A DNA stretch of 64,000 nucleotides. Source: Isoetes taiwanensis. Its lineage: Eukaryota > Streptophyta > Lycopodiopsida > Isoetales > Isoetaceae. Under the pieces are notes generated by a model. It was given only the letters and a program-made list of their open reading frames with translations. It did not search any database and was not told where the DNA came from. The number at the start of each line of letters is the position of its first letter. Positions within the stretch are counted from its first letter, which is position 1. A program made the translations under genes and the position numbers. The stretch covers positions 2,219,275-2,283,274 of the forward strand of contig JAJEKV010000020.1 in assembly GCA_021234155.1 (NCBI GenBank), in the 5' to 3' direction. Of this stretch, positions 1-64,000 are shown in pieces.

Positions 1-150
1 CAACGAGCATTTTTTATTTTCAGGTCCAGTGATTACCACGGTGTATCCCCTAGGAGGACTGCGCCATTTGTTCTCATTCTCCAGTACCTAGACAAACGGA
101 CAACAGAATAGTTAACAAATCTTGTATTAATTTAATTCTGAAAGATAAAA

Positions 151-689
151 TTATATGTATACCAGGCCTCTATTAATGTTCGCTCTGAGTAGAGTGACAC
201 GAAATGGTTTACTTGATGGGGGATCATCCTCGCCAGAGGAATCCTCATCTGATGAATCAAGCTCGTTGTATACTGGAGGATCACGGGTATTATGCCGTTT
301 TTTATGTGGCGGATTGTTGCTTGAATTTCCAAGCTGCCAGTTGCCAATAGGCTTTACACGATAATTACCATCACATATATTAGCTGTTAGGCGAGTTCCA
401 TGGTCCGATATACTGCATAAGAGTGCAGTTCCTTCCACCATATTATTTCCTTGCAAAAAGGATTCCCAGCCCTCTGTGAAAAAAGTTCGCCCACCCACGG
501 ATGCTATAAAAATCGAGTACTCCTTTCGGTTAGGACCAATGCCAACAATATACTGATCTTTGGCGAGCATGACTCCATCAGCTTCCTGTAAAATCCAGAT
601 CATGTTAGTAACATCTAAAATACAGCAAATCAACAATGGCTTACCAGTAGCTGACCGAACTTCACGTCTACTAAAAATACTGTCGCCAT
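151..689 (-). CDS. Small B3-domain DNA-binding protein, two exons
   Basis: Two exons join in frame on the minus strand: 689-645 (ATG, 15 codons) and 585-151. The intron has GTAAG at its 5' end and TTTTACAG at its 3' end. The 159-aa product starts MATVFLVDVKFGQLL. It continues with a pattern typical of plant B3 domains (REM-like): a beta-rich stretch, then FFTEGWESFLQGNNMVEGTALLCSI, written here as the motif GWxxFxxxNxxxEGT at about residues 56-73. B3 domains bind DNA in the nucleus. The C-terminal half is low complexity: a basic PPHKKRH patch near residue 107, then an acidic serine run (LDSSDEDSSGEDD). The protein is short for the family and has a single domain, so it may be a partial copy, or further 3' exons may exist. 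The B3 assignment is by pattern only. Confidence 0.68.
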
Positions 690-1971
690 TGATAAGGATT
701 GGAAGCTAATGCGGATTCAAAGTATAGAAGAATGGCTCCGACCGGGAAACTTCATGGACAAGTAATGCATATACAATAAGATATCATCTATTTATGATAC
801 GACTACCTTAATTATAACATACGTATGGCCTATGGAATAGGACTACAGGATATCATGTCAAATCTATGGTAGGTCGGAATATACCTTTAGTATATTCCCT
901 AGTCATTTCATATTGTTCTTCCAATACAATTGATAATTGGCACCATGATCACAACCAATTCCTCATGTCCATTCTTTAAGATAAGGTTTTCTTTATAAAT
1001 ACTCTCAGTTGGCAGGAGGGTCCCTTTGCTAGCAAAGGGATCCTCCAATCCTTTTTGCTAGAATATGGGACCTTATCTGCCTTCCGGTAGGAGGCAGGGA
1101 TATATATATAAAATCTTACTACTCTACTCTACTCACTAGCCTTAGATCCCTTTTGCTCTTAATTCTTAGTCTGGAATCTAAGTGTTCTTATTACAACCCA
1201 AGTTTTAATATTTGTCTATTGACATGTTGCATAAACCTTTAAGGGCAATAACCTCAAGGGTTGATGGTACCTAATTTAATAATAAGTTGATCCATATATA
1301 TGTGCTCATATAACTATCCAAATGTTAATAGTGGTCTATGGACATGTTACATAAATTTTTGAAAGCAATAACCTTAGGTATTGGTGGCACATAAACTATG
1401 AATAAATGGTTTTTATTTACTCAAGGAGATCAAAACAATGACTTACTCTATGGATTATATTTAACATTTTCTAAGGTTTAATAAACATGAAAAATATCTA
1501 CATTAAAGGATGAATGCACCAGAAGCATCATTGACTAAACCAAATTCAAGTCTTTCTTTTCTTAATCCTAGTATGGGAAGATAGGACCACAATACACTTG
1601 ATGGGAACCCATACAAAAAAAACCATTGGGCTTATAATTCATAAAATTGATACATGGAATATTCATGTATCCACGTTATAAGCTCGAACTCTATGGTATG
1701 AACCCTAATCCGACGGAGTGGCTTAACCCTAAAGATATGGCGTATGAACCGATTACATGGCATTTTTCGATCTATTTACAAATGGTTATATGTGTAATGT
1801 AATCATTTCGTTATAAAGGATGAGCTATCTTTGGCCGGATCATCACCACAAACGATATTGTACTAATCAAGGCCTAGATTTGATCGTAGCATCTTGTAAG
1901 ATGAAAATTAAGGCCTAATACATCGACTAATGGGCTGATTAAGGCATCTAACGGTTATACCAGCTATATAA
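690..1971. other. No gene seen; AT-rich intergenic or intron-like DNA
   Basis: No open frame here resembles a known protein. The stretch holds the palindrome at 1018-1043, listed separately. It also has two related sentence-like repeats near 1200-1270 and 1315-1390 (GGTCTATGGACATGTTACATAAA and a close variant), which look like a diverged local duplication. Confidence 0.6.
1010..1110. repeat. Palindrome plus hairpin block, copy 1
   Basis: A near-perfect 26-bp palindrome lies at 1018-1043 (GGGTCCCTTTGC, central TA, then its reverse complement with one mismatch). A second, looser inverted repeat follows (CCTCC ... CTTCCGGTAGGAGG), then TATATATATA. The same arrangement recurs at 10655-10750 and 15204-15300, where the palindrome arms differ but still pair. 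It may mark the end of a repeat family. Confidence 0.75.
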
Positions 1972-2331
1972 GGATCTAATGCTTATCTACCGCTTGGAGT
2001 TAGAGATGGTCGGGCTCGAGGATCCCAAAACAAATACACTAGGCATAAACTCATTGAGTTACTGAGAAAGGCAGGGATTGAGCACCCTAGCCCCCAGCCT
2101 TCCAAGACACAGCTAATGGAGCTATGCAAATTGCATAAGATTGATCCTAACAAATGCAGTGCCAGTGGGAGCATCACGAAATTCATCCCTACTCTCCAGC
2201 CATGTTCAAATACTGCTGCAAATATGGGCAAGTCCAAAGAAGTAGCAGGAAAGAGCATGGAGATTGAATATGTAGCTGATTCAGCAAGCGATGAGGACGA
2301 TTTTATTGAGGAGGAGATACCACTCAATCAG
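1972..2331 (+). CDS. SAP-like exon of an unrecognised gene, copy 1
   Basis: One frame is open from 1972 to an exon end at 2331 (CTCAATCAG, then GTTTAC as donor). It encodes a basic start (RARGSQNKYTRH), a helix-extension-helix stretch (KLIELLRKAGIEHP, then KTQLMELCKLHKIDP) and an acidic end (SASDEDDFIEEEIPLNQ). The helix pair resembles SAP-type DNA-binding folds, but this is pattern only. A paralogue at 19966-20307 shares the helix pair, the acidic region and the terminal LNQ splice junction. The tandem units at 7.7, 12.3 and 16.9 kb share the same junction. No downstream coding exon could be tied to it, so it is probably a gene fragment carried by a repeat. Confidence 0.5.
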
Positions 2332-2399
2332 GTTTACTCATTGTTATATTTCTTGTATTTCTTCTAACTTAGCACAATAGGCATATATTGGTTTTAGAC

Positions 2400-5300
2400 T
2401 GATCTGTCTAGAATACCTCAAGTTGAATATTATTCCTGGTTTTATAACTCAGCAATTACATCATAGGCTAATTAGATCTAATTGGCATTTAAATTTTTGG
2501 GACAGAAATAAACCTTAAGGTTTCTGGTATGAATCTGATTGAATTTAGACATTATCCAGTACTTGTTGTGGTTTATGTTAGGTAGGGATGTTAGTTAGGA
2601 TAAATTGTTGTTATAATCAGCTAGCAGATGCTTCATGTTCCTGTTTTATGCTTTCTCCTAATTGTATGGTTGTTTATGCTATTTTTTAGATGTACCATGC
2701 TTGGCATTATATGCTATCTCCTAAGTGCATTCCAGCTGTTTTTCTTGCACAAATCTATAGTATACATATTTTGCATATTAATCTGTACTGCGCATTTGAC
2801 ATTTATTAGGCATACTTTAAGAATATGGGCCTGGATCTGCCATTAAATATAACAGTAGGCAATACATAGTAAGGTCTGCATACCTTGGATTCTGAATGAC
2901 ACACTGCAGTAGGCAAACATGCTAAATAAAATGCAATATTATTGTGTTTCTATGTGACATAACATGCTGACACTTGATCATTTTTATCCTTGGGTAAAGG
3001 GCTACCTGCTAGTCAATTTCACTGTTACCCAATAGGCTAACCAGTGATCTGTTTGACTGCAGGTAACCAATCATTCTTCTCCCAATCTCTTGTAGTTTGT
3101 GGTGGTTGATGGACTTGAAGAATATACTATAACTGATTTCTACACTTTGTGGTTCTATGTAATTAATGTTCTTTAACATACTTCAGGTAATATCTTTTAG
3201 GTTCCATTCACCCTTAAGTTGTGTTGATTTGATGGCAATAATACTCAAATGTATTTCATTATTTGTACTTATTGAATACAGTTTAAATCTGCAGTTTTTC
3301 TGTTCATTTTTTACTTGCATACTCAGTCTAATTATCTCTTCTAGATTATACTCAACTCAATGGTCTCTAAGGCTTCCCTTTATAGGGTCAGATAAGTCCA
3401 GTAGTTTTTGGCTACTTGGATCCTTTGTCAAATTTTAGGATTTGTCTTAGGCTAGTCTATATATATATATACTTTCCTTTGCCTAGGGTCTAATCTAGCC
3501 AAGTCCATACTCCTAACTTGGTCACTTAACCGAAGCTAGAGAAATTCTGTCCTGGCACTACCCAGGCCCTAAACCAAATGAGTCCAACAAGAATACTAGA
3601 TAAGTTCAATATTTGTCTGAAGCTGTTCTTTATTTTCACATAAACAAGTATTTCCTTTCAACATGCAGCTTTATTGAAAGTGTATCTTTACAAAGCAAAA
3701 AGTGTAGTAGAAATAAAAAATAGTTTTACATTTCATTCTTTACCAGAAAGTATGGTATTATACTTATCCTCATGTTTCCAGCTCATGTGCAAATATTCCA
3801 TTCTTTTTTTCGTCAACAGCTTCCCTGAAAGCAAAGGAGAGACAATTGGAGGAGAGAACCCGTACCTGCAGCCAATCATGCAAACGTTAGCAGTAATCCC
3901 GGTAACGATGCAAGGGCCAAAAGGTACATTGGGTCTCTCAGTTTATCACTGATCACCAATTGTATCCTTTTGCCCTGAGAAACCATTAATCGAGAAAGAG
4001 AAATGGAATTATAACTAAATGATTTTTCCAAATCCAATAAGCTGCAATCGGATTTGCTACTTGTACATTTAACATGTTTAGAGCATTCCAAGTATAAACA
4101 TAGTGCATCCAGTCTATAATGACTTCTTGCAAATACTGTCTAAGTTTAAGCCTTAGACAATGTCTTGAAAAGAGGGCAATAAATATCTTTTCCAGTACGA
4201 ATGCAAGAAAATTCCCATATATCATAACTAGTATATTCATGAAGCATGAATCAGTTTATATTCTATTTTTGCCCGAGGCATGTTCATGTAATCGAAGTAC
4301 ATAGGTTGCATTAACCTTTAATGTAGCACTCCAAGAATGTCTCGAAGCTCCATTATCCAAGTATGAGAGTTCACGGTTATTTCATTTCTTGCTTGACCTT
4401 TCCAAGGCAGCATAAAATCTTCATAGCTGGCCGCTTCATACTGTAGCAGAATAGCAAAAGAGGTTTTAAGGCAATATATGCCTACATCCGTGTTATTATG
4501 ATCAATAACAATTATTAATCACAGCTCAAACCTGAATATTCATGTAAGCGCCTTGTATTCTCAGATAATATTGGCTAGATTGTTTCTCCAGCTACCAGGC
4601 CATGCCATTCAAACCAGGCATCACAAGGTCTATATTAGCAAGGATCCAGAAAAAATCCCTGAAGCAGCATCATATTTGTACGGCCCTGTATGTACAGATC
4701 TGGAATTTGTATCAGAATAAGCAAAATAGAACCACCATATGCTGTTATGGTATGGCGGTAACAGCCATGATTTCTACCTTAGCTATTTATGCCAGAGTAA
4801 AAAAATACCTGTAAAGCTCCAACACAGAGCAAATCGATGGTAGTAACTGCTCCTAAGAGCAAATCGGCCAGTTCTAGCTCTTGAATTTCAGAAGCATCAG
4901 AGTCAGAGATTCTCTGAATAGGTGGATCGGCCAGCAAGGCTGGCTATGGCGACCCTGTAAACCTTGTATGTATCGGATTTTCAGAGGTTGGCTTTGAAGC
5001 GACCGCCTAATGGCAACTCAGAGCATCACAGCGGCCATTTGGCGCCAAGATTCTGGCAGATCGGCGCCAGTCTTAGCCATGGAGAAAATGCCAGACTGTC
5101 AGCAGAGCTTCCACTGGAACTGGTCGGAAATCCCCCACAGACAGCACTGCGACCATATTTGGTCGGATTATTCAGATCATTTTGTTCGGATTAGCATATG
5201 CTGGGCTGCAAACGGCATGTCTGCGACCTGGCCCTAGAAAGAAATACAGAGATTAGGGTTCTGAGCCCTAAGTCGATTTCCAGGAATGCTTTTAAAATTT

Positions 5301-5810
5301 TCCAAGGTTTGATATTTATCAAATAATGTAGAACCCATTAACCAATAATGTTTCCCATAGATATTTTTTTTGAAGAGATTTGCTCGACTCTAAAGTACAA
5401 GGATATGTAATTTTTGCACTTTGAGAGGTCATTGGTTGTTGCACCCATGGGCATATACACCATAATGTATTTTTGTAGCCACTATTTGCAGAGCAAAGGG
5501 TCAAGTAGAGAATAGTGTTTCTCGTGCACAACACGTTGTGTAAAGGGTTTGTATTCCCGTAAAACCATAAACCTGAGTAACTTTGAAAAATATCCAAGTT
5601 CAACATTTTACTCATAGCATATATTGACCCATTGAATTTCAACCTAGAACAATGCATCCCACCAACTTTCAACTAGGACATTGCATCCGTACATGTTTTG
5701 AGATCTTGAGCATACTCAAAGTTGGCATGTGGCTGGCATAAAACCAATTGTACTATGGTCCAATGCACTTTATCATGCAACCAAATATCCCATGCATTAT
5801 ATGCAACTAG
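2400..5810. other. No gene supported; intron-like and intergenic DNA
   Basis: T-rich, intron-like sequence follows the exon ending at 2331. It contains the conserved AG|GT block at 2996-3072, listed separately. Short open frames from 2.6 to 5.7 kb have no recognisable domains and look random. Nothing else is supported. Confidence 0.6.
2996..3072 (+). promoter_or_regulatory. Conserved intronic acceptor-donor block (CTGCAG|GTAACC), copy 1
   Basis: A stretch 0.7 kb downstream of the LNQ exon end contains GTTACCC, then GGCTAA, a T-rich run and CTGCAGGTAACC, so an acceptor AG is followed at once by a donor GT. The same order of motifs occurs at 8155-8262 and its tandem copies and at 20545-20655, each also 0.3-0.7 kb downstream of an LNQ exon end. 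It resembles a recursive (zero-length exon) splice site. That function is inferred. Confidence 0.45.
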
Positions 5811-6075
5811 TACTGCCCTTTAGTATAAGGGCCTTAGCAATATAGGTAACCATGGTGCCATTGCATTATAGGCAGCCATTACACTATAGCAGAATACACC
5901 GTTCTGGTATTCTGTTTATGGCTAGATCCCATATCAAGGTCCCAATTGTGCCTTTTAGTACAGGGGCCATGGCATAATAAGTAACCATGGTGCCATTGTT
6001 CAAACTTGGTGCCATAGCCATATAGGCCACCACTGCACTATAGGAGAATACACAGCTCTTGTATTTTGAGCCTGT
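5811..6075. repeat. Diverged local tandem duplication, about 135-bp period
   Basis: Two neighbouring blocks share GGTAACCATGGTGCCATTG or TAAGTAACCATGGTGCCATTG. Both then have a GGCAGCCA/GGCCACCA segment, and both end in CACTATAG-AGAATACAC followed by a TCTTGTATTTTG-like stretch. The copies are well diverged. Confidence 0.55.
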
Positions 6076-6575
6076 GTTATGGGAATTCTAGACTTCATAT
6101 CAGCATAAACTTCACAAGTGTTGTATCTAGCTCTTGTGTGCAACCGTTTCCAACCTGTTATATATATATTTATATTTATATATATATATATATATATAAA
6201 TATATACATATATATTCAATGGCTGGCTTAGGCACAATTTGACTTATTTCTCGAACCAATTATCTAGACACTGGCTAAGGTGCTATGGACTCTTTATGCT
6301 CTTGCAACACTCCAGAATTTTCATTTACTGAAACTTACTTGCCCATATGGGCATCTTGTGTTAACTGATAGGCTGGCATAGGCTTTACTGATACTGCAGA
6401 TGTAGATGGTTTTGCTAGAGACTTAAGTAACCATGTTATGATGGCATATAATAAAACACATCATTACATTTGTCCTAAGGCTGGCATAGGCGCAGTGTAA
6501 CACCACTGATGGAGTTGTGGCCCAAGAGATTGTTCTTGGCCCATTGTTACAGAGCAATGTTGGAGATCGTCGATT

Positions 6576-6670
6576 ATGGCAAGGAATTTTGCAAAATGTA
6601 TTCAAGAGGTTGATCCCAACTCACTTAGAAGATTATCAAGTGACACATGCCGCCATGACATGATAACTAG
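6576..6670 (+). CDS. Exon-like ORF of the tandem unit, function unknown
   Basis: An ATG opens a frame reading MARNFAKCIQEVDPNSLRR and on to HDMITR, ending at CTAG followed by GTATGTGG, a good donor. A T-rich tract and TTTTTGTAG some 75 bp later could be an acceptor, opening NLDDAFIHLHIWAK before a stop. The same exon is present at 11134-11228 and 15685-15779. Further downstream, to about 7.0 kb, there are Cys/His-containing frames (for example FPCMLWAKCLEKPSQLFHAC), but they are interrupted. I do not recognise the protein; it could be a decayed transposon or host exon. Confidence 0.35.
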
Positions 6671-7639
6671 GTATGTGGAAAATCCATATATTATATTTTT
6701 ATGTCTAGTATCTCCACATTTTTGTTACATATGGCTCTTCAATTTTTGTAGAATCTTGATGATGCTTTTATACATTTGCACATTTGGGCAAAATAATACT
6801 TCTTTGGACTATGGCTCCTTCGTAAGAAAAGGGGCACCACATATTTGGATGTGTACTTTATATAAAGGCTTTCCAAAAAGGCCTTTGAAAAGAAAAGGCA
6901 TGCATGTTTTCCATGCATGCTTTGGGCCAAGTGTCTTGAAAAACCAAGTCAACTCTTTCATGCATGTGATTGCTTTTAGGACACACTTGGTGCAGGAATG
7001 ACACGATCTTTGTAAAGAGCATTTTAATGGTTTTGTTGAGTCTTTACATTTTCATAGAGTATATAGACTGACAGTCGCACCCCACCTCGGATATGGTTTG
7101 CCTCCATGAACAATGGGCAAAATGTTGGATGCCATGGTCAAGGTTATCTAAAATATATTGGCATCTTTTCACGCACTTTTATCAATTTGTTTGTGAATAC
7201 GTCTACATCCACTTCTGTACACTAGTATATGGTCTGGCAATACTGCATACCTACTGAGCGTGATACCTCTGATACAAAAGTTTTTAGGGTTCACATGAGC
7301 CAGGCGAGAAACGACGGTCAGGGTTTATGTGAAAATCTTCCACACGAATTATGGCCAGAGCAACGACCACTGCAGCACACTTCATGCCTTGGTACGAAAA
7401 GCATTAATTCTATGAATCTCCAAGAGGTATGACTTTACTTAAACAGTGACAAGTTTGGACCATTTGAAAACAGTTCAGAAATGGAATTTGGCGCTATTTT
7501 GAGTTTTTGTTGCAAGCCGCATTTGGGCTATAGCAAGATCATTTAGCAATGAGAAGAGCGCTTGCAGAAAGCTTAGCTCTGATAGAATCGCCTACATGGT
7601 GATAAAAAGGGAGGTTCTTGTAGTATTCTAGTCTGATAC

Positions 7640-7845
7640 AAGGACTAGAACAACGGATTCAGATAATGTTAGGCAAAGCAAGACAAATGCAAGCCTTGGC
7701 ATCTGTTCTGAATGCAAGCTATGTTGGATAAACATACGTTGTTTGGAAAGAGCAATACAAGTAATAATATTGGAGCAAGGAGCAGCATGATGGATAAAAT
7801 AGCAAGCTTGGATAATTTTGATGGAATGACGCATCTCTCAATCAG
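7640..7845 (+). CDS. Degenerate LNQ-junction exon in tandem unit 1
   Basis: This segment ends in CTCTCAATCAG followed by GTCTTTCC, the same Leu-Asn-Gln splice junction as the SAP-like exons at 2331 and 20307. Upstream the reading frame is broken by stops, so only the junction and its position relative to the AG|GT block show the relationship. Copies end at 12400 and 16955. It is probably a decayed paralogue. Confidence 0.35.
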
Positions 7846-8154
7846 GTCTTTCCTTGTTTTTATGCAGTTAATGAGGCATTACATGATATGCTTTAAGCTA
7901 GTGTTGCAGTAAGATGCATGTGGTTTTTTTCCCACTATTTGCCTTCTATTCTAACTAATGTACAGTGGCACTGCCCATGGGGCATATCCAGTTAACAATA
8001 AGTCACGTCATTTGCAAAAATCGTGATCAAATGAGGAAGTTATACTAGCATAATTTACCGTTATGAAACAGGAAGTATTTGCTACTCTTATTACTTCATT
8101 TAAAATTGTTATCATGTTGCACATTCAATAATAATCTCTGATTCATTACCTTTT

Positions 8155-8262
8155 GTTAAGGTTGATGGGCGATAAGCCATGAAATTCCTTTGCTTACCTG
8201 TTGGCCAGCACATTGTTACCCTCATTAGGCTAATATTTGTGTTCTTGGCTGCAGGTAACCTG
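8155..8262 (+). promoter_or_regulatory. Conserved intronic acceptor-donor block, tandem unit 1
   Basis: The order of motifs is GGGCGATAAGCC, GCTTACCTGTTGGCC, TTGTTACC, AGGCTAAT (branch-point-like), a T-rich run and TTGGCTGCAG|GTAACCTG. It is much better conserved with the 20.6-kb block than its surroundings are. Copies lie at 12714-12817 and 17274-17371. TTACC upstream can pair with GGTAA at the junction. The likely meaning is a recursive splice point or a structured intronic element; this is inference. Confidence 0.5.
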
Positions 8263-8269
8263 AGTTTCT

Positions 8270-10640
8270 TCTACCTACTCCATTTTATCATTTCTTTGAT
8301 AAAGAAGGTTAGCACGAGCACTTTTCGAAAGATTGCATCTCCAATACATGAGGTTCTTCAATGATTTTCTCACAATCAGAGATGACCTTAGTCTTCAAGA
8401 ACAGAAAATTATTTTCAAACTCTTCAGGTTGTATCACTTTCTCAACCTCGTCTGCAGTAAATATAAGGCAGCACCAAAGGTCTGAATTATGATTCTAGCT
8501 TTATTTGCCTCTAGTAAATGGACAGGCTGTGTAAAACGCTATGATTTTAGCTTTATTTGCCTCTAGTAAATGAACAGGCTGTATGAATACTGCCACATTA
8601 TCCCAGCTGTTTGAAAAGCTTCTTTGACTATTTTTTTGGAACTTGAACAAGTCCACCACATGTAACTCAGAAAGATGGTCTTTCTAGCAAGCTTTTATAT
8701 TCTGAAAAGTTGCCTTAAACCTTTTTCATTGGCTGCATTTGTGGCTTACATAGATTACCATACTTGCAAGAATATCTCAGGTTGCACTCTAAATTAGTTT
8801 GTACTACTTTGTTGAAAATAATGGTATATCATTCCATAGATGGGCTTTATTTTCTAGAATGATGGCTTTCCGAATAATACAAAGTGCATGCCCCCCCATA
8901 AGAACACATTGTCTTATGCAAGATGGTGCATATTAGATGTTGTTTTGCGTTATTGTTTGGCTGCGTAAACCTCGTATTGGTTTCCTGATAAAGTATATGG
9001 ATCGTTAAAAAGGTATTCATGTTCTATTATACAAGTGTCTTGATTAAACCAAGGCTACTGGTGTATCATGTTGCTGATCATGTTAAACATAGCACTCTTG
9101 CATTGTCTTAAATGTATACGGAAAAATGGCTCTTGCAATTGTTGCTTCGTGAACTCTTAAGCATGCTTATCTACACATTTCTATTGGTTAGTACTCTATT
9201 GGCATAGTTGTAGGATCTGTTCAAAATAGTGCTGGTATGAACATTCTTTTATTTTGTGACTTGCATTGAATAGTTCAGATAAAACTTATCAGCATATGTG
9301 TTTGACCTATAAAGTGGCGTCATCATCATCATTCTTTGTAAACAATGATTTATAACTTGAAATGGTCTGTTGTACATGCTTTCTGAAATACAAACTCTCA
9401 ATATATGGAGCCCGGGAGCATACTAGGCATTAAGGTTTTTGATTGAAATCACTGGAAAAAAGCATGTACATGACTTTGTAGCATCTTTAGGATGGCACTT
9501 CTGTTTGTATGAACAGTCTAAATCTTTGAAACTTGAATGCATGTACTTGATTGGATTATTGTATAAACCAGACTACATGGCACCTCTATAAGATTGTCCT
9601 CAATATAAAAAATGGAACTGATAAGTCTGACCAGGCTGAGATATCTCGGTCTGTGTTAGATGTCCGGTAATCGGTCTTAGGATCGGGCCCGGCTTGTATA
9701 TATTCTCGCCTTCGGTTCTTGGGTTTAACCGGTAGGGGTCTTATGAGGGTTCCATGTACACGGTTTATGCATTATGTCTACATTATTTTTTCTGAATTTA
9801 TCCATAGATTTGCACATAAAATGACTGTGATGCATTTTACTTACTCACAAGCTCGTATACTGTTGATCTTCCAAGTCTTGTTTTCTATGTTGGTTCTGTC
9901 TAACAAAAGTGGAACTTAACAGGAAGGTGCTGAAAAGTCCATTGGACAAACATCCGCTGCAAATGAGAACAAATGAGAACAACAAGGAAGAACAAGAAGC
10001 AACTAATGTGTGGTACCCTGAACTCAAGGCATAGGGCTATAATTTGCTAGGACGGCCTGCTCCAAACCAGGCTATGCAAACGGAGGGAGCAATTGAGGTT
10101 CCCAAATATGATCTGTTTTCCAAAGGCATGGTTACAATTTGTTTGGATAGCCTGCTGCAAACCAGCTGGTGCAAACAGTACTTTCAAGCATTCTTGCATG
10201 TAAAAATGGTATGTTACTTTATATACACGTTTATGCTTGATCTTAGTTCATCTCCACAAAGTAAATATTAACATGGATTTTACAAAGGCTCTTGGTTGGC
10301 AATGATCAAGTGATCACATGAGTATACTTGTGTTTCGGCTTGTTTCAAAAAATAACAAACAGTTTCAATGCCTACATAGGCATTACATGAAAGAGTTTGA
10401 TCTCTGGATCATACATTACTAGCATTCATGAAAATGACATTGGTGATCCTGAATTAGTTCCACGGAACATACTGCACAACAATCCTTCTTTTTCTGCTGA
10501 TGACTTAAATGAATGAGTACAATACAATATCAACACTCTCTCGGAAGGGCTCTAAATACACAAGTAAGTATATTATGTCAATTCTTTACATTTCTGTTTT
10601 CATATCTTATTTTAGGGAGGCAAAATTCCTATTGGAACAC
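8270..10640. other. No gene supported inside tandem unit 1
   Basis: This is AT-rich DNA with a 65-bp internal duplication near 8485-8580 (GCTTTATTTGCCTCTAGTAA occurs twice) and no convincing coding frame. The equivalent parts of units 2 and 3 (about 12.8-15.2 and 17.4-18.7 kb) are the same. Confidence 0.6.
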
Positions 10641-10654
10641 ATAGGTTGCAGGAT

Positions 10655-10678
10655 GGGTCCCTATGTACATAGGGACCC
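10655..10678. repeat. Perfect 24-bp palindrome, unit 1
   Basis: GGGTCCCTATGT followed by its exact reverse complement. It is then followed by CCTCC ... CTTCCCGGAAGGAGG, a second inverted repeat, and a TA tract. It is related to the block at 1018-1043. Confidence 0.9.
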
Positions 10679-10749
10679 CTCCTGATCCCTATGTACTAAA
10701 ACCAGGGGCCCTATCTTGCTTCCCGGAAGGAGGTAGGCTAAAATTATAT

Positions 10750-13700
10750 ATATATAAATATATACATATATATTCAATGGCTGGCTTAGGCACAATTTGA
10801 CTTATTTCTCGAACCAATTATCTAGACACTGGCTAAGGTGCTATGGACTCTTTATGCTCTTGCAACACTCCAGAATTTTCATTTACTGAAACTTACTTGC
10901 CCATATGGGCATCTTGTGTTAACTGATAGGCTGGCATAGGCTTTACTGATACTGCAGATGTAGATGGTTTTGCTAGAGACTTAAGTAACCATGTTATGAT
11001 GGCATATAATAAAACACATCATTACATTTGTCCTAAGGCTGGCATAGGCGCAGTGTAACACCACTGATGGAGTTGTGGCCCAAGAGATTGTTCTTGGCCC
11101 ATTGTTACAGAGCAATGTTGGAGATCGTCGATTATGGCAAGGAATTTTGCAAAATGTATTCAAGAGGTTGATCCCAACTCACTTAGAAGATTATCAAGTG
11201 ACACATGCCGCCATGACATGATAACTAGGTATGTGGAAAATCCATATATTATATTTTTATGTCTAGTATCTCCACATTTTTGTTACATATGGCTCTTCAA
11301 TTTTTGTAGAATCTTGATGATGCTTTTATACATTTGCACATTTGGGCAAAATAATACTTCTTTGGACTATGGCTCCTTCGTAAGAAAAGGGGCACCACAT
11401 ATTTGGATGTGTACTTTATATAAAGGCTTTCCAAAAAGGCCTTTGAAAAGGAAAAGGCATGCATGTTTTCCATGCATGCTTTGGGCCAAGTGTCTTGAAA
11501 AACCAAGTCAACTCTTTCATGCATGTGATTGCTTTTAGGACACACTTGGTGCAGGAATGACACGATCTTTGTAAAGAGCATTTTAATGGTTTTGTTGAGT
11601 CTTTACATTTTCATAGAGTATATAGACTGACAGTCGCACCCCACCTCGGATATGGTTTGCCTCCATGAACAATGGGCAAAATGTTGGATGCCATGGTCAA
11701 GGTTATCTAAAATATATTGGCATCTTTTCACGCACTTTTATCAATTTGTTTGTGAATACGTCTACATCCACTTCGTACACTAGTATATGGTCCGGCAATA
11801 CTGCATACCTACCGAAAGTGATACCTCGATACAAAAGTTTTAGGGTTCACATGAGCCAGCGAGAAACGACGGTCGGGGTTTATGTGAAAATCTTCCACAC
11901 CTAAATTATGGCGAGAGCAACGACCACTGCGCAAACACTTCATGCCTTGGTACGAAAAGCATTAATTCTATGAATCTCCAAGAGGTATGACTTTACTTAA
12001 ACAGTGACAAGTTTGGACCATTTGAAAACAGTTCAGAAATGGAATTTGGCGCTATTTTGAGTTTTTGTTGCAAGCCGCATTTGGGCTATAGCAAGATCAT
12101 TTAGCAATGAGAAGAGCGCTTGCAGAAAGCTTAGCTCTGATAGAATCGCCTACATGGTGATAAAAAGGGAGGTTCTTGTAGTATTCTAGTCTGATACAAG
12201 GACTAGAACAACGGATTCAGATAATGTTAGGCAAAGCAAGACAAATGCAAGCCTTGGCATCGTTCAATGCAAGCTATGTTGGATAAACATACGTTGTTTG
12301 GAAAGAGCAATACAAGTAATAATATTGGAGCAAGGAGCAGCATGATGGATAAAATAGCAAGCTTGGATAATTTTGATGGAATGACGCATCTCTCAATCAG
12401 GTCTTTCCTTGTTTTTATGCAGTTAATGAGGCATTACATGATATGCTTTAAGCTAGTGTTGCAGTAAGATGCATGTGGTTTTTTTCCCACTATTTGCCTT
12501 CTATTCTAACTAATGTACAGTGGCACTGCCCATGGGGCATATCCAGTTAACAATAAGTCACGTCATTTGCAAAAATCGTGATCAAATGAGGAAGTTATAC
12601 TAGCATAATTTACCGTTATGAAACAGGAAGTATTTGCTACTCTTATTACTTCATTTAAAATTGTTATCATGTTGCACATTCAATAATAATCTCTGATTCA
12701 TTACCTTTTGTTAAGGTTGATGGGCGATAAGCCATGAAATTCCTTTGCTTACCTGTTGGCCAGCACATTGTTACCCTCATTAGGCTAATATTTGTGTTCT
12801 TGGCTGCAGGTAACCGGAGTTTCTTCTACCTACTCCATTTTATCATTTCTTTGATAAAGAAGGTTAGCACGGAGCACTCGAAAGATTGCATCTCCAATAC
12901 ATGAGGTTCTTCAATGATTTTCTCACAATCAGAGATGACCTTAGTCTTCAAGAACAGAAAATTATTTTCAAACTCTTCAGGTTGTATCACTTTCTCAACC
13001 TCGTCTGCAGTAAATATAAGGCAGCACCAAAGGTCTGAATTATGATTCTAGCTTTATTTGCCTCTAGTAAATGGACAGGCTGTGTAAAACGCTATGATTT
13101 TAGCTTTATTTGCCTCTAGTAAATGAACAGGCTGTATGAATACTGCCACATTATCCCAGCTGTTTGAAAAGCTTCTTTGACTATTTTTTTTGGAACTTGA
13201 ACAAGTCCACCACATGTAACTGTAAAGATGGTCTTTCTAGCAAGCTTTTATATTCTGAAAAGTTGCCTTAAACCTTTTTCATTGGCTGCATTTGTGGCTT
13301 ACATAGATTACCATACTGCAAGAATATCTCAGTTGCACTCTAAATTAGCTGTACTACTTTGTTGAAAATAATGGTATATCATTCCATAGATGGGCTTTAT
13401 TTTCTAGAATGATGGCTTTCCGAATAATACAAAGTGCATGCCCCCCCATAAGAACACATTGTCTTATGCAAGATGGTGCATATTAGATGTTGTTTTGCGT
13501 TATTGTTTGGCTGCGTAAACCTCGTATTGGTTTCCTGATAAAGTATATGGATCGCTAAAAAGGTATTCATGTTCTATTATACAAGTGTCTTGATTAAACC
13601 AAGGCTACTGGTGTATCATGTTGCTGATCATGTTAAACATAGCACTCTTGCATTGTCTTAAATGTATACGGAAAAATGGCTCTTGCAATTGTTGCTTCGT

Positions 13701-15298
13701 GAACTCTTAAGCATGCTTATCTACACATTTCTATTGGTTAGTACTCTATTGGCATAGTTGTAGGATCTGTTCAAAATAGTGCTGGTATGAACATTCTTTT
13801 ATTTTGTGACTTGCATTGAATAGTTCAGGTAAAACTTATCAGCATATGTGTTTGACCTATAAAGTGGCGTCATCATCATCATTCTTTGTAAACAATGATT
13901 TATAACTTGAAATGGTCTGTTGTACATGCTTTCTGAAATACAAACTCTCAATATATGGAGCCCGGGAGCATACTAGGCATTAAGGTTTTTGATTGAAATC
14001 ACTGGAAAAAAGCATGTACATGACTTTGTAGCATCTTTAGGATGGCACTTCTGTTTGTATGAACAGTCTAAATCTTTGAAACTTGAATGCATGTACTTGA
14101 TTGGATTATTGTATAAACCAGACTACATGGCACCTCTATAAGATTGTCCTCAATATAAAAAATGGAACTGATAAGTCTGACCAGGCTGAGATATCTCGGT
14201 CTGTGTTAGATGTCTGGTACTGGTCTTAGGATCAGGCCCGGGCTTGTATATATTCTGCGCCTTCAGTTTACTGGTTTAACCGGTAGGGGTCTTATGAGGG
14301 TTCCATGTACACGGTTTATGCATTATGTCTACATTATTTTTTCTGAATTTATCCATAGATTTGCACATAAAATGACTGTGATGCATTTTACTTACTCACA
14401 AGCTCGTATACTGTTGATCTTCCAAGTCTTGTTTTCTATGTTGGTTCTGTCTAACAAAAGTGGAACTTAACAGGAAGGTGCTGAAAAGTCCATTGGACAA
14501 ACATCCGCTGCAAATGAGAACAAATGAGAACAACAAGGAAGAACAAGAAGCAACTAATGTGTGGTACCCTGAACTCAAGGCATAGGGCTATAATTTGCTA
14601 GGACGGCCTGCTCCAAACCAGGCTATGCAAACGGAGGGAGCAATTGAGGTTCCCAAATATGATCTGTTTTCCAAAGGCATGGTTACAATTTGTTTGGATA
14701 GCCTGCTGCAAACCAGCTGGTGCAAACAGTACTTTCAAGCATTCTTGCATGTAAAAATGGTATGTTACTTTATATACACGTTTATGCTTGATCTTAGTTC
14801 ATCTCCACAAAGTAAATATTAACATGGATTTTACAAAGGCTCGGTTGGCACAGATCAAGTGATCACATGAGTATACTTGTGTTTCGGCTTGTTTCAAAAA
14901 ATAACAAACAGTTTCAATGCCTACATAGGCATTACATGAAAGAGTTTGATCTCTGGATCATACATTACTAGCATTCATGAAAATGACATTGGTGATCCTG
15001 AATTAGTTCCACGGAACATACTGCACAACAATCCTTCTTTTTCTGCTGATGACTTAAATGAATGAGTACAATACAATATCAACACTCTCTCGGAAGGGCT
15101 CTAAATACACAAGTAAGTATATTATGTCAATTCTTTACATTTCTGTTTTCATATCTTATTTTAGGGAGGCAAAATTCCTATTGGAACACATAGGTTGCAG
15201 GATGGGTCCCTATGTACATAGGGACCCCTCCTGATCCCTATGTACTAAAACCAGGGGCCCTATCTTGCTTCCCGGAAGGAGGTAGGCTAAAATTATAT
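10750..15298 (+). repeat. Tandem unit 2
   Basis: Second full unit, with the same content as unit 1: exon-like ORF 11134-11228, LNQ junction at 12400, AG|GT block with the junction at 12809/12810, palindrome at 15204-15227. Differences from unit 1 cluster at CTG or CAG sites, for example CTTCTGTACAC versus CTTCGTACAC near 11773. Confidence 0.9.
15204..15227. repeat. Perfect 24-bp palindrome, unit 2
   Basis: Identical to the palindrome at 10655-10678 and in the same place relative to the unit end. Unit 3 is truncated before this point. Confidence 0.9.
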
Positions 15299-18200
15299 AT
15301 ATATAAATATATACATATATATTCAATGGCTGGCTTAGGCACAATTTGACTTATTTCTCGAACCAATTATCTAGACACTGGCTAAGGTGCTATGGACTCT
15401 TTATGCTCTTGCAACACTCCAGAATTTTCATTTATCGAACTTACTTGCCCATATGGGCATCTTGTGTTAACTGATAGGCTGGCATAGGCTTTACTGATAC
15501 TGCAGATGTAGATGGTTTTGCTAGAGACTTAAGTAACCATGTTATGATGGCATATAATAAAACACATCATTACATTTGTCCTAAGGTCGGCATATAGGCG
15601 CAGCGGTAACACCACCAGATGGAGTTGTGGCCCAAGAGATTGTTCTTGGCCCATTGTTCTGAGCAATGTTGGAGATCGTCGATTATGGCAAGGAATTTTG
15701 CAAAATGTATTCAAGAGGTTGATCCCAACTCACTTAGAAGATTATCAAGTGACACATGCCGCCATGACATGATAACTAGGTATGTGGAAAATCCATATAT
15801 TATATTTTTTATGTCTAGTATCTCCACATTTTTGTTACATATGGCTCTTCAATTTTGTAGAATCTTGATGATGCTTTTATACATTTGCACATTTGGGCAA
15901 AATAATACTTCTTTGGACTATGGCTCCTTCGTAAGAAAAGGGGCACCACATATTTGGATGTGTACTTTATATAAAGGCTTTCCAAAAGGCCTTTGAAAAG
16001 AAAAGGCATGCATGTTTTCCATGCATGCTTTGGGGCCAAGTGTCTTGAAAAACCAAGTCAACTCTTTCATGCATGTGATTGCTTTTAGGACACACTTGGT
16101 GCAGGAATGACACGATCTTTGTAAAGAGCATTTTAATGGTTTTGTTGAGTCTTTACATTTTCATAGAGTATATAGACTGACAGTCGCACCCCACCTCGGA
16201 TATGGTTTGCCTCCATGAACAATGGGCAAAATGTTGGATGCCATGGTCAAGGTTATCTAAAATATATTGGCATCTTTTCACGCACTTTTATCAATTTGTT
16301 TGTGAATACGTCTACATCCACTTCTCGTACACTAGTATATGGTCCGGCAATACTGCATACCCACTTGAGCGTGATACCTCGATACAAAAGTTTTTAGGGT
16401 TCACATGAGCCAAAGAGAAACGACGGTCGGGGTTTATGTGAAAATCTTCCACACGAATTATGGCGAGCAACGACCACTGCAAAGACACTTCATGCCTTGG
16501 TACGAAAAGCATTAATTCTATGAATCTCCAAGAGGTATGACTTTACTTAAACAAAGGATGACAAGTTTGGACCATTTGAAAACAGTTCGAGAAATGGAAT
16601 TTGGCGCTATTTTGAGTTTTTGTTGCAAAGCGCATTTGGGCTATAGCAAGATCATTTAGCAATGAGAAGAGCTTGCTTAAAAGCTTAGCTCGATAGAATC
16701 GCCTACATGGTGATAAAAGGGAGGTTCTTGTAGTATTCTAGTCCGATACAAGGACTAGAACAACGGATTCGAGATAATGTTAGGCAAAGCAAGACAAATG
16801 CAAGCCTTGGCATCTGTTCTGAATGCAAGCTATGTTGGATAAACATACGTTGTTTGGAAAGAGCAATACAAGTAATAATATTGGAGCAAGGAGCAGCATG
16901 ATGGATAAAATAGCAAGCTTGGATAATTTTGATGGAATGACGCATCTCTCAATCAGGTCTTTCCTTGTTTTTATGCAGTTAATGAGGCATTACATGATAT
17001 GCTTTAAGCTAGTGTTGCAGTAAGATGCATGTGGTTTTTTTTCCCACTATTTGCCTTCTATTCTAACTAATGTACAGTGGCACTGCCCATGGGGCATATC
17101 CAGTTAACAATAAGTCACGTCATTTGCAAAAATCGTGATCAAATGAGGAAGTTATACTAGCATAATTTACGTTTATGAAACAGAAGTATTTGCTACTCTT
17201 ATTACTTCATTTAAAATTGTTATCATTGTTGCACATTCAATAATAATCTCTGATTCATTACCTTTTGTTAAGGTTGATGGGCGATAAGCCATGAAATTCC
17301 TTTGCTTACCTGTTGGCCAGCACATTGTTACCCTCATTAGGCTAATATTTGTGTTCTTGGCTGCGGTAACCTGAGTTTCTTCTACCTACTCCATTTTATC
17401 ATTTCTTTGATAAAGAAGGTTAGCCGCGAGCACTTTCGAAGATTGCATCTCCAATACATGAGGTTCTTCAATGATTTTCTCACAATCGAGATGACCTTAG
17501 TCTTCAAGAACGAAAAATTATTTTCAAACTCTTCAGGTTGTATCACTTTCTCAACCTCGTCTGCTTGATAAAAATATAAAGCAGCACCAAAGGTCCGAAT
17601 TATGATTCTAGCTTTATTTGCCTCTAGTAAATGGACAGGTTTGTGTAAAACGCTATGATTTTAGCTTTATTTGCCTCTAGTAAATGAACAGCTGTATGAA
17701 TCTTGCCACATTATCCCAAAATGTTTGAAAAGCTTCTTTGACTATTTTTTTTGGAACTTGAACAAGTCCACCACATGTAATCAGAAGATGGTCTTTCTAG
17801 CAAGCTTTTATATTCTGAAAAGTTGCCTTAAACCTTTTCATTGGCTGCATTTGTGGCTTACATAGATTACCATACCGCAAGAATATCTCAGGTTGCACTC
17901 TAAATTAGCTGTACTACTTTGTTGAAAATAATGGTATATCATTCCATAGATGGGCTTTATTTTCTAGAATGATGGCTTTCCGAATAATACAAAGTGCATG
18001 CCCCCCCATAAGAACACATTGTCTTATGCAAGATGGTGCATATTAGATGTTGTTTTGCGTTATTGTTTGGCTGCGTAAACCTCGTATTGGTTTCCTGATA
18101 AAGTATATGGATCGCTAAAAAGGTATTCATGTTCTATTATACAAGTGTCTTGATTAAACCAAGGCTACTGGTGTATCATGTTGCTGATCATGTTAAACAT

Positions 18201-18793
18201 AGCACTCTTGCATTGTCTTAAATGTATACGGAAAAATGGCTCTTGCAATTGTTGCTTCGTGAACTCTTAAGCATGCTTATCTACACATTTCTATTGGTTA
18301 GTACTCTATTGGCATAGTTGTAGGATCTGTTCAAAATAGTCTTTGTATGAACATTCTTTTATTTTGTGACTTGCATTGAATAGTTCGTAAAACTTATCAA
18401 AGATATGTGTTTGACCTATAAAGTGGCGTCATCATCATCATTCTTTGTAAACAATGATTTATAACTTGAAATGGTCTGTTGTACATGCTTTCTGAAATAC
18501 AAACTCTCAATATATGGAGCCCGGGAGCATACTAGGCATTAAGGTTTTTGATTGAAATCACTGGAAAAAAGCATGTACATGACTTTGTAGCATCTTTAGG
18601 ATGGCACTTCTGTTTGTATGAACAGTCTAAATCTTTGAAACTTGAATGCATGTACTTGATTGGATTATTGTATAAACCAGACTACATGGCACCTCTATAA
18701 GATTGTCCTCAATATAAAAAATGGAACCCATAAGTCCCGGTGAGACCAGCCGAGATATCTCTGATGCGTGTTAGATGTCCGGCAATCTTATAT

Positions 18794-18794
<1 letters not shown>
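15299..18794 (+). repeat. Tandem unit 3, truncated
   Basis: Third unit, cut at an AT microsatellite about 1.05 kb before the expected end. It has the exon-like ORF at 15685-15779 and the LNQ junction at 16955. In its AG|GT block the CTGCAGG has lost three bases and reads CTGCGG (17361-17366). It carries the most CAG/CTG-associated discrepancies of the three copies. Confidence 0.9.

Positions 18795-18876
<82 letters not shown>
18795..18876. repeat. AT dinucleotide microsatellite
   Basis: About 41 uninterrupted AT/TA dinucleotides at the truncated end of tandem unit 3. The long Ile-Tyr frames it creates on both strands are not genes. Confidence 0.98.
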
Positions 18877-18878
<2 letters not shown>

Positions 18879-18879
18879 A

Positions 18880-19960
18880 AAAGAATAGCCTGGAGTTGGG
18901 GCACGAAAGTGAACAAAAATGGAGCAAAAAGATATAAGACCTGATGCAGCTTGATAAAAAACATATGATCTAATACAGAAAGTCAGGGTGTGTGCACTAA
19001 AAGTGTGAATTAAATATTAAAAGAAAGGGGGTGCTATAGAAACCCAAGGGATAAAATTGGAGTAGTGATTAAAGGCATAGAAAGAAAAAATAATGTTACG
19101 GGATCATACCACTTACGGACTCCAAGGCTGTGTGGGGAACAGAATAGAGAATTTAGAAGAAATGAGTTTGAATGGTTATTACAGATAAGGGAAGTGCCAA
19201 AGACATGCAACAGGAAGTGAAAAGGATTAGTGAGAAGTGGCACACACAAATGCAAAGATGGGGAAAACCGGTAAGCATTTGGATTCTTGCATGTTGACAA
19301 GGCAGTACACTAATGGAAGACGTGAAAGAAAACAATAAAAATAAATGTGTAACCAGTAATAAGGGAAATTAACCAAAAGACGGAGATTATTTCTAGGATT
19401 GTTGACGTGGAAAATTATGTAGGTAAAATAGCAAACATACTACTTGTGTAGTTGGTAATAGGCAGCACATAAAGTGGCGGGGGTGCGAATCTTAGACTCC
19501 AAAGGTAAGATTATGCAATAGGAGTATAAAAGAGGTTTCCAAAAGAAACCTAACCAAACAAAAACGAATACTTTAGAAAATTTAGGTATAGGGCTGCTGC
19601 CGCTGTACACAGACCGCATCCGACCATGGAGAGGAAGATGGGTATCATTCACAGGTATGGAGAATAGAGCATGCAAGAGGAACACGGACGGAATAAAAAA
19701 GCCACACTCTTCAATGATGGCGAACCAGCTGGTCGCTAAAAGGTGGGCAGGCGCTTGGAACACAAGACAACAGACAGGTAAAATGATAAAAGGGGACAAA
19801 TAAACAGCCAGATTTGGATAACTCTAGATATGTTGGGATAAAGAAAGCTCGGATAAGTTTAGGTAATGATATAAAAGGAGTTGCTATCCTTAAGAGGAAC
19901 AAGGCAGACGTTTACACAGGTTCCGGAAGAAATCCAAGTGCTTAGGCGCCTGGAGTGCGC
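18880..19960. other. No gene supported; A-rich degenerate DNA
   Basis: A-rich sequence with short broken frames on both strands. Some phrases look like decayed coding DNA, but nothing can be assigned to a family. Confidence 0.5.
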
Positions 19961-19965
19961 CTGGA

Positions 19966-20307
19966 ATGACGAGAACAGAGGGATGCAGCAATAGGAGCAT
20001 GACAAGAACGCAGATGGTCAAACTAATTAAGGATGCAGGCATCAATCTGATTAGCCTGTGCAAAGCAGGGGGCGAGTCTACAACACAGCCCACCAAGGGT
20101 TTTCTGCAAGAAATTGTAAGCAAATACAATTTAGTAACGCCTGACACACCAGCTACTGGTGGTATTCAGAAGTTCGTCTGCGACAAAAGTAAGGGGCCAA
20201 ACAAAGACCAGATCGTCACAAGCATTGCAGATAACTCAGAACCTGAGGATGAGAACGAAAACATGGATGAAGAAGTCGAGGAGAGTGTGGATATTGCGCT
20301 AAATCAG
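19966..20307 (+). CDS. SAP-like exon of an unrecognised gene, copy 2
   Basis: This frame is open from ATG 19966 (MTRTEGCSNRSMTRTQ) to a GT donor at 20308 after GCTAAATCAG. It encodes a helix-extension-helix stretch (QMVKLIKDAGINLISL, then TKGFLQEIVSKYNL) and ends in an acidic tail (PEDENENMDEEVEESVDIALNQ). The layout matches the exon at 1972-2331: basic start, two amphipathic helices about 30 residues apart, acidic end and LNQ at the junction. The SAP resemblance suggests DNA binding but is only a pattern match. An in-frame stop follows at once in the intron (TTCTAA), so the exon needs splicing. No further coding exon is recognisable before 21.18 kb. Confidence 0.5.
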
Positions 20308-20544
20308 GTTTTCTAAACTTGTATATAGTGTATCCGATACAGTAAGCATTAAGTAAAGGTCATTGCATCTAATGACTGAAAAATAATTGAGTTAGCATTA
20401 AAGTTAGGTGTTCTTTGCTAAAGCATATGAAATCTGATAGCACAGACAGTAATGAAAGGTTGCTACAGCTAGTGACTAAAAATATGTTGGGTAATATTCA
20501 AGGTTTGTTGTTACAATGTATGCTGATATCTAATGTAAAATTTT

Positions 20545-20655
20545 ATGGTGAAGGGCGAAGAGCCATATAGAACAATAGCTTACCTGACGGCCCTAACTCG
20601 GTTACCATTATCATGCTAATCTGAGTTTTGTTTGGCTGCAGGTAACCTGTTCTAT
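20545..20655 (+). promoter_or_regulatory. Conserved intronic acceptor-donor block, copy 3
   Basis: It has the same motif order as 8155-8262: GGGCGAAGAGCC, GCTTACCTGACGGCC, CGGTTACC, ATGCTAATCTGAG, a T-rich run and TTGGCTGCAG|GTAACCTG, with the AG at 20640-20641 and the GT at 20642-20643. It lies 0.33 kb downstream of the LNQ donor at 20308. Confidence 0.5.
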
Positions 20656-21177
20656 ATCTCCATAAACTCATGTTTTTTGGATTGATGTGGATGCGATGCA
20701 AGAAGGAAAGCTACTAGCAGATCTCTATTTTCTGAGCAAAATGATTTCAAGACTTTGCATATTTTGTTTTCATGTTCCTAGTTGCCGAAATAACATTCTG
20801 GTAAGCAAATTTTACATGCTGTCATAAAGACATTTAAAATGGAAAATATGTGCTACATGAAAAGGGAAATACTGGCAGTTAGTAAAACGTGGAAATGTTG
20901 GAGAAAGACTGTAAGTAAACTCTGACACATGAAAGGAAGGTTTATCATTGCATAATTTTCTGATTAAGTTTTGGTATGCTAAAATGGCATAAGTATGGAA
21001 TAGGATGTTTACATTCTGAATTGAATAGGTGAAACATATCGGAATCTGGTTATCTGGTTACTAATAATAAAATATGGAACCAAGGTTGTTCATTAATCTA
21101 GGACTGGAAAATTGTAAAAAATAAATTATGCATGTTAAAGTATGTATAAGAACAGAATCATAATGGATTATAAGCAT
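20656..21177. other. No gene seen; AT-rich flank of the large element
   Basis: A-rich intron-like DNA that ends at the TA target of the element beginning at 21180. Sequence of similar character resumes at 34062. Confidence 0.6.
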
Positions 21178-21179
21178 TA

Positions 21180-21206
21180 GAGTTTTTTTGAGATCAAATA
21201 AGGGCC
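21180..21206 (+). repeat. Left terminal inverted repeat
   Basis: Begins GAGTTTTTTTGAGATCAAAT, directly after TA. It pairs with 34033-34059 at 26 of 27 positions. Confidence 0.9.
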
Positions 21207-21589
21207 CTTACTCGATGCCACGTCAAAAAGCTCGCGGCCAATGGGGAGCCGAGCTTGTACAGAACTTTTTCACCGAGCCTTGGTTTCGCGTTTCCAGGTG
21301 TCAACTGCACGTAGCTTCGGTAATGTCCGTGCCTCTAGCTTCGGGTGTCAGATTACACACGTGGCAATTATAACCGTTAGCTCCCGCCCTCAATTCCCGC
21401 CGTGTTTTTTCCACAACGAGTTTGCGCCGAAGATCGATTGCCCGCGCCAAAGGGAGCTTGGGTTCACTTTCGAACCGCCGACCTGCGCTAAAAGGGAGTT
21501 TCACCACGTAAAAACTTCGATCAAGGTAAAATCGCGTAGCCTTTCCTAGTATTTCGATTCCGCTCCACATTCGATTTGAATTCCGTGGA

Positions 21590-22790
21590 CTAGATGGCTA
21601 TAAGCTCTATCACAAATGGAAATGAGTTTGAAAGCTTCGTGGTGTCGACCGAGCTTTGTTACACTCCAACCTGCAATGCGAGGTGAATGGCGAGTCAAAA
21701 GATGCGGGAGAAATGATGTTTCACGCACATTGGAAGGCTTTGGTGGTCGGATTTCGATCGGGCAAAGAGATATTTGTACAAGTAAGGCATGTATACACTC
21801 CAACAGATATGGCAAAAGAAAAAATAAGCAAGTTTACGAACTTTCCCACGGTTAGAAGCAAATTGTGAGTATGTAATTCTATGCAATCCATATTCAAATT
21901 AGTTCAGCACTTATCCGGTTCCTTCCCATTCTCTCGTGTTTGTGTATATCCGATGTGGAGAACACCGCCTCTCTTCACACTCGATAAGCGATGTTTTCCA
22001 TTGCTTTCACCAAGATATGGGCTGCTTGTTGTTCAAGGTAGCACACCAAGCATGTTCGAGAAAGGGGTATATGGTTCGAGGTATGAATACTCTCCACGAA
22101 GATCCAAGCTAACCGAGCTTCCATTGCCCACTGTCCCGATTTATAACCGCAGCCTCGGATGCCACTTCTATCTTATTAGCACGGAGTAAGTTGTCGCAGA
22201 AATGTTCACGGCATTGAAGGAGAAGGGAGGAGTCTCATGGGCATGTGAAGATAAATTTAGGAATTGATCTGTTCATTGCCATATTCAAGAGCCGACAATG
22301 TAAAGAAGACCTTGAAGATGTTTACAGTTCAACAAATCGGCGGATTGTTTTTAGATAGTGTATTTCTTGAAGGTTGGAGTGCTCGACTTCACGATGGAGC
22401 TGAATGTACCGAATGCGTGATAAGTCGAGACACGGTTCGGTTCAGATATTGCATTCTAAGCAAACTCAGATGTCACTTTTAAGTATAGGAGATGGCGAAA
22501 TGTCCGTGAAGGAAGAAAGTACGCCCGATTCCTGTCGAACAAGATGACAATGATGGCACTCATTCCGTTGTCATAGACTTGAACATTCATAAGGATAATC
22601 ACCGTTCAAAAGTCCGAGAGCCGAGAGCGAGTGGTCTCTATTCGATGTTCGGCGCCAATTGGAGTTTGAGACAGACTTAAACTTCTTCCATTTCATGATA
22701 GATGGCCGTAAGGTGGGAAAGCGCAGAAAGAATGCTATAAATTGGGGTCATGCATGCCCCCCAAAGTCATATCTGTATATGAATCTATCT
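21590..22790 (+). pseudogene. Gene A of the large element: unknown, reading frame broken
   Basis: Coding character continues through several frames. Frame 2 covers 21.6-22.19 kb (GESKDAGEMMFHAHWKALVV, FPTVRSKL, then PMWRTPPLFTLDKRCFPLLS). Frame 1 covers 22.26-22.48 kb (FTVQQIGGLFLDSVFLEGW), and frame 3 covers 22.66-22.79 kb (FETDLNFFHFMIDGRKVGKR), which ends in a stop. Together they suggest one protein of about 350-400 residues interrupted by small indels. I do not recognise a family. Since indels at CAG/CTG sites are common in nearby repeats, the breaks may be sequencing errors. It lies just inside the left TIR and reads towards palindrome array 1. Confidence 0.4.
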
Positions 22791-22909
22791 AATATAAATA
22801 TAAGTGATTGTTAACTGTAGATCTATTGTATATTAATTGCAAACATTTGCTTTCATTGGGATATAAGACTTAAAGTAGCCATGTTATGTACAACTCTGAT
22901 TGTGGATGT

Positions 22910-23280
22910 GTTTTCACACCGTACTTACGGTCTTGAAATTGTGGCTCTCATAAAATATGGAAGGGCCATTTTTTCGCACCGTAGCCACTCGGCTTAAAAT
23001 GTGCATAGCATAAAAAAAGAAAGGGGTATATTCGCACCGTAGCCACGGTGCGAAGTTATACATACAATAAGATATTGAAGTGTTGTTTTCGCACCGTAGC
23101 CACGATGCGAAAATGTGCACAGAATAAAAAATGGAATGGGTATTTTCGCACCGTAGCCACGGTGCGAAATTGTGAATAGAATAACTTATCGAAGTCTTGT
23201 TTTCGCACCGTAGCCACGGTGCGAATTTGTGCATAGCATAAATTAAGGAAGTGTTATTTTCGCATCGTTGCCACGTTCTT
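22910..23280. repeat. Palindrome array 1 (about 7 copies, 57-bp period)
   Basis: Copies start near 22910, 22971, 23031, 23087, 23143, 23200 and 23258. The core is TTTCGCACCGTAGCC running into ACGGTGCGAAA, a near-perfect 26-bp palindrome. Spacers of about 31 bp are similar to each other (for example TGTGCATAGCATAAA). The outer copies are degenerate. Confidence 0.95.
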
Positions 23281-23299
23281 AGTCTCTATTGCAAATCAA

Positions 23300-24870
23300 G
23301 CCGCTACAAAGGCGCACATTCTAAGTGTCATAAATCGAGGCCGCCTCCACGAGAATGGCAAATAGCGGGTCGATAAGGCATGGGAGCTGTTTAGCACATG
23401 GTATGACAAAATAGTGGAGAAAGAACGGGATTTTCGTCGAAAACATCCCGGCGAGTTCGAGGAGGAGCTAGAGGAGCCATGGATGCAACCACATCGTATA
23501 TAATAAGTTTTGCCCGAAAGGTAGACATTATGGCGAGTGTAACAGTTTATCGATGCATACGGGCGGCATCCTTCATAGCTTCATGGTCGAGCTGGTCCTG
23601 ACGCGGAAACCATGTCCCGCGGATCGGTTTGCCTTCACTAAGCATCCAAGCTTTTCTTAAGATGTTTCCAAACCCCGATCATGACCGAATAAGAAGGTTC
23701 TTGAAGAAACTACCCGCAGAATCGCGGTGCAAGAGGGGAAGGAAAGTTTTTCGCCTAGATATCATGTTCAAAGACATACATGATTTACACTAAGCCAAGC
23801 AAAGATGCCAGTTCTTCTTCAAGTGCACAGTGTCGCCGAAAACAAACGCCCGCCACCAAAGAGAGGAGCCGATAGATCCCGAGGAAGAGAAGCTCAGATT
23901 GAAAATGAGGAGATCGAGGTTGTGGAACAGAGGTCTCCGAGAAAAAGTTATCTACTTGGGGGCTATCGAAGCATATCCCATCCATGTAGGTGGGAAACCA
24001 TACTTGTTGTTGCCGGACATATCCGGGTGACAGGGTTGAGAGAAGACGAGATATTGGGCCATATATGCCCATGTTGTAGGCCCGGAGGACTTATAGACTT
24101 TGAGACCCGATGTCCCCGCACAAATGATGGAGGTCGTGACTTATGATGGATCCTCAATACCTCCGTGAGGATGCATTTGAAATTGTCATGCAGCAAGTCG
24201 GGCGGTATGAAGCAAAGAAAAGATGTCAAATTTGAAGTCGCTAGCTCTTCAAACACCGCTCAATTCATAGAACGTGAGTCGTCAAGTCCGCTTTCAAAAT
24301 AACAAACCCACCAAGGTCGAATCGGGACAAAAGAGAGGTATTTATCCGGTTTCATTTTCTATTTCTTCTTGAATCGATGTTTCTTTTATGCAGAGTTATT
24401 TATTGATGACTTCGCAAGGCATCGAGAGTCACCCTAGGTAGGGACGCCAAGATTGCACATTATATGGGCTACCTTCACAAGGGGAAATTATTGTGTTTCA
24501 CAATAAATATAGTCCATCCGAGTACAGAGGGTCCTCAAGCTTAAGGCTCATTATTAGTCGGCAACCACGTGCCCCTAGCCTCAAACTATGATCGAAAGTG
24601 GTAGCAAAGAGATAGGGCTATCGCAATGTATGTCTTCTGGGGCTTCAAAATGTACTCGTCCCTGCAAATAAAGCAGCTCTAGGTTTTGGGTGGAGCGGAC
24701 AAGGAAACATCAAGGCTTTTGTCCCAGGTAATGTAAGGACCCCGACATATTGTATCCGTTAGATGCAATTGGGGCTGGAGTAAAAGAAGAGGACTTAGAA
24801 GATTTTGATTCGGTACTACAGTGCCCGATGCCAAGAAAAGGAAATGTACTTAAAAAACTTATGTATGAAT
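23300..24870 (+). pseudogene. Gene B of the large element: unknown, reading frame broken
   Basis: Coding-like frames run on the plus strand between arrays 1 and 2. There is a charged N-terminal part (IVEKERDFRRKHPGEFEEEL near 23.4 kb) and a basic central part (EEEKLRLKMRRSRLWNRGLR, then YLGAIEAYPIHVGGKPYLLL at 23.9-24.0 kb). Near 24.7-24.83 kb is LYPLDAIGAGVKEEDLEDFD, followed by a basic end. At least four frame changes separate them. No domain is recognised. If the breaks are artefacts the product would be about 450-500 residues. Array 2 follows directly. Confidence 0.35.
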
Positions 24871-25028
24871 ATAATGTCTTTTCTATAAATTGTCTTTTTC
24901 TATAATGTATCAATTGTTTTCATATGACTAAATTGTTTTTGTATGAATGTTCATTTATGATATTCATTAATTGTTAGACTTCAATGTGAGCAATAAATCC
25001 TTGTTAGATGTATATGTTAGGTATTCTT

Positions 25029-25405
25029 TAATGGTGGCTACAAAGGCGAAAACAGATGTCGCCAGCTTTTGTTCCGGGCGATTTCGCATCCGCGGGCTAC
25101 AAAGGCGAAAACAAAGGGTTGGCAATTTTGACTACCCTATTTCGCGACCGCGGGCTACGGTGCGAAAAAAACAGTCATGCTCTGCAGCTTTTGATCGCCC
25201 TATTTCGCGACCGCGGGCTACGGTGCGAAAAGAGGATGTCGGCAGCTTTTGACCGACGATTTCGCGACCGCGGGCTACGGCATGTCGAAAACAGGCGCCC
25301 ATAGCTTTTGACTGCCCTATTTCGCGACCGCGGCTACGGTGCGAAAAACAAAGATGTCGGCAGCTTTTGACCGCCTGATTTCAAGACCGCGGCTACCGTA
25401 ACATT
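25029..25405. repeat. Palindrome array 2 (about 7 copies, variant form)
   Basis: Copies lie near 25029, 25082, 25139, 25203, 25259, 25319 and 25378, with periods of 53-64 bp. The left arm reads TTTCGCGACCGCGGGCTACGG instead of the TTTCGCACCGTGGCTACGG seen elsewhere. The same CAC to CGAC and GTGG to GCGGG changes occur in every copy, which could be a systematic base-calling error. Spacers share a GATGTCGGCAGCTTTTGACCG motif. Confidence 0.9.
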
Positions 25406-25557
25406 TTTCGCTGTAGGGGTTTATGGATCGGACGCATAATATTGCTTAATTGAATTTCTTCTCCTTGCTAAAATCCGCCATGTCCATGGAAGGCGCTTAG
25501 CTCAAATCCCACAAAATGAGGCGCTTGACCGGGGCCGTAATGTTGATGAGGTCATTA

Positions 25558-26020
25558 CTAGCAGCCGTAGACTTCTATTCCAATCACGAGGGCGAGGGCG
25601 CTTATTCCCATCACAAGCCGCCAGATGGACGAGAGGAGGTTGTCCTTACGTAAGACTTCGCAAACCCTTGGGTCGTCGCCCACACTATTAGTAATAGTGT
25701 GGACGAATATTTCAAAACCCGACCGCTTTCCTAGTCGGGTCACCTTGCCGAAATACCGGTAAGGTTGTTGGGGAAGGAGTTTTCCGCGGACGCAACCGCC
25801 CCGCCACAATATTCCAGCCTGTGATGATCAGATTGTGGTAGCAAAGGGACACAACTCGATCCAACAGCCCCCCTGCCGTTCCCCACCCCGAGCGGAGACA
25901 TTGAGGAAGCCGCCGGGTCATACGTCGTGTGGCCCAAAGTTGATGTCATCCATGTCCCAAGACGGAGTCACGGCCATTCCAGCTTCTTGTGTAATGAGCT
26001 GGATTACGTGTTGAAACCAC
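25558..26020 (-). pseudogene. Gene G of the large element: unknown small protein
   Basis: Minus-strand frames from about 26.0 kb down to a stop at 25558 give a C-terminal part that is open for 83 residues (CVRGKLLPQQPYRYFGKVTR, then GFEIFVHTITNSVGDDPRVC, ending LVIGIEVYGC). The upstream part shifts frame (LDRVVSLCYHNLIITGWNIV). It lies head to head with the H3-like gene, about 20-100 bp apart, so the two could share a promoter. Its 3' end faces palindrome array 2. The function is unknown. Confidence 0.35.
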
Positions 26021-26042
26021 GGGGGGGTCTACACACCCGGCC

Positions 26043-26892
26043 GTGCTTTGGCCGGCTGACTGTGGCCATGGTGCCCAAAGGCTCATGAATCGCTATCTCC
26101 TCGCCTCGACGTTGGGACCACTATTGCATTCCCAAACGCTTGGCGCTGGTGGGGGAGGAAGAACCGCAGACTATGGAAGTGCAAAGATGACCCGCATCAC
26201 CGGGTCCAAAGATGATCGCCAGGATCGACGGGCCGCAAGATCAAGATCACCGGTCCAAAGAAAATCAGCCGGATCAGCCCAAAGAAGATCATCGTGGACC
26301 AAAGATGTTGATCCCGGGAACCCTAGTTCGAGTGGAAAAGGTTCTAGGAAGCCCCGGCGAAAGCTGAAATCCAGGCCGAAGAAATCCGAGCCGGCAAAGC
26401 CTCCTAGGCTTGTTCCTACTGCGAGACAAGCTGAGAGAGATGCAGGCAAGGAGACCGATAAGCTTGGTAATAAGCGGAAGCCTAAGGAAGGGGAGCCTAG
26501 TGTTAGATATGGTGGCCCCGAAGATGAAGGGTGCTCCTCCCGCACTCGTGCTTTGAGGGAGATCGTGCATCGGCAGCACGCACTCCCGTACCTCCTCGAT
26601 TCCCAAGCTTGCCTTCGCTAGAATGGTCAGTTTGAGATGCAGGAAATTATTGAGAGGAGGAAGGAAGCAAGAAGCAAGAGGAGGGACAGAGCACCGTGAC
26701 TTCATCCCGATGGTGGAGGAGGAGGTGAATAGAATCCGTGCAGAGGCCTTGGACATATCAAGAAGAGGCGCAGAGGCTCATCTAATTAGCCTCTTTGAGG
26801 ACAGTGTCCGCTGTTGTGTGCACAGAGGACGTGTTACTGTGCAGGCCAACGATTATGCTTTAGCTAGATACTTCCGTGGATGCCTCCCTTAG
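26043..26892 (+). CDS. Divergent histone H3-like protein with a long basic tail
   Basis: The tail is in frame 3 (26043-26621) and strongly basic: RRAARSRSPVQRKSAGSAQR, then GKGSRKPRRKLKSRPKKSEP. It leads into TRALREIVHRQHALPYLL, matching the H3 alpha-N helix ([11 protein letters not shown]). Frame 1 (26623-26892) gives RDFIPMVEEEVNRIRAEALD, AEAHLISLFEDS, VHRGRVTVQANDYALARYFRG. This matches the H3 alpha-2 and alpha-3 order: [29 protein letters not shown]. One frameshift separates the halves near 26.6 kb; it may be an error. Canonical H3 tail sites (ARTKQTARKS) are absent and loop 1 looks short. Core identity is low, so this is a histone-fold variant, not a normal H3. In plants histones package nuclear DNA; here the role, perhaps packaging or marking the element, is inference. 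Confidence 0.65.
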
Positions 26893-27022
26893 CATCCTTT
26901 TGTAACACTTTTTTGTTTCTTAATATATGAGTGTTTTAGTATTTATCGTCATGAGTGTTTTATATTTATCTGTAATTATTTGCAATTCTATTTATTGCGG
27001 CTGTGCATTTATCTACTAGTGT

Positions 27023-27216
27023 TGACCGTGGCCACGGTGCGAAAATGACTATTCCATATTCTGTGGGAAGGTCTATTTCGCACCGTGGCCACGGTGCGAA
27101 AATGACTATTCCACATTCTTTGGGAAAGTCTATTTCGCACCGTGGCCACGGTGCGAAAATAGTGGTTCCAAAGTTTTTGGAGGGCGCAATTTCGCACCGT
27201 GACTACGGTGCGAAAC
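27023..27216. repeat. Palindrome array 3 (4 copies, 57-58-bp period)
   Basis: Copies begin near 27023 (right-hand part only), 27075, 27133 and 27190. The second and third are exact 26-bp palindromes: TTTCGCACCGTGG followed by its reverse complement. Spacers share TGACTATTCCA and GGGAAGGTCTA. The array sits between the 3' end of the H3-like gene and the 3' end of the minus-strand genes. Confidence 0.97.
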
Positions 27217-27429
27217 AGACTATTCCACACATTGTGAAGAGAATGCTGAACTGAATTTAGAATCTACACGTAAGGAAAATGGCCAAGAGCTTTCCAAATT
27301 GAAAATGTGCGGTAAATAGACGGATCACATGTATCACTTATGGTTACATACTTATAACTCATATAAGAGGCATAGCATGTACATAGAACTCATATAAGAG
27401 GCATAGCATACATGAATGAAGAAGCTTAT

Positions 27430-28090
27430 TCAAGATCGGATCATCATGAAAAGGTAGTTGAGTGATGCGATTAATCTCATAGACGCCACGCCTCGAACCC
27501 TCCAAAGGTGGATAATAACACGATAAAACCCTCCTAAGAACGATTTCGCCCTCTCGCTACTCCTTCCAAATTGTGGATCAAGGGGATACCCTCCGAGAAC
27601 ATCTATGAATATCATTATATGTCATAGTGCAAGTAATGGAGTCCATATCTTCGGGACGAGGAGGCCGAGACATAGCAAATGGACGCCTTCTGCATTGAGT
27701 GGAACCCTACTTATATCGAACAAAATTATTGACATGCAATCAGAAAGCAAAGATTATTGGTTATACATAATGAGCATAATGTACAAAATACACATGTATA
27801 TAATGTACGATATAGCGATATACATTCTCGAGTATTGAGTTAGGGGACTCTTCCGAGTCATTGTCACCAGGCACCCCAGTGATCTTTTCTATCATGTACA
27901 TTTGATGCTCTCTATTCCATATTAGATGGATGATAACATCGAAGGGATCAGGATAATAGCGAGGATTGAGAACGGCAGTGGTCATCCAGTCTTCCATGGG
28001 TATTTCTCGCCATGCGACAATCGCTTGAAATTTTCGTGATTCATCTTGCGTGTAATGGAATCACGCTCAGACCGTAATGAGACCACATGG
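27430..28090 (-). pseudogene. Gene H of the large element: unknown, broken
   Basis: Minus-strand frames: about 28.06-27.76 kb gives DESRKFQAIVAWREIPMEDW, then NPRYYPDPFDVIIHLIWNRE and an acidic GDNDSEESPNS. A second piece at 27.6-27.43 kb gives GGYPLDPQFGRSSERAKSFL and ends at a stop. The stretch between (27.62-27.75 kb) is AT-rich. The pieces may be two exons or two small genes. No family is recognised. Confidence 0.3.
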
Positions 28091-28201
28091 CTAGATCGGA
28101 GGCCAATATTGTCGCGACTCGGCAATTTGATGTATATTTATACCCACCAAAATTATTGATGGTATATACCCGTAAAATTATTGACTATATATACATAGAA
28201 A

Positions 28202-28767
28202 TTATTGATGGTATATACATACCAAAATTATTATCATATACATACTTGTATGGTACTCAGATACTACGTGAGCTACAATATGTAAATATAATGTACGATA
28301 TAGCATATATACCTGATTTCTTTTAAATAGGCATCTATGCCTTGTCTTTGTCTCCGCTTCTTGTTTGCATGCTCCTTGCCTCCCCGTCCGCTTCTTGTTG
28401 CTCTTTGCACCGCCTGTCGCTCCACTAGTTTCTTGCAAATGGTAACTTTGCAAGAACATCCTCGGCTGGGCTGATCCGAATACCGCAAGCGCAAGCGGTA
28501 GAGTTAATACGCACTTTTGATGATTTTTTAACAACTTTTGGGAGCATCGATGGCGCCACGGTCCAACCACGAGCTTGCAAGGCACCGATCAACTTCGCTA
28601 TCGATCGCTATACTCGCCATCTCCTCCACCGAGGAGATCAATTCGAGTGAAGCAAGGTTCACTCTAAGTGCTTTGGGACTTCTTGAACCCCCTCGATTTA
28701 GAAGATAGGCTAGAACAGCTTGAAGGACATGCTTTTCCATGGTTTCATGGCCTACTCTCTCGATCAA
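28202..28767 (-). pseudogene. Gene D of the large element: small protein with a basic end
   Basis: ATG at 28767 opens IERVGHETMEKHVLQAVLAY, NLASLELISSVEEM and DSEVDRCLASSWLD before a stop at 28528. After a frame change the coding character continues as TLPLALAVFGSAQPRMFLQS and a lysine/arginine-rich end (RATRSGRGGKEHANKKRRQR in one frame). The size, helix-rich first half and basic end recall small chromatin proteins. No histone fold can be shown, so this remains a suspicion prompted by the H3-like neighbour. It reads away from array 4 towards array 3. Confidence 0.35.
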
Positions 28768-29193
28768 GATGTGCCTCCGGTCATTCCTACTAATGAGAAG
28801 AATAGGATTTATATCCTCATTGAACTTTTACGACTTCCATTACAAATCTTTTGTGGATATTGGTAAGCTCCTATTCCGCTCCCTTGACTTCAACATCCCG
28901 TGGTTACTTGCCTAGATTCCCCACCGGGATACAATTCCTTGGGATACACGTGACCTATGGCTACATAGCACACAAAGACATAATACGCATATATCACAGA
29001 AGATACTCCACTGGACTGGTATAAAGATTTTCATAGAAATTAAGATATAAGCAAGTGATTTCCGTGTAATTAAGTAACAGCCTCATATTATCATGTATTA
29101 TGTTGGCAATCTTACACTTTTAGTGTAATTGAATGGTTTCTTCTACCATTTTCCTTGTATATTTTCGTGTGAATGTTTTATTTGTAGTCATAT

Positions 29194-29272
29194 TCGACCG
29201 TGGGCCACTTGCATGAAAAATCGCCTCACTTAAAAATTATTGAAGGTCCTATTTCGCACCGTGGCTACAGTA
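29194..29272. repeat. Palindrome array 4 (2 degenerate copies)
   Basis: One copy near 29194 (GACCGTGGGCCACTTGCATG) and one at 29251 (TTTCGCACCGTGGCTACAGTA) are 57 bp apart, the period of the other arrays. The spacer, AAAAATTATTGAAGG(T/G)CCTA, is shared with array 5. Confidence 0.85.
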
Positions 29273-29369
29273 TTAGTACTTCAACAGTATTCCTGGCTAC
29301 TGTGGTATTATACTTCAACAGTATTAGTATTATACTTCAACATTATTGGAGTCGTAGCTATAAATTCTT

Positions 29370-29815
29370 TCACCTTGCTTTCACTTCTCACCTTTGTTCC
29401 ATGTTTTCACATTGCTTTCACTTCTCGTGTTCTCACCTTGCTTTCACTTCTCACCTTGTGTTCCGTGTTCTTTGCTAATTGATCTTGATCCTTGCTTCTT
29501 GCTCCTTCATCTTCGTGCTACTTCATGCTACTTGGTCTTGTTCCTTGCTCCTGATCTTGCTACTTGATCTTGTTCCTTGCTTCCTTGTTCCATGATCTTC
29601 CTTGTTCCTTGCTACTTCATCTACCTGGTTCTTGCTATTTGGTCTTCCTTGTTCCTTGATCTTCTTGCTCCTTGATCTTCCTTGTTCCTTGCTTCTTCCT
29701 ACTTGATCTTGATCCTTGTTCCTTGCTACTTGGTCCTCTTCCTTGCTTCTTGCTCCTTGCCTTGTTCCTTGCTCGCTTCCTTGTTCCTTGCTTGCTTGTG
29801 CAAATGATTGGACCC
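29370..29815. repeat. CT-rich degenerate minisatellite
   Basis: Irregular repeats of CCTTGCTTC, CTTGATCTTGTTCCTTGCT and similar units cover about 440 bp and read as one strongly strand-biased CT tract. It leads directly into gene E and may be its 5' region. The Lys/Arg-rich minus-strand frame across it is a by-product of the repeat. Confidence 0.85.
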
Positions 29816-29846
29816 AATCCTCCCCGGGCTACTCCGTAAGGACTGC

Positions 29847-30395
29847 AAGCATGCCCCCGTGCATTCTCAGGCGGCCCCGAATGGATGAGCTATGGGACCA
29901 TTTCTTGGAGTGGAGGTTGCGCCACAGCCCTACCAAGGAGCTTACAATGGAGTTGATCAACTTCATTCGAGCGATTTGATTGTGGTCATGAGCCACCGAT
30001 GGAAATTAATCCATCCTAATGTTATAGGAGACTTGCAATGAGGGGACTTCTTGAACCCCTCCTTATCCGGGACGAGATGCTACAAAGAATTGAGGCCTCT
30101 TCTTCGTGCTGGCTATTTAGCACACTCTCTGGATGCATACATAACAGAATTCATTCATGAAATTAGCCGGGGACAGATGTATGGCCTTATTAGAGTGTAC
30201 TACCACGAGTACAATGGTTTTGTGGAGTTAGGTCCGCTCTTCTTCCGTGAGTATCATCCTGTGGAATTACTTTTTCTAATGACTAGGTACCCCATATGGT
30301 GGGAAGAATCAGGCTGGGATGAGCGTGAGCTCTTGATTCCTAACCCAGATGCATGGGTTACACCTCGCAGGGGAAGGGGAAGGGGAAGGGGTTAG
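29847..30395 (+). pseudogene. Gene E of the large element: unknown small protein
   Basis: Two frames make up the gene. The first has an ATG near 29850 (MPPCILRRPRMDELWDHFLE, then PTKELTMELINFIRAI). The second is 30051-30395 (LRPLLRAGYLAHSLDAYITE, FIHEISRGQMYGLIRVYYHE, FVELGPLFFREYHPVELLFL), ending in DAWVTPRRGRGRGRG and a stop. A frame change lies near 29.98-30.05 kb. The product would be about 175 residues, helix-rich, with a short RG-rich basic end. It faces array 5. A faint likeness to the N-terminal part of the ORF at 61181 (LRP-L-L..., EI..., LF) is noted as a finding. Confidence 0.4.
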
Positions 30396-30560
30396 GAACC
30401 TAGGGGAACGTTACTAGGGACATACTGCCGTGGTCTCTAGTAACCTTTGCTATCTATCATAAATATTTCATATGATACCGTGATAATATGTTCTATAAAT
30501 ATTCTCTAATATGTTAATATGTTCTCTAATATGTTAATATTCTCTAGTTACTGGCCCATA

Positions 30561-30880
30561 TTTCGCACCGTAGCCACGGTGCGAAATTGACTCAGGTACA
30601 AATTATTGAAGGGCCTATTTCGCACCGTAGCCACGGTGCGAAATCGACTGAGTTACAAATTATTGAAGGGCCTATTTCGCACCGTGGCTACGGTGCGAAA
30701 TCGACTCAGTTATAAATTATTCAAGGGCCTATTTCGCACCGTAGCCACGGTGCGAAATCGACCCAGCATAAAATTATTGAAGGGCCTATTTCAAGATCAG
30801 GGGCTACGCGGTGCGAAATACGTGGATCCAGCTTTTAGTTACAGTTCCATATTTCGCGACCGCGGGCCAATGGCGCGCAA
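30561..30880. repeat. Palindrome array 5 (6 copies, 57-bp period)
   Basis: Copies begin at 30561, 30618, 30675, 30733, 30790 and 30852. The first four are near-perfect palindromes (TTTCGCACCGTAGCC into ACGGTGCGAAA). Spacers are almost identical (CGACTCAGTTA, AAATTATTGAAGGGCCTA). The last two have the CGCGACCGCGGG form. It lies between the convergent ends of genes E and F. Confidence 0.97.
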
Positions 30881-30949
30881 TACATGCATCCAATTTACTT
30901 ACAACACAAAGATTTCGCATTAATCGAAAGCACTATCGAACCGATAAAT

Positions 30950-33660
30950 AAACCAACTCTTTTACAAAGAGAGACGTTATCGAGCTCTCAATACGGACAT
31001 AACCTTTGCCTTGCCTACATCTCATTGATCTCCACTCCCTTGATCGCCAACAAATGCGGACTTATACCAAGTTGCCCTCTTTTTTCCCTTCCGGGTTTTT
31101 GTCTAAACAACTTAGCAAGTGTTGATTCACTCGTTCCGCGATTTCTTCACCCACTTGCACACGATCCTTCAGAAAACCATTGACACATCTCGCTGCAAGG
31201 AATTCCCAACCGAACCTCTCGTGGTTGAGTGAAACGGAAGAATGCATTCTTTGCTTGCTTATGGGACTTCTCCATTCCCCGTGTATTCCAAATTCCCGTG
31301 CTTCCATACTCCCCGACAAAACCACACGCCATGTGCGAACAGAATATGGACATAGTGAGTCAAATTGGCCTCACCCCATGCCGCCGAAAGACTTAGTGAA
31401 GTTTGTGATCGCCTCCCCGAATTTGGCAACATCATTTTCCCCGCACTACCTTTTTTGCATTTCCTTTACCAAGACAGAGAAATCCCGCCATGCCTTGATT
31501 TTCTTCAGCGTGATCCGCCACGATCATTTCGATCATCCTCACCGCAATAAGATCCTTGTAAGCTTCCCAAACACACCGATAAGTTCTCTTTCAAGGAGGC
31601 AAAACCTCTTAGCCTTTGGACCACCCATACTGGGTTTCAGGGAACCTTGCCTGATACCTTTGGATCTTGAAGTATTTTGTAGTGCCCACCATGAAGTCCC
31701 ACATTAGATAGCACCTTTTCAACTTCATGCATGGCAGCTTCCCTAGAGCTTTGGGGTGATTTATTCCAAGCAAACAGATACTCATGTAAACCATCTTGTC
31801 TATGATTCTCAAGAAAGCATGAAGGGTGCATATGTGTACTCTTCTTAACGGAATTGGCGAGAATTGGCATCAAGGTTGTGTCCTTCTCCTCTCTATTTGG
31901 TGGCTCATCCCGACACACTTCCTAATGTACTCTTGTCCAATCCAAATTGAATCTCTTCTTGCATAGAGACAGTAGGGACAAGCATGAGTAGTCTTACCAA
32001 AGACCATGCTTCATTCTCAGACATGCATTTTATTGTCTTCAAATCTGCAAAGAAGATGCCATTCAACCTCGTACTCACCATATCCGTGAACTGCAAGTTT
32101 TTCTCCGATTCCGTGGAGAGGCAATCATTGTGGGAATGGGTGTTTGATCAAAACCCATTTCAAGATAATCGCGTGATTTTCCTCCTGTACCTGAAATAAA
32201 CCAACCCACCAAATGTGATCTTCGACCGGACGGAAAACTTATCATCTAGATTTGACTCTTCATTCCCCGTATTCAAAGCTCGCTCATTAGACTCAACGAA
32301 ACCCTCTCGTGATTTCTCGCCTTTCACCAATTCCATTTCATCCAAATTTTCAAAACAATTCTTAGTTTGCCAACAAGACTCTTCTACCTTCATATCATAA
32401 AATCGAACCAAAAGTCAAGCATTCTAGTTAAGTCTATCCAAAGAATTGTTATTTTCATTAAGGCGTAAAGTATCACCAAACTTCGACTTCTTCTTACCTT
32501 TGGTATAGGATGCCAATGTATCCAAGTTGACACTGCACTGGTCACCGATACATATCACCAAGAAGCTCTTGCACTTGTCTGTTTTCGATGACCTACAAGT
32601 CATCACGCTTAGTCATCCTTGGTAGTAGAATAGTTTTGGTAATGCCTTGTTGTTTAAAGCCATCCCCGCAAGCATCCGAACAAAGCAATATAAGCTTGCC
32701 TACTTATTCCGACATTGTCACACGCTCTTGCAATCGATTCTCGAGGTTTGACTGCTCCCCAACTCCCTGCAATGCTTGATGTACTACAGCCTTTCCTAAG
32801 TTGAATGCTACCGAAGCTTTAACATTCTCAATACATCATCTTTAGTAACTAATTTCTTTAATAAACCGCAATATTAGCGGTTTTCTTATTTTCTTCTCGC
32901 AAGATTTGGATCAACAAGCTTTTTAATAGCCATGACCCTTTTTTTGAGCCTCCACCCCCGGGGCTAATATATTTATGGGCTTCGTGTTTTTGCCCTCTCC
33001 CCGATCCCCAGAGTTCTTTTTAAGCCGCTTGACCCGCTTGTGAAGGGAATCATTTTCTTGCGCAACCCTCTTCATTCCTTGCCGCAGCGGTGCATTCATC
33101 TCACCACTAATTTCTGATTTTCTACCTCCAATTCATTGAGCTTATGCATTGTTGAGACAGAAAAGTAGTTCGCCTGTTGGAGCCGATTAACATCCGATAA
33201 AACTTTGCAATTGAATCCATACAAGTGGTTATACATGGCACGCAAATGTGGATCAAGATACCATTAACCAAATTATTACAAGAACCTAGTAACCCTTTGT
33301 GTCCCTTACAAGCAAATTCAATAAGACCGGATGCGAGTGGAAGTTTGATGGGCTCGAGTGAAAGGATCACATGGATACAGCTTGGCCTTTAGCCCGTAGG
33401 TCTATATTCATGGCTCCGTAAGCTCGCAATGCATCTTCATCTATTGGTTGCTTCCAAGTGAACTTATTCCCCGTAAAGGCGTGCATTCTTTTGGCACTTG
33501 CACTCTAAATTGACCCTCGGAATTAGTTTGATCCCCAAAACGTAAGTATTAGAAGGAAGAACACTCAAAGGAATGCAATGACGACTTCGGAAACCAAATA
33601 CCTTTGCCATTGACGCTGCAAAAGACCGAGAACCGAGGAGATTAGATTAGGAAGATTCTT
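30950..33660 (-). pseudogene. Gene F of the large element: large unknown protein, frame broken
   Basis: Minus-strand coding character runs for about 2.7 kb across many frames, starting near 33620 (MAKVFGFRSRHCIPLSVLPS). Next comes a coiled-coil-like stretch at about 33.2-33.0 kb (NELEVENQKLVV, then KRVAQENDSLHKRVKRLKKN). The middle has KMRMSENEAWSLVRLLML-type helices near 32.0 kb, and the C-terminal part at 31.35-31.15 kb reads GSTGIWNTRGMEKSHKQAKN, AFFRFTQPREVRLG. It is the largest gene of the element and the best candidate for its transposition enzyme, but no DDE, tyrosine recombinase or other catalytic motif is recognisable. Roughly 700-850 residues would result if the indels are errors. 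Confidence 0.4.
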
Positions 33661-33894
33661 GTTAACAAAACGAGCGAAATTGAAAAATTTCGCTATTTGC
33701 CGGCAAGAATCCGCCATAATTCAATTCAAAACTCGCCCGGGCGCCGATGGCAAGATCGTTGGCCGATGGCGCCGATGGCAAGGTCGATGGCGCGAGGGCA
33801 AGCTCAATCGATGGTGTCAAGCTCGATGGCATAAGCTCAAGGTGGGAAAACGAAAATCCTAGATATAATCATCAAATATTCAGGTCGTTAGGAA

Positions 33895-33960
33895 ATAATG
33901 ATTGCGGGGTTAGGTTCGGGGGTTAGGTTCGGAGGTTAGGTAGTTAGGTTAGGGGAGAGT
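33895..33960. repeat. Degenerate telomere-like TTAGG repeats inside the right end
   Basis: GGGGTTAGGTTCGGGGGTTAGG-type units (TTAGG with a TTCGG/TTAGG alternation) repeat about six times just inside the right end of the element. They could be subterminal binding sites or simple G-rich sequence. Confidence 0.7.
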
Positions 33961-34032
33961 GAAATTTAGGTATGGAGGGGGGAAGCTAGGTTCGGCATCC
34001 TACGTGGCGGCCCCCCTAATATATTCTTAGGA

Positions 34033-34059
34033 GGCCCTTATTTGACCTCAAAAAAACTC
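34033..34059 (-). repeat. Right terminal inverted repeat
   Basis: Ends TGACCTCAAAAAAACTC, followed by TA. It is the reverse complement of 21180-21206 except for one base. Confidence 0.9.
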
Positions 34060-34061
34060 TA

Positions 34062-34848
<787 letters not shown>

Positions 34849-35523
34849 AATATATAATTGTAATATGGAAGGTAAGGGGCTAGCTTAACATACGCAAGCA
34901 TTTTTAGAATTTTTAAGATTAGGATTGGACACGTGTAAGATGATAAAATTAAGCCTCTTATAAATTGATACGTGTAGGGAAAGAGTAGCTTGAGAGATGT
35001 TCTAGATGGTCATACTACGTTCTAGAATTTTGCAGAAGGTTAAACGCTGTAGCCAGGAATGTTCTAGATGGGTCTGTGCTTTTGTATAAAAGGAGCCGGC
35101 AGCGACAGTCCAAGACATGGCTAAGCGTTGAAGACAGTTGAAGGCAGCGATGATTAGTAGTAGCCTACGATTAGTGGGCGGCATCATAACCACCAGAACC
35201 ACCAGTTTAGAAGATTAGGTCTGATATTACGGCAGTTCTAGGCTGCCTTTGGGGTGTTCAAAATTTTTGTAGGATTCAAGTATCATAGCACATAGTTGGG
35301 GTTGTGAAAAGCACAGAATGATGTGAAATCACTCGGCCTGTGGCTTGCTTCTTCTGCAGATACTTTGGTTCTGGCATCCTGTGGCTGTGGGTTTTCAATT
35401 TCGCCTGGATTCAGGTGCCATAAAACAGAGTTGGGGTTGCGAAAAGCACAAAATAACTCTGAAATCAGTCGGTTTCATCTTTTCGTTGATACAAAAGGGA
35501 GGAGTAGACGTGCATCGGCTTGA

Positions 35524-35711
35524 AGTGGCGCGATTTTTCTCCTGAGCTAGGTCGGTAGCATCCAATCTTGGGAGATTTTTGGGTTTGAATAGGCGAGTCT
35601 TGATTATGGAAAAGGCAAGTGGCGCGATTTTTCTCCTGAGCTAGGTCGGTAGCATCCAATCTTGGGAGATTTTTGGGTTTGAATAGGCGAGTCTTGATTA
35701 TGGAAAAGGCA
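35524..35711. repeat. Tandem duplication, 94-bp unit, two copies
   Basis: GTGGCGCGATTTTTCTCCTG and all that follows, to GGAAAAGGCA, occurs twice in direct orientation at 35525 and 35619. The copies are identical, so the duplication is recent. Confidence 0.97.
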
Positions 35712-36405
35712 ACAGCTCTGGACGCCCCCGAACTATAAAAATGAAGGAGCACTCTAAGAGAAAGGAAGAATAGGATACTAGTAGAGCATGGAGCAAAGGA
35801 GCGGATGATAGAATATAAGAACCTAATGATTTTGCCGTAAGCTTTTATGGAGGCTCTATGCACAATCTATACAGGATTTGGTCGGCTGTTCAGAAAATAT
35901 CTTGCCTTTGCTTCCTTTTTGCTTTGGCTTCGGATTGTACCCAGGTATTTGCCCTTTTTTGTGGGATTGTCTAGGGTTTTATCATCTGTGACACTTAATT
36001 GGACCAAGAAATTACTATGCAATATCTTAATATTGTTGCAGCATAATTGGAATGGTCTGCAATCATTAGCAGACTTCAGGTCAATAATCTGAAGAGCATG
36101 GTTCGATAGTTATTATTGTTAGGGGGATTGATTCACATCACATTAAGGGTTGATTCACGTTGTGAAAATGCTGGCAGGACATCAAGGGACTGTGCAGAGC
36201 TTAGTTTCAGTGCAGAGCTTAGTTTCAGGTAGATTTGCTTGCAGAGATTGTGAAGTCAGGCAAGATACTATATTCTATTTTCTTCACAATCTGAAGAATT
36301 AGTCTCATAAAGTTACCATTTCTTGCCAAATTTTAGGTGAAGATGCAATCAAAGGTGGCGAAAAATTATCAAGAAGAGAAATGGAGATCCCACTTATGTA
36401 GTTGG

Positions 36406-36815
36406 AGTAGTTTCCTTATTGCTTGATTGAGTACTGAAAAAAATTGTACTTTCAGAATCTCTGGCTAAGTTTTGCAGCACAAGAATGAAAAATCATACTT
36501 GGGAGCTGAGAACAAACAGCATAATAAGCTTCTTATACCGTAGATGCCAAACTAGATGGGCAAATGGAATGCAAAACTCTGTTAATCAAGCCCAGAAGAG
36601 TAACATAGAGTAGTTTCCTTATTGCTTGATTGAATACTGAAAAAAATTGTACTTTCAGAATCTCTGGCTAAGTTTTGCAAAAGACAAGAATGAAAAATCA
36701 TACTTGGGGAGCGGGAGAACAAAATGAGCATAATAAACTTCTTATAGCAGAGATGCCAAACTAGATGGGCAACAGAATGCAAAACTCACGTTAATCAAGC
36801 CCTCAGAAAGCGTAA
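36406..36815. repeat. Tandem duplication, about 203-bp unit, two copies
   Basis: AGTAGTTTCCTTATTGCTTG starts at 36406 and 36609. Almost all differences between the copies are at CAG/CTG sites: GCAGCACAAG versus GCAAAAGACAAG, GAGCTGAGAAC versus GAGCGGGAGAAC, CTCTGTTAA versus CTCACGTTAA. This is an independent instance of the pattern seen in the 4.55-kb array. Confidence 0.95.
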
Positions 36816-37777
36816 CATAGCACTTTTTATTTTCTTAATTTACAGGACTTTTTTATTTTCTTAATTTACAGGCTTTTGTTTCTCTCAAAATGCAGTAAAA
36901 GACCATATCCTTACCATCGGACATGCCGCCAAATTGCTCGAGGTAGTTTGAATTAGATAATGATAGATTTATATTCGATTTTTTGTGTTGCTTATGCTGG
37001 TGGGCCTGTCTGCTCTGCTCTAGATTGTGAGGGCTTTTTTTCAGTTGGTAATTACATCTGAGTTTACAGAGCAACCTAAGAGACCTTATAAATCTATAGT
37101 AGTGATTTTGCATCTTGCTGCATTCCTTCGAAGTAAGTCTCCCTTTTTTTTTATGCAACGTTTCGTTGAATCCGGCCCTGGACCCTTTTACATTTCTTCA
37201 AGACCTTTCTCTTCCTTAACATATGCACATCTCTTTGCAAAGCTCTGGTTTGGGGTTCGAGGGCTAAACTTACGCTTTTATTTGGGCTCCAACTTTTGCT
37301 CCTATGGCACTTCCAAGCTTGAAGAAAGCACATCACAAGAAGAAAGTAGCAATGTTCGGAATAAAGCTGAGAGCAAAAGCTAAGCACAATATGGTAGTAG
37401 GAAAGGGCCAACAGGGACCTAGATTTATTTTGCAACTGCTTGAAGGCGCATGAGCCGCTTCAGAAACTACAACAAACACACTAGCAAAGTGAGCAGACCC
37501 TTGGTATAAGAGGCACAGACCAGGGGTAAACCCTTCTCCAAGTCATGATCCCATGTAGCTGGAACATCCGACCTCAAAAACTATAAGGTCTGCTTCATAT
37601 GAATATGGATAGATATAAGATGAACATTTTTTATATTGTTATTGACCAACTATAATATTATGGTGAATTTTTTTATGAGTTGTTTGTAATGCTTAATTAA
37701 TTTGAAGGAAGTGTGCATGATGGAATATCAATGACTATTCCTTCTTTTTTCTTAAAGACACAAACTAAAAAGCACAA

Positions 37778-37818
37778 TAGCGGCGGTGACAACCGCCGCG
37801 ATAAATTCTTGTATATAT
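37778..37818 (+). repeat. GC-rich hairpin repeat, copy 1
   Basis: TAGCGGCGGTGACAACCGCCG, then CGATAAATTCTTGTA. GCGGCGGT and ACCGCCGC form a hairpin. An inverted copy lies at 41007-41041. The two flank the transposase gene, but they straddle the left end of the hAT element defined by target duplication, so they are not its TIRs. Confidence 0.8.
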
Positions 37819-38285
37819 ATATGAAATAAAATTGTTGACAATGACATTACTTACATTGTCATAAGTTGCCTTCGTGGGAGAAAATCTGTTGCGACATAGA
37901 GCCACTTGCAGTGTTAGGAAGGTGGGGGGTGTAGAGCCACTTGGAGTGTTGGGAGTGAGAGGACATCACATATAATTCAAGCCAACACAAAAATAAAGTT
38001 CTCAAGACAAATAATGCCAACCACCTATAGGATAAGTACAATGTTATGTATATCTTAGACAAAACATTAGTATGATATTTAAAAACTCTGACCTTTCTAG
38101 TTTTTTAACATTGAATTGAATTTTATCGTCTACAGAGATCAAGAGCCTATGTGACATAAACAAAGAAAGTAAGAATCCAACAGGCCTATTACTATCCAAG
38201 ATTAAAAGACTTTTGCCCCATTTATTGAAAAAACCAAGGTAATTCACATTGCCACTTGCAATTAGTAGCGTGTTCGCATATATAA

Positions 38286-38461
38286 CCATGGCATGTGCCT
38301 TTCACCTGGTTAGCCATTTTTCCATCGGGACAGACACTCGGGACAAGGAAGTAGACTCGGACCACCGGCCCCTGTTCATGCATCTCCATTAGAAGCTCCC
38401 CGTGCATCTACTGCATCAACACACCGGGTGCCCCAGCTGCGCCTGGACTACGACCGTGCAG
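38286..38461 (+). pseudogene. LINE fragment left of the hAT: end of endonuclease and linker
   Basis: Frame 2 gives TRDKEVDSDHRPLFMHLH, with the SDHRPL motif that ends the APE-type endonuclease of non-LTR retrotransposons. After a frame change, frame 1 is open through PLEAPRASTASTHRVPQLRL to DYDRA at 38460. That frame resumes at 51411 as GTYAQLLEHDLAGLLQL on the far side of the hAT, so 38286-38461 and 51411-53690 are one interrupted LINE. Confidence 0.75.
38454..38461. repeat. 8-bp target site duplication of the hAT, left
   Basis: CCGTGCAG, identical to 51403-51410, directly outside the left TIR. Confidence 0.9.
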
Positions 38462-38560
38462 CATAGTTACGAAACACGGCCACGGGAAACGCAACGGCTC
38501 GCCAAATTTTAGAAAACGGAAACGGCAACAGAACACAGAAACGAATAACACGGGAATATT
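38462..38560 (+). repeat. hAT left terminal and subterminal region
   Basis: The 20-bp TIR is followed by GGGAAACGCAACGG, AAAACGGAAACGGCAAC, AGAAACGAATAACACGGG. These clustered AAACGG-like motifs are probable transposase-binding sites by analogy with Ac/Ds. Confidence 0.8.
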
Positions 38561-38762
38561 CTTTAAAATACTTAAAGTTTTTAAAATATATATAAAAAAA
38601 ATGGGAATTTCAGCAAAATTCAAAAAGATATAGATGCATATATATTGAGATTAAGAAACGATTACATCCGCTGATAATAGTAAAATGTAGTCATATTGAA
38701 AAACGAAATTCAAATATACTTGCTACTATATGCCGAAATTTAAATACAACAAACCAAAACCA

Positions 38763-40952
38763 TCAAAGTGCACCATAATCGTCGCCGTGTGAAGCTGGAA
38801 TAGAAGAAGGTACAAATTCTTCGTAGGATGGGATTAAGTATGCATCGCTACCATCCAGAAGTGGCTCACCTTCAATGTCATAATCCGCCAATTGAACAAA
38901 TTCTTCATCATCTTCCATGTCTTCCTCATCGTTCACATTCTCCACTAATTCATGAAGTGGAATGCTCTCTTTCTTGGCAAAACCAATGTAAACTTCTTTC
39001 TGAATAGTCCTGTGGCTTTGCAAGAGTTTCAGATTAGCACTTACAAATACAAGATTGGATGTTCTTGAAGGTAACAATCTAACTCTTCTCTTACTTGCCA
39101 CATGCCCAAACACACTAAAAAGGCGCTCAACCGGAGATGAACTAGCCCCTTGGCTAAGTACTCTTATAGCAAGCCTTTGTAATTCTTTTGTGTCGGACCC
39201 ATAATCCTCCCACCAAAGAGCAGAACCGATAAGATACTTGTCAACTTGAGAATCATGTGTACCAAATCGACCCCGCTTATTGCGAAAGTGATGGAGTTGA
39301 TCCCTAATTGCTCTTCTCTCTTCATGTGTAGAAACCATTTTCTCAAGAACCATGTCCCAATCACGCCCTACATCTCTATCAGTTTCTTGAGACCCCACCT
39401 GAAATTCTGGATCTAATACATAAGCTATTGATTGAAGGCGCGAATGATATTTATTCCACCTTCGTGTGCAAAGCTCTTTGATTCCTTTGAATTTTATGTC
39501 ATCCTTTTCAATCGTGCCAATATGCTCCACCATCCTAACCATACCCTCGTACACTTTCCCTATGCATGGAGTCATGCCATCAACAAGCCTCATCATCAAT
39601 ACAATTGGCTCAACAACTTTCAAAAGGTGTTCCACTTGTTTCCAAAAACCATCATCCATAACAATATTGTAAGAACATATACCTGCTTGAGTACTCGCAA
39701 ATTTGGAGCTTTGATAGTCACCACAAACGAACAAGGCCTTCAGTGGCCATCTTAATTCTTGCATTCTTTCAAGCATAATGAAGTTGTAGCCAAACCTTGT
39801 CTCAGAGTATTTCAGTAGCACCTTGCCATTGTGATTCTCACTAGTTAGCTTTTGAAAAACATTGCGCAATAGAGCGTGCCCATTAACAAAGGTGACAATA
39901 GATTTCCCTTGACTAATCACATTTGCATTCTCAGCAATACTACCAATATCCTTCAACAAATTATTCAAGCAATGAGCCATGCAAGGTGTGAAGAAAATAT
40001 GTGGATACTCCTTCTCTACGTTGGCTCCCGCATTTCTATTTGCATTCTCCCCATCAGACACAATTTGAACCACATTTTCAGGACCAACAAAGTCAATGCT
40101 CTCTTTCCACACTCTTAGAAGATTTGCTCCACTCTTTCCTTCTTTTCCAAGATCATGAGACATTAGAAAGTATGCCTTACCTCTACAATAGGCACCATGA
40201 ATATGCCGCCCTCTCCTATCCGTCCAACCGTCAAAAATCAAGGATACTCCCCATTTCTTCCATTCCAAGCGAATGTCCCCAAGAAGGCCTTCCAAACCTT
40301 CCTTCTCTCGAATTAAATTCTTTGTGCGGAGCTCATCATAGGTTGGAGGCTCGTAGTTGGGTCCATAGCTTGCAATTTTGTTTATCATGACCTTGAAGAA
40401 AGGTGAACGCGCTACATTAAATGCAATATGATCATGGTAAAACCACCTGGAAATAGCTCGATCCACCTCTTCTTTCTTCTTGGGATCTAAGATTCTCTTG
40501 ATGTCCTGTTGTTTCTTTGGCTTTGATGGAAAAAAAGAACGAACGGCACTAGTACGGGCACCACTACAATCATCCATGGGCGGGGGGCTACCATAATCTC
40601 CATGTTCTTCAGGACCAATGCCAACGCCAGCTGCTGCTATGGCTGATTCCTTTCTATACTGCCTTGCACTAGAGATTGCATCTAATTGCTTTGCAAGATT
40701 TATAAGTTGTTGCCTCTTCTCATCCGGAATCCCCATGCAAACAATAATCTCATGCCCGGGCTCCCCAGTCAAATGGCCACGAGGTCTATCAACGGCAGAA
40801 GTTCTACTAGTGGAGCAATACTTACATGCCCATTGCTTAGAAGACCCCGATTTCCCCTTCCCCAATACATTCACTTCATCCCACCAATCCGAAGGAGAAG
40901 GCCCTGACCGTTTTTTCCTCCTTAGATGCAACTCTCCTCCACCTTCTTCCAT
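38763..40952 (-). CDS. hAT-family transposase, intact, 729 aa
   Basis: This is a single open frame of plant hAT type. A BED-like zinc finger is near residues 42-72 (WACKYC ... GHLTGEPGHEIIVC). The DUF659 region spans about residues 200-350, with LIFDGWTD (D241) and VQIVSDGENANRNAG (D300), then HIFFTPCMAHCLNNLL. The hAT C-terminal dimerisation region is at about 570-645, with LSQGASSSPVERLFSVFGHV (E609) and SNLVFVSANLKLL. The three acidic residues fit the catalytic DDE positions. An acidic tail (NDEEDMEDDEEF) follows. The protein would bind element ends in the nucleus and catalyse cut-and-paste transposition. The frame has no breaks, unlike other mobile genes in this window, so the element may still be active. 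Its 3' end is only 300 bp from the element's left end. Confidence 0.96.
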   Translation of the reverse strand: MEEGGGELHLRRKKRSGPSPSDWWDEVNVLGKGKSGSSKQWACKYCSTSRTSAVDRPRGHLTGEPGHEIIVCMGIPDEKRQQLINLAKQLDAISSARQYRKESAIAAAGVGIGPEEHGDYGSPPPMDDCSGARTSAVRSFFPSKPKKQQDIKRILDPKKKEEVDRAISRWFYHDHIAFNVARSPFFKVMINKIASYGPNYEPPTYDELRTKNLIREKEGLEGLLGDIRLEWKKWGVSLIFDGWTDRRGRHIHGAYCRGKAYFLMSHDLGKEGKSGANLLRVWKESIDFVGPENVVQIVSDGENANRNAGANVEKEYPHIFFTPCMAHCLNNLLKDIGSIAENANVISQGKSIVTFVNGHALLRNVFQKLTSENHNGKVLLKYSETRFGYNFIMLERMQELRWPLKALFVCGDYQSSKFASTQAGICSYNIVMDDGFWKQVEHLLKVVEPIVLMMRLVDGMTPCIGKVYEGMVRMVEHIGTIEKDDIKFKGIKELCTRRWNKYHSRLQSIAYVLDPEFQVGSQETDRDVGRDWDMVLEKMVSTHEERRAIRDQLHHFRNKRGRFGTHDSQVDKYLIGSALWWEDYGSDTKELQRLAIRVLSQGASSSPVERLFSVFGHVASKRRVRLLPSRTSNLVFVSANLKLLQSHRTIQKEVYIGFAKKESIPLHELVENVNDEEDMEDDEEFVQLADYDIEGEPLLDGSDAYLIPSYEEFVPSSIPASHGDDYGAL

Positions 40953-41006
40953 AATAATTGAGCTCCTAAGGGCAACCTTGTATCATAAACGCAATATTAA
41001 TCATTA

Positions 41007-41041
41007 CAAGAATTTGTCGCGGCGGCCTTCGCCGCCGCTGG
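41007..41041 (-). repeat. GC-rich hairpin repeat, copy 2 (inverted)
   Basis: CAAGAATTTGTCGCGGCGGCC, then TTCGCCGCCGCTG, is the reverse complement of the 37778-37818 repeat with a few changes. It lies about 55 bp upstream of the transposase ATG. No matching flanking duplication was found. Confidence 0.8.
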
Positions 41042-42427
41042 CTGGTGGTTTTTAGTAAGTGCCTATCTACTTAGAAGTTTAAAGTAACTATCTTCATAAA
41101 CGATACCAACCATCCAACCATCTAGTTCATGTAGTAGAGTCTGATAATGATGCAATAGAATAGAATGATAGCTGCTAAATTCTCTCCTGAAAGAAGGAAA
41201 AATGCTTGTGAGTGTGAGCTTGATGCAAATGCAAAGCTTAAAATGTATGCATTGCTGGAGGATGGATCTGCAAATAACAATAACAATCTGCCAATAATAA
41301 ATTGTCAGCCGTTATTCTTTAGTTAGGAGGGATATTCAAAAATATCCCTTTCTCCTTTTCTTAGAGCAATCTTCAAATTTCTTACTATGGTATCCATATA
41401 GCATTTATCTTGCACCTTCTGCGATTTTGGCTTGGGATTTATTAGTGGTCAACTTGGACTAATGATAATCAACTAGCGTTCAATCTTTCATGTTATTATT
41501 AACTTATCTAACTTGCTAACAATAACAATGCCATATTGCTTTTTTTGCCATAGTTAACTGCATAAAAAAGTAGATGAGATACTATATATATGTAGATAAA
41601 GTGGAATTGACCCACTTAAAGAATAAAAAATGCAGAACTTCACAAACTTAGTCGTATTTTGATTGATGCAAAGAAATTCGAATGCGTGCTCTGCAATATG
41701 TGCATGCTACAGAGAGATCTAAGGTATCTGCTTGATACTATTGACATCTAAGGTGTGTGTAATGAGGATACTTGGGTTGCGCAAAATGTGTCTGCTACTG
41801 AGAGATCTAGTCAGGATAGTTGGGCGTTACATGGTAAATAAACTAGCAACATGATGGATAAATTTTGTAAAACAATGCGTAAACCATAGGTACAACTTGT
41901 AGTAAGATGCATTGTAAATCATACATCAACTCAAGGTAAAGCAAAAAGCACATTATTCTCTTATTGTCAATCATGAAGCTGTGTAATTCCTGATTCTGAC
42001 TTCCCCTTCTTTTATTAGGATTGTAAACTTTGAGAAGCTTTTGATACTTTCTTTTATTAGGTTTGTAAACAACTCCCAAGGTTTTTGCGTATTATCCTTT
42101 ACGGTTATGGTTACAAATGTCCTTACAAATGTCCTTACTTTTGTCAAGGAAGGAACGTTTAGGGTTAATTGGAGCCCTAACTATGTGTTTTCAAGTCAAA
42201 GTAAAGTAGAGAGAGAGCACATTATTTTCTTCTTGCCAATGATGAAGCTGAGCTGGTGGTGAAGTCCTCCTAATCTAAAATGCATCTAAAGTTTTTTCCT
42301 ATTATTGTTCATGGTCATATTATGAATGCCCTTGCTTTTGTCAAGAATGGAATCCAACATTTATGTTAAGCCTTAACTATGTGGAAGTTTCCCTTGCCCC
42401 AGAAGCAGAAACTATTTGTAAATTGTC
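41042..42427. other. hAT cargo, no gene recognised
   Basis: AT-rich DNA with two related blocks near 41935-42050 and 42190-42330 (AGCACATTATTCTCTTATTG and AGCACATTATTTTCTTCTTG, then GATGAAGCTG), a diverged internal duplication. No supported coding sequence. Confidence 0.5.
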
Positions 42428-42658
42428 TCATACTATTTCCTTTACGGCATAAACTGTTACCACACTTTCTTTATGTATATCCCATGCTTGCCTATCATTA
42501 ATATTCTCTCCCCTGCTTTTGAGCAGATCCAGAAGATTGGCATCTGTACAAATGCCAAAGCCGCAGCTTTGTTGTTGCTGCTCGTAAACTCGATATTGTT
42601 GACTCAAGACATTGTCTAACGTACTTGCAGTAGGCTCCGCCGCCTCTTGTGTTTCCAT
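42428..42658 (-). CDS. Short unknown ORF in the hAT cargo
   Basis: A 76-residue frame starts METQEAAEPTASTLDNVLSQ, with a glutamine run (YEQQQQSCG), then CTDANLLDLLKSRGENINDR, ending VTVYAVKEIV. It could be an exon or a small protein. No family is recognised. It lies in the same orientation as the neighbouring exon-like pieces and promoter copy A. Confidence 0.35.
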   Translation of the reverse strand: METQEAAEPTASTLDNVLSQQYRVYEQQQQSCGFGICTDANLLDLLKSRGENINDRQAWDIHKESVVTVYAVKEIV

Positions 42659-42799
42659 CGATTTTTGGCTACGAAGACCAAGAACCCATATCCAAAAACG
42701 TAATTCTTACAAAAACAAAGGGAGTTAAGCTATTGTAGCAGATTGAGTACTTACTTTTACCCAAAACATAGCCTTTCCCTTTTAGGAAAGCGGTTTCCT

Positions 42800-43368
42800 G
42801 TTGACAAATCCATGCTCTCTCAGATCGACTAGGTTGAAAAATAACCCCAATTCTCTGTCTATTACCTTGTACGAATAGGCATATGTGTTACCTCGTACGA
42901 CCAGCTGAAGGGCACCATCGCCAAGTTTGTGCTCTTTCACATCTCCATGAACTACCCTTTGCTATTCCATCCCGTTCAATCTCTGCTGAAGGACGTTTGA
43001 GACTGCATCTGTAGGCAAATATAAATAGACAGCTTGGTCCAAGTACTACAGACTAAGCAGGTATACACAATAAAAGTGCAACATAAAGATGATTACAGCT
43101 TAAGAAATTAACTGCTTGCAGTTAAAAAAGCATGAAGAAACTCATTTACCTCACATGCATAAGCAGCCGATTCCCATTCTAAGACCTCCGTTCTGCAACT
43201 ATGATGCACAACCTGCAGCAAAAGGTATCCCTGTATGAAGTTATTGTAGAAACCATACCTTATATTTTCAACGAAATTAAAGTTGCAGATGTCAGTAGAA
43301 TTGGAAGCTTTGGGAACGTAGTTTATCTCAATTACAGAGTCTGGCTTTCTTAGTCTGCAACTTGGCAT
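42800..43368 (-). pseudogene. Exon-like pieces of an unknown multi-exon gene in the hAT cargo
   Basis: On the minus strand, an exon-like piece at about 43214-43152 is framed by CTTTTGCTGCAG and GAG|GTAAATG and encodes VVHHSCRTEVLEWESAAYAC. Downstream, after TTGCCTACAG near 43010, a frame reads DAVSNVLQQRLNGME, a stop, then VVHGDVKEHKLGDGALQLVV, RGNTYAYSYKVIDRELGLFF, NLVDLREHGFVNR to about 42.79 kb. The residue pattern looks like real protein, but I cannot name it. The stop suggests decay, or a wrong exon boundary. Promoter copy A lies about 0.9 kb upstream and could drive it. Confidence 0.4.
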
Positions 43369-43973
43369 CTTTCAAGTTATTTCATCATCCATGCCAATAC
43401 CCCATTCGATGCAGTTCGCAAGACCTATTGTCAGTGATAACAACAAAGAGGAAAAATGAAAGAGAAACTACGCTCAGAATCATTGATGTAACGAACATCA
43501 AACCAAAAACCAACCTGTTTCACCAACTCGAATACTGTTGCTTCATCTCTCTTTGAAGGGATCTACTGTTAGTTTAGTACTGATATGAGATAGATTATGA
43601 TCAACTCACATCTCGGCATTCTCCTAAGTCCTGCTCCATGAAATGTGTTTCGTGAAGTATCTGTATTAGCCAGTAAAGTGATCCTTTATGCCATTCTTCT
43701 TCTTCCTCCCACAAAGAAGCCTAAAAGCTCCCGGACCCTTTCTTTTCCTCTATTGTGTACACCTCCTCAAAATCCACACAGAAATCTTCTTCATTTTTAA
43801 CCTTCTTCAGCTTCAAATCTATTCTACGGCACTAGAGTCCAGCCAACACTGAAAACCAAACTTCAATTTAAGCGCCTAAAACCCCGCCTAAAACCCCAAC
43901 GTAGCTATCACAACACAACACCGTCACTCTGTACAAAGTTCGTCTCTTAGCTTGCACACAGGAAATGCAAAGC

Positions 43974-44078
43974 TCAGCGCTTGATCCTGGAGGTTCCGGA
44001 ATTATCTATGGGTTCGCAGTCGATAGCAGTTTCAGATTGATCAATCGAATCCTCCACAAAACCCTTCCTCGCAGACAT
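43974..44078 (-). CDS. Short ORF MSARKGFVEDS..., paralogue A
   Basis: This 34-residue frame starts MSARKGFVEDSIDQSETAID, about 55 bp below a TATA box and three heat-shock elements. A paralogue at 49961-50062 starts MFVKKGFVEDSDQSEIPIGG in the same place relative to its own copy of the promoter. Conservation of the start and of KGFVEDS-DQSE suggests a genuine coding first exon. The frame probably splices on to the exon-like pieces below. The function is unknown. Confidence 0.45.
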   Translation of the reverse strand: MSARKGFVEDSIDQSETAIDCEPIDNSGTSRIKR

Positions 44079-44130
44079 CTCGACATCGATCTATCTCCAC
44101 CGATCTGGGTAAGCTTTTAGCCCTCTCCCT

Positions 44131-44236
44131 CTTTTATACGATGTCGCATAATCCAGAAGCTTCTGGAACAGCAGGCCTAACAACTTCTAGAACCTGCATG
44201 AAGGTTGAAGCTCGAGCTTTCTAGAAACTTCTGGAG
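44131..44236 (-). promoter_or_regulatory. Heat-shock-type promoter, copy A
   Basis: Reading on the minus strand, three heat-shock elements are followed by a TATA box (TATAAAAG, complement of 44131-44138). The elements are 44218-44235 (alternating TTC/GAA: TTCTAGAAACTTCTGGAG), 44182-44193 (AACTTCTAGAAC) and 44155-44169 (AGAAGCTTCTGGAAC, a perfect GAAnnTTCnnGAA). Spacing to the TATA is about 17 bp. Such elements bind heat-shock transcription factors; heat induction is inferred. Confidence 0.75.
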
Positions 44237-44459
44237 TTAACTATAACGTCTAGGTGTCAACTTCTGAAAGGTTTGATCTCCTCCCCGTTATTTTAGATGG
44301 TTACACGTGTGCAGCTCTAACCAAAAATATCAACTTCCTTAATAATAGCGCCTACCTTCAACCTGCCCCCTTATCCTCCATATTACAATTATATATTAGA
44401 GATATAGTTCAACATAGATGTAGCATAGAATGTATGGAATTGCTATGGTAATAATAAGG

Positions 44460-44640
44460 ATAAGGATATATAATAATATGATAGGTAATGAAATGAAATG
44501 GAAATGGAACACAAAGGTTATAGAAATGTTAAAAGGCAATGGTTATGGAAAGGAGCATAATAACATTTAAAATAAAAAACATAACTTTGTTAAAGGCAAT
44601 GGTTATGGAAAGGAGCATAATAACATTTAAAAATAAGCAG
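44460..44640. repeat. Local tandem repeat, 60-bp unit
   Basis: AAAGGCAATGGTTATGGAAA and GGAGCATAATAACATTTAAA occur twice (about 44529 and 44593). The same motif is also tandem at 50355-50425, upstream of promoter copy B, which supports a duplicated promoter region. Confidence 0.85.
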
Positions 44641-44649
44641 AAGAATGAG

Positions 44650-46107
44650 CACAATATATGTCACTAAGGACTCTCACATAAAAGAATCAAATCTAAAGAC
44701 TCCAGCCAGAGCTAGCACACAACGAAAGGGTAAACGAACATGCAGCTTTGAATTTAGAAGGATCAATTTTGGAAGCTTTGAACTCACCTCTAATCCTAAT
44801 GGTCTAAAAAAAATGCCTCTTAGCTACGGAAAATGATTACATGATTTCGACCATGATGGCTTTTCTGCCAGATCACAAAGAAGAAACACAGAATATTAAC
44901 AATATAGTTAACAAGGCAAACAGGCATGCTAGCTCTGGGAAAATAAACTAATCAGATATCTTGGATGTAGTATCAGAGCAGAGTAACTATTGACAAAAAC
45001 AATGATGTTTTAATGCCTCTCAAGATAAAAGCTTTTTATGTCTAGTAAGTACGTTCTATAGAAATTAAGAAATTACCTGCCGGAATAGGATGCAGTCTCC
45101 ACTATGATATCTAGGACGCTGCAATTCCAAACTTATTGGTGAAAGATGCTTCAAATCTCTGTAAATGTGGCCAAATGAAGCAATATAGGCTGCAAATGAA
45201 AGCCAGTTGATCGGGAAAAAAATATTGAGCAGCCGATATCTCCCTAAACACTACATTACATTTTGCTTCTATACTATGAACAATGTGCAGGATGAAAATA
45301 ATGCAAGCTCGAAATGAAAGCTTCTTGTATTTTGCAGAAGATGAAAGCTCAAAACGTGATGAAGAACCTTTTTTTTTTCTCGGTTCATCCTTACAACTGT
45401 AAACTAAATTCAAAGATCTAACCTTCAATCTTGTGCTTTGCAAAGGTTTTGCAGCATACTTCCTACAAAAACCGTGTCGACCCGCCTTTCCACATGCAAC
45501 AGACAGTTCTACTGTCACAAGCAAAAATGATAGAGCTTGCTTTGCCCATCTCAAACAGCAGTTCCGGGCAAGTTCCATTCGAGTACGAACAATTTGAAAC
45601 TCAGCTATGTCGTTATGAGAATTCAAGAACTGAGAAGCAGAAGAATAAAGGAAAGAAAACTTACAAGAATCGATCAAGGCATGAAAAGTAATAGGTATTT
45701 CGTGGTTCAGGCAAAGCAGAGGCAACCTCCTCCTGTGGCCGAGGAGAAAAGGGATGAAAAGAAGCCCTAGAAACTTATAAACCTAGAAACTTATATCAAG
45801 AAAAATATAGAGCTTGATAGAATTGAAGAAAGTCGTAGCTAGAGGAGAAGCCCGATTGAAGACCGGAAAAGGCATATCCCTTGCTATCTCCGTGTCCATT
45901 TTTGGGCTTATTTCTAATTTTCGTGACCATTGATGTGAAAGTCCCAAGATCCAATGGCAAATTTTTATGCCTCATCAAAATTTGCCACATCAAATTTTGA
46001 TGAGGTGGAGGTGCTACGTGGATAGCCTAGAATTGCAAGGAGGGTTGCACGCTTGGTTAGGCTGGCGTGCTAAAAATCCAAGATGAAAATCCAAGTAAGA
46101 ATATGAG
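44650..46107. other. hAT cargo, no gene supported
   Basis: Open frames exist (the longest is a 204-codon minus frame at 45111-45725), but its residue composition and lack of any domain suggest chance or UTR sequence. Nothing else is seen. Confidence 0.5.
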
Positions 46108-46740
46108 TTAGGATAGTGTGCATACGTCTATGGCAAGTTCCTCGATCCTCTTTTGTGCAGCAAAATTCCCTTGCTCAAATGGCAGGTAGGCATCTTTTTC
46201 ACTGTCAATAATGCTTTTGATTTTAACTTGAATCAAAGCATAGTTTTCTCCATTAACCTGATTTTGCACTTTTGCAGTTCCTATTACAACCTCCTTACTT
46301 GCAAACAAAGATGGACGTTTACAACCAGGGAAGAAGAGATCATTGAAGAACTTCAAATGGGTAGTTTTCAAAGTCCTTGTTGAAGCCAGCAAAATAACAT
46401 CATTATCCTTCTCATAATTACTTTCATATTCAAAGTTTTTGGCGCACTTGCTCAAGCGCTTTTTCTGTCCACCAATTATTAAATTGATTGTTTCACGGAT
46501 AAATCTTTCTGGAACATAATAAGAAACACTAGGCCAGCATATAGGCTTCAAGATTCCACTTCCCATGAGATATTGGATGAGTTTCTCTCTTCGTGCAATC
46601 CATTTCTTATTTTCATCACATGGCATGAATTGTGGCAATGTAAAAATAGGAAATGTGGATAACACAGCATTGCGAATCTCCCTATGATTGTCAACCATTT
46701 GCAGCCACTGAGAACGATGCCCTGTTTTCTTCAAAGCCAA
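46108..46740 (-). CDS. Unknown 210-aa ORF in the hAT cargo
   Basis: This uninterrupted frame begins MALKKTGHRSQWLQMVDNHR and has protein-like composition: FPIFTLPQFMPCDENKKWIA, REKLIQYLMGSGILKPICWP, IRETINLIIGGQKKRLSKCA, VIGTAKVQNQVNGENYALIQ. It has no signal peptide, membrane segment or motif that I recognise. The start may be internal to a spliced gene, since promoter copy C lies 1.35 kb upstream in the same orientation. An unnamed host or element gene captured by the hAT is the simplest reading. Confidence 0.5.
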   Translation of the reverse strand: MALKKTGHRSQWLQMVDNHREIRNAVLSTFPIFTLPQFMPCDENKKWIARREKLIQYLMGSGILKPICWPSVSYYVPERFIRETINLIIGGQKKRLSKCAKNFEYESNYEKDNDVILLASTRTLKTTHLKFFNDLFFPGCKRPSLFASKEVVIGTAKVQNQVNGENYALIQVKIKSIIDSEKDAYLPFEQGNFAAQKRIEELAIDVCTLS

Positions 46741-48000
46741 TCTATCATTTTTAAATCTGCCCCCCTGCTCAATACACGCAAGAGATTGAATTGTGCAAAT
46801 GGAAGAGAAATAGATAGCATATGTTATATGTAATGGGGTACATTTTTTAAGAAATCTATAATGATTTTAAGCAAACTATTTTGTCTAGTAAAGGTCTTGC
46901 ATTCAGTTGACCAATCAATAGGATTGATTTTTTGAATGCAATCTTTTGTCTTTGTCTATTCTATCAAAACTTAACTTTTCTAATGTTGTTTGACTTTGAA
47001 CAATATGCAAACAATCAACATCTATTGAACCTTCTAAGTAGATATAACAAATCAGCTACCAAGTTTACAACGCGCCTATGGTGCTAAGATGGTTTTGCAA
47101 GCACTTTGCTACTCGAATTGTCTATAAAAGAGAAAATGAGGTATATACATGGGAAAATGTTGCGAATAAATGGTACATGTGCAGTGGCGAAGCATATACA
47201 AATCTTTGCCATGGTAACAATTTGCTTAAGAAAAAGAAAGGATACATTCTCCCATGTTGAATGCAAGCATAGTTACGCCCGATTCAACTGCACAAATTGA
47301 CTAACATGTTTGGCTTAACAATTTTCAAAAGTTGTGCATGTAGATGTTTTCCCTCTGTAGGAGCTCTCTTGTTCATACAGAGTGACAACCATCAATTTTA
47401 CAGACCTTGCATCTTATGTGAGATCATTTATTATTTTTTTGTTAGATATTTGCCAAGATTTGCATGCATTTCATTATTAACAATGTTCATTGTACTCCAC
47501 TCTTTTGTTGCTTTCCTTTAAACCTTTCTCATATCCAAGCAAGAGTTCTATAAATCCTAAATTAAAGAACTCTTTCAACTGATGTATGAGTGACCATGTC
47601 AATTTAAGAAACTATTAGAAAATGGAGAAAAGAGAGCAAGCACCTGACTTCTTCATTCCTACAAAGTTGTTATAGGCAATGCCTCTTCAAGAAACAATAT
47701 TTGAGCATGTAGGAGCAAAACACAAAATACCATATCTGTCAATATTAATTGTTTCATTAATTTTGAATAGAATGGCAAATGTTCGCACGCATCTTCTCCC
47801 TCACTATGTGTTCTATAACAGAATTTAAAAACATGTCATTTTGTCTTGGCACATTATAATAAGTTATTGGCATTCTTCTACTACTGTCATTTTCTCTGCA
47901 ATTCCTATGCGCTGGTGTTGCGGTTCTCAAACTCCGTTTCTTATTTCTGGTGGCTGTACTGGACCCATCTTAATGAAATTATTTATCATCTGTGCATACA
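46741..48000. other. hAT cargo, no gene recognised
   Basis: AT-rich, intron-like sequence between the 210-aa ORF and promoter copy C. It could be an intron of that gene. Confidence 0.5.
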
Positions 48001-48039
48001 TCAACGCTTAATCGCCCAATTTGAGTTCAAAATATTTTG

Positions 48040-48240
48040 CCTCTGGCTCTTTTATATGATGCAGGGATCTGAGTTCAAAATGTTCTGCCTCTTGCTCTTT
48101 TATACGATGCAAGGGCAATTCAAGGGCAATTCAAAAGCTTCTGGATGTTCCAACATCTAGATCATGTGTCAAGCTTCAAGGCCAAGCTCTATAAGAAACT
48201 TCCAGAAGGTTCTGTGGCTTTTAAGAAACTTCCAGAATGG
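48040..48240 (-). promoter_or_regulatory. Heat-shock-type promoter, copy C
   Basis: Heat-shock elements lie at 48223-48240 (AGAAACTTCCAGAATGG) and 48195-48213 (GAAACTTCCAGAAGGTTCT, four alternating units). A TATAAAAG box is the complement of 48097-48104. A second TTTTATA-containing copy of the TATA region lies about 50 bp further down (TTTTATATGATGCA near 48048), from an internal duplication (GAGTTCAAAATRTTYTGCCTC twice). Upstream sequence to 48390 matches copies A and B (CTAAGCAAAAATATCA, CCCCCTTA, ACTACAATTATAT). Confidence 0.7.
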
Positions 48241-48509
48241 AGACACTATTGCGTATTAAGTTTTGAAAGGTTTAATCTTCTCCTTAAAATTTTAAAGGCC
48301 AACACATTTACAACTCTAAGCAAAAATATCACTTTCTTTAACGACACACACACCTTTAAGCTTCCCCCTTAACCGTCCTACTACAATTATATGTTAAGAG
48401 GTTGCACGACAATTGTTTTTGTTCATATGTCTAATGGTAATTCCATTTCATATGTTATCTAGTTTGTGCGTCTAATCATGAATTAAGATAGGTTATTGTC
48501 ATGTCAAGA

Positions 48510-48790
48510 AATACTCAATTATCATAGATAAATGTGGATGTTGATGCTAGACATCGATGAGGGCTTAGACTTGCTCGAATAAATGTGCATGTCATGGCTT
48601 TTCCCTTAAGATTATACTTTTGGTAGTGGAATAATGATTGTACATGCACTTCATGTGCAAAGATAAGTGTGGATGTTGATGCTAGATATCGATGAGGGCT
48701 CAAATTTTCTCGACAGATGTACATGTCATGTCTTTTCCCGGGGATTGGAACAATGATTGTACATGCAATTCATGAGCAATATGGTTCTGA
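48510..48790. repeat. Tandem duplication, about 135-bp unit
   Basis: GTGGATGTTGATGCTAGAYAT, CGATGAGGGCT and later ATGATTGTACATGCA occur twice in direct order (start near 48533 and 48669). Confidence 0.85.
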
Positions 48791-48799
48791 ACAGAGATG

Positions 48800-49960
48800 C
48801 ATAACCTCAAAAAATTTGTTAATTTTGGTGTCGTAGCCTCTTCTTGCTTGTTACGTATATCAGACAGGAGGAATTTAATTGTGCCTCCGGTGCGGGCACG
48901 CCACCTGCACCTAAAAAATAAAAAACCCAGGAAGATAAAAACCAACACGATTTCGGGCCAAACCTGACTGAGAAATCTCGTTTGAAAACTAAGAAATTAC
49001 ATTTAATTAGTCTAATGGTGCTTACATTGATGAAGCAATTGAGGCAATTATGGAAGCGGTGGCATTAACAGGTTCTGGATGCATGACTATGCATGCCTTT
49101 TCTGATGACGTATTCAGCATGACGGTTGGATGCAGAGAAATAGCGCTGCTGCAAAAATCCCAAGCAAATATAATATGACACTTTTAAATGTCGATTTAAT
49201 TTACAGGCAACATGGGGAGATGAGTCAGAGATAATGGACCCAAACTCCGTAGTGTTCTTTCCAGTCTAGCTTCAAGTCTACGTTGGTCACTTATAGGCCG
49301 AGACAGCAATTTGCAAGCACAAAGGTCCATATTTTAAGAATTTGAATCAGATGCGATTTACCTGTCTAATAACAGATAACTGAGGTTCGATTTAAACAAA
49401 CACCAATTGAATCGTTGCCATCAAAGCACCAACTTCGTCATCAAGATTGCAAATCCACATTGACGTGCATCTCTTCCTCCAAAAGCTCCATGCATCACTA
49501 TAAACTAGTAACAGACAACTAGAATTCCCTCTACAACAAATAACAGAAGGGAACTCTATGACTCAAATTCGGGGTGGAACAACAACCCAACTAGAAGAAA
49601 AGACCTACATGATGAGGATAATGGCGAAAGAGAAGCAGCGGCCGAGCCAGCGAGCAACTTCGCCATAGTTTAAACCTCCAACTTCGCCATAGTTTAAACC
49701 TCCAATCGCTTACCTAAAAGCATCTCCAAAACAGAGCAACATTTCTTTGTGAAAGGTTCTTATATCTGCAACAGAGATTCGCGACAAAAACAGGGAGAAA
49801 AAGCTTTACACCACTGTGAAAACCAAGCTTCAATTTAAAGCTAAAACCCCAATATAGCTCTCACAGTACCATCCCTCTCCACAAACTTCGTCTCTTAAAC
49901 CTTCGAGAGCTGACACACATGAACTATAGAGCTCTGCGCTTGATCCTTGAGGTTCAGGAA
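48800..49960. other. hAT cargo, no gene recognised
   Basis: No supported frame. A 26-bp direct duplication (CAACTTCGCCATAGTTTAAA, then CCTC) lies at about 49657-49708. Confidence 0.5.
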
Positions 49961-50062
49961 TTAGAAAACAGGATCCAGATCTAATGACTGATCCATGGAT
50001 TCGCCGCCAATAGGAATTTCGGACTGATCAGAATCCTCCACAAACCCTTTCTTCACAAACAT
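49961..50062 (-). CDS. Short ORF MFVKKGFVEDS..., paralogue B
   Basis: This 33-residue frame is related to the one at 43974-44078 (shared KGFVEDS-DQSE). It lies about 40 bp downstream of the TATA box of promoter copy B. The surrounding 600 bp also align with the copy A region (CAAGCTTCAATTTAA, AACTTCGTCTCTTA). It is likely the first exon of a paralogous gene whose later exons are lost or unrecognised. Confidence 0.4.
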   Translation of the reverse strand: MFVKKGFVEDSDQSEIPIGGESMDQSLDLDPVF

Positions 50063-50098
50063 CGCCCGATCTATCTCGATCCATCTGAGTTTGATCCT

Positions 50099-50192
50099 TC
50101 TTTTATATGATGCGGGATAATCCAGAAGCTTCTGGAACCGCAGGTCTAACAACTTCTGGAACTTGCACGAAGCTTTAAGAAACTTTTGGAAT
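50099..50192 (-). promoter_or_regulatory. Heat-shock-type promoter, copy B
   Basis: Heat-shock elements lie at 50124-50138 (AGAAGCTTCTGGAAC, identical to copy A) and 50151-50162 (AACTTCTGGAAC), with a weaker one at 50170-50192. A TATA box (complement of 50099-50106) follows. The order and spacing match copy A. Confidence 0.75.
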
Positions 50193-50354
50193 ACGCCTAT
50201 GTGTTAACTTCTGAAAGGTGTAATCTCCTCCCTAATAATTTATAAGGCTTACACGTATACAACACTAAGCAAAAATATCAATTTTCCATAAGTACCTCAA
50301 GGTGCCCCCTTATCCTCCATATTACAATTATATATTAGAGATAACTTTGTTAAA

Positions 50355-51030
50355 TTAAAGGCAATGGTTATGGAAAGGAGCATGTAATAATATGATAGGC
50401 AATGGTTATGGAAAGGAGCATGTATAACTTAATGTAATAATGTAATAATTCGTAGGATGTGGATAGAGGGTTTAATAAATATAACTATGGTTATAGCCAG
50501 TGTATAGTTGATTGTAGAAGAACGAATAAATGTAGTGGCTTGACTATGAAAACATAACTTTGTTTTAAGTTTAAACAAAAATAAATGCCGGTGAGTGATT
50601 GTAGAAGAACTAACTGTAGAAGAACTGACCTGATTGTGTGACAGTAAGATATATTATACAATGTTTCTTTATCTGCCCTGCAGATAGAATCGACTATGCC
50701 ATTATATATTTCTTTTATCTGTTTGTATTGTAGGAATGTTGATGTCCAGCCAGAGCAGAAGGCTTCAACGCTGCTGCAGCCTTCAACGTGACAGCAAGGT
50801 AGCCTTCAATGCAAAACAGATGCAAAACAGATGCATCAGATTTTCGGCCAGATATCTCTATCCTGGCATCTTAATCCGGCCAGACACAAACCTAACACCA
50901 CCAGGTCTCCAGCCGACACAAACCAGAGCAGTCCAGGCGACAGCAGTCAGGCGAAAGCAAGGTCTCCCGGAGCATCCAGAAGAGTAGTCCGGCGAAAAAA
51001 CGGAAGAACGGGGAACAGAAGGGCGGGAAA
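50355..51030. other. hAT cargo, no gene recognised
   Basis: The AGGCAATGGTTATGGAAAGG repeat occurs twice near 50360-50420. The remainder has no coding support, although it is GC-richer after 50.73 kb. Confidence 0.5.
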
Positions 51031-51074
51031 GTGAATGGTTCTGGGGAAAATCTATTCCAGAGGCATCGGATTTG

Positions 51075-51402
51075 AGAACCACGGCCGTGTTTCTGCCCCA
51101 ACTCGCCGTTTCAAGCTAAAACAACGCCGTTTTTCCCAGGTCAAAACCCTTATCTCTGCAAAAAAAAAAAGGGCAACCCAGGGGCCGAAAACTAGCTCTC
51201 TGGAAAAAAAATTTGTTACAGTTGCAGATAAACTGGAAAACAACGACCGTTGTTCTGCCAGAACACGGTGTTTCCAAGAAGAACCACGCCGTTGTTCGTA
51301 GCAGACCAAAAAATGCCCTCGTTGCCGTGTTCGCAACGGAATCCTCCAAAAAACCGTGGTAGCCGTGGGCCACGGACGAAACGGCCGTGTTTCGTAACTA
51401 TG
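51075..51402 (-). repeat. hAT right terminal and subterminal region
   Basis: The 20-bp TIR lies at 51383-51402. At least seven CCGTTT, CCGTTGTT or CCGTGTT motifs occur inward (about 51084, 51105, 51125, 51246, 51289, 51325 and 51383), all in the same orientation. They match the left end's AAACGG/AACACGG motifs in inverted form. Confidence 0.8.
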
Positions 51403-51410
51403 CCGTGCAG
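51403..51410. repeat. 8-bp target site duplication of the hAT, right
   Basis: CCGTGCAG, identical to 38454-38461. Confidence 0.9.
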
Positions 51411-53690
51411 GGACCTATGCCCAGCTGCTTGAGCATGATCTGGCGGGACTGCTGCAACTCCCCACACTTCAAGAGCAATCTGCTTCGCTGACTCACCTGC
51501 TTCTAACGGCTGCGGAAAGATGCTTTGGAAGAGGCCGCTCACGGCGAGCCTCAGGCACTACCACCTTCCCCCGCAACAGATGGTTTGATGATGAGTGTCG
51601 GGAGCTCAAACGCACACTCCGGCAAGTCACTGATCCCATCTCCCGCCCACAGGCCATCAGTCAATACCGCTCCTTTCTCAAGAACAAGAAGGCCAGATAC
51701 CTCGCAGAGCATCAACAACAGATGTTTGGTCTCCTGGACCGGCACCCCAGGACATTCTGGAGAAGGATCTTGAGCAAGCCTGCATAGCCCACAGGGAACA
51801 TCACCTTGGAGCAATGGGTACAGTACTTGCAACAGTTGTACGACCCGCTCGGGGGCCGGGCACCAGTCCCTCCATAGATAGGCATGGCTCTGGTTATCAC
51901 AGAGGGGGATGTCATCATGGGCCTACAGCGTCTAGCTAATGGGAAGGCATCAGATTTAGATGGCATGCAGGCAGAACTTCTGAAATGGGTTGGGCCTCCA
52001 CTGGTGCCTGTTCTCATGGCATTGTTCAATAAAGCATTGCGAGAAGGCTTCCCTACGCAATGGACCACTAGTAGAGTAGTGTCCATATACGAAGCAGGGG
52101 ACCCTCAATGCCCGGCCAACTACCGTACTATTATGGTCAGCTCTCTCTTTGCAGAACTGTTGGCTGGCATCCTTGAGCAGCGGCTGACAATATGGGCAGA
52201 GGAAATGGAGGTGCGAGCTCTTACACAAGCAGGTTTTTGGCCCAGACATTCCACCATTGATCATATCTTCACTCTGCGCACATTGATTGAAGATAGCAGG
52301 AATCGCCGGCAGAACCTGTACTGTTGTTTTGTGGATTTTGCAAAAGCGTTCGACACAGTACCCCGCAACAAGCTATGGGACATATTGCGGCAGCTGGGGA
52401 CCCCCCTAGACTTGTAGAATGCTCAGGCCGTATCACATCTGCAGCACAGCCGGTGACCAGTAGCATTGGAGTGCGTCAGGGTTGCCCCCTCTCCCCCACA
52501 CTCTTTGGCCTATACATTGATCAGTTGGAAGATTGGCTCTCTGAGCATGGAGGTGCGGGCGCACATCTCATGCATCACACAATCCGACAACTCATATATG
52601 CTGACGATGTCAACCTCATGGCCTATACTCCAGAGGACATGCAACGTCACCTGGATGCTCTTGACACTTTTTGCCAATTCACTGGCATGCGAGTTAACTT
52701 GGCTAGGTTGCGAGTCACGACGGGTTGGAAAGCACTATATGCCATGCAGAACAACAGCCACAAGGCAGAGTTGTATGCCTGGGGTCACCAGTCACATTTG
52801 TTTCGGGCCTTGGTTGAGCCGGTCCTTTTGTATGGGGCAGAAGTGTGGGGTCCAGTGATATCCCTCAACACCTGGAATGACCTTGAGCAAGTGCAGAAGG
52901 CCTTCTTAGCACGGGCCCTGGGGGTGAAGTCCACAGTTCCGTACCAGATCCTACTCCAGGAGACAAGATTTCTACCCCTTCAACGGGCTGCATTGGAACG
53001 CCATATCGTTTACTTCCAAAAGGTGGTCGCTATGGCTGATACACGCCTGCCCCACCTTGCTTTGGCCATGGCGATGGGTCCCCAATGCCTGAAATCCTGC
53101 TGAAAGACAAGCAAGCTCAGTGGTTCTCACGCTGGGGTGTGCAGGCAAACAGATGCGTCCAGGTCAGGACAAAGAAAGATCGCGAGGCACTTAAACTATA
53201 CCTTGATGCTACTTTCCTTCGCAAGCTCTGGGATGCAGAGGCTCTGACGCATGTTAAGATGGCATACTATCAGCAGCAAGTCAATCCTAGGCTCACAAGA
53301 GGCCCACACCAGTACTTGTACACCCAGCTACCCATGAAGAAGCGCAGACTTATAGCTTCCATTCGCACGGGGGCACATCGCCTCCGCATTGAAACAGGGC
53401 ATTGGGCTCGGGAAGCACGAGAGCAAAGGCTTTGCCAGTGTTGCCACTAGGGCGCGATTGAGGATGAATGTCATGCCCTCCAGATCTGCCCAGCATTTGC
53501 CCATATCCAAGAGCGATATGTTCGACTACTAGTGCCTGGCCAGCCGTTGCATCAGTTATTGACTGTGCCTGGCCAGCCGTTGCATCAGTTATTGACTATA
53601 GCGTCAGTGGGCTTGTTGGGATCATACCTCCAGGAGGTTATGGATGCACGGACTCATTTGTGTCCTACGGGACGGCATTGAACTGTTCTA
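51411..53690 (+). pseudogene. LINE (non-LTR retrotransposon) ORF2, reverse transcriptase part
   Basis: Frame 2 is open from 51411 (RWFDDECRELKRTLRQ, then FLKNKKARYLAEHQQQMFGL), has two TAG stops near 51.79 and 51.88 kb, and then carries the RT fingers and palm: NGKASDLDGMQAELLKW, then LYCCFVDFAKAFDTVPRNKL. After a frameshift near 52.4 kb, frame 1 has GVRQGCPLSPTLFGLYIDQL and the catalytic YADDV (52597-52611), then LVEPVLLYGAEVWGPV. The C-terminal part, after another shift near 53.1 kb, ends with CQCC ... ECHALQICPAF, the Cys/His knuckle typical of plant LINEs. It copies LINE RNA at a nicked target. It is inactive through stops and shifts. It continues the fragment at 38286-38461. Confidence 0.92.
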
Positions 53691-54140
53691 TGCAATTGTA
53701 CATTGTGCCAGCATGCTTATTACTGCTAAGGTTTTTCCCTCGAAAACCCTTCGGGGCGGGGGTTTTTAATCCTGTCAGAATATGCTTGCTGCTCTCTTTT
53801 TGTTTGGGTCCCATAGGCCAATTGGTCTCCGTGGACGCTAAAAACCTATTCTATTCTATTAATTTCCTAACCATTCTTTTGTACAGCAGTAGAGTTGCAG
53901 TTGTTGTGGAGTGTCGAGGTATCACTGTCTCTTTGGGGCAGTTCTCCTTCCTCCTCACTTGCTTTGTAACATTACCATTCTTTTAATATCTAGCATTATA
54001 ACAGGGGGTTTTTTTTGTGTTTTTATACTGTTTTCTCTAAGGTTTTCATATGATTTGGTGGCCGTATTCATCCAGGTGTACTAAATAGTATTTCTAGAGT
54101 GCACCCTTTTGTAAGCCGTTGATTTTAGAAAAGGGGCCAA
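53691..54140. other. No gene seen; probable LINE 3' region
   Basis: T-rich sequence without a poly(A) tail or a clear end to the LINE. A short duplication (GTGCCTGGCCAGCCGTTGCA twice) lies at 53535-53590, inside the LINE's C-terminal part. Confidence 0.5.
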
Positions 54141-54149
54141 ATCTGTGGT

Positions 54150-54235
54150 GAATATCCTCCCATTAGTTTTAGGGTTTTTTTTAGGGTTGTGTTTTAGGGT
54201 TTTTTTTTTAGGGTTGTGTTTTAGGTAATCTTCAT
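54150..54235. repeat. Interstitial telomere-like repeats
   Basis: TTTTAGGGTTTTTTTTAGGG and TTGTGTTTTAGGG units repeat about five times, close to the plant TTTAGGG repeat but irregular. Confidence 0.7.
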
Positions 54236-54800
54236 CCACTAAGCGGCATCGTGCGAGTCTATTAGCACCTCTGTTGATGTTCAAGTGCAACGATTTTAGG
54301 TATCTCTACCATTCCTAATCGACAACATTTTTGATCGCCATAGCATTTGCATTTGGGTGGATTCAAGCCACGCAAAGAAAAAGCTTTGTGTATAGATTTC
54401 GGGCTTGAATCTTGAGCTTTGCAAAACCGAACTTGGCTACATACAAACGCAGTTTGTTTGCAAGCAGGGAGCATTAGCTGGTTTAAGTACTCTTCAAGAG
54501 GACAGAAGGTTTCTTGCCCTGTTTCTGGGAGAATTGACTTGCTGTGAGTTTAGTATTTTTTCTACATGACTCCCTAGCCAAGGTTTATCTAGCAAAATAG
54601 CTTGGTATTGAGACTGCTTCTCGTTATTGTTGGCCCATTCACGTGATTCGTTATTTGCAAACCCAAAGAAAAGGGTGTGGCTAAAGGATTTGATCTTCTT
54701 TCTCCGCTTGACTCCTTCTTTGCCCGATCTATGGGTAATCTTAAAGCTGTTATCCTAGATAGTAGTTCTTATTGGTTCAGGTTATTTAAGCTGGCCTTAT
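54236..54800. other. No gene seen upstream of the methionine synthase fragment
   Basis: Mixed sequence ending in a T-rich tract and TATATGTGCAG, the acceptor of the exon at 54809. No earlier methionine synthase exon is recognisable. Confidence 0.6.
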
Positions 54801-54808
54801 ATGTGCAG

Positions 54809-55150
54809 GAAAGTCATAGGTGAGCTGAAAGCAGCTGGTGCAAAATGGATTCAATTTGATGAACCTGCACTTGTGCTTCACCTTCAAGCGTCTAAATTGC
54901 AAGCCTTTGAGAAGGCTTATGGTTATCTTGCCACTGAACTGAGTGGTGTGAAGCTTTTGGTTGAGACATACTTTGCTGACATTCCTGCTGAAACATACAA
55001 GTGAGTGATTATCTCTGTGTAATTTGCAAATGCGTCTTTAAGCTTTCCAGCGAATTTACCTCAACTCTGGTGCAATTCAGGACGTTGACTGGCTTGCAAA
55101 GTGTGGCTGCTATTGGAGTTGATTTGGTTCGTGGAACAAAGACATCCTTA
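54809..55150 (+). pseudogene. Fragment of cobalamin-independent methionine synthase (two exons)
   Basis: Exon 54809-55000 encodes [20 protein letters not shown], then [20 protein letters not shown] and [15 protein letters not shown] donor at 55001 and an acceptor CAG at 55080 frame an 80-bp intron. The next exon continues in frame as TLTGLQSVAAIGVDLVRGTK. This matches the end of the N-terminal half of plant MetE, the enzyme that transfers a methyl group from methyl-tetrahydrofolate polyglutamate to homocysteine. After about 55150 the match breaks off (a frameshift, then non-homologous sequence). The several hundred residues on either side are missing. Because introns are kept, this is a genomic fragment, not a retrocopy, perhaps carried by a transposon. 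Confidence 0.88.
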
Positions 55151-55329
55151 ATTCTTGCTGGCTGCATCCAGATGCTCAAATTCATTGAATTCACTTCCTT
55201 TTGCTTTTCCTCTGCCTTTAACTGCTCTGCCTATTTTTCAACAGATGAAAAGGAGAAGAGAATGGGCACCTTGAGCAGAGGATTAATCTCTTGTTGCTTT
55301 GAACCCTTAGGTCATACTTGAGCGAGTAC

Positions 55330-56180
55330 ACATTTACGGCTCAGCTACACAAAAAGGTTCAAATGTCCGCCCTAATTTGATGCAAAAGTTCGATATGACC
55401 GTGATATCAACCATTCGGGGCATAAAGCCGGGTTCATTTGTTCTTTAGGATGAAAAGTTGCTTTGCAAAATGCATCCAAAGATTGACCGAGATATAAAGT
55501 TTGAGCTTTACTTTGTAGAGTACCCAGCTATCTAATACCATGCAATTAACCATTATTAAGTAAATCATTAAAATTGTCAAACGTACAGACTCTTAGGGGT
55601 TTAATAGTAAATGCGGTCCTCTTTGGTAAGCTTGATTTATATCTAAGAGATATCCACTTGGTCTATAAACTGAGATAACCTAATAAGATAATCTATGACG
55701 CTATTACCTCTAGATAGGACATTCATTTTGTTTCTTCTATTTTCATTGCCCTAATAATTGTGTCTCGTGGGGTAGTTGCTTGCTATGTTCATCAGCCTCT
55801 TACATTCCCTGAATCCCTTGTAAATCATTCATTGAAAGACGTAACGCACTGCCGCCAGAAAAACTTTCATCGTCCATAACTCAGAGCAAATGTGCACATG
55901 CAGCACAAAGAGTAGAAAGAGTAGAATCATTGACACTGTTTCATTCTCAAGTCCATCAGGACCCTTTACCATTGATTCAATGGTCCATATTGAATACTTA
56001 TCTTGCAGAGACCTAGAACCATGAGTACAATTTGCAATATTTAGGCCCATAAAGTTTATTTATGTTTGCTTTAGTTAGGGCCCGAAGGGCCCAAATTTTT
56101 TTAATATAACAAATAACAACAACTAACTACCAATTAACATTATTGACACAAACCATTGCATTTAACACATTTAAATTAAA
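55330..56180. other. No gene seen
   Basis: AT-rich intergenic DNA without supported frames. Confidence 0.6.
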
Positions 56181-56182
56181 AT

Positions 56183-56496
56183 CCCCCTTAAACCCCCTTT
56201 GGTTTGGGTGCATATTCACACGGGGGGTTACGTAGGGCAGCGAGAGCCCCAAAAATATATTTACAATACATGTATAAAATTAACACCACTAAGTACATTG
56301 TCTCAAACCTTATAGTATTTTGCAAACCCTAATATATAGTATACAAAAACTTGTACATGCATACCCCACAAATGAGGATTGCTATGTACGGTCCAGATCT
56401 TGGAATAAAGGGCAAATATGCCCATCCGACAGCTCTCGTTGCCCGGAGTAACCCCCCGTGTGAATATGCACCCAAACCAAAGGGGGTTTAAGGGGG
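56183..56496. repeat. Fold-back element with perfect 49-bp inverted repeats
   Basis: Arm 56183-56231 (CCCCCTTAAACCCCCTTTGG ... GGGGGGTTAC) is the exact reverse complement of 56448-56496, separated by 216 bp. Similarity continues inward for another 15 bp with three mismatches (GTAGGGCAGCGAGAG versus TCCGGGCAACGAGAG). No flanking target duplication is evident. It has the size and form of a MITE or fold-back element. Confidence 0.93.
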
Positions 56497-56499
56497 AGC

Positions 56500-57400
56500 A
56501 TAAGCTTATAAGAGAGGACATGCCTTTCAAATTGCATGCTGCTAAGAACAACTGAGGTGCATCCAAGCTTCTTGGTACAGCCCGGGCTCTACACAAACAT
56601 AGACAGAAATAGGAAGCACAAATCGCAGGAACTTCTGGCAGATGTACCAATTGATCTCTAGCGTTTAAATGCCGCAGGTGAAAGCAGATGATGATGAAGG
56701 AAGATCTTTAAATAAAGTAACCAATCCACCCTCTTTGCCTGCCAGAGCTCCGGAAGTCTCCATAGCATATTCTAGAAGTCTCCATGGCATATTCAGGGAT
56801 CTGTTTTACAAAGCAGGGCAGGAAAAAGAAAAAACAACGTTTTATTAGCGTGGCTTTCAAGTTTCGTAGTTAACGCCACGTGCAGAATCTATGGTTTAAT
56901 GATGACGTGGCAATCTATTGTTTGATGACATGGCAACCTAGGGTTTGATGGAGGACGGACATACGGAATAACATTATAATATAGGATTATAATATAGGAT
57001 AACATTATAATATAGGATAGAGCCTTTTGAGTAACATACTTTAGACCTAGCTATATGGAGAGTATAATAACAATATATGCTTTCAAACTTTGGATACCAC
57101 CAAAAGGTATCTAGAATTCTCATGATAGGAGGCATTAGAAGTTAACCAACCAATAACTTGTTAGAAATTAATCAAAAGGTAAAATAATCACTTGAATGGA
57201 GATGTGATATTGCGAGGACTTAAAGGATAACTAATAACAAAGATAATATTTTCTCACAATCCTAAATTGGGGGTAAAACAACATGGAGGTGAGATTTACC
57301 AAGCAAATCCTAATCATTAATAAAACTATTTACGGCCTCCAGTTGCACGGTTAGTTGTTCTTCCATGTATCATCCATAAAAAGGTTCGAGAAGGCTGCAT
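56500..57400. other. No gene seen
   Basis: AT-rich DNA with small local repeats (TCTAGAAGTCTCCATGGCATA and AATATAGGATAACATTATAAT). Nothing coding. Confidence 0.6.
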
Positions 57401-58589
57401 CTTAGATGCAAAGTCTAGACGAAGCAGATGCTTCTGATTTTGCTCTTGGCGATATCCTATCACAGGAGGGGGATGACCATGAGCTACATCCGATTGCCTA
57501 CCACTCGCAAAAGTTCTAGGCTGCCGAAATCAATTATCCAAATTATAACAAGGAGCTGTTAGCTATAATTGATTCTTTCGAGGAGTGGAGATATTTTCTG
57601 GAAGGATCTCCTCATAAGGTTACAGTTTGTACGGATCATCAAAATCTGGAATATTTTCAGTCTGCTCGAGTGCTTAACTGTGGCCAAGCCCGGTGGCATA
57701 TTCAAGTATTATCCTACATTGATTTCGTGATCAAGTGCCATCCTGGTCCTCTCCAAGGGAAGCCTGATGCCTTGTCTCGACGCTCCTACCTTAAGCCTAA
57801 GACGGGGGGATCCTCCATTTGGTCAGCAATCACAGGTTATCCTAAGGCATGATCGGTTCCAGCTTATGGCTACCACTTTGTTTGAGAGGCCTCATGATAC
57901 AATCTTGTTGGAGTCTATTCGGGAATATCTGCCCTCCGATCCATTCGCTCAAGATGTATTTTCACATCTTGGCTCGACATCATCTTCTCGGCAAATGTGA
58001 TCGGAATACGATCGTCGTGAGATTCAAGATGGACTTCTGTTTCGTGATGGACTTCTACATGTCCCAGATAGTGCTTCCCGACTTCGAATTCTCTAGACTT
58101 GTCATGGCTTGCCTATGACTGGACATTTTGGAGTAGCCAAGACTTTTGAACTTAATAGTCAAGAGTATTGGCGTCCGGGCTTCGTCGCTCTGTCGAAGTA
58201 TTTATTCGATTATGTGATATATGTTGCCGAGCAAAGGTTCTGAGACATCTTCCTCATGGTCTTCTTCAGCCACTGCCTGTTCCAGATGGACTTTGGAAGA
58301 GTATTTCTGTAGACGTTATTTCGGATCTGCTGCTATCTCGGGGTCCTATTGCCATCAGGGCCGTTGTTGATTGCTTCTCTAAAATAGCTCATTTTATTCC
58401 CTACAACATCACTATCATCAGTCAAGGAACATCCGATCTTTTTCTTCATGAAGTAGTTAGACTTCGTAGATCTTGGAAATGACTCTTGGAGTTATTGCAT
58501 ATTGATCGCTCACTGACATCTGGTCATCATCCAGAAAGTAATGGGCAAACAGAGCATACTAATTAGACTCTGGAACTTGTCATTTGTCG

Positions 58590-58686
58590 TGAGAGGCGCG
58601 GGGGGATGGGGGATGGGGGATGATGTGACGACCATATATGTATTTAAGTCATACAAGTATTCTACTCATATGTGCAAAAAACAGGA
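58590..58686 (+). repeat. Displaced polypurine tract and LTR start inside the integrase
   Basis: GGCGCGGGGGGATGGGGGATGG, then TGATGTGACGACCATATATG and TATTTAAGTCATACAAGTAT to ATGTGCAAAAAA, duplicates the 3' end at 59050-59147 in the middle of the integrase frame, between QTEHTN and the LPLAEFAYN part. This is probably a template switch during reverse transcription, or gene conversion. Confidence 0.85.
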
Positions 58687-59059
58687 TGATTCGGTTGATT
58701 ATCTTCCATTAGCTGAGTTTGCCTATAATACCTCAGTATATGCTTCCATTGGTCAAACTCTGTTCTTTCTGAACTCTGGCCAACACCCTTGTTGATCCAT
58801 TAGCATAACTGTCAGTGACTCTGTCAAACCTAATGTCGAGTCTCGACTTGAGAAACTCCAGGTTCTTCAATCAGATCTTTAGCACCATCTTCTCCGGGCA
58901 CAGGAGCGCTATCAAGTGATAGATACTGGGAGCCTGTCGAGAACTTGACTAATGCTCCTGATAAAATTGCAAAGTTTCACCGACGTTACCCGAATAAGCC
59001 AAGTTCGAGTACCCCACCTTTAGCTCAAGGACTTGTCGCTGTCGTAGGAGAGGCGCCGC

Positions 59060-59091
59060 GAGGGGGGAGGGGTGGGGGGATGGGGGGATGA
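59060..59091 (+). other. Polypurine tract of the chromovirus
   Basis: GAGGGGGGAGGGGTGGGGGG, then ATGGGGGGATGA, lies directly before the LTR start TGTGACGACC. It is where plus-strand DNA synthesis of the LTR element would begin. Confidence 0.8.
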
Positions 59092-59750
59092 TGTGACGAC
59101 CATATATGTATTTAAGTCATACAAGTATTCTACTCATATGTGCAAAAAATATTCATCACACGGATGCAAAAGAATAGAGATTTGAACTCACAACCTTGCA
59201 GTTGCAAATCATCCATCTTTATCAAGTGTGTTACCAATACTTGTTAAGGACATTGTCTCACATCTTCTTCATATGCAAGACTGATTTTAGGAGGGTCTAG
59301 AGTATCATAGAACCTACACGTGTGACACTTGGCATGATCTCGTCCTTTGGAGTGGCGCGATCCTAGCTGTTGGCCTAGATATCTAATCTATATATGTTCT
59401 TATGTTTTGCGCTTATCCGACCGTCCGTTCGAGATCCGACGGCTCACGTGGGTTTGGGACGTATCCTACGGCCCAGATGGCCTGGGAGTTTACATATAAT
59501 ATGTGTACCATGGTCCTACGGTCCAGATTGATCTGATCTTGACCGTCAGTCCGAGATCCGACGGCTCACGTGGCTTGGGGACACATCCTACAGTCCACGT
59601 GGCTTTGGGAATTATATGTAATAGATCCTACGGCTCATATTGCTTTTTATATGGTGAGATCTTGATCGTTGATTGAGTCGAAGATCCTAAGGCTCATATT
59701 GAATGCTCGTTCCTTAAGGAAAAGGCTTTTAAAATTTTTTATGTTATTAG
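59092..59750 (+). repeat. 3' LTR of the chromovirus, right boundary uncertain
   Basis: It starts TGTGACGACCATATATGTAT after the polypurine tract. It contains a 130-bp degenerate duplication at 59410-59625 (GTCCGAGATCCGACGGCTCA twice, with CACGTGG). Its CA end cannot be placed. No 5' partner is in the window. Confidence 0.6.
59135..59202 (-). other. tRNA-like sequence (box A and box B), minus strand
   Basis: The minus strand reads TTGGTAACACACTTGATAAAG, an A-box-like stretch. About 30 bp later comes GGTTGTGAGTTCAAATCTC, which contains the B-box form GTTCAAATC. It does not fold cleanly by eye as a full tRNA. A tRNA-derived SINE head or a decayed tRNA are the options. Confidence 0.5.
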
Positions 59751-59812
59751 GGAGATTCGAACCCTGGTCCTCAACCCCCCAAACCCCCCACTCTAACCAC
59801 TAGACCAAGCAT
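59750..59812 (-). other. tRNA-derived SINE head or tRNA pseudogene, minus strand
   Basis: The minus strand reads GCTTGGTCTAGTGGTTAGAGT (A box, complement of 59791-59807), a G-rich variable part, then AGGGTTCGAATCTCC (B box, complement of 59754-59764). The order and distance fit a tRNA internal promoter. The G runs replace an anticodon arm, so it is not a functional tRNA. It is typical of plant SINE 5' ends. Confidence 0.7.
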
Positions 59813-59879
59813 TAATTTTATGAAAAAATTATGTTTCAAATATACTTAAGGGTAACGTTCTAATTAAGATAAAATAGAC

Positions 59880-60130
59880 TATAATATTCTAGGATGTTTT
59901 GAAACTTTCAAAATGTTCCAGAAAGTTCTAAAATGTTCTAGAAATTTCTAGAATGTAAGGGAATCCAGGAGAATTAAAGGGAATATAAGGAAATCTCATA
60001 AATTGTAAGAGAATCTAGGAAAATATACAAGTCTAATGGAATCTCTTAAAATCTAATTGAATCTAAGGGAATATTCATAATATCTAAGGAAATCTAAGAA
60101 AATCTTGATGAAATCTTAGAGTTTTTTTAA
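59880..60130. repeat. Degenerate minisatellite, GAATCTAAGGGAAT-type units
   Basis: About 15 irregular units (AATCTAAGGAAATCT, GAATCTAGGAAAATA and so on), preceded by TTCTAGAAATTTCTAGAATG-type alternation near 59930-59960 that mimics heat-shock elements. It lies directly upstream of the H3 gene at 60217. Confidence 0.85.
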
Positions 60131-60216
60131 GATTTTGCAAAGAGCGACAATAGAATGTTCTAAAATGTTTCATAATAAAGGTGTACAATATAAATCTTGA
60201 AAAAAAAATATTCTAG

Positions 60217-60960
60217 ATGCTCAAGGCAAGCGCCAGGTACCATACGGAGCTTGCCAGGCGAGTACAAGCGCGCTTGAACAAGGAAGCCCGGGATGCTGAG
60301 AAGGAGAGGCTCCGCAAGGAAGAGGAGGATGTCCAAAACCAGCAGGGGGACCAGCAAGTTGATCAGCAGGGAGATCAGAATGTTGACCAGCAGGGGGATC
60401 AAAATGTGAATCAGACTGTTGATCAACATGTAGATCAGGGCGGAGGCAAGAATAGGAAGAATAGGGAGTGGGGTAATAGGAAGAGGAAAAATACAAAACC
60501 CGTAAAGGGGGGTGTGGATTACAAGACTCGCTTGCAGAAGAATGCCACCATTGCCAAGAAGACATCGGCTCAGAGACGGGAGCAAATCGTTCAGCGGGCA
60601 AAGCATCCGACAACCGGCGAGAAATCCATCCCATTATTGAAGCAAACCGTCAAGCCACGGAAGCCCCATAGATTTTGACCGGGCACGGTAGCTCTTCGAG
60701 AGATACGTAAGTATCAGAAGACTACTGAGCCATTGATTCGTCGGCTCCCTTTTCAGCGGCTTGTTCGGGAAATTGCCCAGGAATTTAAAACCGACCTGAG
60801 GTTCCAAGCCTTTGCAATCCTCACACTTCAGGAGGCTGCCGAGGCTTACCCCATAGAGATTTTGAGCGACGCCAACCTCTGCGCCATACATGCAAAGAGG
60901 GTTACCATAATGCCCAAGGACCTCCAGCTAGCACGAAGGATCCGATGGGAGTTTCGATGA
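60217..60960 (+). CDS. Histone H3 variant with a long novel tail; one in-frame TGA
   Basis: One frame runs for 247 codons with a single TGA at 60676-60678. Residues after it are an almost canonical H3 core: [67 protein letters not shown] and [11 protein letters not shown]. The TGA stands where H3 has Arg in PHRFRPGTV (CGA to TGA). The usual N-tail (ARTKQTARKS) is replaced by about 150 residues: a charged coiled-coil-like start ([15 protein letters not shown]), eight or so DQQ/VDQ repeats, a basic stretch ([15 protein letters not shown]), then [16 protein letters not shown] leading to PRKPHRF. Unusual core changes are AYPIEILSD for AYLVGLFED and the WEFR end. Loop 1 lacks the CENH3 insertion. 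It is either a nearly intact variant or a recent pseudogene. Confidence 0.88.
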
Positions 60961-61180
60961 CTAGGCGACTTTCTTTCTTCTGTTGTAAAATTATTGTGAA
61001 CTTATCTATGTAAGATATTCTCATTTTGAAGTTGTAAATATAAAAATGTCTTTTTCCGCCACTTGGTGTATAATTTTGGGAAACGTGCCAAAAAGTATAA
61101 AGGCCCTTTTTTGCCATTAGGGTTTCATTTTCCTTCTTGCTTTCAGCGTTTTCCTTCTCCTCCCTTGCGCCTTCATCCTC
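60961..61180 (+). promoter_or_regulatory. Intergenic region and probable promoter of the 61181 gene
   Basis: It contains AAGTATAAAGGCCC (TATA-like, about 85 bp before the ATG at 61181) and AGGGTTTCATTTTCC, typical of plant 5' leaders. The H3-like stop codon is only 220 bp from the next ATG, in the same orientation. Confidence 0.5.
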
Positions 61181-62571
61181 ATGGCTCGCCCAACCCTTCA
61201 GCAATGGTATGTGGATGGAGAACACTGGGACCCTGCGGTTCCCTTTGATCTTCTTCGCCCTTATCTCCTCCAGCAAGTAGACCTCATCTCTAACATGCAG
61301 GCGCATCCCAATTACGCTGCCTTCCTTCAGTTCTACTGCGAAGAGATTGTACCTGCATGTGTCTACAACGAGGACGATTCGCAGCTCTACCTCGACTTCC
61401 ACACCCTGTTCCAGATGTTAGGGGGTGATGAGCATGCCCGGAATGTCATTAAGGGCATAAGGAGGCGAGGGACTGACCTCCCCATTGTCACAATAGATCG
61501 GGAAGCTTGTTTTGAGGCCCGGTTTGCACTGGCCATCATTATGGACCAGTATATTGAGGACGAGGAGGTAGCTACTGAGCATTCCTCTACGCCTGTACCT
61601 CCTGACCCGGAAGACGACGAAGTCGTCGACGAGCAGGATTTTGCACGGTGGAAGGAGTTAGCCACCGAGGCGCCCGTAGGAAGAGATAAAGCCCTCAAAC
61701 TTGAAGGGCTCAACCTCCTTCCTACCGTACTCTTGAATAACCAAGAGTACCTGATTCTAGAGGACATTATGTGGGCCTACCGCGTTATTGCTGATATGCG
61801 GGGCCGCAAAAAGATAGAGATCCTCTATGATCTTGCCGAGTACTGCCAGGATGACTTCCTTGACTCTACAACGTCCGTTGTGCACCCGCCACAAGTCGAG
61901 GACTTGTTAGCATACCGGCCAGAAGAGTTAGAGCCCGTTGAGGCCCTTTTATCACTTCGGCAGTTCTTATTGACAGATACACCCCAGCCTCCGGAGGAGC
62001 ATTTTGCAGCTCAGATGCGGCCTCCTCCTGCAGAGCAGCCATTACAGATCACCATGGGAGGGGTGAATCAAGAGGAAGAAGACCTTTGGGACACCAAGGT
62101 AAGTCTTAGGGATGATAAAGAAGAAGCAGAGCAGGAGAAGATCCCCGTTAACTTGGAAAAGGAAGCGGAGACCTCCAGGGATCCCCAAATTAGGGCAATG
62201 GGCAACCATGTGACCCGATTCTTCCTTTCAGCTTTTCGGCAAGGAGAGGTCCTATTCTTCTCCAAGAACCTGGGGCCTTCTTCTGAAGCATCCTGGTGGG
62301 CACTTCGTGCGATATCCACCTTGGCGGGCCATAAGAAGATTGACTATCACGCCACCACCATTACCTTGGTCTGACGAGATTTGGCTATCGTAGCATGGGG
62401 GACGTGGCGGGCTGTGCCAATATGCGTCTCCTTGTGGCGGCACCTTTGGCCACTTGCTTGCCACCAGAGGCAGCAGCCCGAGCCGCCCTCTCTGCTAGCC
62501 CCAGTGCTACTTTGATGCGCTACCGCCCACCTCCTCAGCCTATGGACGAAGAGGAGGAACCTAGTTCTTAA
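61181..62571 (+). CDS. Acidic protein of unknown function downstream of the H3 variant
   Basis: ATG 61181 opens 397 codons: MARPTLQQWYVDGEHWDPAV, LLRPYLLQQVDLISNMQAHP, YAAFLQFYCEEIVPACVYNE, and an acidic stretch PPDPEDDEVVDEQDFARW near residue 146. The C-terminal half is mixed with a Glu/Lys-rich segment (DDKEEAEQEKIPVNLEKEAE). The frame stops at 62374, but frame 1 takes over at once (GDVAGCANMRLLVAAPLATC, ending PPPQPMDEEEEPSS at 62571). One small indel therefore probably truncates a protein of about 460 residues. No domain is recognised. Its position next to the H3 variant and its acidic character invite a chromatin role, which is inference. Confidence 0.6.
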
Positions 62572-62588
62572 ATAATTTTATTACGCAT

Positions 62589-62607
62589 CTTGTATATATA
62601 TATATAT
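62589..62607. repeat. Short TA microsatellite
   Basis: TATATATATATATATA, directly after the 61181 gene. Confidence 0.9.
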
Positions 62608-62809
62608 AGAGGCACATTCTGCTTGTCGAACCATTCTGGTTTAACGTCAGTCTTGAGCCTTTTGGGCTCTCTCTCGTGTTCTGCTTGCCTTCGGGCCATT
62701 GTATTCTTATTTCTTCATCATATATCATATTCTTTACCGATGTTGGGCGTGTTTCTTCCATATTTCTTGTGTATTCTTTGCGTTTTTTTTGTTTGTTTTT
62801 ACGTAGGTT

Positions 62810-63830
62810 CATGACAGTTACATTCGGCACCAAAGCCAGACACAAACCATTCAAATACATGGGCAATGAACTGGAGGATGCAACAGAGTATAGGTACGAC
62901 ACAATGGCATGGGAAAATGGTCAAAAGAGGTCGACGCCCGATTCCAGACAACCATATGAAATTGTTACATAATGAAGAACTTGCAATAGAAGCAGGATCA
63001 TTGACTGGGAGATAAAGTATTAATTATTCAACACACTAGTAGCATCCACATAGTTGTACGGGGCAGAAGCCTGCAGATTTGGACTGACTGGTGGTGGCAA
63101 ATGGGAAAAACAGGAAGGCATACTCTGGTAGTGGCAGAGACAGTGAAAACAACTACCCCGCTGACCATGATGATGGTCTATAAGACGGGAGAAAAACCAA
63201 TGAAGTTAGGGTATGGTAAAAAATAGTCAGATATCTGTTAAGGGACAATAATAGCATGAACCCGAAAAAACTGTGCATGTATGATAGCAATCCGAGAATT
63301 GGCAAAGCAAACCACAAGTGTCAGATCATTTAAGGATGTGGCATACTGGAGTCAAAACCTGAGATTGAACCTAAGTGACATACTGAAGGAAGGGAGATGG
63401 AATGAGAATGGGTAATGAAAGTAATGCACACATGGTTAGATAGACACATCGACCCAAAAACGTTGGAAGTGTTTAACCCGGACTAATAGATAGGCTAAAG
63501 AGTATACAGAGACAGAGGGAAGGCCAGACACCATAGCGAAATTTAGAATGGGAAGTCATGATCTAAGGATCGAAAAAGGCATGTGGAGAAAAGTAGACAG
63601 GGAAGATCGCATTTGCCAAATATGTGATACTGGGGAAGTCGAAGATGAGAACCATATGCTCAATCAATGTGCAATATATGCAGACATAAGAACAAGATTC
63701 AATAAGATAAGATGGGGACACCTGATACCTGTTCTCATGGCGCAGGGCAAGACAATATCAGACCTAGCAGCTGTAATCAGAGAAATGATAGACAGACACC
63801 GAGAGATGCACTAAGACAAAAGGCTCATCA
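62810..63830 (+). pseudogene. LINE remnant, 3' part of a second non-LTR element
   Basis: The frames are interrupted but in order. TVTFGTKARHKPFKYMGNEL is the thumb-like region after the RT palm. TLVAST, a stop, then LYGAEACRFGL near 63.05 kb matches the YGAEVW motif of the LINE at 52.8 kb. The C-terminal part at 63548-63814 is RMGSHDLRIEKGMWRKVDRE and CQICDTGEVEDENHMLNQC, with the Cys-Cys-His-Cys knuckle, ending REMIDRHREMH. It is a different LINE family from the one at 51.4 kb, judged by the C-terminal sequence. It is inactive. Confidence 0.8.
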
Positions 63831-64000
63831 TATGACCCGCTACTAAAAGTGGGATGTTGGAACCCGTAAATGTGTACAGCTCAAAGGTAATTATAACGAA
63901 GCACTCTCTCATGGCCATGAAGCTAGTTATATGCAAGGTGCGGGCATCATATCGGACTAAGATAAGCCCCCACAAAGGGCTACACTACCTCAGCACCGTC
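63831..64000. other. Window end, no feature seen
   Basis: Possibly the 3' UTR of the LINE remnant. No poly(A) tail is reached. Confidence 0.5.

What the first reader, a model, noticed from the sequence alone, without database searches (positions are those of the whole stretch)
21180..34059. A 12.9-kb TIR element that matches no transposon family I can name
Its 27-bp inverted ends match at 26 positions and abut TA. Inside are about seven gene-sized segments in both orientations, five palindrome arrays and a histone H3-like gene. Large multigene DNA transposons or integrated viral genomes carrying a chromatin protein are not a standard plant category. The sequence shows the ends, the arrays and the H3-like core; that it is one mobile unit is inferred from the TIRs.
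Basis: partly seen in the sequence, partly recalled or inferred. Interest (0 to 1): 0.9.

Follow-up and report, generated by a model that had tools for sequence, protein, structure and literature searches.

The report
Plant transposon carrying its own histone
This is one of many copies of a large jumping gene in what is probably the quillwort genome; its cutting enzyme looks like a distant relative of the enzyme that rearranges our antibody genes, and it carries its own altered histone H3 gene and arrays of palindromes.

Summary
In the host genome (1.658 Gb, probably Isoetes taiwanensis) the left end matched all 40 places scored, of 385 candidates. Ten other copies read nearly whole are collinear; 8 of 10 have both TIRs. 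Gene F is a transposase: D-D-E, C(2)C and H(4)H motifs, a homolog model whose best solved match is RAG1 (then Transib), relatives in a fern and in metagenomes. It resembles the CACTA/Chapaev/Transib/RAG1 clade but matches no Pfam family. One copy nested in another, compared with 12 uninserted sequences, shows no target-site duplication, unlike that clade (2-5 bp). Gene C ends in a histone H3 fold. A relative in the same genome shares TIR, F and gene A, but shows no H3 in the part read. A 26-bp palindrome recurs every 57 bp between genes. No viral relative was found. H3-carrying hAT transposons are known in fungi, so this is a new variant with, it seems, an independent histone cargo. That H3 and the arrays counter silencing is inferred.

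The parts
21175..21206 (+). left terminal inverted repeat, CATTAGAGTTTTTTTGAGATCAAATAAGGGCC
   Evidence: sequence; same start in 20 of 20 other left ends read
34033..34064 (-). right terminal inverted repeat (31 of 32 identical to the left)
   Evidence: sequence; found in 8 of 10 copies and 3 of 10 more, of which only 2 kb was read at that side
21988..22789 (+). gene A, unknown protein (273-aa open frame in copy L013); a relative, 51% identical over 244 aa, lies in a second TIR family
23415..24850 (+). gene B, unknown protein (400-aa open frame in copy L013)
25472..26892 (+). gene C: about 350 aa (joined to the rest by inference, frames are broken) followed by a histone H3 fold
26540..26892 (+). 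H3 fold of gene C (aN/a1, basic insert, a2-a3); the 5' part is frame-broken in the window copy
27764..28663 (-). gene D, weak candidate (160-aa open frame in copy L019)
   Evidence: matched in 10 of 11 copies, window included
29676..30399 (+). gene E, unknown protein with an RG-rich end
31130..33564 (-). gene F: DDE transposase of RAG1/Transib/CACTA type with an N-terminal coiled coil; frame-broken in the window copy
22950..23275 (.). palindrome array 1 (57-bp period)
25046..25396 (.). palindrome array 2 (degenerate in this copy)
27025..27227 (.). palindrome array 3
29218..29271 (.). palindrome array 4, half-site remnant here (three units in copy L025)
30559..30880 (.). palindrome array 5

Best explanation
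A 12.9-kb DNA transposon family with a RAG1/Transib-like DDE transposase (gene F), a probable accessory protein (A) and cargo (B, C, D, E). Shown: many copies with fixed 32-bp CATTAG...CTAATG ends; an F gene whose family has D-D-E, C(2)C and H(4)H motifs and, in a homolog, a RAG1-like predicted fold, and which is open over 797 aa in one copy; an H3 fold in gene C; palindrome arrays between genes; and, in one nested copy, insertion without a target-site duplication. Inferred: F binds the TIRs, excises or copies the element and joins it to a target cut with no or almost no stagger. Inferred and less sure: an element protein (possibly A or B) binds the palindromes as a dimer, and the H3-like protein builds altered nucleosomes on the element that resist the host's H3-based silencing. 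TET/JBP genes in fungal transposons and the anti-silencing proteins of Arabidopsis transposons would be functional parallels.
Against: C, B and E show weaker selection (C 0.99 and 0.68, B 0.60, E 0.74-0.76); for C, frame breaks inflate this, and in segments that I chose after seeing the breaks pN and pS are 0.031 and 0.056, on only 10 and 5 differences. A relative with 55% identical F shows no H3 in the part read, so H3 seems not needed for mobility. Lack of duplication is unusual for this clade; per-base identity at 3 bp exceeds shuffles (0.50 against 0.32, p 0.003, one of 12 lengths tried). The spacing agreement with RAG1 uses RAG1 numbering recalled by me. The fold model is of a homolog 35% identical to the element's own F. 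No expression, protein or DNA-binding data. How many frame breaks are real is unknown.
Confidence: 0.85

Rival explanations
1. An endogenous DNA virus (giant virus, polinton or virophage relative) that multiplied in a plant genome.
For: Several genes, TIRs, and a histone gene, which some giant viruses also have (recalled).
Against: No capsid, packaging, polymerase or other viral family in six-frame Pfam scans of the (frame-broken) window copy; no IMG/VR relative of H3 or F nor phage relative of an F homolog; a full-length transposase of RAG1/Transib type lies in a copy.
Confidence: 0.03
2. H3 is only a passenger: host H3 coding sequence captured by chance, as in fungal hAT transposons, with no role for the element.
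For: A relative with the same kind of TIR, F and A shows no H3 where sampled. Fungal hATs captured H3 and in one fungus the copies all decayed (PMC6710886). Selection on C is not clear-cut.
Against: The H3 fold is much diverged from ordinary H3 yet keeps aN, a2 and a3 and adds a basic insert, seems fused to a long upstream part, and its region is in all 11 copies examined. A recent passenger should be near-identical to host H3.
Confidence: 0.35
3. The H3-like protein helps transposition itself (packing of the long donor, or steering insertion to chosen chromatin) rather than countering silencing.
For: A 12.9-kb donor is long; RAG complexes read H3 tails through RAG2 (recalled), so a link between a RAG1-type enzyme and H3 is conceivable.
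Against: A relative appears to move without H3; no RAG2-like family was seen in the frame-broken window copy.
Confidence: 0.15
4. The missing target-site duplication is an artefact of decay or recombination, and the element makes a 2-3 bp duplication like its clade.
For: Slight excess of 3-bp identity at the junctions; a copy in what looks like a gypsy pol gene leaves room for 0 or 1 bp.
Against: In the nested copy, 12 of 12 uninserted sequences run straight through the junction with nothing doubled or lost.
Confidence: 0.2

Closest known systems
[quoted passage not shown]
   Same: CA..TG termini (here CATTAG..CTAATG); DDE with C(2)C and H(3-4)H between the second D and E; RAG1 and Transib as best solved folds
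   Different: no target-site duplication in the nested case (clade 2-5 bp); no Pfam match to a transposase family; H3, palindrome arrays and unknown cargo
RAG1 / ProtoRAG (BbRAGL) / Transib
   Same: predicted fold of an F homolog over 386-499 aligned residues; spacing of C(2)C and H(4)H to the catalytic residues (RAG1 numbers recalled)
   Different: 11-16% identity in those alignments; no RAG2-like gene seen; ends are not of the RSS/Transib CACAGTG type (recalled)
Histone H3-carrying hAT transposons of fungi (PMC3538342, PMC6710886; passages read)
   Same: a DNA transposon that amplified an H3-like gene
   Different: different transposase clade, plant host, diverged H3 with upstream part and basic insert, more genes, palindrome arrays, no 8-bp duplication
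TET/JBP-carrying fungal transposons (PMC12730594; passages read)
   Same: transposon carrying an epigenetic protein, proposed to escape silencing
   Different: demethylase rather than histone
Sequence-specific anti-silencing proteins of Arabidopsis transposons (PMC5735166, start of abstract in search listing; the names VANC/VANDAL are recalled)
   Same: idea of short repeated motifs read by an element protein (motif detail recalled)
   Different: MULE transposons (recalled); no histone; here binding of the palindromes is not shown
Spy transposons (PMC4482050, start of abstract in search listing)
   Same: TIR elements without duplications (recalled)
   Different: PHIS group of transposases; small (recalled)

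Membership tests
CMCT clade | DDE transposase with C(2)C and H(3-4)H between second D and E | tested here: met
   D404, D501, C521-C524, H755-H760, E779 in homolog P0028; the element's own frame L056 has all in the same order
CMCT clade | 5'-CA..TG-3' termini | tested here: met
   CATTAG..CTAATG
CMCT clade | 2-5 bp target-site duplication | tested here: not met
   0 bp in the nested copy against 12 of 12; 0 of 12 copies with a perfect 2- or 3-bp repeat. So it works like the clade; strict membership is left open
CACTA/EnSpm | Transposase_21/TNP2-type sequence family (name recalled) | tested here: not met
   no such Pfam match at E<=0.1 in six homologs of 549-900 aa, nor at E<=1 in ten; a remote tie is not excluded
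CACTA/EnSpm | CACT(A/G) ends and 3-bp duplication (recalled) | tested here: not met
   ends CATTA; no perfect 3-bp repeat in 12 copies
Transib / RAG1 | RAG1-type catalytic core fold | tested here: met
Transib / RAG1 | 5-bp duplication (recalled) | tested here: not met
Fungal H3-carrying hAT | hAT transposase and 8-bp duplication | tested here: not met
   no hAT family in six-frame scans of the window copy; no perfect 8-bp repeat in 12 copies
Endogenous DNA virus or polinton | capsid, packaging ATPase, polymerase or integrase genes | tested here: inconclusive
   six-frame Pfam scans found only the histone, but the window copy is frame-broken; genes A, B, D, E have no confident family
Histone H3 | H3 aN helix and histone fold | tested here: met
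   PF00125 E 2e-15; PDB H3 E 1e-16 with aN and a2-a3 aligned. The single-sequence model is poor (pLDDT 58)
Histone H3 | assembles into nucleosomes | not testable with these tools
   needs protein

The most novel reading that the evidence does not exclude
A plant transposon lineage, from the same stock as RAG1, that arms itself with its own H3 variant: the variant is placed on the element through palindrome arrays between its genes, giving it nucleosomes the host cannot mark for silencing. H3 would then have been recruited independently in plants and fungi by unrelated transposons.
Probability: 0.3. Interest if true: 0.92.

Novelty: new variant of a known kind. Interest (0 to 1): 0.74.

Why it matters
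It adds a transposase lineage of RAG1/Transib type in a lycophyte (inferred host) and a fern that Pfam does not know, with an insertion that leaves no duplication, which bears on how such enzymes choose the stagger of their cuts. A diverged H3 fixed in a mobile element, together with the fungal hAT cases, suggests that transposons recruit histones more than once, and makes the idea of histone-based anti-silencing testable.

Tried and rejected
Six-frame Pfam scans of the window copy with X at stops, E<=1: only the histone. Natural frames from copies: weak matches only outside C, all below the curated cut-offs (for example NAPRTase_C E 1.4e-4 on the F coiled coil, NRD1_2 E 0.005-0.009 on B), taken as chance. 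NCBIfam, PHROGs, PADLOC and Rfam were not searched. IMG/VR for H3, F and the F profile: none. Phages with P0028: none. PDB by sequence for F: none at E<=10 for one frame; for the profile two rows at E 0.055 and 0.85, taken as chance. A search for long proteins with the H3 fold found one, P0067 (E 8e-5, 37% over 79%), whose upstream part looks unrelated. Single-sequence model of the H3 part: too poor to use. TA or CATTA as target: rejected, since every end read carries CATTA. A 4-bp AAGC repeat at copy C1084: rejected, the uninserted sequences explain it. Papers: phrases for transposon-encoded histones gave 0 papers; other searches. I saw no report of this element in those listings; most subscription papers and bioRxiv are not held. 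A genome-wide count of H3-like loci could not be run (tool busy), nor the right-end count.

Dropped before counts: 2 of 10 whole copies without a found right TIR (L019/L020, L025/L026) and 7 of 10 end-only copies whose right TIR was not in the 2 kb read are not among the 12 two-ended copies. One search printed matches over 150 columns; one search used alignments of 2000 or more, pairs of 2500 or more; one search listed frames of 110 aa or more. Of the 40 left ends scored, 20 besides the window were looked at.

Full report
What was checked. The window is G000:C1019:2219275-2283274 of a 1,658,258,908-base genome in 1110 contigs. Size and contig number fit Isoetes taiwanensis (1658.30 Mb, 204 scaffolds plus 909 contigs; PMC8566536, passages read); this is inference, no name was given. 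The ends read CATTAGAGTTTTTTTGAGATCAAATAAGGGCC on the left and the same in reverse, with one difference, on the right. Because 20 of 20 other left ends start CATTAG while flanks differ, CATTA belongs to the element: 21175-34064.

One mobile unit. With the left 421 bases, 40 places matched, all that were scored of 385 candidates; apart from the window itself they are 91-95% identical. Ten other copies were fetched in two halves each. All ten were collinear with the window; 10 of 10 had the left TIR and 8 of 10 the right TIR; L011/L012 carries an insert of about 4.5 kb, and L025/L026 lacks part of the D region and has an insert near the right end. Nine open-frame pieces of genes A-F, taken from single copies, each match all 11 copies (window included, and the copy of origin counted), except D in 10 of 11; in many copies a piece is split over frames.

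State of the copies. Pairs of copies differ at 6.2% of sites, with transitions equal to transversions (ratio 1.03) and 0.51 gaps per substitution over 110 aligned pairs. Two tandem-repeat pairs elsewhere in the window (97.9 and 96.8% identical) show 0.79 and 0.87 gaps per substitution; a third, old pair (69%) shows 0.17. The published assembly is from nanopore R9 reads polished with racon and pilon. I therefore think that part of the broken frames is assembly error; how much is unknown.

Insertion. Of 12 copies with both ends (9, window included; 3 of 10 more), none has a perfect 2- or 3-bp repeat, five share one base and one has 4 bp; at 3 bp the per-base identity is 0.50 against 0.32 in shuffles, p 0.003 before correction for 12 lengths. 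C1084 sits inside another copy of the same element: near the junction its joined flanks align without a gap with 12 of 12 uninserted sequences, one base four positions away differing from all 12. So nothing was doubled or lost there, and the 4-bp match is chance. A second copy (L017) lies in what reads as a gypsy pol gene (by eye), where 0 or 1 bp is possible. Insertion without duplication is thus shown at one site and consistent elsewhere.

The histone. In copy L025 a 196-aa frame matches PF00125 at E 2e-15 and PDB H3 chains at E 1e-16, with aN (PGT-ALREIR) and a2-a3 aligned separately. Between them is a basic insert (RRKESRRKRRNRAPDFVP). Upstream of that frame lie about 280 more codons that I take for the same gene; the frames are broken, so the join is inferred. 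The stretch from AEAHL to the C-terminal CLP is read in one frame in 3 of 11 copies (window, L025, L027); in 4 of 11 the AEAHL start was not found. Selection: whole alignments give dN/dS 0.99 and 0.68 for C; frame-consistent segments, chosen after seeing the breaks, give pN and pS of 0.031 and 0.056, 0.035 and 0.068, 0.011 and 0.036, on few differences. A gives 0.25-0.31, F 0.36-0.46, B 0.60, E 0.74-0.76. A search for long proteins with this H3 fold found only P0067, otherwise unlike.

A relative without H3 where read. At C1084:1051485 a 55% identical F with an 811-aa open frame is followed by a gene A relative (51% over 244 aa) and a related TIR, CATTAGGGATTTTTTGAGATCATAAAAGGGCC. The 2.5 kb from the estimated end of F towards A, and the rest up to that TIR, hold no significant match to C, B or E and no palindrome; the other side, from F to its own TIR, was not read. 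In two further relatives I read 3.0 kb each at guessed places: at C984 gene A again (47% over 182 aa), at C1044 only a low-complexity stretch like that upstream of E; these two do not test H3 well. So F and A look like the core, and H3 like cargo of this family. One copy is thin evidence.

Arrays. TTTCGCACCGTRGCYACGGTGCGAAA recurs at 57-bp steps: 14 hits in the window, all in the element, none on average in 20 shuffles. Copy L025 has 20 hits in its left half, in groups between A/B, B/C, C/D, D/E and after E; numbers vary widely between copies (L023/L024: none and one). Their place, one per gap, and dyad symmetry suggest sites for a dimeric binder; no binder is known.

Novelty. H3 inside a DNA transposon is known from fungal hATs (PMC3538342, PMC6710886; passages). 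What I did not find in the searches named in Tried and rejected is a plant case, a RAG1/Transib-type transposase with it, a diverged H3 with its own upstream part, or a member of this clade inserting without duplication. I file it as a new variant of a known kind, most likely a new branch near CMCT.

Noticed in passing
window 38763-40982 (-): Long open frame of 739 aa that looks like an hAT transposase (by eye; no family search run).
   Followed up: no
window 6187-18787: A unit of about 4.56 kb repeated in tandem, 97-98% identical, nearly three copies; used as noise control.
   Followed up: partly
window 34657-34856: A run of about 100 AT dinucleotides shortly outside the right end.
   Followed up: no
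window 51398-53103 and 57520-58482: Frames that look like LINE reverse transcriptase and gypsy pol (by eye).
   Followed up: no
L062 (C1084:1053000-1055520): In the relative without H3, frames resembling an ABC1/ADCK-type kinase and a reverse-transcriptase zinc-binding region (by eye), perhaps captured host or retroelement pieces.
   Followed up: no
P0052, P0055: Adiantum nelumboides predicted proteins join a piece of the F transposase to DUF7794 or a methyltransferase: mis-annotation or real fusion.
   Followed up: no
L012 about 5480-10000 (locus coordinates; the first 4.5 kb of the oriented half): An insert of about 4.5 kb splits one copy near array 5; its nature was not examined.
   Followed up: no
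12 two-ended copies, junctions: Unexplained excess of matches of left-flank positions -3 and -2 with the first two bases of the right flank.
   Followed up: partly
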